Below, in pieces: positions 1-64,000 of a stretch of 64,000 bases of DNA (position 1 is its first letter; each line of letters begins with the position of its first letter). A program made the position numbers and the translations under genes. The notes beneath the pieces are model-generated. The model was not told where the DNA came from, did no database searches, and saw only the letters and a list, made by a program, of their open reading frames with translations. The DNA is taken from contig CM065881.1 in NCBI GenBank assembly GCA_033439255.1, positions 2,976,001 through 3,040,000 on the forward strand, given 5' to 3'. Origin of the DNA: Hericium rajendrae. Its lineage: Eukaryota; Basidiomycota; Agaricomycetes; Russulales; Hericiaceae.

Positions 1-885
1 AGCTGCTTCAGATACCAGAGAGCAGCGGACAAAGGTGTCTCATACGGACAGCTGAGTATGACGAGCGGTGCAATGCTCGTGACAGTGTATATAGCCAGAT
101 AGATGAACAGCACAATCAGAACCATCAGAGCAACAGGACCATTGAACGGCGCGATATACTGCTGAATGCCCGCGATGAACAAGAACAGAGACACGTGCAG
201 CAGCAGGGGCACGCCCTCCACGATCGCGTCCACGCAGGACTGCTCGATGCCATAGAAGAGGAACGCGCGGATGCGCGCGCGCTGGTGCGGCGCCGCGTGA
301 CGTTCGACGGCATGCAGGTAGTTGCGCGCCCAGCCCTGGATCAGCGTCGCACAGAGCGCACAGAGGAGGCTCAGCAGCAGGCTCAGGAACCAGAGCACGT
401 TGACGCGCAGCGCGTAGCTCGGGACCGGCGGATTGATGTTGGCATTGAAGGGAGGCACTGGCGCTTGCGAGTGGTTGGACATGGCGGAGAGCTGCAGGGA
501 GATCTGCGCTAGGATGGCGGTCGTCGTGGTCGATTGGTCCTCCTGGAATAGCTTCGAGCTCTCGACGAGGAAGGCAGTGACGACGGCGGAGAAAAGACCC
601 GCCTGGCCACGTATAATCGCAAGAGGATGCGATCAATCACTTGATCGACAAACGGTCAGAAAGAAGCTGGCAACGCACGAAGATGAGAATGCCGTCCATA
701 TCGCCCTTCCAGCTCTCGACCAGGGCTCGGTCATACTTCTCGGTCGGGTTGATATAGACGGACCAGATCTTAGCGGAGCTCTCACCGTAGTCTACGTGAG
801 GCTCTATTGACATGATGGTGAGGATATGGCGTGTGCTTTCTCATGTCGAAGTCGGCTGCTTACCTTTAGTTGCGTCGTCTTTCAT
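1..885 (-). CDS. DUF6535 domain membrane protein, cut by window edge
   Basis: I see three exons: 864-885 (22 nt, starting ATGAAAGACG), 679-803 and 1-602, the last running off the window. The joins fall in frame and give GESSAKIW, then WKGDMDGILIF|AGLFSA, the signature start of the Agaricomycete DUF6535 family (function unknown). Visible membrane segments are at the AGLFSA helix, the long Leu-rich helix after NVLWF, the LLLHVSLFLFIAGIQQY helix and a fourth near LMVLIVLFIYLAIY. The exon layout and phases match the complete copy at 7998-11456, which supports the tiny first exon. The C-terminal part is outside the window. The family call is confident; a function is not implied. Confidence 0.85.
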
Positions 886-1778
886 TTGGAGGTTTAAAGT
901 CGTGACTAGACTCGATGTCGAGAAGAAGACGAGATTTGGGTTTGGCAAGGCAGGAGACAAAACGCACTATCACGGGAGGAAGGCGAATGAGAAAAAGGTC
1001 AGTGCCGGGATGCTCGGAAGTCGGGATGAAGAACTGATGAAGACGGCTCTGGGGCTACGTGGGCCACGTACATAGCTTCTCAAACCAAATAATGCAGAAT
1101 GTCCCTCAACTTGGAAGCACCGCATCCGTCGCGCCGGCCAGAACCCTTGCTTGCTAAGATAATGGCCCCAACTTCCCAGTGCTGATGCTACGTTCAGCGT
1201 GAGCCATGCGATCAAAGCAACGCGGCGCAAAATGCAAATGCCACAAGTCAACGAATATATACGCAGAGAAAGTCTGAGCGGAGGTTGCTGTCGCGGTCTT
1301 TGCGGAGTAGGAAATAGTCGCGGTCGCTGCAGATACTATGACCGTAGGCCTCCGTAGGCCCGGCAAGGCCTCAATTTCGGGGATGGGAGAAGTGTGGGAG
1401 GAGCCCTTGCAAGCAAGGGATCTTGGGCGTTAACCGTTCCTTATCGCTTGCTGTCCTAGACGGATCCGAGCTCAAAGTATCTCCCATAATTACAACAGTG
1501 ATCTACAGATAACAAGACAGTGAATCGTGATGCGACAGCCGCAGGGGCGTGTATGAAAATGCAAATGCAAAGCGGAAAGAAACCATCATCCCAGAAAGAA
1601 CAAGAAAAGGAAAAGTCATGGTCGGAGGTCAGGAGTAACAACAGGTGCCGTGTCTATGGAATATATAGTCCGAGGGTTATTACAGAAAAGACAAACTCGA
1701 CGCCCAACAAAATTCGGTCTACACACTGGTACATTTTGCGCCGCGCAGCAGCAGGATAACGAGACGAAAGCGAACCGC
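886..1778. other. Intergenic, no gene seen
   Basis: This stretch lies between the start of the DUF6535 gene and the end of the Ser/Pro-rich gene. Only short uncorrelated reading frames are present. It should hold the promoter of the DUF6535 gene and the 3' untranslated region of the next gene. Confidence 0.5.
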
Positions 1779-3753
1779 TCACGGCGCGGAAAAACTACTC
1801 TCGCTTCCAACCGTCAGCGCATACTCATGCTTGAGCGGATCCCAGCTCTCCGCCCAACTCGGCACAGCTCTACGCCCCCTCGCGCTTGCACGGATCGCAT
1901 GCGGGTTTCCAAACGCCGGTGGCGGCGGCACCAGCGGTGAGCGCAGCAATGGATTGCTATAAACAAATCGTCAGCCATGAATACAGATATGTGGAAGGGC
2001 GGAAAACGCACTTGGCACTGAGCGTCGGTCCCAGCGCAAGCCGCGCAAACGAGCTCGGGAACAGCGGGTTGCCGGGCCCACGCTCCGCGACCGCGTCGTA
2101 CGGCACATCGCTGCTCGCCGTCGACCCCGCATAGCCCGCGCCAGTGTAGCGCCCGAGCGAGCCGTCGCGCTCCCGGACAGGCGAGCCGGACACCCGTCGC
2201 ACGAGCAGCGGACGCTCGTCGCGGTCGTCGAGCGGGAGGGGCGGGATGGACGACAGCGGGGGCGGGCTCCCAAAGAGACCGGGCGAAGTCAGCGCCGTAC
2301 GGATGCATATGCCCTGCACGACCTGGCGCGGCGAGGTGGATGCGGACTGTGCGGGTGTGTCCTCGGCGGCATCCTCGTCTTTCTCCTCGAGAACGTCCTC
2401 GGAGATGTCGTGCATCCGGTGCGCGCCGGGCCGCGTCGGTGGGAGGCGCTCATGGTCGGAAGTCTCGGGGGAGGACGCGGTGGGGGCGATGACGGGGGAA
2501 ATGGAGAGGCCCGTGAGGGAGAGGGGAGGTGACGCGGAGCTGGAGTCCGGGAGGGGCGAGATGCGGTCATGGTCGTGGTCAGCGGACGGTGCGGTGGCTA
2601 TTGCGGAGGGCTCGGGGGAGAGGGAGCCGACCACGGAGTCCGTCAGCATGTCGCCGGCACAGTGCGGGGCAGGAACAGGGAGCATGTCTTGGTGGCTGTC
2701 GATGTCCGCCGGGGAGTGTGCGAAGTCGAAGTCAGTGTAGATATTGATGGGGCCGAGATCCTCCGTGTCGCCGTCAACGTCGAGCTCGGGCGGGACGCCA
2801 AGCGCGCCTTTGATCCGCTCCCAGATGAGCTCGCTGTGCGAGAGGATGCAGCGGCGGGCACGGGCGACCCAGATGGGATCTGGCGCAACGTCCCGGTCAA
2901 CTGTCGTAAGCCACTGGTGGAGCTGTGAATATAACCATTGAGCTGGATCTAAGGTGTACAGTGCATCGGGATCTTGGTTCCCGTTTGATGGTGGCGAGAT
3001 GGGGAACGTTTGTGCGAGTAGGGTAAGAAGCTTCCCCGAAGGGGGGCCTGACAGAAGCGCGGAGACTTCCGACGCACGGTAGATGAACGGAAGGAATATC
3101 TCGTCCGGAAGCGGGGTGAATGACGCGGGGCTCATGTCGCTATTCGCGACCGCCCCGTCACTATAACCCGGAGTCAGAGGCGAATGCGCAGGCGAAACTA
3201 CGGCACGGGGATGGGTAGACTGATGCGCAAGATTGATGAGCTGATCGGGCGAAAGGCGAGCTTTCGACGATGAAAGGGAAGAGCGATGTCTATGATGATG
3301 GCCATTCGGGGAGTGTGGGCGCATGGCAGTCGGACTGCTGGGTCTGTCCCTCGGGCCTGATCCCGTGGGTGATCCTGGAGCAGCAAACGTGGACGACGCA
3401 AAACTCAAGCGCTGGGGACCATCGCCCTTGCTTGTGGGACCAATCGATGAGTTGGAGCCCACAGACGAGCTGCTTCCATGGCGTCGGTGCGGAAAGCTGC
3501 TACCGAAGCCAAAATGCCGACGGTGCTGCGGCGAGGGCGGGGCCTCGTCAAGTTGCGGCGGATTCGCAGGTGCGGGGTCGACTACGCGTACGATGGTGAG
3601 TTTACACGAGGACGAAAGGGATGGGTTCATGTTCATCTCTGTGTGTGTGCCCCATGGATCTGCGGCAGACATGGAACCCTTACGCGTAGACACGCGCCGG
3701 GACATCGTGGGCGAAGGTGTCGCGCTGGATGCGGGGGATGGGGGTGTCGACAT
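1779..3753 (-). CDS. Ser/Pro-rich protein of unknown function
   Basis: Two exons, 2012-3753 and 1779-1956, joined across a 55-bp intron (GTGCGT..ATAG) in frame, give about 640 residues. Reading through the intron would add an unrelated tail, whereas the splice gives a plausible end (SWDPLKHEYALTV, then TGA). The N-terminal third is Ser/Pro/His-rich and probably disordered. A folded-looking block follows at roughly residues 215-340 (IFLPFIYRASEVSALLSG; LYSQLHQWLTTVDRD; a Trp-rich helical stretch). An acidic, Ser-rich region with EEKDEDAAED completes it. I recognise no named domain. It reads like a basidiomycete-specific regulatory or scaffold protein, but that is inference only. Confidence 0.8.
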
Positions 3754-3844
3754 CGTTGCAGACGGCGAGCAAGAAGCGTGGGGGGTGGGTTGAAGATGGC
3801 GGGGTACGGAAGGGATGTGGACGGGCCATGGACGCAGCAGGGAC

Positions 3845-3851
3845 TTTTATA
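3845..3851 (-). promoter_or_regulatory. TATA box of the Ser/Pro-rich gene
   Basis: TATAAAA on the minus strand, about 92 bp upstream of the ATG at 3753. Spacing suits a fungal core promoter. Confidence 0.5.
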
Positions 3852-3853
3852 CA

Positions 3854-5621
3854 TGAGGGATTAGTACCACAGTTGACCAGAAGGACTAGTCTGCTCTATC
3901 GGCCGGTATTCTCCTTTTGGAATCCCGGCACCTCCGGACTACACCGATAAGGTATACACCGGCGCCACCTTCCCTCAATTGGGCTCCGGCCGGCCAACCC
4001 AGACTCCATGACGCTTTCCGCGGTGTTTCCGTGACGCCATCCAGTGTTTTTTCTCCGCCGTCTCCAGTCCGTTACTCCAGTATCTCGACGACGATGTTGT
4101 TTGCCACGCAGGGCGCAGACCTGTTCCCTTTCTGTTGCAGTGAGGCGTACGTGCCTCATCGACCGGACGCGTCTCTGCTGGACCAGGCTGGACCTCTTCA
4201 GCCTGAGCTTCCCGTGGAAGAGATTAAATCTGGACGCCAAGGTTTGATTCACAGGTCTATTTACGTCTCGAGAAGGCCCTTTTCTGTCAATTCATTTCAG
4301 CTGCGAGCCTTGCGTCGTCTTGTGTCTCGTGAGTGTCTTCCTTGACTCGATACAGAACGCTCGGTCCAACCTGCCGGCCGGGACGACGACGGGACCTCCC
4401 ATCAGCCCGCCCCGCGCCGACCCGCGGTTCCGTTACGCTCTTCATTCGTAGCCTTGCGTCCTCCATCATGAGTTATCCAACAGCCATTTCCCCTCACCGC
4501 GGCTTTGACACATTATTGATTTACATCCACGCATCATTAGGTTATTTCCACCGTAGTACGCCCATGCTGGCGGCCTCAATGTGTACTCGCCGTCCAACTG
4601 ACGCCGCAGGCTAATTGCTCTGCGGGGAAGAATTTGGACAACGTTCGCCCCGGAGCCAATCGCGAGCGTCTTCTTAGCTGGACGCCGTGCTTCCGCGGGC
4701 TGTTCTCGCTCCTGTGCAATCCAGAACATGCGGATCTCTCCGTCTTCCTTACACTATGTATCACAGTAGCTGGCGTGCGTACGTGTAGCCAGCGGTCATC
4801 TTGGGAACTGCTTTGCCCCGCACGGACGATCAGAGAGAAACCTGAGTTGTGTGTCCACATCCGGAAGGTGAGTAGGATCAATCGATGTGGGGAAGGCGCT
4901 TCCCTCTGGAGCCCCACGGGCTCGGCAAGCGAGCAAGAGTTGGGCCTAGACTGCTTTGAGACTGCTACAGTCTGAGCATATGATCGCTGGTTTCCTGCTA
5001 TAGAGGATTGTGGTCAGGTAGGCTATAACCTCGGACGGGATCAGCCGTCACGATGAGGCCGTTCATGGGTTGACGTCTTGGTGGATCCCGAGGTTCCCCC
5101 ATTGACCTTCTTACCCTGTATGCAGTTCATTGGCCCAAGAAAAGACAAGCAAATTTCTATATCGTCGTGCCTGTCAGCTGCTTGCTGTTCCTCTTATTTA
5201 TCGCGAATTGCCAATGCACCTGGTCCGCAAGAAATCCGGGACCAGATTGTCGTATGTGCGGATCTTCAGGCGGTCAACTCTACATCCCTCCTCCCATCCA
5301 TAAATCCATTACCCTACAAGCAGCCGCTCAATTAGCACGTTATTGCGGACAGTCCGTCATGATGCCCACGAAAACCGCCTGCATTCGAACGTACAACTTT
5401 CTCGCCTAATATACAGCTAGAAGCCGCGCCGCACGCACTGGCACGATGCTGGCGCATGCCTCCGCGAAATTATTTACCAAGCGTACAGCTGGATCAATTC
5501 GGAATAGAAAATATACGATCGCGCTGGCATGCATACAGCAGAAAGTAAGCGAAACAGCCCACCGGTAGGGAAGGAAGGAAAAAAGTATATTCCGCAGTAG
5601 GGTACCGCTCCCTCAAGCCGA
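3854..5621. other. Long intergenic region, no supported gene
   Basis: About 1.8 kb lie between a gene reading left and the 3' end of the dehydrogenase. Several plus-strand frames of 80-140 codons exist (for example 3917-4345 and 4634-4975). None shows a recognisable domain or convincing splice continuation. I leave them out. Confidence 0.45.
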
Positions 5622-7085
5622 TCATGCACTCGGCACCTCAGCCGTCGACGCGGGCCGCGCACCGAGGTCGGTCGCCTCGTACACACGCTCGATCCACTGC
5701 ATGTTCGCGATAGAATCCTTCGCATCGAACCAGTGCTGGGGCGTCCGCCCGCGGATCTTATCCACCAACGCCTCCAGCTGGAAGCGATACCTGCACCGCA
5801 CAAGCAATCAGCAACCCACTCGCCGAGGGGACCCGGATAGAAATCGAGACACGCACGTCGACCACCCGTACTGCTCGCCCTCGCCATACCGCTTCTCGGT
5901 CCGCGTCTCGACGACCTTCCCGCTCTCGTCCGTCTTCTCCACCGTGATGTAGTGATAGAAGTGCGGCCCGATATAATTAAACAGCGTCAGCTCCCCGCGC
6001 GCGCACTTCACGTGCGCCACCACGCGCGGCCAGACGGGGATGACGCCGAAGCGCCACGGCAGGCGGAAGTGCACGTCCAGCGTGACGGGGACGGTGCTGC
6101 CCTCCGCCGCGCCGGGGAACGCGAGGTGCGCGGTCGTGCCGAGGTCGATCTTGGGGAAGGCGGAGGACGTGTCGGCGGAGGCGCTTTCGACTTTGAGGGG
6201 GTCAGCGGACGCGAGGTAACGTGCGGTGGATATTGTGTAGCCTAGAGGCGCGATTGAGGTCAGTGAATGTGATTGGGAAATAAGGTCGGGTCTTACACCC
6301 CATGTCCATCATGGCGCCGCCGCCGAGGTCGTATTTCAGGCGGATATCGTCGTCCTTGATGAACCCGCTCGGGATCGCGAGGCTTACCTCCATACTCTGG
6401 ATCTCGCCCAGCTCGCCGCTGTCGAGTATCTCTTTCGCGCGCTGGACTGCGGGGTGGAAGCTATATGCATTCTCAACGACGTCATTGGACATGCAGAAGA
6501 GAGTAGGTACGCACCGGTAGTGGAACGCTTCGAGGAGGACAAGGCCCTTCTTCTCTGCAAATTCAAACATCTTGCGCGTCTCCTCGGCTGTGTCTGCAGA
6601 CGGCTTCTCCAGCAAAACATGTTTACCTGCCGCGAGCGCCTTCATCGTCCACTCATAATGTAGGCCGTTGGGCAACTGTGCCACATATCCGATCAGATAC
6701 GGACACCAAAGCGTTACGATCGGAGACGTACTGGGTTGTACACGACCTCGATCTCAGGATCGTCCAGCAGCTTCTGGTACGCCCCCGCGCCGCCATACGC
6801 CTTCGCGATCTCCCATTTCTTTGCGAACGCGTCCGCGCGCACCTGGTCGCGTGCCGCGACGGCGTGCACGACCACGTCAGGGTGGTTCTTCGCAGGGAGA
6901 AGCAGCGCGGTGGGCGCGATATTGGCGGCGCCGAGGATCCCGAATTTGAGGGGCGTCGCAGAGGCCGCGACGGGCTCGGGCGGGTAGAAGACCTGCATGC
7001 GAGACTCGTTGGCTGGGGTTCATTGTGTAGATGGGGAGGGACGTACGTAGTAGATACGCTTTACGAGGCCGTATATAGATGCCAT
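5622..7085 (-). CDS. Gfo/Idh/MocA-family NAD(P)-dependent dehydrogenase (dihydrodiol / D-xylose 1-dehydrogenase type)
   Basis: Six exons (7047-7085, 6732-6992, 6515-6675, 6297-6460, 5857-6241, 5622-5790) join in frame to 392 residues. The start lies in a 39-nt first exon, MASIYGLVKRIYY, that leads into the Rossmann fold. Visible motifs are the dinucleotide-binding GILGAANIAPTAL (about residue 30), VYNPLPNGLHYEW, the family-typical EKP of LLEKPSADTAEE, and DLGGGAMMDMGCYT. A C-terminal beta-sheet domain follows. The size matches fungal homologues. Enzymes of this group oxidise sugars or trans-dihydrodiols with NADP+; the exact substrate cannot be read here. It is probably soluble. Introns are 54-66 bp with GTACGT/GTGCGT donors. 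Confidence 0.9.
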
Positions 7086-7997
7086 TTGTTGTCCGGAATA
7101 TGGTCGATGGTTATCACTGGACGGTGAGTTTGATGGTTCTTTAACTACGGTGAAGTCTCGAGAAGGAACGCCTCAGGATGACGATGTGCGGGGTGTCTGG
7201 GAATGGAGATACAAGGGGCGTTCGGGTATGACATGAGCGTGTGATCATCGAGCGCGTCGAGCGCGTACGGTAACGTGGGTCGCGGCTAGTCTCCCTAAGG
7301 CAGAGTAGACGAATACTCAACCATCTCAGGATCGTTTCAGTCGCGGCCTCTCGCGGCAGTGCGTAAACCTCAACGCCAGCATCGTGCCTTCTGTCATCCT
7401 GGTGAGTTGGCAATCTTCCAGATACTAACAACTTAGCAGCGGTTCTCGACTTTGACACGAGTGCATGGCGAAACCATTCCCCGGCCATCGAATCAACTAC
7501 ATTCCGTGTTTACTTCCTGCGACTTGGAGCTATCTACGCATGGAGAACCTTTCATCCTGTAGATGCACGCCGCTGGCAGATCATGGCGAACGACTGTGTT
7601 GCCTGACGGTCCCACTGCTGGAAGTCGATACGTACGTGCTACGAGCGTTACCCGCTGCATCACCCGACATATAATATCAATGTGCACATGGAGCCGCCCT
7701 CTTCCTGTGCGATAACTGCAATAGCGCTCAATGGCGACATCCTTGACGCTGGCTCGTAACACATCACGGACTCTATTGTCTAGGTAACTTCTCTGGCTCG
7801 TACTTCTCGAGGAACTGATGTAGTTGTAGGCTCCCATAGGCTGAGGATGGTGGCGGAGACATGGGTCAGATGGACTTGCCCGTGATGAAGGTGGGAATGC
7901 GATTCAGTCGTCAACACAGATTTCGTCGTGATGTTGATCCTGCCTTTCTCCCTCCCTTCCATTTCCACTTCCACCCCAACATCACCGGGATCCAGCC
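7086..7997. other. Divergent intergenic region
   Basis: This is the shared upstream region of the dehydrogenase (leftward) and the DUF6535 gene (rightward). No convincing coding frame is present; short frames near 7141-7488 and 7493-7837 have no family features. Confidence 0.5.
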
Positions 7998-10900
7998 ATG
8001 GAGACAATCGTCGATGCAGTCACGCCCAAGACTATTCAGCTTGATTTCAGTAAAGGTGAGTCCTGAATCGTGTGCACAGATTTCGATGTACTGACGCTAT
8101 TGTGTATTACAATAGATCCTCCGATAGGACATGAAACAGAATACGGCGAAAGCTCAGCCAAGATTTGGATTGTATATGTGAACGCGACACGGAAGTACGA
8201 CAAGGCTCTGGTCGAGAGCTGGAAGGGCGATATGGACGGTATCCTCATCTTCGTGTGTTATTGCTACGCTTATGTCCTGATTTCGTTCGACGCTGATCAA
8301 ATACTTACTCATCGCAGGCCGGCCTGTTCTCTGCCTGCGTTACCGCCTTCCTTGTCGAGAGCTCTAAGCTACTCCAAGAGAACCAGTCCTCTACGGCATC
8401 AGCTATCCTTACGCAGATCTCGCAGCAGCTCTCTGGGATCTCTAATGCGTCGGAGGCATCTATCGCTCCCTTTGATCCTAATGCCGACACACCCGTGCCG
8501 AACTATGCTTTGCGCGTCAACGTACTCTGGTTTCTGAGTCTGCTGCTCTCTCTCTTGTGCGCTCTCTGTGCGACTTTGATACAGGGCTGGTCTCGTAACT
8601 ATCTGCAGGCCATCGAGCGCCATGCTACTCCGCATCAGCGTGCTCGTATCCGCGCTTTTCTATTCCATGGCATTGAAGGGTCACATGCTAAGGCTTTCGT
8701 CGACAGTGTTCCTACTCTGTTGCATATGTCGCTGTTCTTGTTCATCGCTGGCATCCAACAATATCTCTATCTGTTCAGCCAACCTGTTTCGCTGATGGTC
8801 TTGATCATACTTGGCATCTATCTGAGTGGATATATTGTTACCACTGTTTTACCAGTCATAAGACTGAGTACTCCATATCAGACACCTTTGTCTGCATTGT
8901 TCTGGCATATCAAGCAATTTGTATGGCCATTGAGATATAGAGACTTTGGAATGCAGATGATTATTGTAAAGAATGGCAGCAATTTGGCTACTGGACGATC
9001 TGAATTTGCCATGAACTCTGCTCTTCAGAGTAAAAGCCATGATTTGAAAGCTTTATCTTGGACTCTGTCTTCCTTGAATGAAGATACAGCTTTGCAGACC
9101 TTTATTGATGGAATTCCAGGCTATTTGAGGTCATCTCAAGTATCTGAGCCTGACTTGATCATGTTAGAATTGATGAAACAACAAAATTTAGGATCATACA
9201 TTTCACATTTGCTTGAGACTTGTCAACAAATATATGTGCTTCCTGCAGACCTGAACAGACAAAGACAGTTGATTTGTTTTCATGCACTATCTGCTTTATT
9301 GGTCAGAGTGAGCTCACAGGTGCCAGATAGAAAGTGGACCTCATGCTTTTCTATATCTGTTGCTCCTGTTATTGCCAATATGGTGCAAAACAATCACAAT
9401 GACTCTATTATGCTAATCTATGCTTCCAACACTCAGGCTCTTGTGTTTTGGACAATCTTAAATGAATATGAAGAGCTTGCAAAACAGGCTAGAGAGAAAC
9501 TTGACCAGATGCATATTGATGTAACACATATGGGAAAATTGCCATCAGCTCCTTCTTCTAATCAGCATCCTACTTCTGATCATTGGAGAAAAAGAGCAAG
9601 AGATCATATAAGATACAATTTTTCTTATCGCATGAGAACACAAGACAAGAACGATAGCATAATTGCTGAGATTAAAAATACACTTCAAGGATTGAAACAA
9701 GATGAATTTTCTTCTTGGCAGACTGCAGTTTTCAATACATTAAAGCAGCTCTCTGAAAAATCAAATATATTGAGTAGTCAAAGCTCTGCTCAATCAAATG
9801 TAAACCTAGAGGAACAGCATGATATCATACATTCTATTTATGAAGGATCTGTCAATGAAGTAACAATGATGGAAGAAATGTGTGCTTCAGACTTGCCTGT
9901 TCTTAAATCTATTTTAGAATATTTTCATCTACATTGTAGAGCTTTAAATCATATATTGAGCATTGATATCAATCAAAATTTTGAAGATCAGTCAATTATT
10001 GAAAAATTGCAAGATTGCTTAGATAGTTGGCATTCAAGAACAGATCCAAATGATATTTGGAAAATGATCACAGCAGCTCATTTGTCAAACTTTATACATT
10101 TGACTTGTATCACAGCAAATAATTTGACTAGCATGACAGAGACTGAAATTGTCTGGGTTATTGAAGTTCTGAATGCAATCAAGGTTTCACCTGAAGAACA
10201 TAGAGTTACAGAAAAAATGGCCAAATATTTAGTTGTCTTGTTGAGATTTCTAAAGAAAAGACATACACAACTTCAGAGAGAATATGGATTTGAAATAAGC
10301 TCACATATCAAAGGCCCTATTCAAATTCTATTTCTAAGATTATCAGAGATTGCAATTTCATTTGTCATACATATCACTACAAAGAAGATGACACTACTTC
10401 AATTCAGATTCATTCTCAATGAATGGTGGTATGAGCATCCAGATATTGGAAAGATTGCAACAGTTTCATTAGATTCAATTACTGAGAAACTAAGATCACA
10501 AAGAATGGAGAGTCAGCCATCAACAATCATTCACCCTAGAACAGCTCCACATCCACGTGGTCGACAGTCATATAGAAGAATTCCAACATACTCTCTTGAG
10601 AGAAGAGAGCCTCACATCAGCTCTACTGCTTTATCTCTTAGAAGAGACATAGCTATTACATCTCCACATTCTGATTCTGATAGCAGGTATGTACATAGTA
10701 TAAAATCATTTCAAATAAACCTCAATGATTTATTAACAAATTCTTAGTGTTTTCATTCCATCAAGTTCTGGAACTCCAAGTGAGCATGGCTCTATTCTTA
10801 AGGAAGCTCAGGAACAGTCTCTAGTGCTATGGAGGCCTCAAGAGCAGTCTGCAACATTCTTGAGTCCTGATCCTAGATCAATTGAACTGGCTGCAGCTGC

Positions 10901-11456
10901 TGAGCGTAGTGATTCTCTTGGTGACTTATCATTAAGAAACTTAACTATGGGTTATGTGGATGAACCAGGTGACAATGATGCAGAATTTCCCTCTCCAATC
11001 TGGCCTCTTGGTAGAGATCTTCAACCTACCATTTGGGAATCAGCTGAATCTGATATTACATGGACTGCATCTCCTCAGAACATTGGTGCATTTGAGAATG
11101 AACTTTCAAGTACTCCATCTGTCAATATAAATGAAGTTCAAGGACCTGGCCCTTTTATGTCTCCTCATATTTACAATCCATCACAATCCAGACAGAATGA
11201 TGATTCAGCTTATGAGCTGCAGATCATGGAGTCTCAAGGACAATCAAGTCAATCCATAGAGACAACACCCTCTGCATCAACTGCTTTGGAACATTCTCTG
11301 CTGTTTAGTGATAACAATGCATCTGACAGGCCATCAACAGCAACAAGTCAGGCTGCCAGCACAAGCAGGGTGGTTAGGATTCATCCTTCATTTGAGAGCA
11401 CAGATTCAGAATCAGATTTCGGTGGGGAAATCTATGTAGATAGAGGAACTCTGTAA
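7998..11456 (+). CDS. DUF6535 domain membrane protein, complete
   Basis: Four exons (7998-8055, 8116-8252, 8318-10686, 10748-11456) give 1090 residues with every phase consistent. The N-terminus (METIVDAVTPKTIQ) leads to GESSAKIWIVY and WKGDMDGILIF|AGLFSA, the DUF6535 signature. Four membrane helices lie at roughly residues 62-82, 132-155, 202-222 and 227-252. The rest is a long helical cytosol-like region (ILEYFHLHCRALNHIL; TAAHLSNFIHLTCI) and a Ser-rich tail in exon 4. The function of the family is unknown. From about 8,900 onward codons become strikingly AT-rich compared with the first 900 bp and with neighbours. A truncated relative with the same last-intron position sits at 20529-25972. 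Confidence 0.88.
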
Positions 11457-12923
11457 GGAATGTATTAGAAGTTTCATTGCGGTGCTGTCAATATATGTAC
11501 AAAGTACTGTTTGTTAGTAATGCCTCATCGCGCACAAAGATCTCTGGACACTGCAGTTTCTAGAAGCGACCAACCGAGCGAACGAAAAACAGCACACACC
11601 GAAAATGCCAGACTGCATGAAGGTAAGGCAACCATGTCCTGGACCTGATTTAAGACCTTTCGATTCCATTGAATGATTGGATTGGTGCATAAAGAGAGAC
11701 CGTACATGAGGACAATGCGCTCGATCGCCAGGTAAGTGATCAAGGCTGACAGTCCTATTGAAGGCAGCAAGACACCGGCGACGAGAGCCTTCGGAATGTC
11801 GATTCGCCAAGACTGCATTCCGGAAGCCACAAGAAGAAATTAAACCGAAGACACTGAAAAGGCTCCCGCAGCGCGAATATCTCATACTCGACAGCTTCAT
11901 GGTAGGTGTCGAGCTAGGGCTCTGCATCTTTCGTTTCAGGATAATCCATGATGAGAGATTCCTAGGAGACGCGCACCTTATATCGGCAGGATTCCTAGGC
12001 AAGCAAGAGACAGAAACATGGCAAGGAAGAATCGAGGCCAGATAGGAAGCTGACGAATTCTGCTAGAGGATGAGCCCGTAGAATAGCCTGGAATCTGCAC
12101 ACAAAGGTACGTGCTGTACAAACTTGGGTAGGAGAAGGACTTGAGACCAGATGCGAGGTTTGCATGCAGATGCAAACGCAACATGAAGTGACGAAGCTCA
12201 AATGGGGGTGCGGCGGGGCAGGGAGCAGAACGCATGGAGCGCGATGGAACCAGAGCGTGAGTCGGGAATAAGTCGCTCGATCGAGCCGACGTAGAGGTCT
12301 GAGAAAGCAGATGGCGTAAATCAGATTGCTCGAACGTCTTCGAGCTAAGGTCGCGTGCGGGACACTTTGTAGTTCGCTTTATATCTGATCGTGTGTCATC
12401 CTCAGTCGTACGTACGGATATTATTTCGCCAGAAAGACACATTTGCTCACCTTTACTAATTTCATCGGCCATTCATAACGCAGACCGCACGGCAGCTATG
12501 TGACCAAAGCTCCCGTTAGAGACGGAGGCCAGGTCTGGACGCTGAAAACGATGAAGGCGGACACTGGACAGGGAAGCAACGCCCCACCTCAGAGTAGCTC
12601 TACGATTTGATAGCCCTCGCTCGTTGTCTTGGATCATGAACTCGATGCAAGCAGCACAATTTCGGAATCCAGACTGCTTCAGTGTGAAAAGTGAGGTATT
12701 GGCAAAACTGAGACGAGTGCAAGACGAGTGACTGACTAGTACTGAGCGCTAGTAGTGGCTGTTGTGCGTGTGTAGGGGATCTTAGGGGATCTTACGGTGG
12801 GAAGACGCGTCTTTGACGCTGTTTGACGCGTCGGTTTGAGCCACATGCCACTTTCCGAACTTGAACGCGACCGCCACCACCTCCACCTCCTCCTGATCTC
12901 GTTCACCCCAACTGACGGTTGCA
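11457..12923. other. Intergenic, possible membrane-anchor remnant on the minus strand
   Basis: Only one stretch looks protein-like. On the minus strand about 11660-11818, after an ATG, there is a hydrophobic frame (DIPKALVAGVLLPSIG, then LSALITYLAIERIVLMYG) followed by a possible donor. It resembles the membrane anchor of a fungal enzyme such as a P450, but no catalytic part follows. I treat it as a possible remnant. The last 200 bp should hold the NASP promoter. Confidence 0.3.
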
Positions 12924-14450
12924 ATGTCTAGGTACGAATCAGCCATGAGTTTCAATATGTTCACACTTTCTAACGTGCCTCTAATCACAGAAGCGCAACA
13001 CCCAGTGGTGCGACACCAGCTCCTACTGACGCGCCGGTGGCCGAGGTGACCATCGAGAGTGCCGTCGCCCTCGCCAAACGCGCGTTCGCGCTCAAAAAGT
13101 ATGAACAGGCGGTGGACCACTATGGTACTGCTCTGGAACTCATGTACGTCGCCTCCATGTTGTCTCAGGCGTACTGATGGCTAAAGCGGACGTGTCGTGC
13201 GCGTCGCAGGACGGAGAAATACGGCGATGACGCGCCGGAGACTGCAGATTTATATTTGGCGTATGGGAAAGCGCTGTTGGAGAACGCGATTATGCAAAGT
13301 TCAGTGTTAGGCAGGGACGGCGGAGAGGGCGCAGGAATTGAGGAAAAGGGTACGTCGCGTTTCTGGCAGGAAAGCGCGTAATGCTTATGGTGACACACAG
13401 AGGATGGTGCTGCGAGACCCGGTGTCGTTTTCTCATTCACTGGCGACGTTGAGGAGGAGGCAGTAGACCTGTTCGAGGAGGCATCTAAGGCAGCGGAGAA
13501 AGAGGAGGCAGAGGCAGAGGCAGAGGCAGAAGCGGAGGAGGAGGAAGGCGCGGAACCGGAAGACGATTTCAATGCTGCATGGGAAGTGCTGGAACTTGCA
13601 CGCGCGATTTACGAGAAGCAGAAGGACGAGAACGAGGAAATCAGGCTGAAGCTTGCGGACACGTACATTACTCTTGGAGATGTCTCATTAGAGACTGGTG
13701 AGCTTCATACGCTTATGTATTTAATCATGACGCTAATCTACGTTCAGAGAAATTTGAACAGGCCATCACGGACTATTCTGCCGGCCTGAATCTTAAGACC
13801 GACCTGCTCCCGCTGTCCTCGCGCCAAATCGCCGAAGCACACTACAAGTTGAGCATGGTGCTGGATTTGACAATGGGACGCCTAGCCGATGCCATCATCC
13901 ACGCGCAGAAGGCATTGGAGAGCGTAGAGGCGCGATTGACTGAGCTCAGGGCTGGGCTGGATGGAACGTTGCAGCCCGTCGAGGAACCACCAGCTGACGC
14001 GAAAGGCAAAGGGAAGGTGACAGGATGGCGACTTCTCAGGGACGACCTCGTTCAGAAGATGAACAAGGCCCAAATTGAGGCTGAAATTAAGGAGCTATCT
14101 GATTTGAAAGAAGATTTGGGGCTCAAAGTCAGTCAATCACCAGATTGACCTCTTGTATCTTACTGACAGGGTCTTCATAGGTCGAGGAGCTGAAGACGTC
14201 TCCCAATGAAGGTCATGCGCCTGCCCCAGCTCTCGCAGCACAAGCGCTGGACAGCGAACTGAACGTGCCAACGGGAGCAGCAATTACCATACCAAGTGCA
14301 CCGTTGATCCACGACCTCACGTCTATGGTGAAGAAGAAAAGGAAACTAGCTTCGGAGGAGAGCACCTCAGGGAAACGGAAGGCAGAGGATGAGGGCAGTG
14401 GCTCGCCGACAGAGAAGAAAGCGCGGTTAGAGGACGGCGCCCAGCCATGA
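12924..14450 (+). CDS. NASP/Sim3/Hif1-family histone H3-H4 chaperone (SHNi-TPR)
   Basis: Six exons (12924-12931, 12991-13143, 13210-13349, 13401-13697, 13748-14127, 14181-14450) give 415 residues. The first exon is only 8 nt (ATG TCT AG). TPR1 (VALAKRAFALKKYEQAVDHY) is followed by the SHNi-type interruption: an acidic run of Glu/Ala about residues 125-165 inside TPR2. Further TPR-like helices follow (YITLGDVSLETEKFEQAI; AEAHYKLSMVLDL), then a coiled-coil segment and a basic C-terminus KKKRKLASEE/GKRKAEDE that looks like a nuclear localisation signal. Proteins of this family bind and shuttle histones H3-H4 in the nucleus. The order of elements and the length fit the family well. It converges with PRO2, stop codons 124 bp apart. 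Confidence 0.9.
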
Positions 14451-14574
14451 TACCTTTTCGCCCAACGAATACCTTTCCTGAATGCCATTCACTTATTTTT
14501 CTGTATCCATAGCTATATATTTGGTCTGTCGTTCTGCCCATGCTGAATAGTCCTACACATATAACTTCCACGAA

Positions 14575-16113
14575 TCAAAACGGCACAGATTTCGCATCCA
14601 TAGGCGCATGCTTATACTTCTTCTTCCCCTGCCCAGTCCCAAACTCGCCCGCAACATGTCCCTTCTCGCCCTTACTCCGCAGCACATACTTATACGTCAC
14701 CAGCCCGTCCAAGCCCACAGGTCCCCGTGCATGTATCCGCCCAGTGCTGATCCCGACCTCCGCGCCGAAGCCAAAGCGGAACCCGTCCGCAAAGCGCGTG
14801 CTCGCATTCACGAACACATCCGCCGAGTCGACGCCGCGCACGAACGTGCTCGCGGCCTCGTCGGACTCGGTGACGATGCTGTCGGTGTGGTGCGACGAGT
14901 GCGCGTTGATGTGCGCGATCGCGGCGCCGAGCGAGGGCACGGTCTTGACGGCGAGCGTGAGTGCGAGGTGTTCGGTGTCGTACGCGGCGCTCGGTGCCTC
15001 GCGGACGTGCGTCGCGAAGTGGGGGAATTCCGCGGCGCGGTATTGCAGCGCGACGAGGGCGGGCGGGTCGCAGAGGAGCTCGACCGAGGCGTTCAGGAGC
15101 GCTTTTGCAACTTTGGGCCAGACGGTGGTGAGGAGGGTTTCGTGGACGAGGAGGGTTTCGGCGGCGTTGCAGGCTGCTGGGTAGTCGGTCTGGCGAGCTA
15201 CATTTTAAGGATCGCCGCCATGCGGAAGGGGAGAAGGGCTTACCTTTGAGTCTACGACGACTCTGACTGCTTTCTCTGCGTCTGCTGACTCGTCCAGGTA
15301 TACAGTACAAAGGCCGTCTGCATGGCCCATGACAGGAATTCTGGTGTTATTTTGGATGTTTCGGACGAGTTCTTTGCTTCCTCGAGGGATAACAAGGTCG
15401 ATGTATCGATCCAGTGAAAGTAGAGATGACACTTCGGCACGGGTCTGGATGGTCTGGACGTAGGTATCTGGCAGCAATGTGCGGGACAGCGCCGTCTGTA
15501 TCGCCTTTGAGATCAACTGGGTCGTGCGGTTTGATTCTTTCCCTCCCTTTAGGATCGCGGCGTTTCCTGAACGCGAGATCAGGCGGTGCACCCCGGTCAA
15601 CACGACGCTATAACACACCTGACTTGATAGCTAGAGCAGCGATGTTCACTACAACTTCAGGACGCGCCTCGAATATGACGAGTAATACGCCGATGGGACA
15701 TGATACGCGGTACAGCTCGAGCTGGTCATCCAGCTCAGAGGCATACGAAACCTTGCCATTCGGATCCGGGAGCTGGGCGACATCTGCCACCCCTTGTACC
15801 ATCGAGTCCCATTTATCCCCTTGCCGCAGATCTAGCCGCTTAAGCAGGGAGCTGGACATGCGCCCGCCATCCACCTCGGCCTGAGCTGCCTGAGATCGAT
15901 GTGTCAGAACCAACAAATAAGACCGTATGGCGGAAAACGCACGTCCATATCCTCTGTGTTCGCCGCGAGGATCGCATCTTTGCTGGTCTCGAGCTCGGCT
16001 CTGATTTCATGGAGAGCTTTAACGCGCTCGGAGGCGTCGACAAGCTGGGATGCTTCGAAGGCGACCTTCGCGGCTTTGGCGATCGAGGTCGCAGGGGACG
16101 GGTCTTCGCTCAT
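14575..16113 (-). CDS. PRO2: Gamma-glutamyl phosphate reductase
   Basis: Four exons (15943-16113, 15619-15889, 15244-15566, 14575-15189) give 459 residues, close to the usual fungal length. The protein reduces gamma-glutamyl phosphate to glutamate semialdehyde with NADPH, the second step of proline synthesis. Seen motifs: SCPIGVLLVIFEARPEVV, AALAIKSGNAAILKGGKES, LVIPRGSKELVRNI, TDYPAACNAAETLLV (the catalytic Cys is in PAACNA) and GFGAEVGISTGRIHARGPVG. The acceptor at 15190 is chosen because it alone restores the TDYPAACNA block. The N-terminal exon is ordinary and the product is expected in the cytosol. A TTTATAA-like sequence about 40 bp upstream of the ATG could be its TATA element. Confidence 0.93.
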
Positions 16114-16612
16114 AGGGTTTAGCGAGATTAATATGAAGAGGGCCTACACTTATAAATATGATTCGGACCTCGAGAATTTCGGAATGATTGTCGTTTGAGG
16201 GAGAACGCAGTAAAGGATTCCTCGTCGGAGGCCAAAGCGATGAGATAAGATAAGATCGAGGTATGAGGCTGGCTTGGGCACTGCTTGGGCTGTCCGGACC
16301 CTTGATTTGCGCTCAACTGCTCAAGGACTCTCAGATGGTGAAATATCTGATTCGTTGATACCCTGAGCCTTGATATATGATATTTGCCGCCCTGCATCGG
16401 CATTTGCATATACAGTCAGTCAAGTTCCCTAAATCTTCAGGTGAGCGAAGCCAATCTTCTTCCGTCCTTCAAGTTGCTGCTGTCCAGCACTGTCTGCTTT
16501 GCGATTCGTATCTGCCGGTCTTCATATCACATCATCGCAATCGAAGGTGAGCTTGTGTCGATCTCGTAGAATGAAATGGTTTCCATTTATTAATGTCATT
16601 TAAACCATGTAG
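16114..16612. promoter_or_regulatory. Shared divergent promoter region of PRO2 and the proline-iminopeptidase-like gene
   Basis: About 500 bp without a supported gene lie between the two divergent start codons. A TTTATAA-like sequence sits near 16148-16157 on the PRO2 side. Confidence 0.4.
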
Positions 16613-17581
16613 ATGTCGACTCCGACGATCACAGAAGGCATCGTTCCGTTCGTCTACAATGGCGAACAATTTTCCACCTGGTACAAACTTGTCGGAGACC
16701 GTCATCCCGACCGACCTCCGCTCATCGTCCTGCACGGCGGCCCCGGCACCTCCCACGACTACATGCTTCCACTCGCAGACCTCGCATCCCATTCTCCACC
16801 GACTACTGTCCTGTTTTATGACCAGATCGGCGCCGCGCGATCCACGCATCTCCCTGATAAGCCCGGATCGTTCTGGACCATCGACCTTTTCGTTGCCGAG
16901 CTTGAGAATATCCTCACGCATTTCGGCTTCACAGCGTCTTTCGACCTTCTTGGGCATTCGTGGGGCGCACAGCTAGCGGTTGAATTCATCTTGCGCCGTC
17001 AGCCTGCGGGCTTGCGGCGTCTGGTGATTGCCGATGGACTCGCGAGCACGAAGATGAGGACCGAGGCCAGGGATCAGCTCATGCGGACTATGCCTCAAGA
17101 AGTACAAGACACGATTCGAAAGCACGACGAGGAGGGGACGAGGAACGCACCCGAGTATAAGATGGCATGGCGCGCCTTTTATGCAAGACACGCGTGTCGA
17201 TTGGATCCACCGCCGAAGGAAGTGATCTACTCTCTTGGACAGTCGGAGGATGATAGCGGTGGTGGTAACGTATTGAATCATATGTAAGTTCATGACTGTT
17301 TTCACATACCAGGCTCTCGACCATTAACGACGCTCGTTGGTTTCAGGAGGAAGAATATTTTGGATGGAGATTATAATCTCATCGACCAGCTTCATCTCAT
17401 TCGCGTCCCGACGCTTCTCATCAATGGCGAGTACGACTTTATGACCGATAAAGTCGTCGGTCCTTTCTTCGACAAGATAGAAAAGGTGAAATGGGTCAAG
17501 TTCGCCCAGTCCAGCCATATGCCGCACTGGGAGGAGCGAGAGAGATGCATCGATATTGTTGGGCGCTTTCTTGCATTGTGA
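16613..17581 (+). CDS. Proline iminopeptidase-like alpha/beta hydrolase
   Basis: Two exons (16613-17283, 17347-17581) give 301 residues. The full catalytic set is visible: the oxyanion-hole HGGPG at about residue 41, the nucleophile elbow GHSWGA about residue 120, the acid in INGEYD about residue 250, and the His in SSHMPHWEE about residue 275. A cap domain lies between. The HGGPG plus GHSWG pattern is that of peptidase family S33 proline iminopeptidases and L-amino-acid amidases, which release N-terminal proline or cleave amino-acid amides. There is no signal peptide, so it is probably cytosolic. It is transcribed divergently from PRO2 across about 500 bp, which might allow co-regulation, but that is inference. 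Confidence 0.88.
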
Positions 17582-18171
17582 CGTACATGTTAAACTGAGC
17601 AGCGAGTTACCTGCAAGTGAAATCATACTACATCCGGACGATTTTCCGACCTTCACATGCACGTATTGGACTCTTCCCCACCGGAATAACGCTGTGCAGT
17701 GAATGACGAGCTGTACGACGCCCTGGTGTTGCTTTGAAAGGAAATGTTCCCATGCAGTCGACCTCCACCGCCGTCGGGTTCGTATTGCCTTGGCTGTGCG
17801 CGTGAGAGTTAGTCTTGGACAGGATGAAAATGATCGTTGGTCCAGCTTTTCCAAAGACTGCAAGCTTGCGATACATTCGTCTGCAGTACATCAATGCAGC
17901 AATTTCCTCTTCTTCCTGTTGTTTTGTTGCTCATGCACTGGTTCCAACTCAACGGACGCTAAATGAAATATCAGAAAAGGAAAGTGGTGTGGGAGGATAG
18001 CCACGCCACCGCCACAGGTTGAACGGACGTGTTAGCCGTTCTGGCTGCTATTTCCTCACGACAATCACCCAGCGTTTGTCGCCAGCAAAAGGAGTTTGTA
18101 TGTTCTCATAATACCCTATATTCTAACATCGTCTCGTTCGCCCACCACGGCTCGTTCTCTACTTGGTCTCC
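17582..18171. other. Intergenic, no gene seen
   Basis: The region between the hydrolase stop and the transporter start holds only short unrelated frames. A CT-rich tract before 18172 is typical of fungal promoters. Confidence 0.5.
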
Positions 18172-20021
18172 ATGCTTCCCCATCATCTGTCCGACACCCG
18201 CTCTCACTACAATGACCCACCAATGTGGAACGCGCCCTCCAGGAACCCGTCGTCATGGAATGCATATCCCGGGAAAAAGACCCAAAGCCTTAGCTCGACG
18301 TTGAAGATGTCGGGTGTGGGAGGCCCACGCGGTTGGCTGGCTGACCGGAAAGATAGCATCCCTACGCATAGCACCTTGAAGAAGACTGACGATAAGGCGG
18401 AGTGGAAGGGGCCGGTGCAGAAAGATGGAATTATAGTCGATTTGAAGAAGACGTTGCAAAAGGTCCTCCCCAAGTCTGATGTCCTTCCTGTCGCTTCAAG
18501 ACCACTACCTCGACGGAGCTGTATCTCGAAAGCTCCTGTCGCCGGCATACCGATCGCTAACGCCCCATTACCGGCGCTCCCCTCTCCCGCGACCGCACGC
18601 TTCGTTCTCTTGTGTGGTCTCTGGTACGCGTCCTCTGCATTGTCGTCAAACACGGGCAAAGGCATCTTGAACCAGTTCCAGTACCCGGTCACTCTCACCT
18701 TCGTGCAGTTCGGCTTTGTCGCCGCGTACTGCCTACTCTTCATGACCCCCATCGTTCGTTTCTCAACATTACGGAAACCTTCACGCGCAATACTCAGGGA
18801 TACAATACCGATGGGTATGTTCCAGGTAGGGGGGCATATCTTCTCGAGCATGGCTATCTCGCGGATACCAGTAAGCACGACGCACACCATCAAGGTACGC
18901 CAACAGCGCTCGTATCATGTCTTGTTTTGATAGAGCTGTCTCCTCAGGCACTGTCTCCACTGTTCACTGTCGCAGCCTATGCCCTCTTGTTCGGTGTGCG
19001 ATATTCTGCGAAGACATACATTGCTCTGCTACCTCTGACCTTCGGTGTGATGCTCGCATGTACGTTTGATATGTCCGCATCAGACGTCATCGGGCTTCTT
19101 TGCGCCTTCGGATCGGCGCTGATCTTCGTGTCTTCCAACATATTCTTCAAGAAGATCATGCCGTCCGGTGGCGACTCCCATTCACACCACAAGCTCGACA
19201 AGCTGAACCTTCTCTTCTACTCATCGTCCATGGCGTTCCTCCTCATGATCCCGATATGGCTATATACCGACTTTCCTCTCTTCATGGCTTCTTCCGAGCC
19301 AGGCCACGTTTCGCATCCCTCTCACGGACACAGCGCTACCCACTCCGTCACGTATTACTTCTTTGCGAACGGCACTGTCCACTTCGCGCAGAACATCATC
19401 GCCTTCATCATCCTCTCCTCCGTCTCACCCGTCACATACTCCATCGCGTCGCTCATCAAGCGCGTCGCCGTCATCTGCATGGCTATTGTCTGGTTTAACC
19501 AGCAGGTGCACCCTGTGCAAGGCCTTGGCATCGGACTCACCTTCTTCGGCCTTTGGATGTACAACAACGCGAAGGGCGACGTCGAGCGCGGCGAGAACAA
19601 GCGCCGCGGCGTCGAAGCACGGCGCGAGGGCATGCTCCCTCTCACGCGCTCGCAGGACAACCTGCTCATCGGCATGCAGCGATCGAGCCCGCCGCCCCCG
19701 CGGCAGCCCCTCGAAGTCGACACCTCATCCGGCGTCGTGAGCGCGAGCAGCCGCTCGCACATCGTCGCGCAGACGTCGCCCGTGACGACGTACGCGCCGA
19801 TGTCCACGCGCACGAAGATGGAGACGCATACGCCGCTGCACGAGGCGCCGGCGCCGCCTGCGCCGAAGCACGGCAACCCGAACCTGTTTATCGAGATCGT
19901 GCGCCCGTCGGACCCGAACATCATCATCTCGCCGACGGAGCCGTATCCGTCTCCGCCGCCGTCGCTCGACTCGCCCCCGCTCACGGCGAGGACGCTCTCA
20001 GCTATACCCGTCAATGCATAG
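18172..20021 (+). CDS. Triose-phosphate transporter family protein, Sly41-like
   Basis: Two exons (18172-18894, 18948-20021) give about 598 residues; an alternative start at 18223 would remove 17. A charged N-terminal extension precedes the membrane domain, which begins near residue 145 with RFVLLCGLWYASSALSSN, followed by GKGILNQFQYPVTLTFVQFG, both typical of the TPT/EamA drug-metabolite transporter fold. Later helices carry FTVAAYALLFGVRYSAKTY, LTFGVMLACTFDM, SNIFFKKIM, and the conserved SPVTYSIASLIKRVAVI end block. The last 110 residues are a Pro/Ser-rich tail. The extra-long N-terminus and the KR end block resemble yeast Sly41, an ER-Golgi membrane protein; the cargo is unknown. The family is certain, the orthology likely. 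Confidence 0.87.
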
Positions 20022-20528
20022 GCACAGCCCGCCTATCTGAGTGTGCGTCGCGGCTGGCGAGGGGAGGGTTGCTGGTTGTCAGGTCAGGATATGGAATGGA
20101 TCCCAGGTTTTTGGTTTTTGGATGCAAGGTGGGCGGTGGGGAGGGGCGGATGCTAGATTGATTGACTGGACAAATTCTTTGTTTCGACGTTCGTTTGAGC
20201 TTGTATACACTAAGCGTGCCCGTTGCATTAACGTTAGACTCTAGTTTTTGATTGGGACTTAATACACAGACATAGGTAAATCAGCATAGCACTAAGGATA
20301 TCAATGGAGGAAACAATGGCTGCAAGTGGATATGGATGGTGGAGAGAGGAGGGTGCCATTGGTAAAAAGAAAAAAATAGTTCTGAAAATCAAGCATGCTG
20401 GTAGCAACACAAGACAGTCACAACAATTTAGTATTTATGCATTGTAAAGGAAACCTACAAGATAACCATATCTTGTGCAATGAGATTATACAGCATGTGT
20501 CCTAGACAGAGTCAGACTCTGACAGACT
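20022..20528. other. Intergenic, no gene seen
   Basis: The 3' flank of the transporter and the 3' flank of the truncated DUF6535 copy meet here. The sequence becomes AT-rich after 20240 and shows no coding frame of note. Confidence 0.5.
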
Positions 20529-21738
20529 TCAAAGGTCTTCACTTGATCCACTGCCAAGATCTGAGAGATCTGGTAATTGTTTCAACTTGGCCCTGGGTGC
20601 TCCTGGCACATCTCCAAGATAAGTATTCAAGGATTCCAAAAGAATTGGTAAATCTTGAACACTTGTGGGAGACTGACTATGCACAGTTCCCCAGCTGCTT
20701 ACACTTGAAGCTTTAACAGAGGTAGAGTAAGAGTGAACACTAAATAATGATAAGTAAAATCAAACCTTTACAAAAAAAAATCATCATACCTGTCTTGCTC
20801 TTGACAAGGGTGCCTTCTTCTCATAACAGAGGAAGTCTGATTTTCATATTGTTCTCTAGATTCCTGAGCTGAAACTGAAGAATAATATGCAAGATGTTCT
20901 TGAGAGTGCTCAGAAGACTTAAGATGCTCAGAAATCTCAGAGGATTCAGAGTGTTCAGAATGAGCAGCTGAATTTGTATGTTGCTGAATAATCTGATTGA
21001 AGACTTGAACATTCACATTCTGAGCTTCCAGCTGCTTATGAAGTGCAAATATTATTTCTTGCATGTCATCAAATAAATTTGAGCTTTTCTTTTGCCACTC
21101 AATTAAGATAATGTATATATCATTTAATAAATCATATTCAGTAACTTTATCAACATTAAAAAGAATTATAGTCTTTGCAATCTTCAGTATTGTTCTTGTA
21201 TGAAATGATGAAAACATATCTGGAGATTCATCCCAATTATTATGAACACTAGAGATTTTTATTTGTTTTTCTTTAACAAACTTCAATAAAATAATTAGAT
21301 ATATTTGTATCTTCTTTGTAAGTTCACATTGCAGATGTAAATTTCTAATTGTATCTAGTGCCTCAATTATCTGAGTTGCATCAGCTTCAGTGATATATCT
21401 TATATTTTTTATTGCAATACAGGCCAATTGGATAAAATTGCCAATATGAGCAGCTGTCAAAATTTTCCATATTTCATTAGGTGCAGACTGTGAGCATAGA
21501 TGATGCAAATTGTCTCTTATTTTGTCAATATCATGCTCTGATAGAGGATGCTCAAGATCGATAGACAGTATATAATTTAATGCTTGACAATGCAAAAATA
21601 GATACTCAAATATTGATCTGAGAATGGGCACCTGTAAGGATTGAATCTCTTTGATCATAACATTTTCATCAATTGCATTTGAATATATTTTCTTAATTTT
21701 TTTATATGCTGATTCAAGTGTAGTCTCAACATTATTAT
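20529..21738 (-). pseudogene. DUF6535-type gene, C-terminal part (3' of the hAT insertion)
   Basis: Two exons, 20790-21738 and 20529-20739, separated by a 50-bp intron at the same position and phase as the last intron of the complete copy (AG|GTATG..TTTAG|T). The protein matches that copy along its AT-rich helical region: FEYLFLHCQALNYILSID against LEYFHLHCRALNHILSID, and NEIWKILTAAHIGNFIQ against NDIWKMITAAHLSNFIH. The last exon encodes a Ser-rich tail ending GSGSSEDL. The frame is open right up to the transposon border at 21738 and continues without a shift at 25492. A function cannot be given. Confidence 0.85.
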
Positions 21739-21744
21739 TAGTGA

Positions 21745-21900
21745 ATAGCATGGGTACCCCATGGGTCATCAGATGCTGACCCATACCCATACCCATGAAT
21801 ACCCATACCCATGCCATGGGTCTGGGTATTCATGGGTCTGGGTATGGATACATCATGGGTGCTATGGGTACAATGGGTACATGGGTTACCCATGGGTGTC
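21745..21900. repeat. Left subterminal repeat array of the hAT element
   Basis: About fifteen copies of ATGGGT or its complement ACCCAT, in both orientations, crowd this 155 bp. Clusters like this near hAT ends are typical transposase-binding regions. Confidence 0.7.
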
Positions 21901-21949
21901 ACATATATTTTGAGCCACAGAAACATGTATATTGGTCAAAATGATACAT

Positions 21950-24900
21950 TCAAGACAATTGAATAACATCCCAGCCATCTTCCATCTCATAATCATCTCC
22001 ATCTCCATCTTCTACTGCTACATCATCCATCCGAGCTACCTTAAGAATATCTGAATCATGGATAAAGCCTAGGAGACTCCACTCTCCCAGGCATAGCAGA
22101 GCGCGGATAGTTTGCGGAGAAAGTCTGTTGCGAAGATGAGGTATAAGGATTCTGCCGCGGCTGAAGAGCCGCTCTACAGCCACAGACGTCGCTAAAACGG
22201 CAAAGAGATAGTTAAGTGAGGGATCGAGTCGTGCAGTGAAGGACTAGATACTTACCTGGTATCGTCAGATAATTGATAGCCATGCGGTAAAGACGAGGAT
22301 AAGCAGACTTATGAGCTTTCCACCATACGATTGGGTCAGGAACCTTCTCGGTTGCGGAAGCCAGATAACGAGTAAGTTCGTCCTGCGGCGCGCGCGCAGG
22401 GCGGAGATTGAAGCCATATTGTCGAACATATTCTGCGAGGGCTGATAGAGCATTCATTAGCGAGCATTAAGCAGTAAGAATGTCAGAGCGCACCTTGGCA
22501 GGTCCTTCGGCTTCCTCAACCTCGTCTTCTTCAAGTTCCACTGATGCATAGGAGTGGTCCCAGCCATCGCGGACCAATTGCCGCGCGGTCTCGATCCATT
22601 CGGGCTCCCAATCATGGTCGTGGAAGTATTTGAGTTTATATGCCGGGTGGAGAACTGTAGAGGGTCTGCAGTTAGTATAGAAAAAAAAAGATCCAAATGC
22701 ACTTACCCATTGCAATACGATAAACATGAGAGTCGTCCGTCAGGTTGTAGTAGCGGTTCAACGTGCGCTTTGCAACACTTAGCGAAGCGCGGATGGCAAC
22801 ACTGTATTTCTCGTCGATTGCGTCGGTTGCCAGTCGTTCGTCGATGTAATCCATTGCTGGGATCACGTTGGCAAGGTTGGGAACGTCTCGCGAGAAGAAT
22901 TCGGTCGCATCTCGGAGGACCTGTCGAACATCGAAGGTGAGTTGTACAAAAGTGGCAAGCATGACAGTAACATACTTTCAGCACGTCACGAAGCTGCTGT
23001 ACAATTTTCCACTCGTTCGCAGACATCATATACTGTTGAAGCTTGTATTCATCGTCTGTGACCAGGGCTTTGATCGCGCGCTGGTAATCTACCGCGAAGA
23101 CGAGCATGTTGTAAGTCGAATTCCATCTTGTGGAGACATCACGCGGCATTAATCGATCGTCCAAGCTCTTTTCAGAGACGATTGCCTTCCAAGCAGGCAA
23201 AATCTTGGTCGTCAAATGGATTATCTTGTATGCAAGCTTGCGGAGCTGGCATGAAATCAAGACAGTAAGTGGTTGGACTTTATCAGTACAGTATCACTGT
23301 TCGAACTCACCTTAACGAGGACGACCCGCACGGGCATGATTGCTTTGTGGAAGTCCGATTGCTCGCTCGCTGACATGTTCGCTGTTTCATCCACAAGCCC
23401 GTCCTCGTCATGACCATCTCTCGCCTCTCCGTTCAGCATTGCCTCCATCCGCACCTCCATATCCTCAAGCTCCAGTCCGTCTGCCAATTCCTGGAGCTCT
23501 CTCTCGGCCGCCGTAAGGACGTTATCCGATTTACCTTTAGGCACGTCGAATTGCTTCAATAAGCTCTTCGCAACAAGGTTTGTTGTGTGTGCGAAGCACC
23601 GCACCCTCGTAGCATCACCATCGAAGTCAGGAAAGATGACCTCGAGCTCGTCGATCATCACCTTGTTCGCTGACGCGTTGTCGCATGTGACGCCAAGCAG
23701 CTACCAATGCAGATCACGGTAAGTGTTTGAGATTGATTGAGATTACTAGAAATTGCTCACCTTATCCTCAATACCAAACTCTCTCAGGACCTTGGCGAAG
23801 GCTTCAGCCAAGTTCAAGCCCGTGTGTGACTACAAACATAAGTCAGCGGCCGTGTTACGATAGAAATCGGGTCGAGTCAAGGTACGTACTTTTGGAACTT
23901 CGATGAAATCGAGCAGAAGGCTGATGGGCTCACCCTCATGCATGAAGTGCACGGTAAACGCCACGAATGCGTGGTGATTTGGAGATGTCCACGCATCCGT
24001 GGCAAAGTGCAGCTCCCCGTCATATTCCTATCGATCGGTAAGCCTTCAGAATTGTCCTTGGATCGACAGAAGGAACTAATGCTTACCCTCAATAGCTTTG
24101 AAATTCGATTACGAGACCTCGCGAAGACAAGTTTAACGTCACGCGAGACGGTTGAAGGCGAAGGTATGTAATATCCCGGCCTCCCGGTCTTCATAAGGCA
24201 GTTAAATCCACGGTCCTTTACAATGTTGAAGGGCCGCAGACTCTCTGACACCCAATGGACGATTTCCGCACTGCAAGATGCATCAGTCCCTAACCGATTA
24301 TACCTGCGACCGAAGACGTACTGGGTTTCGACTTTAGAATGCTGCCGATGTGAGTACGAGACTTTTCCTTTCCCCGCCCTCCTGAAAGCTTGCACTATTG
24401 ACCCATTCTTAAGAAATCCTTTCACAACCTCCTCTCGGGCTTTGCTAGCTTTCTTGCACTCATCAGCAGCTGCAAGCACATCTTCACCCCAGCACTTCCG
24501 AACGTGCTTGCGCATGTTACTCGTTGACTGCGCGTCCTTCGTATCCAGAAAACGGCTGAGTTTCTTGCCGCAGCCCTTCGCTTGGCAGGTAAAGGTATGT
24601 GCCTTTCTGCCACGAATATTGTCTACTACCGGCTTTGCACCGTAGAATGAATATATCGGTGACGTCCAACGTTCTAACATGCGCGCTATATTAACAAAGT
24701 AAGTTGACGCCGTCTCATCTAAGTATGACTACTCACCTAACTCAGTCTCGTCATCCTCAGGCTCCTCATCATCCTCGGAACCACTCTTGTCGCTTGTGCG
24801 GTGAGTTGTCTCGTTTCCATCTAGGTCAACTTCGATCACCTCGTCTGACTCGTTCGCGATGCACTCATCATCTTCCTCTTCAGTAGTAACAGTTGCTTGG

Positions 24901-25034
24901 CGAGCCCTACGCGCTGGATTATTGGCTGAAGCGGATTGTGACTGCGAAGATGCACCATTCGTCTTCACGCACTTTGTGGCCTGAGGGGCAGCCGTCTGAG
25001 CAGGGGTGATTAAAGATGCCTTCTGCTTGGCCAT
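21950..25034 (-). CDS. hAT-superfamily transposase with BED-like zinc finger
   Basis: Ten exons can be joined to 835 residues: 24737-25034, 24087-24685, 23890-24027, 23761-23829, 23311-23700, 22976-23245, 22707-22920, 22494-22654, 22256-22382, 21950-22191. Exon 2 carries a BED-like finger (FTCQAKGCGKKL..MRKHVRKCW). The catalytic triad is visible: D in HFATDAW, D in GVTCDNAS and E in SVAVERLFSR. The conserved RW of DVSTRWNSTYNML and the dimerisation block YRMAINYLTIPATSVAVERLFS are present. The acidic N-terminus may be disordered. All joins are clean except the one before exon 9. There the acceptor CCGCAG|GAC keeps frame but drops a conserved-looking FDN segment, so a slip in the nearby CG run is possible. 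Confidence 0.88.
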
Positions 25035-25369
25035 AACTCAGGAGCAAGCAGTGATGGGACTTGCAGGATATCGGGTAAGGTTTGAGATCGAAGGGGGGTG
25101 CAGACAGATGATGCAGGCATGTATACAGAACGGACGGTTATATATTGACATTGAGTGGCACATTGTGGCTAGAGTGGACTGGCAAACAATGCAACAGAGT
25201 GCGGGCCAAGCATGGGCTACAGTGGCAACTACTGCTGTGTGGCATGTGGACCTGTGGCCAGTCCAAAATGCATTGACAATGTGAGACAAAGTGTGGCCAT
25301 ACAGGCAATGCACAGTGTGGCATGAGATCCTCCGGGATATAGTACATAAATAAAAAAAGGCACATCAAC
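25035..25369. promoter_or_regulatory. Presumed promoter and leader of the hAT transposase
   Basis: About 330 bp between the transposase ATG and the right subterminal array. It is rich in TGTGGC/GCCACA words in both orientations and has no coding frame of its own. Confidence 0.35.
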
Positions 25370-25485
25370 CCGCGGGTATCTCAGATATGGGTATGGGTTT
25401 GCCGAGGGTCAGAGCAAGCTGACCCGTACCCGTACCCATGCAACCCATACCCGTGACCCGGCCGGGTTACCCATACCCATGCATT
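25370..25485. repeat. Right subterminal repeat array of the hAT element
   Basis: The array holds ATGGGTATGGGT, ACCCGTACCCGTACCCATG and ACCCATACCCATG motifs. It is the GC-richer partner of the left array and lies just inside the right terminal repeat. Confidence 0.65.
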
Positions 25486-25491
25486 TCACTA

Positions 25492-25972
25492 ATTATTATC
25501 TACATTGATGCTTCTATAAAGCTGAAATCTTTTATTCAGTTGCTTTACTGTATTCAACATCAATGCTCCCCAAGATACAAAAGCATCATCTCTTAGAAAT
25601 CTTAGCTCATGCTTAATTATCTCTTCTTTTTCAGTTTGAATCATTGAAAAAGGTGTATATAGTTGATCATTAGCTTCTGTATGCAATATGTGACTCATCA
25701 AACTCTTCAATCTTTCTCTGCTATGTCTTACAATTTGCTCATATTCATCAAGCACTGTCCAATACATCAGAGATGATGTGCAATTACTCTGAATATATAA
25801 GCCTTCATGTTTAGGATGTTGATATGTTAAATCAATAATGGTGGCTGCTATCACTGCGGGCATGATACCATGGGATCTATGATTACATAATAGGAGCATT
25901 GCGAGCAAGTGGTCTACGATTCCAGCATTAGCGGATTTCGACCTTTGAGAGACCAATGGCAGTAAGAATCAG
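25492..25972 (-). pseudogene. DUF6535-type gene, internal part (5' of the hAT insertion), 5'-truncated
   Basis: The frame runs from about 25972 to the insertion site. It matches the complete copy around YWTVLDEYEQIVRHSRERL (there FWTILNEYEELAKQAREKL). Removing the transposon and one ATTATTAT gives RSINVDNN followed by VETTLESAYKKIKK, with no shift. No DUF6535 signature or membrane helices can be found upstream, so this copy had probably lost its 5' half independently of the transposon, or the 5' exons are too diverged to see. Confidence 0.75.
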
Positions 25973-27908
25973 TATTGTCGCTACATAGAAACCCTGCTTG
26001 CAGCACATTTCCACATACAATATAGGCTATAAAGAGCCCGATCTAGAGTTGAATAGAAAATAGCCAATAGTCATTCACTTTGACATAGAGAAACACTATG
26101 GCGTGAACTGTACATTGAACAGCTATGTAACGCAAGGGATCATAATCGTTTCGACCACGTATGTGCTATGGGTGCCAAGAATGAGCACCACGCAGGTGCA
26201 TTGAGCATATCCTGCCAAAGGAATGTAGATGTTGCCCGGGATCACTGACCGGCACCATCTTCCGTGGGCTCCGGTATGCGAGCGGGTCATGCCTTCCGAG
26301 CCCATCGGAGGAAGACAGGCAATGTGCCCTGTCATGGAAACGGCTTGTGAGCTTGCGGATCATGATCAATTGGCGTCGCGGGCCTACCTGGAGCACATCG
26401 TCGAGCACAACCTCAAATCCATTGCGATGGGAGTGATCATCCCATAACCGCGCACATTGGACTCGACTCGCGATATCGCGATATCGCGAGATCCAGAGTC
26501 CCGATATTCAGACTCGAGATGTCGTCAGTGTCGTTAGTCGTGAGCTTGAGTTGTAGCATGTCATTAAAGCAGCTAGAACTAGCGCGTCTAGCACTATCGT
26601 TGCAGTCAGCTCTAACCAATTGTCTATCGCATTCTCATACTACCGAACATCTACAAATTTATCTATACATATCTCAGTAGCGGGCGCGTGCGCGTGCTGT
26701 CGTCGCCGTGTATACACCATTGGGCCCGTGCGCAGACCGCCGTGTCCCTGCCCAGCATGTCGTTGCAGACATGCTGTCGCCGCCGTGCTGACGTTGTCGA
26801 CGGTGACCGGATGTTATACGCACACATCCTGGATGGCGGGCATGCGTGGTTGATGGCATATCTGGAGTGCTGTGGCCGCGCGGGTGCTGCAACGCCCATG
26901 CACGTGTCAGTTTGACCCTGCGAAATGCTATGGTCATTCCACATGCATGCATGCGCTGACGCTACGGCGCATGCGCTGTCATGGCAGCGCGCATGGTGCT
27001 GCGGCTGGCTGCACATCGTCCGGGCCGTGTGCGAGGTGCAACGGCGGCTCATTCGGGCTGGCCTGGACAGGATGTCATGATCATATATCAAGAAATTAAA
27101 TGGCAACTCACCGTCAGAATCCCAGGCGTCGCCACTGACATGCAACATCCACCCGCAACTCTGCACGGCATTGGGTCGGGTGCGGCAGGTGCCTACATCA
27201 TCTTCTTCAGTGCAAACAAAATTACACGAACCATATGGGCACGCACCTTCGCCGCCGCGGACTGCATACATGCGCGCTCATAAACTTCATTGACTGACTG
27301 GATCCAGCGGCGAGATCTGGCTTTTGAGCTGCACATATGCCAGGCAAGAAGGGGTCAGGTTGTCATTGACAGCGAGGATGGGCTTCAGCGAGGGTGTAGT
27401 GGGTCAGGCAGGAAGAGCGCTTGAGCGAAGATAGCGAACATCATACTACCCTAGGTCGTTACGTGTTATGTCACAGTGACCGGTACAGTGACAGTGCAGT
27501 GGAGGACGCAAATGGAATGAGAAGTAGCTTTTGAAAGTGCGAACCGGGAGATATAATGGAATGGGTTCGACTGGGAAAAAATCTAAGACTGCTACGTGCC
27601 GACGCAAAAGATATGGGAAGGGCGTGACAGCATCGTGACAAGCACAAGTGCCGTTGTCGACATTTAGCGCGCATGGATTGCGAGCGTTCGAGTCGTCTGT
27701 CGGCGCATCGAAATAGTGGCCAGAGGTCTTTTTTTTTTTTTTTGGTTTTAGTTGGAGAACTACGGGCGAAAAATACAAAAGAGGTAGCTATGAAAAGTCA
27801 GAGTACACTGGATACAAGTTAAGGGAACTCAGGGGCCAATCTACACCGGCGCATCATCCCAGACACATGCAACAGCGCGGCCCATCCTGGATTCCTACAG
27901 CGTACTCT
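25973..27908. other. Gene-free stretch with palindrome and composition change
   Basis: No supported gene. It holds a perfect 24-bp palindrome of CGCGATAT units (26467-26490), a GC-rich CATGC-rich block (about 26680-27290) with only unlikely reading frames, and a 15-T run near 27729. It separates the DUF6535 remnant from the WD40 gene. Confidence 0.45.
26467..26490. repeat. Perfect 24-bp palindrome of CGCGATAT units
   Basis: The sequence CTCGCGATAT followed by CGCGATATCGCGAG equals its own complement. Confidence 0.8.
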
Positions 27909-29525
27909 CTAAAGACCGTGAGGCACACGCCCCCACCATGAGTGAGCAGTGGGGATCGCTGCCACGGTACTGCTCGTGGCGTTCGACTGCCAAAGGTCGA
28001 CAACGTAACGAGGGGCTGTAGTTCGACACCCAATGATAACCACTGCCAAGACTACTATGGCGAACGATGCCCATGTGATGTGACGACCGCTCTGCGAAAC
28101 ATATCTCAGTTGTGAGTTAGATGTGAGTTAGATAAGGAACCGTGGCACGCACCTTCATGGATTGCCACAGTCTCTGGTATGCCTTCTGAGCCTTTCCGCC
28201 ATCCTCTTCAACCTCTAGCCAGATCCTGATGACCGTACGAGAGTTCTTCTCCGAAACTCCCGTCACGATTCTCTTCTCCCCACGCAATTCTCCATAATCC
28301 TGAAGACATGTTCAGCTCTAAGGTTGAAGATAGATGGTCGAGACGTACTATAGCTTGAATCAAATCGGCTATGCAGGATCAGCAGGCCGAAATCATTGCA
28401 CTGGTGGATGGACATATGATACTGACATTCATGTGTCAACGGTTGGACCACGTCGCCGCTCTCCACGTCTATGATGCAGGCACATCCGTCAGAACCCCCT
28501 GTCAAGAGTGATGCGCCGTTGTCGATGAAGGCAATCGGAATGATAACGTTGTCCTGTATCGTTTGCAGAGTCGTCCGCGTGTATGCATTCTGTGTGAGGC
28601 GAGGTTTCTTGAGCGTGTACCAATCCACTCCATCGTACAAATTCGTGACGGCCAATGTGTCCTGCTTGGGCGACAATGCAGCTGCACCACTAATATCAAT
28701 TGAGGGAATTCAGTCTGGAAATCCGGATGGATGAGCTTTCGTACTCACATCTTACATGATCGTGGCTTGATGTACCATTTGGCTTCGAGGGTTTTTATGC
28801 TCCATGCTCTGATGAAATGTGAGTACCCACCGATATTCTGAAGTTTGTGAACGGACGTACACAGCACCGTGGTCGAGATAGGTGACCAAGATTGTGTTTT
28901 GGTCCTCGATGAATTGGATAGACCGCGATATGGCATCTGGAAGTGGTGTATCGAGCTCAGGAAACTTGGATGGGTTACGCAAGACCCGTTGATGATCCCA
29001 AGATGCTATGCCGGCGCGAGTCAGCCCATTTAAACACCCAAGATCCAAATGCGCAAATGCTTACTTAGAGTCCCTTGCTTCACAAGTGCTACTGAATTCC
29101 CGTATCCAACCGCGAGAAGAGTCTCATTGAGGGCCATACACATGATCGGACCGCCCAGAGTCTTCCTCCAGCGTAAGTCCTGGTGATCGTCCTGAGAAAT
29201 TGAACGGCAGCTCGGATCGGTCATAGTCCATGCAATGATATCTATAACTCACCTTCGGATCTTTGAATCGCATCGTGTGGACGTCTCCGCAACGATCGCC
29301 CGCCAGGAGAGTCCACGGGTATCGCTGGTTCCATACAATAGTGGTGACTGACGACATAGACCGATACCGGCGGACCTCGCGATATGACTCTCGCACAGAA
29401 AAAACGCGGATAAGGCCGTCATCCGCACCGCTCGTGAAATACAGTCCATCAGGAGAGAACACGAGAACGTTGATAGTGTCAAGATGGCCGTGAATGGTTC
29501 TGTCGACCTCGTATTTCTTCGGCAT
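27909..29525 (-). CDS. WD40-repeat protein with C-terminal membrane segment
   Basis: Eight exons (29253-29525, 29065-29191, 28861-29005, 28749-28808, 28427-28689, 28349-28368, 28153-28299, 27909-28091) give 405 residues, all in phase. Blades start with HGHLDTINVLVFSPDGLYFTSGADDGLIRVF; later blades include LAVTNLYDGVDWYTL and FIDNGASLLTGGSDGCACIID. The tail leaves the propeller: a charged helix (LEVEEDGGKAQKAYQRLWQS), then a single hydrophobic segment TWASFAIVVLAVVIIGC and about 40 residues. WD40 proteins of this style are expanded in Agaricomycetes; their role is unknown. Exon 6 is only 20 nt and is needed to keep frame. The membrane segment suggests anchoring with the propeller in the cytosol. 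Confidence 0.83.
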
Positions 29526-29810
29526 GGTGGAGGTATCGAGCAAAGGTGTGGAAATGCGTATCCAGGCGGTATCGGAATGCGACACGATAGATTTACATGA
29601 CATTTACATGAGGCAGACATGAGCTCTGACACGAGCATCGCAAGATGGCAAGGGTATGTGATAGATTCAGATAACGAGATTAGATTCTCCAGCCCGACGG
29701 CAGACTCGACCATTCTGCTCTTCATCTCCCCAATTCTAAGTGGTTTATGTACCTATGCATGTCGGTGAATGAGTACTCGCCGGTAAGATGGGTTACTGCA
29801 GAGCAAAGAC

Positions 29811-32200
29811 TTACTCTAGAATTGCTGGGTTGTGGACGAAATCATACACTGGTCCCGGTTGCAAAACACTCCTGATCCATACCTCTGCTTGCTCGCTCAG
29901 CCATGTTTCGTTGTAAGCATTAATTGGGAGGTGAAATACAGGCCTCTCGTTCCCCGGCTTTGCACGTTCAGCTATGCGTCTGAGGTGAGGTAAGCCGCCG
30001 CGGCGATCTTCCATAGAGTTAACCTGCTTCATCAGCCGGCTTCGAGTGTACATAACGTCAAATGTAGACAACCACGCTCTGAGAGTGGGGGAGCGCCAGG
30101 TCGGTTTCTTGATGAAATAACTGATGCCGCGGTCGACATCAATGTCAGATTCGTCGCTTGACATCCCAGCAGGGCCGAGGAGGTCAAGCATGGCAAGATG
30201 AATGAGAAGTTCTTCAAACTGCTTAGCTGCTTCCCTGCGACGCTGAAATAGCTGAAACGAAACGAAAGAGTTCGTCAGAGGAGTCACTAGCAAGAATTCA
30301 TAGATACTCACTTTGTATCTGCGCTCACTTTGGTTATGAGATGAGCGTACCTCTTTCTGCACATCCATAGGCTTCTGTTTGGTGGTGGCATCTTTCCTAA
30401 GTGACTTGATCCTCTGGAAAAAGGCGTGCGTGATTCTGTCACGAGTATTAGGTGTATCGTGATATCCCATCGCCCCCATCATGTAGTCGGCGAAAACGCG
30501 GGAGGAGGCGACGTTCCATGCAGAGTGCGGCGTGCCATCCATGTCGATCCGAAAGTCGGCCTCGGTACAGTTCGGAATACCGCCTTTTGTCTCTTTCCAA
30601 CGCTTCGTAAAGGCGATAGCCTCTTCTGCAGACACTGAAGGATCCGATACGTTGCTCTGTTCCATCAGTTTCGCAAGGTGGATCCTAACTAGATCCTAGA
30701 ATAGCGTCAAATGATGATCACGCAATATCGCGTGAATATGGAAAGTGATACATACTGCCAAAGAGTTCTGTTGAGGAGGGCGCCTCACGGGACTACGACG
30801 TCTTGGCATCTTGGCAACAGGTGGGGCAGAAGATGCGCGGGATGGGACATGCGCGGGCGGGTTGTTCATGTTTATGAGGAGAGTAGCTAAGGTCCCGAAA
30901 CCCTCTTTCATGACCGACGTAAGACCGGCGATGTCTTCTCGGCTTGCAGACGCAGATGCACGCTAAAAAAAGCATCCAACATGAGAACAGGTAAGTGCTA
31001 GATGCAGAAAATACACGTACCTGCCGTGGATCGAACGAATCGGACTGGTACTGGTGATCAAATGGAGGATCAGCACGAGTACCACCACCACGATTTCGAA
31101 CAGAAGGCCGCGGGGCTGAAGACTGAGAATAACGCGAGGGGCTCTCTCCTCCTGGAAGATAGTCACGGGCGGGACTCATACTCGGGGTGTGGTAGAAATC
31201 ACTGGCACCAGACAGCTGACTGCGCGGCACAGAAGCAGGCGAAGATTCCCGCTTGGCCGGTATGTCGTCAATAGACATGCTATCATCTTCATCTTCTAAC
31301 CTCACCAAGTGCAACTGTGGGAGCGTGAATAAGTATTTTTCTATCACCGAACATAACGGAGGACATACCTGATCAAGGTCCATCGGTACCCCAGCCGCAC
31401 CAGGCTCAAGGCCCAAATCTTCTATAGGCACAGCAATTTTGTCAAACATCGCTTCTGTAACAGCGACGCCGCGCTCCTTATGATACCACATGTGCTGATC
31501 GAGCTGAGACGAAAATGACTTAGAATAACCCGAGCGCTTTAGTACCTGCTCCTTCTGCTTTCCCTTGTCGAAAGTCGCTCTCGTCGGTGTTTGATCACTC
31601 TGAATTAAGCACAATGAAGAATCAAATACCGAACCTAAGAGCAACAGTACTTACGGAAGGACCTGGAACATCTTTACGGCTAGCCCGTGGGCCGTTATCT
31701 TCGTCCTCGTCCTCGTCATCTTCATCTTCTCTCCGAGTGCGTTTCGCTCGCTGAGAAGAGCCCGAATCTGGATGAACTTGTATTTCAGTATGAACGAGTA
31801 TTAATATTGTCGAGACTGGCCTGATGCTGTTGCTGAACTCGGAACCGGAGGCACTATCATTGTCGCAACGAGTCAAATAACTACCATTACGGAATTGAGC
31901 AATCTTACACGAACTCGCAGCAATAGGCATTCGTGGTCGACTAGCTCCTATCAGATAACTATGAGCTGAAAATATGTTGGTACCAGAAATAGAGACGCAC
32001 CTCTGGCGGCGCCAGCTTCGACGCTCCCCTGTCTTGAAAGAACAGACGCACCTCTGGCGCTAGCTTCAGCGCTCGCTTGCCTTGAAGCAACAACTATAGC
32101 CAGCGTCAAGACATTACGGCGAGACTGAGATGCGTGAAATCTTACGAGATGCTCTCATCGACGACTGGAATCTTTCAAAAGTTTCTTGTGCCTCTGTCAT
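29811..32200 (-). CDS. GMSSDESD-motif protein of Agaricomycetes, function unknown
   Basis: Eight exons (32146-32200, 32001-32093, 31655-31947, 31369-31599, 31021-31314, 30756-30962, 30312-30695, 29811-30251) give about 665 residues, phases consistent. The N-terminal part is low-complexity, with near-repeats of the form SRQASAEASARGAS and a DEDDEDEDED stretch. The C-terminal 270 residues belong to a family I remember from many mushroom genomes: DMDGTPHSAWNVASSRVF, FFQRIKSLRKD, the invariant-looking GMSSDESD, WRSPTLRAWLSTFD, and a late LPINAYNETWL. No catalytic motif is apparent. Exon 3 may contain a small intron, and the stop at 29811 overlaps a possible donor (GAGTAAGT), so both ends are slightly uncertain. 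It lies just upstream of the WD40 gene on the same strand. Confidence 0.75.
31990..32090 (-). repeat. Two imperfect tandem copies containing a splice donor
   Basis: Two units of about 47 bp each end in AGAGGTGCGTCT and encode the near-repeat SRQxSxEAxARGAS. The downstream unit supplies the donor used in the model (32000). The upstream unit holds an equivalent unused or alternative donor near 32050. Confidence 0.6.
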
Positions 32201-32591
32201 CACGTTAATATTTTGCTCCTCGATTAAAGCGATTGGACTGACCTCCTGGAAACAGTGTATACTGCTCTGGCGTTGGCTCTTTGTCAGTCCTAGCCATGGG
32301 AACATAGATACAACAGAATGGTAGAAGAGGACATCCCCAAGGAATATATAACGAAGGAAAGAAAGGTCATCGATATGAGATGAACGATGGTCGGAGTTTC
32401 GACTGATAATGAAGACGTCGATGACAGCTGATTGTCGCTCGCACACATGATAGGGAGGTGTGAACAGGCTCGAACCCTGAGCGCGGACCAGCAACGAGCT
32501 ACTGGCACTAATCGTGGACGGCTGACTTCTTCGAGGAAGCGAGGAAGATAGGAAGGTATTGTGGGTCCGTGTGCACCAGACCTTGTAGGCA
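32201..32591. other. Intergenic, no gene seen
   Basis: This is the upstream region of the GMSSDESD-type gene, up to the edge of the large inverted repeat. A minus-strand frame here is open but has no family features. Confidence 0.45.
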
Positions 32592-33422
32592 GTTTAAAAA
32601 CCCTGCCGGACCTTGTCGGAGTTGGGGTTACAAACCACCCGGCAACTTTTCCAGCTAGGTTAAAAACCTTTCATGGGTTAAAAACCCATTAATCTCGGAT
32701 AAGATTGTGGCTGACGGGATGATCCAATGGGGATGTATTATATATGGCTGTGATCGTATTTGAAAGAAGAATCCAAATATAGTACCCATAAGCTTATGTA
32801 ATCAGGGGTAATTTCTCAGTTTGGCAATTATATGATATATATATCATTTTGCTCCGTTTTTTATGCTGATTTCAAATCTGATGGCCGATAGGTTATGTAA
32901 GCATGTATAATTTCCAAATTTGGTAACCAAATGATATATATATGTTTGAGCTCCATTTTTGAAGCTGAATCTAAATATGATGTTTATATGTTTATATAAT
33001 CTACTATATATGGAAATTTTTGGTTTGACAATTGAATATATTCATTTTAGCACTATTTTTCAAGCCAAATGTGAATATAATGTCTGTTTACAGATTGAAT
33101 GACTGTTTGAGCTTGCAACACTCATACTATGTTATGTAGTAATACAAATCAGTATATTGGTCATTTTATTTTCTTGTTTTGCTACTGAGCTTGATGAAGT
33201 ATCAGGCTAAATGCAGCTTTTCAAGAACTTTCCAACAGTGCTACATTCATATCAATCGGATAAGTATTGGCTGAGATATTCACAAATCTTTGTTTTGCAC
33301 AAAGCATTTGGTCGACTATTTTGCAATTTGCAAGTGCATCTGTATAGCTATGCTGGTCAAACCACTTGTCTGTCACTCACATGCCAGATGGCTACAATTT
33401 AGGCATATGTCACTTTTTTATA
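32592..33422 (+). repeat. Left arm of the inverted repeat
   Basis: It pairs with 33630-34460. Both arms contain the same 63-codon open frame (33211-33402 here), differing at two residues. Confidence 0.85.
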
Positions 33423-33629
33423 CTCTAATTGCTATTATTTCTCCATTTCTATTATGTTTGATTGTATTTATCCATAAGTACTTATTACAACTGATATGAG
33501 TTGGCTATAGGGTTGGGTTGGGTTAGTATATATGGGTGATTGAGTCAATCTATCTATCATATCTTATGATCTCTTATGCTCTTATAAATGTCAACTCTTT
33601 GATGTGAACATAGTATATATTTAATCATA

Positions 33630-34460
33630 TATAAAAAGGTGACATATGCCTAAATTGTAGCCATGTGGCATGTGAGTGACAGACAAGTGGTTTGACCAGC
33701 ATAGCTATACAGATGCACTTGCAAATTGCAAAATAGTCGACCAAATGCTTTGTGCAAAACAAAGATTTGTGAATATCTCAGCCAATACTTATCCGATTGA
33801 TATGAATGTAGCACTGTTGGAAAGGTCTTGAAAAGCTGCATTTAGCCTGATACTTCATCAAGCTCAGTAGCAAAACAAGAAAATAAAATGACCAATATAC
33901 TGATTTGTATTACTACATAACATAGTATGAGTGTTGCAAGCTCAAACAGTCATTCAATCTGTAAACAGACATTATATTCACATTTGGCTTGAAAAATAGT
34001 GCTAAAATGAATATATTCAATTGTCAAACCAAAAATTTCCATATATAGTAGATTATATAAACATATAAACATTATATTTAGATTCAGCTTCAAAAATGGA
34101 GCTCAAACATATATATATCATATAGTTACCAAATTTGGAAATTATACATGCTTACATAACCTATCAGCCATCAGATTTGAAATCAGCACAAAAAACGGAG
34201 CAAAATGATATATATATCATATAATTGCCAAACTGAGAAATTACCCCTGATTACATAAGCTTATGGGTACTATATTTGGATTCTTCTTTCAAATACGATC
34301 ACAGCCATATATAATACATCCCCATTGGATCATCCCGTCAGCCACAATCTTATCCGAGATTAATGGGTTTTTAACCCATGAAAGGTTTTTAACCTAGCTG
34401 GAAAAGTTGCCGGGTGGTTTGTAACCCCAACTCCGACAAGGTCCGGCAGGGTTTTTAAAC
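33630..34460 (-). repeat. Right arm of the inverted repeat
   Basis: It is the complement of the left arm. The mirrored open frame lies at 33650-33841. Mismatches between arms are sparse, for example one base in TATATCATATAG against the other arm. Confidence 0.85.
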
Positions 34461-34762
34461 AAGCTACATGGACGCCTCCCGTGTGGGTCCCCAGCGTCTT
34501 AGAATCACTATATATGGTAGATCGTACGATGACACTGATCCGGGTTGATATATATTGCCTAGAAATAATACAGAAGCATGCGCTTTTCATTCATGGGGGT
34601 GAGTCAGAGGTCTGGTGATCAAGATTGCATGGTAATGGGGCATGGGAAGCATAAGGACATATAGACATAAGATGCGGTGAGAGAAAAGGGGAGGTGGATG
34701 TCTACGCGCAGAGGATAGGTTAAAGATAAGTCTTCGTAGACTAATGGATAGACGCACCTCGT
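34461..34762. other. Short intergenic stretch, no gene seen
   Basis: The stretch lies between the inverted repeat and the stop codon of the next gene. It has normal GC content and no coding frame of note. Confidence 0.45.
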
Positions 34763-35643
34763 CTAGTACCTGGACCGACGAATGACCTTCCAAGTAGGGT
34801 CACGAGAGCCCTCGGTTGCCATCGGCTTTCCGGTCTGCAGGCTCAGGCGGAACTTCTCAATGAAACTGTCCAACAAAAGACTGTCACGAAGGTAAGATAT
34901 GCTATGATTGGCTGAACTCACGTTAGAACTGCATCATCCGCCAATGAAGCGGGCGCGCTGAGCTTGAACGGCTTGATCTTGCCCGGAAACGTGACTGAGA
35001 TCTCGCCTTGCCACGGAAAGTATGAGAACTTCCTGAGCAGGGCAGCGTTTGGTCGGGTATCGTGGCTCCACCAGCCAGAGACGATGAAGGGTACGCCACT
35101 GAGAGTAAGATGGCATTCGTGGGTGATGCACGATTCGAACGGGCTGCGAGGAGAAAACTTCTCGTCTTGTAACGCCTTCGGTGGGTTGTTGATGGCTTCA
35201 ACGTGAGGATAGAGTGCGTCGAAAAAGACGGTCCGTCGGACTGATCGACCCTTAGACCACAAGAAGCCCCGTATGCATGCCTTCTTCCTCGTCTGGCAAC
35301 CAAGTTAGTCTCGCTCACAATGAGCGACCAGCAGAGCACTTACTACTGGACCATTCGGTTTCTTCTGATATGTTCCCATGTCGTTATGAGCTAAACGACG
35401 AAATGCTTGAGACTTATAACTATGAGTTTCCGACATGTGGTTACCGTGCATGACTTGAATCGAGATTGACGGAACAGCGCGTGCTGAAAAAGATGCTGCA
35501 AGCGAAGATGCAGGTGCACGGTATGATGAAAATGAGGTGTCCTGCAGGGCGGGCAGCCATGCTAGTGAGCGAAGCGGCCGATGATATTCGATAACTGGTA
35601 AACGAAGTATCGCGTGTGAGTAATCCAGCCAGCTGTCAGCCAA
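34763..35643 (-). CDS. Hypothetical protein
   Basis: Three exons (35344-35643, 34922-35292, 34763-34865) give up to 257 residues in consistent phase. The middle part reads like a folded beta-rich protein: VFFDALYPHVEAINNPPKAL, CITHECHLTLSGVPFIVSGWW, GEISVTFPGKIKPFKLSAP, then a short end FIEKFRLSLQTGKP..VIRRSRY. I recognise no family. A TATATATA-like sequence at 35661-35671 is so close to the first ATG that translation may instead begin at 35451 or 35436 (MSETHSYKS). It is the first of three leftward genes without recognised domains. Confidence 0.6.
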
Positions 35644-35895
35644 TGCATCTCTAGGCCGTCAATATATATATCTTAACCAAGCACCATGGACTGCAGAATT
35701 ATGATGAGTTGCCTCTGGATCGTTTGACAGCACAGAGCTATCATTCAATTTCAGACATTCGGCGGCCCATCAGATCAAGAGGTCTGCGCACAAGATGCTG
35801 CGTGCAGTATCATTGATAAATTCGTACGTGTACATTCAACATGTTATGGTCTGTCTTACCCCGTTATTTGGCTACGCTGTGCCCCTTTCCTCTAT

Positions 35896-37198
35896 CTAGA
35901 TTGGTAACGATGCACTGCGACTCCCCTTCGTGGTCCTCGCTCTCCTCAACAAGTTACTTTTGACCGACGCGTAGGTAATCCAACTCGGAGTACCATCCTG
36001 CTCCCGTATCGACAGAACTCGATCGTCGACGAGAGGATGCGCTACGCCGTCCTGAGCTTCGTCCCACTTACGCTTCTGACCGTACAACCATATCTGGACT
36101 TTTCCAGTCGTGGTGTTAGTGTGGACAAATAGGTCTCCTGTGTCACAGTCAGTGATATTTGGGACAGACGCCAGATCGTTTGACGCCTCGGTTTGGTACC
36201 ACACAGTGTGCCCGCTTCCGGACTGAGAGTGGAATGGGCGCGTATGTTTGGGAAACGTCGAAGCCAATGCACTGGCTCGAGTAACACGAGGGACCGGCGA
36301 CTGTCTGGGAGCGGTCGGATAACGTAGGATGGATTTGGGGGATGGTGATCCCGCGCGAGGTGCGACCGTACTAGTCGAACCTTGCAATAACTTTGCAGGC
36401 CCGAGGCTGGCTGGCGGCCTGCTGCGACATCAACATCAGAAAAAGCATGTACATTTCCAAATAGAAATATCTACTTCTGGGCGAAACGTGTGATCATGGT
36501 TTTCACGATCCCGTGTTTGTCTGGATCAATTCCCAGCAATTCAAGCTGAGAGGGCAGGATCGTCTCCAAAGCATTAGTCCCATCCATCAATGACAGTTGA
36601 TACACTGTTTCTGCTACTGCTCGCACGGAAGTGGAAGTCAAAAATCCGTCCAGCACGGCAATTATGGAGTCGACGGCCCAATCTTTCGCTCGAGCATCGG
36701 GATATTGTTTAGGCATGGCTGGCTCAGACTCCGGAGATGCAAAGCGGATTCCGTTTCTAGAATATCTGGTGAGCAGGGCGTGCATCAAGCATGGTTTCAT
36801 GGCGTACCCTCGAGAATGATCACCCTGGTCGATCGCCGATCGCCCGCCCCTGCACGACGTTCATGAGTGGCCACCTGTTGTGCATTATGGTGACATACGT
36901 CTGGGAGGGCCGTGTCCTCGGAACTATCTGTCCATCGTCACTGAAACTATACCGACGCTGAGGAAACCGCTGGCGTTCAATTGGCTGCAAGCTGCATGAG
37001 ATCCAGTTTTGACAAAGGCAGGGCACTCACTTCGCCTTCAAAAATACTGTTGCTGGAAGAAAGGTCGATTGTTCGAGGTGGATCCATGAGCACAACACAG
37101 TTTCGAGTGTTTGAGTCGAGGTTGTGTGTCTCCTGAGGTGGATGTCCAACTCTAAGGTATCTGACGACGCAATCAATTTTAATCTGATCCTTTATCAT
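35896..37198 (-). CDS. Hypothetical protein
   Basis: Four exons (37031-37198, 36824-36957, 36475-36756, 35896-36421) give 369 residues with all phases agreeing. An N-terminal part (MIKDQIKIDCVVRYLRVGHPP) with a Ser/Asp-rich segment is followed by a helical block (AKDWAVDSIIAVLDGFLTS; AVAETVYQLSLMDGTNAL; PSQLELLGIDPDKHGIV). A basic Pro/Ser linker and a C-terminal block TGDLFVHTNTTTGKVQIWLYG complete it. I recognise no family. A hydrophobic frame just upstream (37442-37678) could be an extra 5' exon, but I found no splice that joins it in frame. Confidence 0.6.
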
Positions 37199-37441
37199 CC
37201 GGTCAATATCGATGTTCGAATGCTATCAAAAGCGTCGGCTGACATGTTACTCCGACCATGCGGTCTTTACTAAGTCGCATCCATTCCATGCATGAGGCAA
37301 TCGCGAACGAATGAAACATATAGAGACAGAGAGCCGAGACGATACAAACATGTGGAACTACGGGATGAAACATCGCGGAATCAAGGAAATTGGGGAAGCG
37401 ATTGGTGGGTGGGGAAGGCAATGCGAAATCATGAATGCCAA

Positions 37442-37678
37442 TCATAGCTCACCATGGGCTTGGTGGTACTCCAGGAAGTCTCGCATACGTCCACGAGACT
37501 CCAACCACCGATCGAAAACCTCTTTGAGGTGCCTGAGAAGAATCATGAGACTGCACAACCACGTAACCCCCAAAACGGCCAGGAAGAGATAGCGACATGC
37601 GTTGATACGCCTCAAGCTGTGTTCAGCAACGTTAGACCTCATCTCACCATCTTCCATGCAGTTCCCCTTCACTTCCAT
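37442..37678 (-). CDS. Possible small membrane protein or orphan exon
   Basis: The 78-codon frame contains a clear single membrane helix (RYLFLAVLGVTWLCSLMILL) followed by an amphipathic charged stretch (HLKEVFDRWLESRGRMRDF). The frame ends next to a GGTGAGCTATG donor-like site, so it may be one exon of a larger gene. I could not connect it to either neighbour. It lies at the left edge of a long region otherwise without coding signal. Confidence 0.35.
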   Translation of the reverse strand: MEVKGNCMEDGEMRSNVAEHSLRRINACRYLFLAVLGVTWLCSLMILLRHLKEVFDRWLESRGRMRDFLEYHQAHGEL

Positions 37679-38327
37679 CCAGCTTCCAGCTCCTCACCCA
37701 CCAACCTCGCTCAGAGCGGTGATGTCCCTCATCTCAGGAGTTGTCAGCTACTGCAGGCCTCACCGAGGTTTCCTCAAGTTCGCTCCAGGTCGTCCTCAGC
37801 GGTTTTGGTGAGCCAATCAGGTTGCTGGCATTATGGTACCGGGTCTGTGTTGTACAGGATGCCTGGATGCCGCCTTTTGATGGTTTCGGACCATAGATGT
37901 ACCATAGAGCAGCCGAGTCCGAGATCGCCCGAGACCGCCAAGGGCGAGTTTCTTACTTGTATGGTAGACGAAGCCCCAGCTTCGAATAGAACCCCCCAGT
38001 GCACCTTTCCCCCTCAGAGCTCAGACCTCAGAAGTCTCTCTCACTGTTGTTCTCATCGTTCTCCGGGCTTTAGACAAGTTCGCCCTCCTTTAGGCCAGTC
38101 CGCCTGTAGCGTCGTTCGTCAGATTCAGTCATATCAGCCGCTTTTCAGTCCTTTTCTCTAGGATCAGTCCATCGTATCGGAGACCCGTGTGTCTCGTCAT
38201 TCTCCTTGTCATTCTACAGCCGTTCCTCATCCTTCCCAGCCGCTTATCACCAGATCGCCTCAGACTCGCCCTTAGTGAACCGGTCGCTCCATTGTTCCTG
38301 CTGCAGTGACCCTCAGCTGCCCTCACC
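37679..38327. other. Region without coding signal
   Basis: About 650 bp rich in GGTGAG/CTCACC and GAGG words on the minus strand, lying directly downstream of the coiled-coil gene. It may be 3' untranslated sequence or unspliced intron; no frame is convincing. Confidence 0.35.
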
Positions 38328-39531
38328 TCACTCCTCACTTGAGATACTTGGTCCCCTCGCACCCCCCGGTACTCTGTTGGTTTTGGTTTTGGCTGCCGCC
38401 TCCATTCCCAGGGTCCACACATCAGCGTCTCTGAGCCTCCATTCGTTCCTGCGGAGGAAGAGTGAAGTCCCGATGGACGAGCTTCCATCCGCCTCCACCC
38501 GAAGACCAGCTAACTCATGATCCAGTTTGGCGACCTGCTCCAAGAGCCTTCGTACATCGTCTCTAATATCAGGGAGGGAAGCGCCGGCCAAACAAGCGTG
38601 CATCTCGGCAATTTGCAAGTTGAGAACTGTGACGAGAGCCTCCAGACGCACGGTGGAATCTTCAGACTGTTCAGCCGCGGTGCGGGTCTGGTCAAGGTGG
38701 ACATAAAGAAGCGTGATCATGGCTTCGAGATGAGTGTGCGCCAGGGTATGCTCGCCGGTCCTGGCGCGCACCTGGCGCACTGTGGTAAGGAGGGCGCGCA
38801 TAATGCGAACAAGCGCAGCGTGCTCCTGTTCATCAACAATACCCTGTAAGAGAAGTCAGAACTATAATCGAAACACTACCGGTGAGATACTTACCTGCGG
38901 CGGCGGAGTAGACAGAGCACTAGAGTGAGCACTTCCATACGACGAAGGACTGTCGATTTGCATCATTACGTCGCCGCCTTTGTTATCGTCGTCACCAGTG
39001 TTGTAGTCGCCGTCGTGTGCGTCCTCGGCCTGAAGAACCCTGTCAGCAAATGAAGGCAGTGAAAACAAAAGGATAACGAACCACTTCGGTATTCGCGGCA
39101 TCATTGATGAAAGGATCATCCATAACGGGATCCTGGAAGACGCCGTGGCCGGGATTCGTAAAGTGCCTAAACGCGTGCAGATCCTTACGAAAGGTCGGTC
39201 TCTTTGAGAGGAAAGTACAATTCGGGGACGTACATGGAGGTCATTGCGTGATAAAGAAGATGAAGAGGTTCCTGGGTTCGACAAATCTGCAGGCTGTTAC
39301 AAGAAGAGTAAGTGCTGACAAAACCTGGATAGGGACATAAACACGTACCGCAGCCTGCGAGGTGATGTCGTTGAGGTTTGAGTCGGTAGAGAGCGCGTTG
39401 TTGGAGCTTTCTTCATCACGCTAAAAAGCAAATGAAATCAGAAACAAGTGACACAGAAACAGCGAAAAACACACAGTATAGGTCCCAGTCTCTGCGTTAT
39501 ATTGATAACGGCGCATGACAAGAATAGGCAT
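38328..39531 (-). CDS. Hypothetical coiled-coil protein
   Basis: Six exons (39475-39531, 39349-39420, 39234-39293, 39082-39132, 38895-39029, 38328-38843) give 296 residues, the total divisible by three and every join in phase. The start MPILVMRRYQYNAETGTYT follows an in-frame stop, which fixes it. The N-terminal half is Ser/Asp-rich and probably disordered (NDAANTEVAEDAHDGD; DSPSSYGSAHSSALSTP). The C-terminal half is a long helix rich in heptads (EQEHAALVRIMRALLTTV; TVRLEALVTVLNLQIAEM; DDVRRLLEQVAKLDHELAGL). No family is recognised. The last exon may have an alternative donor near its end (TCAAGTGAGG). Confidence 0.6.
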
Positions 39532-39599
39532 GGGACGGCGTCGAAAAGATCATTCTGGTGAGTGAAGGCGAAAGAGACAAGGCAAACACAATTAGAGAA

Positions 39600-40530
39600 G
39601 GTTTATAAATGGGGATTGCAAATGATAACACACCGTACTCGAAACGCAATGCGAAAGGCGAGTCCGGATCGAAGAAAGCCTTGCCTCGTCGTGGCGGCAG
39701 ACTGGAAGTCCGAGATCTAGATGACGGGAGCGTGTCCCTACGTTCAAGGGTGATACAGCGCACTGTACATGGCATGGCTAGCAGAAGACCAGATAACAAG
39801 ATTAATTCGAGGCTTCCGCCGAGCACGAGAAGACCATGAGACTCACTGCAAGTGCCTTTCACAATCGATGGGCATGCCTTGCATTGCAGCAAAACATCCC
39901 AGAAACTGGCCCGCATCCAACGCCCGGAGGTGATACGAGATATCAGCTGCCGTTGAGGAACCGAACAGAAGGCGGATTCGGACTTCAAGGAGACATGTAC
40001 TGAGTACACTGATTCGAGACTCGTGGCGGCATCCAGCCCGAAAGCAACAAAGACGTCAAGCCGTTCGTCCGAAGCGAGTTGATTAAAACCTCGCTTTTGA
40101 CGCGAGGGACGATGGCACATTCTGTTGTGCATGAAGCGGGTCATGAGGCCTGAGGCCTTGAGGTTCGAGTGGCTCTCCACGGACAGACACGGATGGTTGT
40201 GATGGCGTGTAGCGAACAGTGATTACAAATCGTGATGCCTATACGACATACAATCCAAACAGACTGAGAAGGACTGTCTTTCCACGTCAGATGACGGAAA
40301 TCTGAAGGACTTTGTATCGGGAATATGAGAGAAGGCAATTGCGAAGCATGGAGCCACAAAATGATGGACCCACATAAGCCTACAGTGACACGTGAGATCT
40401 TGAGATCTTGAGCCTCGGCTCTATCCGGTTTATGACACGAGCTCTCGAGGAGATGTCGCGACTTCGAGTCTGCCATCTGTCTCATCCAGTCCATACCTGC
40501 ATGGCTAGTTCCTGAACTTTTCCTCTTCAA
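39600..40530 (-). CDS. Possible gene, poorly resolved
   Basis: A minus-strand frame (39497-40180) contains a hydrophobic segment (SLELILLSGLLLAMPC) and a plausible charged stretch (RRGKAFFDPDSPFALRFEYG) that ends at a donor-like GGTGTGTT. An upstream frame to 40530 could supply the N-terminus through an intron. I found no acceptor that continues it into the coiled-coil gene. Low confidence; it may be a separate small gene or noise. Confidence 0.25.
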
Positions 40531-42078
40531 TCTCGGTCAAGTCTAGTCGCGGGATTATGTGAAGCTCTCTCCCTTGATCGTAAACCTTCACCTTGTGCTT
40601 ATAGCTATGTTCATGTCTGCAAGGCTCAGATCACCCGCCATTCGTGCACATCTCCATGTCGTCGACGTCTACAACAGCCCGTCACTTCCCGCAGCTCCAA
40701 AAGTCCATCTTTCGTCCTTTTCGATACTCTTAACATGATTCTTATGTCGGAAACCGATCAGTAGTGATGAGGCAAGTTCTTGAATGTGGTACGCTTCTGC
40801 TCGACTCGACTCGTGAATGGATAACCGTAACATGAGTCCCCTTGCTGTGCGAAGGCACTGACAGATCACAATGTTTAGGAATCTGCTTGATGGTGAGATG
40901 TCTCGGCGGGTGGGCCTGGTCGTTTTGGTTGAATCGCACCATCAAGGGTATGCACTTCATCAGAACTTCGCCAGGCATGCCTCCAATTCGTGGCCAAAAA
41001 CTAACCATTCCTAGATGGCGAGAAATGACGAACGGATGGTGTCACATCGCTTCCGCATGGTGAGACGACACTAAACTGAAGGCGCGCGACTTCGTGGCGG
41101 ACGGGAAGCAGGCCACAGGCAGGAAGGACGTCGATGTGCTCGAGCCAGTATGTGGAGAACATTGATGCGCATGCACTTGACGGGTGCATGAAGATGCTCG
41201 CGCTCCTCAGCGGTACGCCCTCGTCCATCATCGCAGTCTGCGCCGTGCCAGATACAATCGCAGTTAACAAGGACTGCTGAACTAACTTGTGTAGCATTAC
41301 CCCGTATTTGTTGTGCTACCCAGCCACCCGGCATCGGCATCCGATCTGGGCCCGATACTATTCAAGTACCTCCGCATCCAGACTTGACGCCGTGCTCGCG
41401 CACCCCCGACCAGGCGCTGCCCATTGAGCGGTCAGCATTGGATTTGTTATTGTATGGCTGATGGAATTTGCGTGCATGCCGAACGCGAGGCCAAGATTGG
41501 GACTGGCATCCACAAGCTGCGGCCACGCGGTCCTGTCCAGGATTGCTTTCCAATGTTGGTACTCACTTCCGAGCGTGGCATAGGTCAATCTGTGAACAAC
41601 CACTCGAGACGTCACGCATGACATGGAAGAGCAGTGACAGCATTAGCTCCACGTCGGTGTTTTTCCTCGCTGACTAGCTCCGTTCGAATTTCCGCATTCG
41701 TGCGGAGCTACGAGCTGTATCAGTTGCGTCTGCGGCAATATCTGGAGTAGTAGGTATGTAAGCGTCCACTGTTTCAATTATTCGCATCTCATCATACATT
41801 CTTTAGCATAGTCGTTATATCAAATCATGTAGGCGCGACTTGTTAGCGCGCTAATCAATTAACAATTTCACTGTCTTCATATTGCTGGTACGGTGTAAGG
41901 ACATAAGTAACGGCCAAGCGCAAGCAACCCAGACGACCTGCAAACATTCAAACATTTGACGAGAAACTACCCCAAGGCATCGCCGGTGACTGTAATCAAT
42001 CTATTAAGACAGCAACAAGATGTTCGACAAGAAAATCCCTCAAAGCATTGCCAGATTTCGCGTCACTAGTATATATCT
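40531..42078. other. Long stretch without supported gene
   Basis: Short frames on both strands (for example 41001-41297 and 41358-41624) have no family features. Composition is ordinary. The last 350 bp become AT-rich. Confidence 0.4.
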
Positions 42079-42414
42079 TCACTTTCGTCCACTTCCCCTC
42101 TTTCCGCTTCCCTTCTTCAACTCTTTCTTATTATCGCCTTTCCCTTTGCCTTTCTGCTCACCGCTCTTCCCGGGCTCGCGTTTGCGCTCGCTTTTCCCGT
42201 CTTGAAAGCCCTCCATCTGCTTCGACCAATCACTGATAAAGCCCTCTTCGTCAGGCGGCCCGTCGACGTCGATCTCGAGTGTGACGATCTTCTGGTGGCT
42301 GTCCCTCCCGGCCATCTTCCTGAGCTCTTCATGGGCGGCACCTTTATTGGCCTGCATCACCAACGTACGCACGACGCGCCCATCCGACCTCAGTGACTTC
42401 TCCCCCCAATCCAA
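42079..42414 (-). CDS. Small charged, Lys-rich protein
   Basis: A frame of about 110 codons (DWGEKSLRSDGRVVRTLVMQ at the start, VTLEIDVDGPPDEEGFISDW in the middle) ends in a strongly basic tail of Lys/Gly/Arg (EKRE, KGKGKGDNKKELKKG). The frame stays open further upstream, so a 5' exon may be missing. A role in nucleic-acid or ribosome binding would suit the tail, but nothing proves it. Confidence 0.4.
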   Translation of the reverse strand: MDWGEKSLRSDGRVVRTLVMQANKGAAHEELRKMAGRDSHQKIVTLEIDVDGPPDEEGFISDWSKQMEGFQDGKSERKREPGKSGEQKGKGKGDNKKELKKGSGKRGSGRK

Positions 42415-44026
42415 TCGCGCACCGACGGCTTCGTCGCGATGCCTGCCTGGCCATGCCCGAGATCCTGGGGGACGCGTCCTTCAGTGATCGAAGGATCTTC
42501 TGGTAAGCATGGTCCTGAAGTACCAAGGTCTAGAGACTAATATAGCTAAAAAGGCGGGATTACTCGCATTTCTAAAGACCGGAAGAATAGATTTATAGAA
42601 ATATCTGAGCAACACCATTGGTAAGATGATGAGAATGAGGATGACAGTGATCAGTGTAGTGTTAACGCGATAAGCACTGCAGACAGCAGTTCGAGGTGTG
42701 GTATATGCTGGTGGTCAATGCAAATCGAGATACGTGTCTACGTCGCGATTGCTAGCGGTTTGTCTGGAGTGCAATAACGCGGTCGGCCTGGCACACACTG
42801 ACTTTTCGGAACAGGTCAACTCGACTCCGCACTCAGACCGGGATGGTATACGACATCGGCTACAACTACAAGACAAGGGCGTGCTACAGCTCGATCGTAT
42901 GTATCTCGAAGACGTCCGTCAACTCCATGATGGCGTAGTTGAGGACTTTAGAAAATGAAGATACGCGGGCGTGGTCGGAGGTCAAGACAGAAGATGTCTT
43001 GGGCCTTCGCACCAGACGGGCTGGGTGATGGAAGGTAAACATTTCGCGATCACTTTTGTCGACACTAGAACTGATGCGTACGCGTACGTGCCGACCTGTC
43101 AACCTACCAGATGAACCAAGTGCATTCGATCGCGGAGATGACGAAAGATGTTGCGAAAGGCGACTGCAGAAGAAGATTGGAATCGACACGCGCAGTGAGG
43201 TGCAAGAATGCCCCGCTTGGTGAGAGCATGTTGTGCGCAGATCCCGCTAGCATCCACGCCTCGTCAGTAACACCTCATCTGGACCTGTTCCAGCATTTCT
43301 CGTTGCGCGTGGATCCTTTGCATTTACAGCCATACTATTTCAACCTTATGCAGGCTTTCGCCCGCCGCACTCGCAGCGTTTACAGCCTTCGCCGAGAGCT
43401 AAACTCGCCCGAGTTAGAGTGCCAGCAGCTGATGGGCCTCGTACTTTCCAACACGGACAACGCGGCGTTCTCACACAACCCTTACGTGCATGTAGATAGC
43501 GGCTCTCGCTATTTTGGCATTGTCTCCGTTCGCAGCCTCCTGGCATACATCAGAAACTTCGCACGTCAACCCGTCGCCGCGACTCCTTCGCCCTTGTCTA
43601 CCCGTGCCTCCAGCTTGTCCCATCCAGCTTTCTCCGATATATCTTCAAGCCGCTGACTTCGCTGCCCCTGACATCGCTGATGTCTGCCACCGAGGACGTC
43701 ATAAATCGAAATAAATGGACACGTCGGCAGTGTGGCCGGGATGAAAATGGGGTCTAGGAGTTACTCAATGCAGTCAGGCTGATGTTAACAGACACAGTTG
43801 GGACATCTATGCACACTAGATTTCGGTTTGATCCTTGTTCTCGTACAGGTGAGAAAAATCAGCCTGGTCTCAAAAGCAGATAATCTCATTGACAAAAAAT
43901 GATGAACAGCGCGTTGCCATATGGAACACTTGTGGTCATCCCGCGCACAGGAGTGGTCCATCAGCTCGGGACACGATCACGACCGGATTTGGAGGATAAT
44001 CGATTACCAGGCTACTGTAGAGCACG
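42415..44026. other. Upstream flank of the CACTA gene, no supported gene
   Basis: The longest frame (43111-43656, plus strand, 181 codons) has no recognisable features. This stretch probably includes the left end of the CACTA element, but I could not find a terminal repeat pair. Confidence 0.35.
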
Positions 44027-44032
44027 TATAAG
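44027..44032 (+). promoter_or_regulatory. TATA box of the CACTA transposase gene
   Basis: TATAAG, 39 bp upstream of the ATG at 44071. Confidence 0.45.
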
Positions 44033-44070
44033 TACTCGATCTCTCAACCCCGACTATCCACGAGTCCGCA

Positions 44071-47000
44071 ATGTCTTCGTCCCTACCCTCTAAACGTAAG
44101 AGACTCTGCAGATGTCGGTCCTACTGCTTGCAATACAACACCGAGACACATGCGTACGAAGGAGAAGGCAATGTCATTTCGCGCTCACTTCAGAACCAGC
44201 ACAAGCGGGACGATGAACTTGCAGACGTCATGAGCTCCTACGAGGCAAAAGTCATGGAACAGGTATCTATCACTTTATGTGGCCATTTACAGCTTCTCAC
44301 TGTTGTGCAAGGTTTTATTAGGGTCGACTGCACAACCTTCAGCAACAACTTCACCTACTCCACCAGCCGAGGACATCCATGCGGTAGATCCCGTCGCTGC
44401 GCATTTACATATGTTCGAAAGGGAGGTCGCTATGCGATCAACCTGGATCACAGCCCCTCAGTCACTCGAGTTTGTCCATAATCCTATGCAACATGGCTCA
44501 TTCGAACGGCCCGATGTACTCGATTTGCGCATCCCGAACTCAGGACGGCACGCACTAAAAGCCAATGCTCGCGTCAATCGATCTCTTTTACAGAACGAAT
44601 GCAGACTTTGCGAAATTTTGGATATCATAGGAGACACGGCCGACCACCCTCGTCGCGAACAACTGGAAGATCGGATTTATCGTGAGCTGTCGACCATTAA
44701 CATGCACAAAGAGGTCGAATGGGCTCATCAAAGGGGTGCATCTGAAGGGCGCATCTCCCTTAATACAGGTGCGTAATCTACTTGTTGTTTTTTAGGAGTT
44801 ATTTTAATATTTTGTTAGAGATCTATTTCGCGCCAGTGGGGCTGAAAGATCCTACCCTGATCGCTATCTTCATCACCGTCCTCACCATCCATGTGCTTTT
44901 TCAGCTTCCTCGCCGTGCAACCCAGATTCTTCTAGCTGGCATGCGTTCTATCCTACGTCTCACTGCTCCTACTGAAGCAGACTCTGTCCCGAAGGATCCC
45001 CGAACCGTGCTGGGGCGGTATCGTCTCGATCCGATCACGGAAACTTATATCTGCTGTCCCGCATGCTATTGTCTCTACCAATACCTTCCCGGATCTGACG
45101 TAATCCCAGAGAAATGTACCCATCGTCCACTACCGACTTCCAAGCCATGCGGTGTACCGTTGTGGAGAACTGTCCAGATCGGCGCAGATCAGCGCCGCAT
45201 ACCTCGACAGAAATATGTTTGCCACCCGATGAAGCACTGGCTAGGACGTCTTCTCTCCAGGCCGGGGATTGAAGATGTACTGGATCAACCCAAGCGCAAT
45301 CCAGGCAGGCCGATGCAGGATATCTGGGATGGTGCCGCATTCAAAGGTGCTCTGGGCCCAGATCAGCGCCCATTCTTTCCAGGGCCACGTGGGGAAGGGA
45401 GGCTTATTTTCAGCCTAGCTATGGACAGCTTCAACCCGTTCCATATGAAAGAAGCAAAACAGACAGTATCTTCAACCGGTATATGGATGGTTCTGTATAA
45501 TCTGCCTCCGCACTTGCGCTACCTACCGGAGAACATGTATCTGGTCAGTGTAATCCCGGGTCCCAGCAAACCTTCGCTGGATCAAATCAACCATTCTCTC
45601 GAGCTTATTGTCCAAGAGCTCTTGGAGTTCTGGGATCCTGGAGTCTCATTTACGCGCACTGCCCGCTCCGCGATTGGTCGATTGATCAGGTGCATTGTGA
45701 TCCCGCTGGTATCAGACATGCTTGCGGTTCGGCAAGCTGCTGGGTACGGGTCTGCGACGTCTCGCTGGTTCTGTACGTGTTGCCGGCTAGAGATCAAGGA
45801 TATTGAGAACCTTGAAAAGGATACCTGGCCATCGTGCGATTTTCGTACAGATCGGCACTTCGCCAAACAATGGAGGGACGCTAAGACCCAGAAGGCGCGA
45901 GAAGACATCTTCAAGGATCACGGCGTGCGATGGTCGCCCCTGTATAAACTACCATACTGGAACCCTGTGTGCTTCATCACGGTCGACTCTATGCACGCTC
46001 TCGACCTGGGACTGTTCCAAACACATTGCCGGCAAGTATGGGGCATTAATGTCAATGTTGAAGGCAGCGAAGGAATCACCGTTCGCGGAAAGATCCCTGC
46101 CAGACCACCACATGACCATCTGGTGGCTTGTCTTAAGCTTATAAAGGACAATCCTGTCGGTCTTCTCGATATCCTCATCGGAAGGCGCTTCACAAAGGCG
46201 ACACTCTGGCATGTCTCTCACGACAATGATCTGCGCTATGCTGGCAATAAAGCACAACTCGCGGGTCGTATTATCGAATGGGTAGGCTTTTTATGTATAT
46301 ATAGCTCTATGTGTTGATTGATTTCGATCTGTAGAGGAATCATATTGAGGAAAATGACATCGTCATCCCGGATGCGCCCGTGACGGCCCCTGACATGGAC
46401 ATCTCGATATCTCAGGAATCAGCAAGCAGCACGTCCTCAAGCTATCGTGCAGATCTTTCCGTCGCTGCGCGCAGCGAGAATGAGCAAGCCGATGTCAAAA
46501 GAGGAACCCGGATGTTGGCCAGGCGTCAAGATAAAGAAGTAGTGGTGAAGGCTTTGAAGCAGTTCGTGCTGCGTTGTCTTTGCTATGACCATGGACTGCC
46601 CATCTCCGGAAAGAAGGGTGTTCTTTACGATCGCCTTAGTGCCTGGGTAAGCACGATATATCCAGTCCTCTTAATTTGGCTTATTGTTTCCGACAGATCG
46701 AAGAGAACGAGATCCCACTTCCTTCACCACAAGCGAGTGAGGACAAATTTGAGGGCGAAGAGGCCGATGAGGCCGGTGAAGTTCCGGATGAAGAACAGGG
46801 TGAGCACGTCCTGGGCAAGCGAATCATGGACGCTGTGCACCAGGACATGGAGCACACCATCGTGCCGTCTTGGATCAGCAAAGCACCAGCCAATTGGGGT
46901 ACGTCGAAGCGCGGCAAGCTTAGCGCCAACCACTGGCGGGTCATATGCACCATCCACCTACCGATAACACTGATCCGACTTTGGGGGGCCGAGTCCTCTG

Positions 47001-47786
47001 AACGGGAACAAAAAATGCTCGCTAATTTTATGGACCTCGACCGGGCAGTACAAATTGCCAACATGCGGGCCATTTCACCTAACCATATCGCATCTTATCG
47101 CATGTACATGCACCGGTACCTCTCTGACTTCAAGGATCTGTACAAGGGCAGTACCATCAAGCCGATACATCATATATCACTTCACATCGACGACGTTTTG
47201 GAGAACTTCGGGCCAGTTCATGCTCATAGTGCTCCGTTTTTCGAGCGATACATCTACTTCTTGCAGGGACAAAATATCAACATGAAATTTGGTGCGTTAG
47301 TATGCGCGAATGGCGACCATAATTACTAATTGTTCTTTACAGGTGAACTCGAGTCGACATTCATGACAAGTTCTGCTCGTGCAGCAAATCTTCGTGCTCT
47401 TCTTCTCCACGATTCGGCAGTTCGCAAGAATGTGAACGAGCTGATTCAGACGTACACGATGGTTTCATCCAAGGACGTTAGAGGGACACGTCTTGCAAGC
47501 ATGCTCGACACATCTCTCGTAGCGCCGCTATACGACGCGGGGTCTTTCAGCAAGCCAACGTCCCAAATCAACGACCAGACCACGAGCCTTCTGCTCGATT
47601 TTCTTGATGACAAACACATCACCAAGGCGTATTCACAACTTCGCATCCCAGTATCAAGAAACACTTATCATACCACCCGCCTTTCTATCCGTGGCGTGCG
47701 ATATGCAACTGCTTCCTCGCTCCATCGCGACAGCAATATCCTATTCCATCGAATAGGTAGCCATAGCTACGGTAAAACCGTCTCGC
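44071..47786 (+). pseudogene. CACTA (EnSpm, Tnp2-like) transposase, part before the gypsy insertion
   Basis: Exons 44071-44262, 44312-44768, 44819-46281, 46335-46646, 46697-47291 and 47343-47786 join in frame; with the right part the product would be 1266 residues. Exon 1 begins with a Cys-rich start (KRKRLCRCRSYC). Exon 3 holds the Tnp2-type core: CCPACYCLY with a later CTHRP, the acidic-residue motif IFSLAMDSFNPFH, ATSRWFCTCC and ITVDSMHALDLGLFQTH. Exon 4 has a SAP-like DNA-binding segment (LKQFVLRC..HGLPISGKKGVLYDRL). Later exons carry HWRVICTIHLPITLIRLWG and HISLHIDDVLENFGPVHA. The frame is open to 47786, where the LTR begins. Confidence 0.85.
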
Positions 47787-48245
47787 TGTCACACGGAAAA
47801 GCGGTTTCCGACCTAGGGGTGTCTGGGTTTTCTGGTAACTTTTCCGAGAACTCCTAGTTGTTCGATGAGGGATGGATTTGTCTTCTACTTCCGGTGTGAA
47901 TCCGACTTGCCAAGGATTATGGCTGTGGGAGACGGAGGTCGAGGGTATGCGATGCGATGAAGAAGTTCGTAGAACACTGTCACTCGATGGACAATGATCA
48001 AAAGTACGATGACTCGTAGGACGTGAATATTGATGATTGGACTGGACGTGCGTATACGTGGAATGATAACTGCTTGGATTCGTATCTTCGTGGATTGGAC
48101 GTCAACGTGAATTCGTAGAATAACGTGGATTGAAAGCGCTTGTGAAGCAACTTGACCAGGATTTGATTGTAGAAAAGAACCTTAGAGGATTCTGACGTAC
48201 AAACTGGGGGCAAGGATACTTGAATTTGGTGTTACAGGAGCAGCC

Positions 48246-48253
48246 TTTATATA
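48246..48253 (-). promoter_or_regulatory. Downstream LTR TATA box, 3' LTR copy
   Basis: TATATAAA on the minus strand, downstream of the LTR frame. Its counterpart in the 5' LTR would drive the genomic transcript. Confidence 0.6.
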
Positions 48254-48314
48254 CCCTAAGAGCTCCTATGGCTGCGCGGGTATGAAATGTATCAAAAAGG
48301 ATAGATGAAACGAG

Positions 48315-48450
48315 TGAGTCATTCCTAGTCATGTATAGTAAGGGTGAGTCGAAGTAGGTGACTAGGAGATGAGTCGGTCAGGATAGTGAGTCAGGAAGAG
48401 TCAAACGAAGGTAAGAGTCATAATGAGTCAACGCTCAGATGTATGAGTCA
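48315..48450 (-). promoter_or_regulatory. Cluster of TGAGTCA sites in the 3' LTR
   Basis: Four exact TGAGTCA (48315, 48387, 48424, 48444), two TGAGTCG (48345, 48370) and further GAGTCA words lie 60-200 bp upstream of the downstream TATA. TGAGTCA is the consensus for Gcn4/AP-1 bZIP factors. Confidence 0.6.
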
Positions 48451-48554
48451 GAGACCAAACAAATCAAAAGGAAAATGAGAGAACATAGGTGATGTAGCAT
48501 CACGACGAAGACAGAGTGCAGGAAACATACGACAAAGAACATGACCAGTCCCTT

Positions 48555-49826
48555 TTAGGCGTAAGGGTCTCCTATGGTCGGATGAAACTCGGCCCGAGGA
48601 GGCTCGTTCCGAACCCACTCCTTTACATCGACATCCATCCTCGCAGTTCCAGCCTCGATGGCGATCTTCTTGATCTGACAGGCCTTGCGCATGTGATCAA
48701 AGACTGCAGGCTCGCAGTGGCCACTGTAGGATGTCGCATATGTGGAGGCCTCGTATACGCAGTGGAAAAGATCCAGTGGATCGTAAGGCTTGAGCCGATC
48801 CTTTGCCTCTGCCCCATCTCTGGTAAGCCTCTGCCTCTCTCTTCCTTCTCCGATGCACCAATGACGTGGCACGACCATGATGATGCACCCAGATCCATAA
48901 GTGGAATCGGGATCAGGGCTGGCCGGCTCCTCCCCCCAATCAGGCCCGAGATCGTCCACAACCTTCATACGTCTTACTCTCCAAACGGCCCAGGTATCCG
49001 TCACCGAGAGGAGTTCCTTGATAGCGCCATAGGCGCAGGATCCTTTGATGTCCGAGATCAACAAGATGAACTGGCCTTTGCGAATGGGCATCGTCGGCTT
49101 AACGACTGAGATCCAGGGGAAGTGCAGGTTTCCGGTGATGAGCCGGACGGTCATGAAGTTAAAAGGGAGATCGACAGAGGAGGGGGCCCAGACATAGCCG
49201 GTGCACTGATGGAACTGTCGAGCATAGATGTGGCCGAAGGGCCCTTCGGGAATAACGGTGATGATACCGGGGGCACGGAATGTCGGGTCGGTACTGATCT
49301 CAGGAAGTGTTGGCGTAGGCGGGGGTGGAGCTAATGCGAGAGCGCTCGGAGCAGCCGGAATGGAAGGAGGGAATTGGGCAGCAGAGAGCGTGGCAGGGAA
49401 TGCAGCGGCCATGATGTTGGGGATGTCGTCATTCTCGTGCCTTTCTACCTCCAGTCGGAGGTCCCCTACATCCGTATCAGTCAACGTTACAAAGGAACGG
49501 TCATCGAAGATGAGTTCGGTTTCGATCTCCTGCTCCTGATGACGTGCAGCGATGGATATCCGGTCGGCGACGTCCTGCATACCTTCAAGAATTCGTCGAG
49601 GGTCAGGCGGCTCTGGCCCGTCGAGAACCGTTAGACGGTATCTGGGGTTGGCAGTGATGAGATTCCCTCCGAGGTAAAAATTGAGTCTCTCGGTAGTGAC
49701 GCTTCGCAGGGAATCATGATGGACTGCTAGGAAGAGAGGAGGGAGATTCTCAGTGGGAGCAGGCCGGCAAGGTTCTGGAGCAGGATTAAGAAGAGAATCG
49801 AACCAGGCCATGATGCGTTGGAGCAT
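48555..49826 (-). CDS. LTR-encoded protein of unknown function, intact copy
   Basis: A 423-codon frame lies wholly inside the 3' LTR, in the gag-pol orientation; the first ATG is at 49826 (MLQRIMAWFDSLL). The N-terminal half is acidic with a Pro-rich linker (LAPPPPTPTLPEI). The C-terminal half looks folded: RQFHQCTGYVWAPSSVDLPF, LITGNLHFPWISVV, KGQFILLISDIKGSCAYGAI, VTDTWAVWRVRRMKVV, then a His/Cys-containing end (VYEASTYATSYSGHCEPAVF). There is no signal peptide or clear membrane helix and I recognise no family. A TATAAAA lies about 115 bp upstream, so the frame could have its own transcript. LTR-internal genes are rare. Confidence 0.75.
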   Translation of the reverse strand: MLQRIMAWFDSLLNPAPEPCRPAPTENLPPLFLAVHHDSLRSVTTERLNFYLGGNLITANPRYRLTVLDGPEPPDPRRILEGMQDVADRISIAARHQEQEIETELIFDDRSFVTLTDTDVGDLRLEVERHENDDIPNIMAAAFPATLSAAQFPPSIPAAPSALALAPPPPTPTLPEISTDPTFRAPGIITVIPEGPFGHIYARQFHQCTGYVWAPSSVDLPFNFMTVRLITGNLHFPWISVVKPTMPIRKGQFILLISDIKGSCAYGAIKELLSVTDTWAVWRVRRMKVVDDLGPDWGEEPASPDPDSTYGSGCIIMVVPRHWCIGEGRERQRLTRDGAEAKDRLKPYDPLDLFHCVYEASTYATSYSGHCEPAVFDHMRKACQIKKIAIEAGTARMDVDVKEWVRNEPPRAEFHPTIGDPYA

Positions 49827-49938
49827 GAGGGGCGGAGTCAAGAGGGAGCGTGAATGAGGCTTTAGGGAGAGTGCAGCGTGTTTGTGGGATGGTTTTGATG
49901 CAGGTTGGCAAATTCTTACATGACGTTGCTTCTTCTCA

Positions 49939-49945
49939 TTTTATA
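49939..49945 (-). promoter_or_regulatory. Upstream LTR TATA box (before the LTR frame), 3' LTR
   Basis: TATAAAA on the minus strand, about 70 bp inside the LTR edge and about 115 bp before the ATG of the LTR frame. The equivalent site in the 5' LTR (62659-62665) reads TCTAAAA. Confidence 0.5.
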
Positions 49946-50055
49946 AGCGAAATGAGTGATGCGCCGCTCTTTTCTTCATGTTAGCGCTCGAAACATGTTG
50001 TGAGCGTGACATCCGCGGGGAACTTGAATGGCAACTGTCCCCAGTTGCGACCATC

Positions 50056-50385
50056 CTAATCGTCATGAGAAGATCCATCTTCGGAAGAAGATTCCTCAGA
50101 ATCCGAACTTTCAGCCTCCACAAGTTTTCGACCTATCTTGGGAAGCTCTGATCCTGATCGAGCGATGTAAGGTAGGAGCCTAAAGGCTGCACTTGCATAT
50201 TTAAGGTATGCTCCACTTGGTTCTCGTAGCACATATGAACCTCCCTTTGTCCTTCTTTCCACGACATATGGACCAAGATAGCGAGGCTTTGCCTTTCGAT
50301 CAGCACTAAGCTCTATGCCTGTGTTGCGCATCAGGACTAGGTCTCCGGGCTGATAGTATTCTGTTATCATTTTTCGTGCAAATCG
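50056..50385 (-). pseudogene. Integrase C-terminal domain, separated by an in-frame TGA
   Basis: The frame follows directly after the TGA of pol without a shift. It encodes the usual integrase end: YYQPGDLVLMRNTGIELS, KPRYLGPYVVERRTKGGSYV and a final acidic Ser-rich tail (ESSDSEESSSEDGSS). In a working element this would be part of pol. Confidence 0.8.
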
Positions 50386-53300
50386 TCATTCAAACTTCTC
50401 TTTTGACCCCAATCTATGCTGCTTGAGGGTCAAAGCTGCTTTGGCTACATCTGATGGCCGCTTCTCCAATTGGCGAATTCGAAGTGCTAGAAGATCGGCT
50501 TCCTCCATTCCTGATTTAAATCCTTCGACAAGGAATGTGGCTTCGGTGAGGTCGAATGGAAGTACCAGATGACATCCATGAAGGAGGTAGTAGGGGGAAA
50601 ATCCTGTTGATTGACTAACGGTAATTCGGTCAGCAAAGAATGCCTGTGCGACTTTTTGAGGCCATTTATGAATCTTTCCTTCACAGGATTTGATAATGGC
50701 TTCTCGGATAATAAAGTGCCCGCGTTCTACAACTCCATTTGCTCGAGAATTATAAGGGGAGATGGTAACGTGCGGTGTTCCCATTTCTTCTGTCAGCTTG
50801 CGAAATGCGCCCAGGAACTCCTTTCCGTTGTCTGTGACCACCTGGCCAATTGCTCCGTATCGGCAGTATATTTCTTCCCAGAGGAAGTTGGCAAGATTCT
50901 TGGATCTTTTGTTGCGAAGGGCTCGCCCTTCCGAGGCTCGGGAAAGGTCGTCTCGTGCTGCCACTATGTATTGAAACCCATTGTCTCCTCCTACCTGTGG
51001 TAAGTCCATTAGGTCAAGGTACACCTTCACCCATAAGTTTGAGGGTGTCGAGATCGTGGGTGGAATGACCTTTCTCTTTAGACTTCGAATTTGGCACTCG
51101 TGACAAGAACGCACATGATGTCGTACATCGTGCCTCATATGTGGCCAATAGAATCGGAGTCGAAGTGTCTCGAACACAGATTGCTCCCCTCGATGTCCAA
51201 GTCCTTCATGTGCTTCAGTAAGCAACTTTGTACGCTCATCGTGACCAAAGATCACTTTGAAGGGGTGTTCATTTCCATTCCTTCGATACATGGAATCTCC
51301 TCTGACGAAAAACCGAGCTACCTTTTGTAGAAAGCGTCGATCATCCTGTACAGTCTTGACTTTGGCAGGATACTGAAGAGTCTTCAGAAATCTGAAAATA
51401 TCCTGCAGCTCCTGGTCAAGTCGAATGGTAGCTGAAAACATGAATGACGGCAATTTCCTAACCGAATAGTGATGTGGAACAGATGGGGATGTTTTAGAGA
51501 TCGTGGCATAGAGCGCAATGTTGTCCAGCCATGAATCATCATCCTCCTCTTCGCATTCCCCTTCAGCGGGTTCTCGACATGACAAAGCATCTGGCCCTTT
51601 AAATTTATCTGCCGGTACATGGACAAGGGTGAAGTCGAACATGAGAATTCCTTGGATCCATCGATTGATAGCGGCATTCGGCTGAAGGTCTGGGGCATTT
51701 AACATTCCCTTGATGTACTTGGCATCAACCTCGACGTAAAGATCTGTGGCACCGATAAGATGTATGCTGTAATGTTTGAGGGCTCGGTACAACCCGAATA
51801 ATTCCAGCTTTGGCTGAGAGTAACGAGACTCTACTTCGCTCATGGGCAATGATCCATACCGAGCAGGTCTTCGTTGGCCTTCTTCATCTAACTGGGAGAG
51901 AATGAATCTGACGGCATGCTTACTTGAGTCAACTGATAATATGATAGGCTTGTCCGATGAGTAGTCGATAGCTCGTAAAGCAGGTGCCGTTGTGACAAGC
52001 TTCTTCAGCTGATCAAAGGCTTTTTGCCGCCGTTCATCCCAAATAAACTCAGCTTCCTTTCGAGTAAGTTCAGTGAGTGGTCGGATGATCTGGGAGTATC
52101 CAGGAATCCAGATGCGGACTGTGCCACATAGACCTAAAAATCCTCGCACGTCTTTTGGGGTCTTTAGTGGAGGCCAATTGAGAATTTTGGAAACCTTTTT
52201 ATCTTCTGGTATGCGTCCATCCTGTGTGCACGTCTGCCCCAGAATATCCACACTCGGGCGGCAAATCTGAACTTTGTTGGGTGCGAACGTCGCTCCGGCA
52301 TGTTTGATGCGGTGCATAATCCGATGAACATCCTGCGCATGTTCCCAGATGAATCGCCGAATTCCTGGATTTTCCGACAACACCTCTGGTTCTCCCTTTT
52401 CATTGAGGTACTGAGTCTTTGGCCCTCTAACTGCCAAGTCATCAATGAAGATGTTGGCATGTTCAGGGATTTCAGGCTGCAGGATGAACACCATGCAATT
52501 CTGAAATTCAGCTGGGGAGTTGGTAAAGCCCATGGGCATTGATGTGATGCGGAGAAGTCCAAGCGGCGTCAGAAATGCAGTGAGATCACGGCTTTCGGGA
52601 TGAACTTTTCGTGCATCGAATCCCCAGAAGAGATCAAAGACGGTGTTACATGCCCGCCCTGCAAAAGGTTCAACAAAGTTATCCAAGATAGGTGGGACTC
52701 CTGAATCTCGGATGGTCACCTTGTTGAGTGGCTGAAGATCATGTACAATACGGAGCTTGCCATTTTTCTTCAATACACAAAACCAGCGGGAACGATAAGC
52801 TGATTGAGATGGCTCATATACTCCGGCTGCAATTTTTTCTTTGATCAGTGTGATGACCTTGTCCTTTATTCCAGGTGGGATCGGTATGTTTCGGTACTCC
52901 CAGGGACTATGAGGTACAGTGGGAATAATGTATGGCATAAAATAGGATTCTTTGAGGGTCCCGCGCTGAGTCTCTTCAAAGGCAAGGGCCTCCTCATTTA
53001 GCACCATGATGTGCGTGAAGAGTTTTTCCTCTTCTGGCCATAGGAACCCCTTCGTATTGATTTTTAGGATGTTACGACGTTCTTCGGTGATACGTGCCGT
53101 CGGCTGGAAGTCAGGCGGTAGCTTTGGTAAATGTGGCAGGGTCAGAAGTGGATCTTCAGGAATTCGTCGATGGACTCGTGCAGACTCCGGGAATGTCCCA
53201 GGCACTGGTTTAACCTTCTTGTCAACGCATTTGTACATGGTGAAGGATTGTGCATGATTTTCGACCAAATTCAGAAGCACCGAAGTTATTCCACCTGTTG

Positions 53301-53823
53301 CGCAAGTAGGATTATTATTGCCATGGAGCGAGGTCGATGCAAAGAGGCATGTTGCTGCAGGACGTGAATCAAATGATGCGCAATACGTGTCATTGGGGAT
53401 CCCAGATATCCGATGGCAAGGGGCGCTACACAAAGAAATAAAACAAAGGTCTGAGGCCCGAGAGTCCAAGGTTAACACAAGGGGTTTCATAGTAGGAGAA
53501 GAAGAGGCATAGGGAAGGGGAAGAGGCACCAACAGGTTATCATACAGAGGATCTGAGGAATGAAGACTGAAAGGAAGATGTTTTTGGATTTTTAAGTATA
53601 GATTATAGTGATGTTTTTGGGTTTTATGGATTATTCGAAAAGCAAGGGGCAAACGTAGACGTACAAATTCAGACAGGTCCGAGATAGCAATTGACGCCAG
53701 CAGATGCGAAAAGTCATAGCGATAGGTGAGGATAGGGGAAAGTGGCAAGACAGGCCTGACCGCGGGGAACTTAAATATTGAGTCCGGCTCGAAGAGATTT
53801 CGGGCACGCACCTTAGTCGTCAT
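50386..53823 (-). CDS. pol: Pol: reverse transcriptase, RNase H, integrase
   Basis: The frame is open from 53955; the ATG at 53823 overlaps the upstream stop and is the likelier start. RT: SRWFCVLKKNGKLRIVHDLQ, LLRITSMPMGFTNSPAEFQN and the catalytic FIDDL (near 52440). RNase H: ILSVDSSKHAVRFILSQL, LELFGLYRALKHYS, LYVEVDAKYIKG. Integrase: HHCC finger HEGLGHRGEQS..CHECQ, catalytic D in KVYLDLMDL, D in QVVTDNGKEF, E in GVVERGHF. All key residues are present. The frame ends at TGA 50386-50388, but the same frame continues with RFARKMITEYYQPGDLVLMR, so the integrase C-terminal domain is cut off by that codon. Confidence 0.92.
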   Translation of the reverse strand: MTTKVRARNLFEPDSIFKFPAVRPVLPLSPILTYRYDFSHLLASIAISDLSEFVRLRLPLAFRIIHKTQKHHYNLYLKIQKHLPFSLHSSDPLYDNLLVPLPLPYASSSPTMKPLVLTLDSRASDLCFISLCSAPCHRISGIPNDTYCASFDSRPAATCLFASTSLHGNNNPTCATGGITSVLLNLVENHAQSFTMYKCVDKKVKPVPGTFPESARVHRRIPEDPLLTLPHLPKLPPDFQPTARITEERRNILKINTKGFLWPEEEKLFTHIMVLNEEALAFEETQRGTLKESYFMPYIIPTVPHSPWEYRNIPIPPGIKDKVITLIKEKIAAGVYEPSQSAYRSRWFCVLKKNGKLRIVHDLQPLNKVTIRDSGVPPILDNFVEPFAGRACNTVFDLFWGFDARKVHPESRDLTAFLTPLGLLRITSMPMGFTNSPAEFQNCMVFILQPEIPEHANIFIDDLAVRGPKTQYLNEKGEPEVLSENPGIRRFIWEHAQDVHRIMHRIKHAGATFAPNKVQICRPSVDILGQTCTQDGRIPEDKKVSKILNWPPLKTPKDVRGFLGLCGTVRIWIPGYSQIIRPLTELTRKEAEFIWDERRQKAFDQLKKLVTTAPALRAIDYSSDKPIILSVDSSKHAVRFILSQLDEEGQRRPARYGSLPMSEVESRYSQPKLELFGLYRALKHYSIHLIGATDLYVEVDAKYIKGMLNAPDLQPNAAINRWIQGILMFDFTLVHVPADKFKGPDALSCREPAEGECEEEDDDSWLDNIALYATISKTSPSVPHHYSVRKLPSFMFSATIRLDQELQDIFRFLKTLQYPAKVKTVQDDRRFLQKVARFFVRGDSMYRRNGNEHPFKVIFGHDERTKLLTEAHEGLGHRGEQSVFETLRLRFYWPHMRHDVRHHVRSCHECQIRSLKRKVIPPTISTPSNLWVKVYLDLMDLPQVGGDNGFQYIVAARDDLSRASEGRALRNKRSKNLANFLWEEIYCRYGAIGQVVTDNGKEFLGAFRKLTEEMGTPHVTISPYNSRANGVVERGHFIIREAIIKSCEGKIHKWPQKVAQAFFADRITVSQSTGFSPYYLLHGCHLVLPFDLTEATFLVEGFKSGMEEADLLALRIRQLEKRPSDVAKAALTLKQHRLGSKEKFE

Positions 53824-56800
53824 TTGCTTCAAGGATAGTACGCTCGTCGATGAGGTATTCCTTGACGATGTCATACCATTCCTTGAATTCACAATCGTAA
53901 AGCTTGGCAAGCATGGGGAGTTGAAGTCCGTCGACCAGTCCGCTTTCGATGACATTGCGAATAAGTGTATCGTCAGCGAAGTGAATCGATACGAGTTGCT
54001 CGAGTGCGTTGGCGTACTCGAGACGCCTCTGGGATCGAAAAAAGTCTACGGTGATGAGTAGGAACCGAGCCTCAGAGTCGCGAAAGAGTGGGCTTAGCGG
54101 CGCATCCGGGGATCCCGCGTACTCCCGTATGAACTTGAGGGCTGGATGGTTGAGAGCATCTTGAAGCTCGGGGTTTCCTCGGTCGAAGTGTCGACGGATC
54201 AGCGTGATGTTGTCGCGTACACAAAGGATGACCATCCTGCAAAGTCCGCGCCAATAGTAGTAAGTCCCGAGTGCCGAAGGATGGAATGGAGAGTCAGCGA
54301 GCGCGATGAGGTCGGGTACGAGAAAGCGGTTGCGAAGCTCGCCGGTGATGAAAGTTGTGGGCTTCAATCCCATGAAGGAGTGGGGGTAGGTGAGCGAATC
54401 TGCGCGCGCTGACCCGTCGGCTTGAGCACGAAATCCTGGGAGTGAGATCTGAGGGTTGACGGGATAGACGTGGTCGCCGTCGAACCTGCTGGGGGTGTCG
54501 TCGGTTTGCTGATCGAGGGCTTCCGTTAGTTCGACAGCGCGTTCCTCGTCGGAATCGTCCTGCGCGTCGATCTCCATGGCCGTCCTGTATTCGCGGCTCG
54601 AGGCAATGGACATAGTGGACTGCGTTTCGGATATGCCGGCGTCCGATCCGACGTGAGTCGCGATGTAGGCCTCGATTCGGGAGCGTGTGTCGGGAGAAGG
54701 TGGGGTGACAGGTATGACTACCTGGGGCAGAGAGTCGTCGCTCGCAGAGGACTCGGACGTGGTGTCAGAATCGGCGGTCGTGCGTCAAATCTCGTCGAGG
54801 ATGGTAGGGGTGAGGAGAGCCAGCATTGACTCGACTTTGTAGGTGGTGTCGGGCGGGGGAATAGCGATACTGGCGTCGCGGTATAGCTCAGTAATCTTTT
54901 CGAGCGTACCTTCGCGAAGATGCCCTAGACCGAATACTAATGCGTCGATCTCGTCGCTCGCGATGGACTCGAGAGACGGGCAGGACGATCCTGCGGAATC
55001 GGACCCACTGAGCCGTCCTCCCTTTTCCACCAAATCCTCTCCCTCAGCTCCAGCGCCTTCAACGTCCTCCTCTTGATCTTGCGCAGCTTGTGCCCAGGTG
55101 AGCGTGTGAGCGAGCTTTCCAGTCGGGGGTGGAACTTGCGTGCAGGTGCCGTCGAGCGAAGGGGATCCCGCCGGAGGAAGGCCGAAAGAAAAATTCGCTG
55201 ATGCGGGGTAATGATCGAGTGCGGCATAGGCTTCGGGAGTTCTGAGGGGTTCGGGAGGGTAAGTGAGACCTCTCGTGGGGCTGGAGTTAAGAGAGGGTGC
55301 AGGATCCGTCTCGGGAGGGGTGCTGGTGCTGACGACGCCCGATCTCTCACGAAAGGGCCGAAGGTCTTGAAAGGACCACTCGTGTCCGCGGTCTGGAGCT
55401 TCGTCGTCATCGTCCGATTCGAGCTCCCGCGTCCTTTCGGTGATGAGCTCGTCCAGGTAATACCGCATTATGCCGTGGCCGATGTAATGGGCACAATTCC
55501 CCACTCCAGGTAAGTGGACTCGGAGCTCGCTGTTGACGAGCGCCATGTCGATGTAGGGAAGGCCTGCGCGTCCTTCTGTGCCCATCCCTGCAACGATACC
55601 TTTGTCGGTGACTACGGTCGTGCCGTGGAGATCTCCCACGTCACAAATTTCAGTAAATCGTGCTTTCGCACGCTGGAGGACGCCAAGGAGCTCGTGGTAG
55701 TCCGCTCCATTCACGTCTGATTCTAGGGTAAGTCCTCGAACGTTCTCTGACGCGACAGAGGGGAGAATACCTCGAAGCGGGCTGCTCATGATGGGGCATA
55801 CGTGTAATTCGCTGCCCATCACGTATAGGGAGGATGGAGTTTCGAGGAGTAAGAGTGATGGTTGGCGCGGGAGCGATGAGGATGCTGGAACCTGAGGTGA
55901 GTACGTTTTTCTGTTTGATCGCGCCTTTATATACTGAACGTCGTCTTCTAATTCCTTGCTCGTGCTTGAGGAGACCTCGAGCTTGTCAGCTCGGATTATC
56001 ACGTTTTCTCGGTTCTTCCCAGCCCCGGAGGTGTAACCCTCCTTACTACGCCCTTGCGGCCTGCCCACAATCCCCGCGACACAGCCTATTTCGCCCGTCG
56101 TACCACCAAAACGACGGATCTCCCTGTCCGCGGTGAGTATCCCGCGGCGTTCTTTCCTGCGTCCTGAGAGACTAACTTCGCCGTTTCTGTCTCGCGAGCA
56201 GGTTTTTCCATGAGTGGCGCACTGTGCTGACTCAATTCCGACATTGCGCAGCATGCTCATATTCCCCGAAACATGCTTTCCTTTCACTGGGCTTTCGACC
56301 CTCTGCAAGGGCTCCTTGGTAACGCAGGTTCGAGACCCGGGCGGGCTATCTGCGACTTTCCCCATTTCGGCGGACACGTTGTTCGCAAAGGTGAGTCCCT
56401 GCTTCTCCCATTCTTCGAAGTCTGACCTTCTGATGTTTCCCCAATCTCGCGCATGGCTCGCATCGCTAGCGCTATAACGTGCCAAGTTATTCGCGTCAGC
56501 GAGCCTGTCAGGCTCTTTTCCCAAGTTATATTCTGCCCGTGGTTCTCCTTCGCCATTTGGCGAGTGGATTCCGTCCTCGCAGGATCGCGCCATAGTCCTG
56601 CGATCATCGCTCTTTTGTTCTGGATGGGCGGCGCTTTCCTTATCACTCGAGGGCCGTGTTTTCCCCCCTAAGTCGTCGTAACACGTTTCTATTACCGTTT
56701 TCTGAGTGAACGCATTTCCGCGTTCATCGGTGGCATGGCGCGTCCCCTCGCTCCCCTTAGTATCTTCGATCTCTTTATCCTTCGAGGTGCGTTCGTCCCG

Positions 56801-57454
56801 CGTCTTGCTCTCACTATTCGACACATTAATTCCTTGATTTTCGAGCTGTAGCCTCACGACTTCACCGATCGCCAGAGGTGCTCGATGCTTCAAGCTGTCA
56901 AGTGCACTTTCACGGACAGGGGCACCGATTTTGGATATTCCAAGGTACGCTCTTCCATGGTTTTTCGTCCTGCCGACTTCGCCTCTGACTCGATCCACCG
57001 CATGCGCCGAGTCTTTGCCGGGATCAGGCAAATCAGCAGCAACTCTGTTTCTCGTGTCTGAGACGGTACCATCACTTTCAGTGACCATGACCTCTGCATT
57101 CAGAGCTTCGTCTTCATCGTTCCAAAGTCGAGTTTGAGTTGTTTCACCGACAACGGGGTACGTTGATCCCCCGATGCTCGCAAAGTAGGTCCTAACGTCT
57201 GTGTTTTCTCGAGGGTCACTTGCCTCCACCAAAAATGGTCCAAAGTGCGCTGTTTCTTCTTCGACTAGCACTTCCCATAGGGCTCGGTCGGGCTGCTCGG
57301 GATCTTTCTGTACGAGGTAAGTCCCGTCTTCTCGTTCATCAATCGAGACTAAATTTCCTCTTTGCCATGGCCTTCCCAGCAGCATCTCGAATGGTACCTG
57401 TTCCCCAATATACAAGTCCGCTTTAGTTGTTACTTCGCCGAAAGACAGGGGCAC
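53813..57454 (-). CDS. Protease C-terminus plus long region of unknown function
   Basis: This frame continues the protease (LVRKVPLSFGEVTTKADLYI; VPFEMLLGRPWQRGNLVSID) and then runs about 1100 codons before pol. A TGA at 54785-54787 splits it, with the same frame open on both sides (54788-57454 and 53813-54784). After a hydrophilic, probably disordered stretch it has a block with GVGNCAHYIGHGIMRYYL, an acidic Pro-rich linker, and a helical C-terminal block (HPSALGTYYYWRGLCRMVIL; SEARFLLITVDFFRSQRRL; VSIHFADDTLIRNVI). I recognise none of these beyond the protease. The stop overlaps the likely pol start (ATGACGACTAA). Position suggests an element-specific structural or accessory protein. Confidence 0.7.
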
Positions 57455-57462
57455 TTTTCGGA

Positions 57463-60438
57463 CTAAGCCAATGAGTTGACCCGTTCCCCGTTTGCGTCGT
57501 GCATCTCTATCTTCTGGTTCAAGTCAATGGGTAAACGGACCTTTTTTCTCCAAGCTTCAAGACTTAGAATATTGAGCTGAGAGCCAGTGTCGATGATGCC
57601 TGTTATGTCCTTTTCCCGATATTGAAATTGTACCTTAATCAAAGGTCCTCGGGGTGGCCGAAAAAGCAAATGTACACCAGCTCCTTCTCCCATTATTGTA
57701 GTATTCATTGTTTGATTTCGCTTTTTCATGCTTTCGGACAAGACAGATTGGATTTCCGATGAGGATCCTAACAAGTCACCAATGGAGAGCTGAATGGGCG
57801 TACGCAGCATTTGTTTAACTACTTGTGATGGATCCACCGATATAGCGGATTTGCGAGGTGCAGGCTTTCTCCTCTCATTTTCTCCTTTTGCACTAGCTGA
57901 TGGCTTGACCCGTTTCAACTGTGCAGTGGCTGGAGTTACATCTTCCATGATCTGGTCATCGTCTCCAGGATCAAACAGCCAATCCTGAGTATCGATGGGC
58001 TGCTGTCCGGACGGATTACTAGGGCTCGGCTCGACGCGTGGGATGAGCGGCTTTCCTTTCATTTCTCTCCTCTTCTTGTCCAATGGGTCTTCTTCATCAG
58101 AGTCCGAATCCACATTGGTTGCTCGCCAGTCCATCGGCACATCCTCACGTTCTGTGCGTGGCTCTGGTGCCTTTCCCTTTTCCTCATTCCTTGAACTTCG
58201 CGTAATAGGGCCATTTCTTGGATGTCCTACTCGTTCGCCTGGAATTCGTGGGGCCTGAGAAGTACGAGGCACATTCTTGGGTGTAGGCATACTTCCCGTA
58301 GCCTTCCCAGAGGGTTTTACTGTTGCAGGTCTCTTTGGAGGATATACTCCATCAAAGGTGGTTCGCCGAGCTTGTGAAGTGCTCTTTGGGGATCGTTCCA
58401 CGGGATAGGCCAAATAGTCTTCCTCATCGGTATCTCCTGCCATCAAAAACACTCCTCCATCTTCATCATCAGATTCTCGCTCATACTCGATCACCTGAAT
58501 CAGGTTTGTTCGTGCGATCGGTGTGCTTTGCGCAGGTGCTTGTTGTTCAGCCCGCTCTCGCGCTGCTGCTGCGATGATTGTTTCATCTTGGAATCGTCTA
58601 ATAAAGGCTCCGTTCCCATGGGTGATCCTTCTCTGAGCATCACGGGCTAATGTTCCTTGGCTGATTAATTCTTCCAACCTTCTGCAGTTATTCAGTCCAT
58701 GTCCTTGGTCTCCGCATCCATAGCAAGTCATCTCATTTCTGCGGTTGGGTGGGAATGTGGTGCTCCCAGATCCTCCTGAATTATTGTTTCCCATGTGTGG
58801 AGGTGGGTCTCTTGGCCACGAGGTTCTTGGAGGTGGAGTGGGTAACCGTCTGGGCTCAGCATTCAGAGTTGCCCCCTGGCCCTTTACTGCTGGAGGTGGC
58901 ATAATTTCAGTTATGATCTTGTCCAACCGTAAGGCCCTGTAATAAACCATTGCATACTGAGGGTCATTGATGCTGAGCTGACTGAGTTGCTGGATCAGGT
59001 CTTCCATGGTGTCTTGATTATTTGGGGCTTGTCGGGGTGGAGGCGGCGTGTTCAACCGTGGAGCTTTGTATTCCACTTCTTCATCATCTGCATATCTGAC
59101 TCTCTTCTTTTTAGGAGTCATCTTCTTGCGATTGTGCCTTGCTTTCTTGCCACGCCGGCGCTCATTGAGGCGGTTATCTTCATCTGATGAGTCTTCATCT
59201 TCTGAGTCGTCGCTCCCACTCCAGTCTGTGGGGTCCTCATCACTACTTTCATCAAGGATGTCATCAAAACGATTTCGGGTCAACATGGTTTCCGCGATAA
59301 CTTCGACTGCCTGCATGTCATAGGGTTGGGAACGGTTGTGATTTGGATGAGAAGACAGATATCGTGCCTCTATTATTTTGCGAAACTCCCGTCCGATCCC
59401 TCGCCAAAAGAATGCTGCATGCTCTGCTTGCGTGATTTTGTTTTTCTGGAGGAGCCATCCTGCAATCTTGACGAATCCCCGGGTGTACTTCTTCCAAGAG
59501 GCTAGGTTCCCCATCCTCTTACGTTTAGTTTGGCTGATGTACTTTGCTAGGTCCCTCTTCTTAAATCGCTGGTCGTATAGGTCTGCGTCATAATATTTGA
59601 GCAGATCAGACTTGAGATTGTTCCAATTGTTCGCTCGATAACTCTCCAGTCCCTCGATGAACTCGGTGACTTCTCGTGAACAGTACTGAGTGATAGATAC
59701 ACATTTTTCAGCATCTAGGACAACATTGTTCTGATTGCACAGCCGCTCGAAGTGGTCTACGAACTTCTCCACATAATTGTACTCTCCCTTGAATTTGATC
59801 GGGGCATTCTTCGTTCCTGGAAGGGGGAGAGTCAAGATTGACGGTACTGGGGCTACTGCTTGGGGTTGCATTCCCTGGCCAACCTGAGCTTGAGCACCTT
59901 GCCCAGCTTGTGGCTGGACTCCTTGTCCTGCTGGAGCTACAGGTGCACCTCCTATATTTGGATTCACTGCTGGACCGATACCCTGTCCTGCTGGGATATT
60001 CACGTTCATTGTGGCTAGGATTGGTGGTGTAGGCGGAGGTGATGGCGGTAGTGGAGTAACTAGGGATAAATCGGGTGGATTCTGGATTGGAGGTGTGGGC
60101 GGAGGTGATGGCGGTAATGGAGTAACTAGGGATAAATCAGGTGGATTCTGGACTGGACTAGGATGAGAAGCAGGGCTCCCGACTGGCGAGATTGATGCTC
60201 CTGCAGTTGGTGGAGAGTTTGAAAGGGTACTCAGAGGTACCGAACTCGGTGATGATCCTGACGATGGAAGGGTACTGATTCCTGCTTCACTTGAGCCGGA
60301 CGTTAGGTTTAGAGAGCTTGGAGAACTGATGAGATCTGATGCGAGTGTTGTCGGAGTCGATCTTCTGGACGGGACTTCGGTATCAGAAGATCCAGATGGT
60401 GATGGGGCACGGTATAAGCTGAACGATGTTGAAGCCAT
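57463..60438 (-). CDS. gag: Gag with zinc knuckle and start of the protease
   Basis: A 991-codon frame. The N-terminus is Ser/Pro-rich and contains an exact tandem duplication of a block with DLSLVTPLPPSPPPTPP, then GQG repeats. The capsid-like part runs about residues 200-400 (IKFKGEYNYVEKFVDHFERL; WNNLKSDLLKYYDADLYD; QAEHAAFFWRGIGREFRKII). Acidic and basic tracts precede a CCHC knuckle CYGCGDQGHGLNNC near residue 570. A retropepsin begins near residue 940 with the active-site DTGSQLNILS. The frame ends inside the protease (HDANGERVNSLA, stop). Its continuation QLIGLVRKVPLSFGEV is in the -1 frame. Confidence 0.88.
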   Translation of the reverse strand: MASTSFSLYRAPSPSGSSDTEVPSRRSTPTTLASDLISSPSSLNLTSGSSEAGISTLPSSGSSPSSVPLSTLSNSPPTAGASISPVGSPASHPSPVQNPPDLSLVTPLPPSPPPTPPIQNPPDLSLVTPLPPSPPPTPPILATMNVNIPAGQGIGPAVNPNIGGAPVAPAGQGVQPQAGQGAQAQVGQGMQPQAVAPVPSILTLPLPGTKNAPIKFKGEYNYVEKFVDHFERLCNQNNVVLDAEKCVSITQYCSREVTEFIEGLESYRANNWNNLKSDLLKYYDADLYDQRFKKRDLAKYISQTKRKRMGNLASWKKYTRGFVKIAGWLLQKNKITQAEHAAFFWRGIGREFRKIIEARYLSSHPNHNRSQPYDMQAVEVIAETMLTRNRFDDILDESSDEDPTDWSGSDDSEDEDSSDEDNRLNERRRGKKARHNRKKMTPKKKRVRYADDEEVEYKAPRLNTPPPPRQAPNNQDTMEDLIQQLSQLSINDPQYAMVYYRALRLDKIITEIMPPPAVKGQGATLNAEPRRLPTPPPRTSWPRDPPPHMGNNNSGGSGSTTFPPNRRNEMTCYGCGDQGHGLNNCRRLEELISQGTLARDAQRRITHGNGAFIRRFQDETIIAAAARERAEQQAPAQSTPIARTNLIQVIEYERESDDEDGGVFLMAGDTDEEDYLAYPVERSPKSTSQARRTTFDGVYPPKRPATVKPSGKATGSMPTPKNVPRTSQAPRIPGERVGHPRNGPITRSSRNEEKGKAPEPRTEREDVPMDWRATNVDSDSDEEDPLDKKRREMKGKPLIPRVEPSPSNPSGQQPIDTQDWLFDPGDDDQIMEDVTPATAQLKRVKPSASAKGENERRKPAPRKSAISVDPSQVVKQMLRTPIQLSIGDLLGSSSEIQSVLSESMKKRNQTMNTTIMGEGAGVHLLFRPPRGPLIKVQFQYREKDITGIIDTGSQLNILSLEAWRKKVRLPIDLNQKIEMHDANGERVNSLA

Positions 60439-60489
60439 GTTCCTGGCTTTTGGATTGTTTACCAGTCAGAAGAACAAACCGAAACCCCT

Positions 60490-60503
60490 CGCGGTGGGCT
60501 CCA
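60490..60503 (-). other. Primer-binding site
   Basis: Four bases after the 5' LTR, the minus strand reads TGGAGCCCACCGCG. This is complementary to a tRNA 3' end GGTGGGC-T-CCA. A U discriminator base is typical of tRNA-Cys, but the donor tRNA is an inference. Confidence 0.55.
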
Positions 60504-60966
60504 ATGATGTCGCGCGGAAAAGCGGTTTCCGACCTAGGGGTGTCTGGGTTTTCTGGTAACTTTTCCGAGAACTCCTAGTTGTTCGATGAGGGATGGATTT
60601 GTCTTCTACTTCCGGTGTGAATCTGACTTGCCAAGGATTATGGCTGTGGGAGACGGAGGTCGAGGGTATGCGATGCGATGAAGAAGTTCGTAGAACACTG
60701 TCACTCGATGGACAATGATCAAAAGTACGATGACTCGTAGGACGTGAATATTGATGATTGGACTGGACGTGCGTATACGTGGAATGATAACTGCTTGGAT
60801 TCGTATCTTCGTGGATTGGACGTCAACGTGAATTCGTAGAATAACGTGGATTGAAAGCGCTTGTGAAGCAACTTGACCAGGATTTGATTGTAGAAAAGAA
60901 CCTTAGAGGATTCTGACGTACAAACTGGGGGCAAGGATACTTGAATTTGGTGTTACAGGAGCAGCC

Positions 60967-60974
60967 TTTATATA
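60967..60974 (-). promoter_or_regulatory. Downstream LTR TATA box, 5' LTR copy
   Basis: TATATAAA, the likely core promoter of the full-length gag-pol RNA. It lies about 460 bp before the LTR end. Confidence 0.6.
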
Positions 60975-61035
60975 CCCTAAGAGCTCCTATGGCTGCGCGG
61001 GTATGAAATGTATCAAAAAGGATAGATGAAACGAG

Positions 61036-61171
61036 TGAGTCATTCCTAGTCATGTATAGTAAGGGTGAGTCGAAGTAGGTGACTAGGAGATGAGTCGGTC
61101 AGGATAGTGAGTCAGGAAGAGTCAAACGAAGGTAAGAGTCATAATGAGTCAACGCTCAGATGTATGAGTCA
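61036..61171 (-). promoter_or_regulatory. Cluster of TGAGTCA sites in the 5' LTR
   Basis: The same array as in the 3' LTR, offset by 12,721 bp, unchanged as far as I can see. This copy is positioned to control the genomic RNA. Confidence 0.6.
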
Positions 61172-61275
61172 GAGACCAAACAAATCAAAAGGAAAATGAG
61201 AGAACATAGGTGATGTAGCATCACGACGAAGACAGAGTGCAGGAAACATACGACAAAGAACATGACCAGTCCCTT

Positions 61276-62546
61276 TTAGGCGTAAGGGTCTCCTATGGTC
61301 GGATGAAACTCGGCCCGAGGAGGCTCGTTCCGAACCCACTCCTTTACATCGACATCCATCCTCGCAGTTCCAGCCTCGATGGCGATCTTCTTGATCTGAC
61401 AGGCCTTGCGCATGTGATCAAAGACTGCAGGCTCGCAGTGGCCACTGTAGGATGTCGCATATGTGGAGGCCTCGTATACGCAGTGGAAAAGATCCAGTGG
61501 ATCGTAAGGCTTGAGCCGATCCTTTGCCTCTGCCCCATCTCTGGTAAGCCTCTGCCTCTCTCTTCCTTCTCCGATGCACCAATGACGTGGCACGACCATG
61601 ATGATGCACCCAGATCCATAAGTGGAATCGGGATCAGGGCTGGCCGGCTCCTCCCCCAATCAGGCCCGAGATCGTCCACAACCTTCATACGTCTTACTCT
61701 CCAAACGGCCCAGGTATCCGTCACCGAGAGGAGTTCCTTGATAGCGCCATAGGCGCAGGATCCTTTGATGTCCGAGATCAACAAGATGAACTGGCCTTTG
61801 CGAATGGGCATCGTCGGCTTAACGACTGAGATCCAGGGGAAGTGCAGGTTTCCGGTGATGAGCCGGACGGTCATGAAGTTAAAAGGGAGATCGACAGAGG
61901 AGGGGGCCCAGACATAGCCGGTGCACTGATGGAACTGTCGAGCATAGATGTGGCCGAAGGGCCCTTCGGGAATAACGGTGATGATACCGGGGGCACGGAA
62001 TGTCGGGTCGGTACTGATCTCAGGAAGTGTTGGCGTAGGCGGGGGTGGAGCTAATGCGGGAGCGCTCGGAGCAGCCGGAATGGAAGGAGGGAATTGGGCA
62101 GCAGAGAGCGTGGCAGGGAATGCAGCAGCCATGATGTTGGGGATGTCGTCATTCTCGTGCCTTTCTACCTCCAGTCGGAGGTCCCCTACATCCGTATCAG
62201 TCAACGTTACAAAGGAACGGTCATCAAAGATGAGTTCGGTTTCGATCTCCTGCTCCTGACGACGTGCAGCGATGGATATCCGGTCGGCGACGTCCTGCAT
62301 ACCTTCAAGAATTCGTCGAGGGTCAGGCGGCTCTGGCCCGTCGAGAACCGTTAGATGGTATCTGGGGTTGGCAGTGATGAGATTCCCTCCGAGGTAAAAA
62401 TTGAGTCTCTCGGTAGTGACGCTTCGCAGGGAATCATGATGGACTGCTAGGAAGAGAGGAGGGAGATTCTCAGTGGGAGCAGGCCGGCGAGGTTCTGGAG
62501 CAGGATTAAGAAGAGAATCGAACCAGGCCATGATGCGTTGGAGCAT
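61276..62546 (-). pseudogene. LTR-encoded protein, frameshifted copy in the 5' LTR
   Basis: This is the same frame as in the 3' LTR, but one base is missing from a C run (near 61655). The reading shifts after VVDDLGPDWG and continues in another frame to a later stop; the true tail is left in a separate 127-codon frame ending at 61276. A few amino-acid differences elsewhere correspond to single transitions. The upstream TATA is also changed. Whether the deletion arose before or after insertion cannot be told from one element. Confidence 0.8.
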
Positions 62547-62731
62547 GAGGGGCGGAGTCAAGAGGGAGCGTGAATGAGGCTTTAGGGAGAGTGCAGCGTG
62601 TTTGTGGGATGGTTTTGATGCAGGTTGGCAAATTCTTACATGACGTTGCTTCTTCTCATTTTAGAAGCGAAATGAGTGATGCGCCGCTCTTTTCTTCATG
62701 TTAGCGCTCGAAACATGTTGCGAGCGTGACA

Positions 62732-63128
62732 TCGCGCCCTGGAGAAATCCGTGAAATTTTTTCCTTGTCATATCACACACCCATGGGCGAAGAAGTCAAA
62801 GGGACTTTTCTAACGGTTTGTGAGTTTGGGCTTGTCGAAGAGCAGCACCCTCTTCAGCAGGCATACAGAAGTTTCGGGTTTGCAGGCGGCTTTCTTTGCC
62901 GTCCAGTTGTGAAATCCAGGGTCATTGACATATCACAGATTGTCTGTCATATTGCACGAACACGGCTGAATATTGAGGGTGAAGAAATGCTCCATATTCT
63001 ACCACTTGATTGGGTACGTTGCGCTCGGATTTGAGTCACTCGCAGTCACTGACATCAAAGCACTTCAGCTCATGGAAATGCCTATTTACATGGATGATAA
63101 TGCAGACTATGTCAACGGTAGTGACTAA
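62732..63128 (+). pseudogene. CACTA transposase, C-terminal part after the gypsy insertion
   Basis: Exons 62732-63013 (its first four bases are the target duplication) and 63069-63128 complete the CACTA transposase. Across the insertion the frame rejoins as YGKTVSRPGEIREIFSLSY. The rest, TFLTVCEFGLVEEQHPLQQA and SRVIDISQIVCHIARTRL, matches the usual Tnp2-type tail. The end is DDNADYVNGSD then TAA. Total coding length without the insertion is 3801 nt, divisible by three. Confidence 0.8.
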
Positions 63129-64000
63129 TTTTCCTTCGTGTTATATGTAAATTGGAATATTGAGCCGAACTGCTTCGATGCCGTGCATTTCAAGTCTATT
63201 TCAGGAAGCCAGTCCGGTCAGTACAGACAGCGCGCAGACTGGGAGGCCAGGAGATGTCCGAGAGTCTTGATATCTCGACAGCTTGATGCAACATGTCCGG
63301 ACATCGAGACACGTTACATCGAGGTGTCAAGACATCAAGACTCTGACCCAGTTCCCTCCGCTATGCTCTCGTTGCGCGCATCACGGGAGAACCGGCGATG
63401 CGCCTCGTGCATAGCTCCGTATGACCCCCCGGCTTGCATAGTGAAAGTGGTGACATGGATCTATCTGGAGCACATACCGTGGTCCATTGGCTCTTACCGC
63501 TTGATGTTCCTCGATGAGAAAATGCCACGCACACGGGCGGGGACACTGTCTTTGGCCTCACTATGCTGCTCACTGGGTCCATGATGGAGCCCAAGACGAG
63601 TCCATGGCAGAAGTGCAACACTATGTGACTGGTTCTTTCATAGCTGTGCACATGGGCCGTTGAGAATATTTGCTTCGGGACTGGCATGTGCGCGCCGATC
63701 TCAGAGCACATTCTTTAATACAGAGCCTCGAGGGACCAATGAGGCGTTATGACGACCGAAATTAACGACGTGCTCCGCTGAGCATTTTCGGCGAACTCTA
63801 CCACGTAAATACCATATTAGGATGATATTAGTGCCTCCGTCTTACACCAAAACATTTGTCCACTAAACTGATGTAGACTCGGCATGTGCCCTTGAGGTAC
63901 ATGGCATCATGCCCGCAGTGTATAGATGCTGGAAAATATGATGTCCATTTGTTATCTGACACATGCTGATTTAATCTGATGACCAGTGCAGATATAGCAT
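63129..64000. other. 3' flank of the CACTA gene, no gene seen
   Basis: No supported coding frame. It probably contains the right end of the CACTA element or runs out of the window before it; no CACTA-type terminal repeat was identified. Confidence 0.4.

Follow-up and report, generated by a model that had tools for sequence, protein, structure and literature searches.

A selected protein gene inside the long terminal repeats of Ty3/gypsy retrotransposons in the fungus Hericium rajendrae

Long terminal repeats (LTRs) are usually regarded as regulatory DNA, and the solo LTRs that elements leave behind as scars or promoters. A protein gene housed within an LTR is a layout that is, to our knowledge, known so far mainly from a few animal retroviruses. 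The sag gene of mouse mammary tumour virus (MMTV) lies in U3 and is present in both LTRs, and the lentiviral nef and foamy-virus bel genes are 3'-terminal accessory genes that extend partly into U3. The relevant passage on MMTV places sag in the 3' LTR, as a coding frame that follows the structural genes, and describes its product, in this vertebrate retrovirus, as a type 2 transmembrane glycoprotein (PMC3840357).

Additional frames have also been described in LTR retrotransposons. The Retrosat2, RIRE3 and RIRE8 gypsy elements of plants carry ORF0, an additional reading frame that precedes the gag-pol ORF, according to the passages that treat it (PMC3485330), the sections on bdelloid rotifer LTR elements report additional ORF3s with named activities (DEDDy, GDSL) (PMC5408684), and a figure legend on fungal gypsy elements marks an 'add. 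ORF', the position of which is not given in that legend (PMC2864245). The passages on extra ORFs and fungal elements in these three papers, and in PMC10787394 and PMC3411680, describe no frame inside an LTR, and a literature search returned no report of a gene inside fungal LTRs among the best-ranked matches in open-licence papers.

The LTR frame and its carrier element

The window, by which we mean the whole stretch of 64,000 nucleotides of H. rajendrae DNA that was analysed, contains a Ty3/gypsy element at 47787-62731 with 2.2-kb LTRs at both ends; the element and all its features discussed below lie on the reverse strand. Self-BLAST delimited the 3' LTR (47787..50011, 2225 bp, TG..CA) and the 5' LTR (60508..62731, 2224 bp), whose ends were read off the sequence and which are 99.46% identical over the BLAST match. 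The paired LTRs have TG..CA termini, and comparison of the flanks revealed a short target-site duplication, TCGC, on both outer sides (47783..47786 on the left, 62732..62735 on the right). The pol frame (50386..53955) encodes reverse transcriptase, RNase H and integrase in the Ty3/gypsy order, with Pfam matches to RVT_1 (395-575), RT_RNaseH (668-768), Integrase_H2C2 (905-957) and rve (983-1070). The 991-codon gag-like frame (57463..60438) is named from its position and from a zinc-knuckle-like stretch spotted by eye; its sole Pfam match, to DUF4100, falls under the cut-off of that family. A putative primer-binding-site-like stretch follows the 5' LTR (60491..60507) and has similar counterparts in two of the further families introduced below (A2 and B), and a conserved block directly upstream of the 3' LTR (50012..50031), resembling blocks beside the 3' LTRs of families A2, C, D and E, would by its position be the polypurine tract.

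The target duplications of the nine insertions tabulated are all centred on CG (TCGC, GCGC, GCGG, ACGC and GCGT, with one pair reading ACGT/ATGT) and a tenth insertion (L046/L042) is flanked by ACGC; against a background in which NCGN makes up 6.3% of the 4-mers of the window, a preference of these insertions for CpG targets is possible. Directly adjoining the element, at 44071-47857, are transposase-gene frames, the last of which runs into the LTR; one of them has a Transposase_21 (tnp2) domain and weakly matches Plavaka. The window also holds an inverted repeat of 842 bp (32581-33422 / 33630-34471; 98.6% identity, 0.2-kb spacer) with internal 0.2-kb repeats.

The frame of interest (48555..49826) starts with ATG, runs for 423 codons on the same strand as the gag-like and pol frames and occupies positions 186 to 1457 in LTR coordinates, within U3. 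Its counterpart in the 5' LTR (61276..62546) is 1 bp shorter and loses the frame late, giving 400 amino acids with a foreign end. A chance origin of so long an open frame is ruled out: shuffling the LTR 2000 times with dinucleotides preserved produced ATG frames of at most 276 codons on either strand, and never (0/2000) one of 423. A TATAAA lies 119 bp before the ATG (49940..49945), and TATATAAA (48246..48253), at about position 1759 in LTR coordinates, is likely to be the promoter of the genomic RNA; because the frame ends at 1457, it precedes that expected promoter. The original prediction had been of a 423-codon frame in the LTR of a gypsy element, in the gag-pol orientation, present in both LTRs with the 3' copy fully open, and placed in U3 between these same two TATA boxes, and the locus bears it out on each point, with the pol domains now identified, the 5' copy seen to be frameshifted and the start of the genomic RNA taken from the position of the second TATA.

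The accompanying claim that the frame has its own upstream TATA box holds for the window's family and is not borne out in the other families. Within the family, the upstream TATAAA/TATAAG is kept in 19 of the 20 copies that reach it (it is altered in the 5' LTR of the window) and the second TATA in 19/20. In the other families, no TATAAA, TATATA or TATAAG is found upstream of the frame in the stretches examined (42 bp only for F_C5), and for this reason a dedicated TATA promoter is not general; one or other of these hexamers is present downstream of the frame in all other families but F_C3. By eye, families C, D and E have in common an ATATTA(A/G)A some 45 bp upstream of the ATG, and the start context is alike in C, D and F_C3 (gcaacc or gcaacg before the ATG). 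Expression of the frame may come from the LTR itself or by way of the element RNA.

Copies, relatives and selection

Twenty-one LTR copies of the window's family were aligned, two from the window and 19 from elsewhere, with the remaining, mostly partial, copies left out. The frame is open across all 423 codons in 13 of them. Three of the other eight are frameshifted, three have a stop in an otherwise full frame, one is missing the LTR start (apart from that, it is open from residue 3 onwards) and one combines a truncation with a stop. Three solo LTRs with perfect 4-bp duplications all keep the frame open (L039, GCGC; L054, GCGG; L056, ACGC).

Several lines of evidence point to selection on the encoded protein. 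Pooled over 12 elements (one copy each; 66 non-independent pairs), pN/pS of the frame is 0.294; in the same set of LTRs the other sense frames give 1.16 and 0.87 and the antisense frames 0.99, 0.31 and 1.02. The antisense frame with the low value shares the gene's wobble positions and contains 17 stops in the window copy, which rules out antisense coding as what holds the frame open. Variable columns are distributed 38:31:76 over the three codon positions (chi-square p 5e-6), compared with 28:26:18 in the non-coding LTR downstream of the frame (chi-square p 0.31), and the same third-position excess is seen in CpG-free columns (8/339, 14/380 and 30/341 variable; p 3e-4). Across nine copies from the window's family, the final 146 codons of pol give a ratio of 0.09, and thus the LTR protein, though constrained, is less so than this part of pol.

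For more diverged copies dN/dS was estimated in 14 pairs, with B_C1a/B_C1c left out and the window/A2 and D/E comparisons saturated in dS. The window frame and the C7 copy give 0.12 at dS 0.83, seven B-group pairs give 0.097-0.231 at dS 0.18-0.60, and the ninth diverged pair, D and C, gives 0.33 at dS 1.2 (the other eight lying at 0.10-0.23); for two B pairs that are very close, with 25 and 4 changes, the ratios rise to 0.65 and 0.90. Selection on the LTR protein is therefore stronger between the more diverged copies than between near copies. Had the original prediction been wrong, it expected related LTRs to have randomly broken frames and a dN/dS near 1; most near copies are instead open and the ratios are far below 1 (0.29 in the near copies), and solo LTRs retaining the frame, which it suggested looking for, do exist. 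That a real, selected protein gene lies inside these LTRs we regard as close to certain.

The gene extends well beyond the window's family. The window protein, searched against the genome, had 61 matches, some of them only 27-43% identical; the places of the latter comprised five pairs spaced 11.6-12.0 kb apart and five that were unpaired, and searches with the proteins of those groups found further members. BLAST verified the LTR pairs of A2 (on C5, 99.8% identity, 2267 bp matched), B (on C2, 99.8%, and on C1, 100%), C (on C8, 99.8%), D (on C16, 99.7%) and E (on C4, 99.7%), with both LTR ends in view for A2, one for C, D, E and the B element on C1, and neither for the B element on C2. The LTR terminal sequence of these further families resembles that of the window. 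The LTR proteins of B-E are 267-303 codons long, and 13 members align over ~190 residues in the C-terminal part (residues about 221-407 of the window protein; 48606..49166, computed by hand from the residue numbers), which is marked by the cross-family motif PW..V.RP...G.....TW......PR.W...(F/Y)(D/N)P and in which P221, W238, P244, G251 and W279 (window numbering) are invariant. Identity over the aligned part is 45% between A and A2, 25-30% between A and B, 17-21% between A and C, D or E, and 45-56% among C, D and E. The protein family is common to at least six element families of this genome rather than an oddity of one. Among 25 near-full-length matches to the D protein, 19 are without a stop and six have one, a count that excludes frameshifted copies (recovered as split rows).

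The A2 element (C5:3078300-3092900; L059, L060) has LTRs that are 99.8% identical and an in-frame TGA common to both frames; because both LTRs carry it, the break probably predates insertion. Since eight of the 21 near copies are broken or truncated and the A2 LTRs share a stop, not every mobile copy needs a frame of its own. There are also two single-copy intact frames of the same protein family, C5:355342-356178 (L066/L080, 279 codons) and C3:145389-146210 (L067/L081, 273 codons). A second copy of either was not found at the DNA level, nor were convincing LTR ends or a target duplication; the search for LTR ends around them gave chance-like candidates only, using a script that found the ends of L039 and missed those of A2 near the end of the stretch. 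These two frames would be either old solo LTRs or domesticated genes.

The distribution of the gene follows that of pol. With the window's pol as query, the first look yielded 483 candidates, of which 39 were scored; of the resulting 41 match rows, 39 were taken as pol copies and two, which continue another copy, were left out. LTR-frame matches were accepted within distance limits that we set ourselves (-200 to 6000 bp downstream of pol, 3000 to 16000 bp upstream). All 28 of the scored copies at 67-100% identity have a same-strand match in the expected place (downstream in 25, upstream in 25, both in 22), compared with none of the 11 copies at 43-47% identity under the same limits. As far as sequence search sees, the gene is thus the mark of a single clade; the search may have overlooked a fast-evolving homologue in the 43-47% lineage. 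In groups whose pol is 67-79% identical to that of the window the LTR protein is only 17-45% identical, and the LTR protein evidently diverges much faster than pol. The groups rank alike for the two proteins, which is consistent with joint descent. The genome also contains a high-copy gypsy lineage, exemplified by C13:973830-980860, with a pol 43% identical to that of the window and no detectable LTR frame of the present protein family; the 4 kb after the pol of this element gave at least 41 match rows (39 of 142 candidates scored). No recognisable LTR-frame homologue was found in the 4 kb after the pol of one 43% element, where LTR ends were not located.

Hericium belongs to the Russulales (Agaricomycetes), and a protein-database search with the D protein identified, among 688 candidates scored, two partial relatives annotated as hypothetical proteins in Hericium alpestre. 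Each has 175 amino acids: EWM64_g8963, which is marked partial, is 52% identical to the D protein and 84% to that of the E group, and EWM64_g8505 is 54% and 81% identical, respectively. Protein-database searches with the window protein and with the A2 alignment scored 7996 and 7994 candidates, respectively, and gave no relative with an E of 1 or less, nor was one found in viral contigs or prokaryote genome contigs.

What the protein may do

The members matched no family in Pfam, NCBIfam, PHROGs or PDB beyond scattered weak matches, in line with the original prediction, in which no domain was recognised; the weak Pfam, PHROG and PDB matches are confined to single members or have E > 0.01 and are not common to the members, so that none represents a known domain. 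No retroviral LTR protein family is present among the Pfam matches of the 13 members or among the PDB matches.

We favour an explanation in which a Ty3/gypsy clade would carry an accessory gene in U3, downstream of pol and upstream of the TATA of the genomic RNA. The gene would have originated as a third ORF, upstream of which the boundary of the 3' LTR came to lie, and reverse transcription would then have copied the ORF to both ends of the element. Transcribed from an upstream U3 promoter, a single LTR would be a complete gene; alternatively, the ORF would be expressed as the last cistron of the element RNA. The product would be a soluble protein acting in trans on element expression, most probably by antagonising host silencing, or else by activating or autoregulating the LTR. 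A regulator or silencing antagonist is suggested by the presumed solubility of the protein, its fast change under constraint and its presence throughout the clade, and trans action on silencing or on the LTR, as proposed, would account for rapid change under constraint. Two single-sequence AlphaFold models reached a pLDDT of 32 and 36, too low for a fold to speak for a regulatory role. The existence of the gene and the selection on it are observed and its activity is inferred; the prospects of the mechanism in full we judge to be evenly balanced. A bolder version, in which each LTR would be a self-contained gene, solo LTRs would stay working copies and so disperse genes for a trans-acting regulator or an antagonist of silencing able to outlast the element, and the frames at C5:355342 and C3:145389 would be domesticated descendants, we think doubtful.

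Of the alternatives to an accessory regulator, the one that survives best is a third structural or envelope-like gene that occupies the position of env, happens to lie inside the LTR and is expressed from a spliced RNA, serving particle assembly or transfer. Its location is indeed that of an env- or nef-like gene, since the LTR-frame match starts 563-1573 bp past the end of the matched pol in 24 of 25 copies (3197 bp in the other), always on the same strand. Hydropathy, the only evidence used on this point, tells against it: the 13 members (several of them partial) have no hydrophobic span, with a highest 19-residue Kyte-Doolittle mean of 1.46, and accordingly neither an env-like ORF3 nor a type II, sag-like protein with a transmembrane segment is seen. 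Nor is there similarity to gag, pol or the middle frame, all hhalign probabilities being below 1%, a result that argues against a structural gene and against an origin from the gag-like, middle or pol frame. On balance a structural role is unlikely. Less likely again is that a gene of the host or of another element (a small enzyme or binding protein, for example) was captured and travels as a passenger with a function directed at the host, such as metabolism or persistence of the LTR: the two single-copy intact frames outside recognisable LTRs could be donor-like, but their nearest relatives are the C, D and E frames (29-38% identity), and no host family was matched in any of the four databases. 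Finally, it is highly improbable that the frame is open for a reason other than protein coding (base composition, or selection on an RNA or DNA structure in U3) and goes untranslated, for whilst the wobble-sharing antisense frame has an equally low ratio (0.311), its stops, the third-position excess and the conservation of amino acids between families only 17-56% identical, indicate a translated protein.

Comparison with known systems

That a selected gene sits in the LTRs of an entire gypsy clade implies a gene overlooked by element annotation, a capacity of solo LTRs to go on encoding an element protein, and capture of accessory genes into U3 outside the retroviruses; the fast change under constraint suggests conflict with the host. 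Like ORF0 of plant gypsy elements, which also have long LTRs, the accessory gene proposed here is an additional frame that evolves fast and whose role is unclear, but ORF0 lies upstream of gag-pol and a location in the LTR is not described in the passages concerned with it (PMC3485330). With the ORF3s of rotifers and the 'add. ORF' of fungal elements it has in common, as far as the relevant sections and figure legend go, that it is a frame beyond gag-pol (PMC5408684, PMC2864245). It differs from nef and bel in that the whole of the frame lies inside the LTR and is found in solo LTRs as well. The closest likeness remains that to MMTV sag, as a complete sense frame in U3 upstream of the presumed genomic-RNA TATA; the original prediction held this parallel to be one of position only, and so it appears, for the fungal protein has the place of sag without its transmembrane span, shows no match to a retroviral LTR protein family in Pfam or PDB and is carried by a fungal gypsy element.
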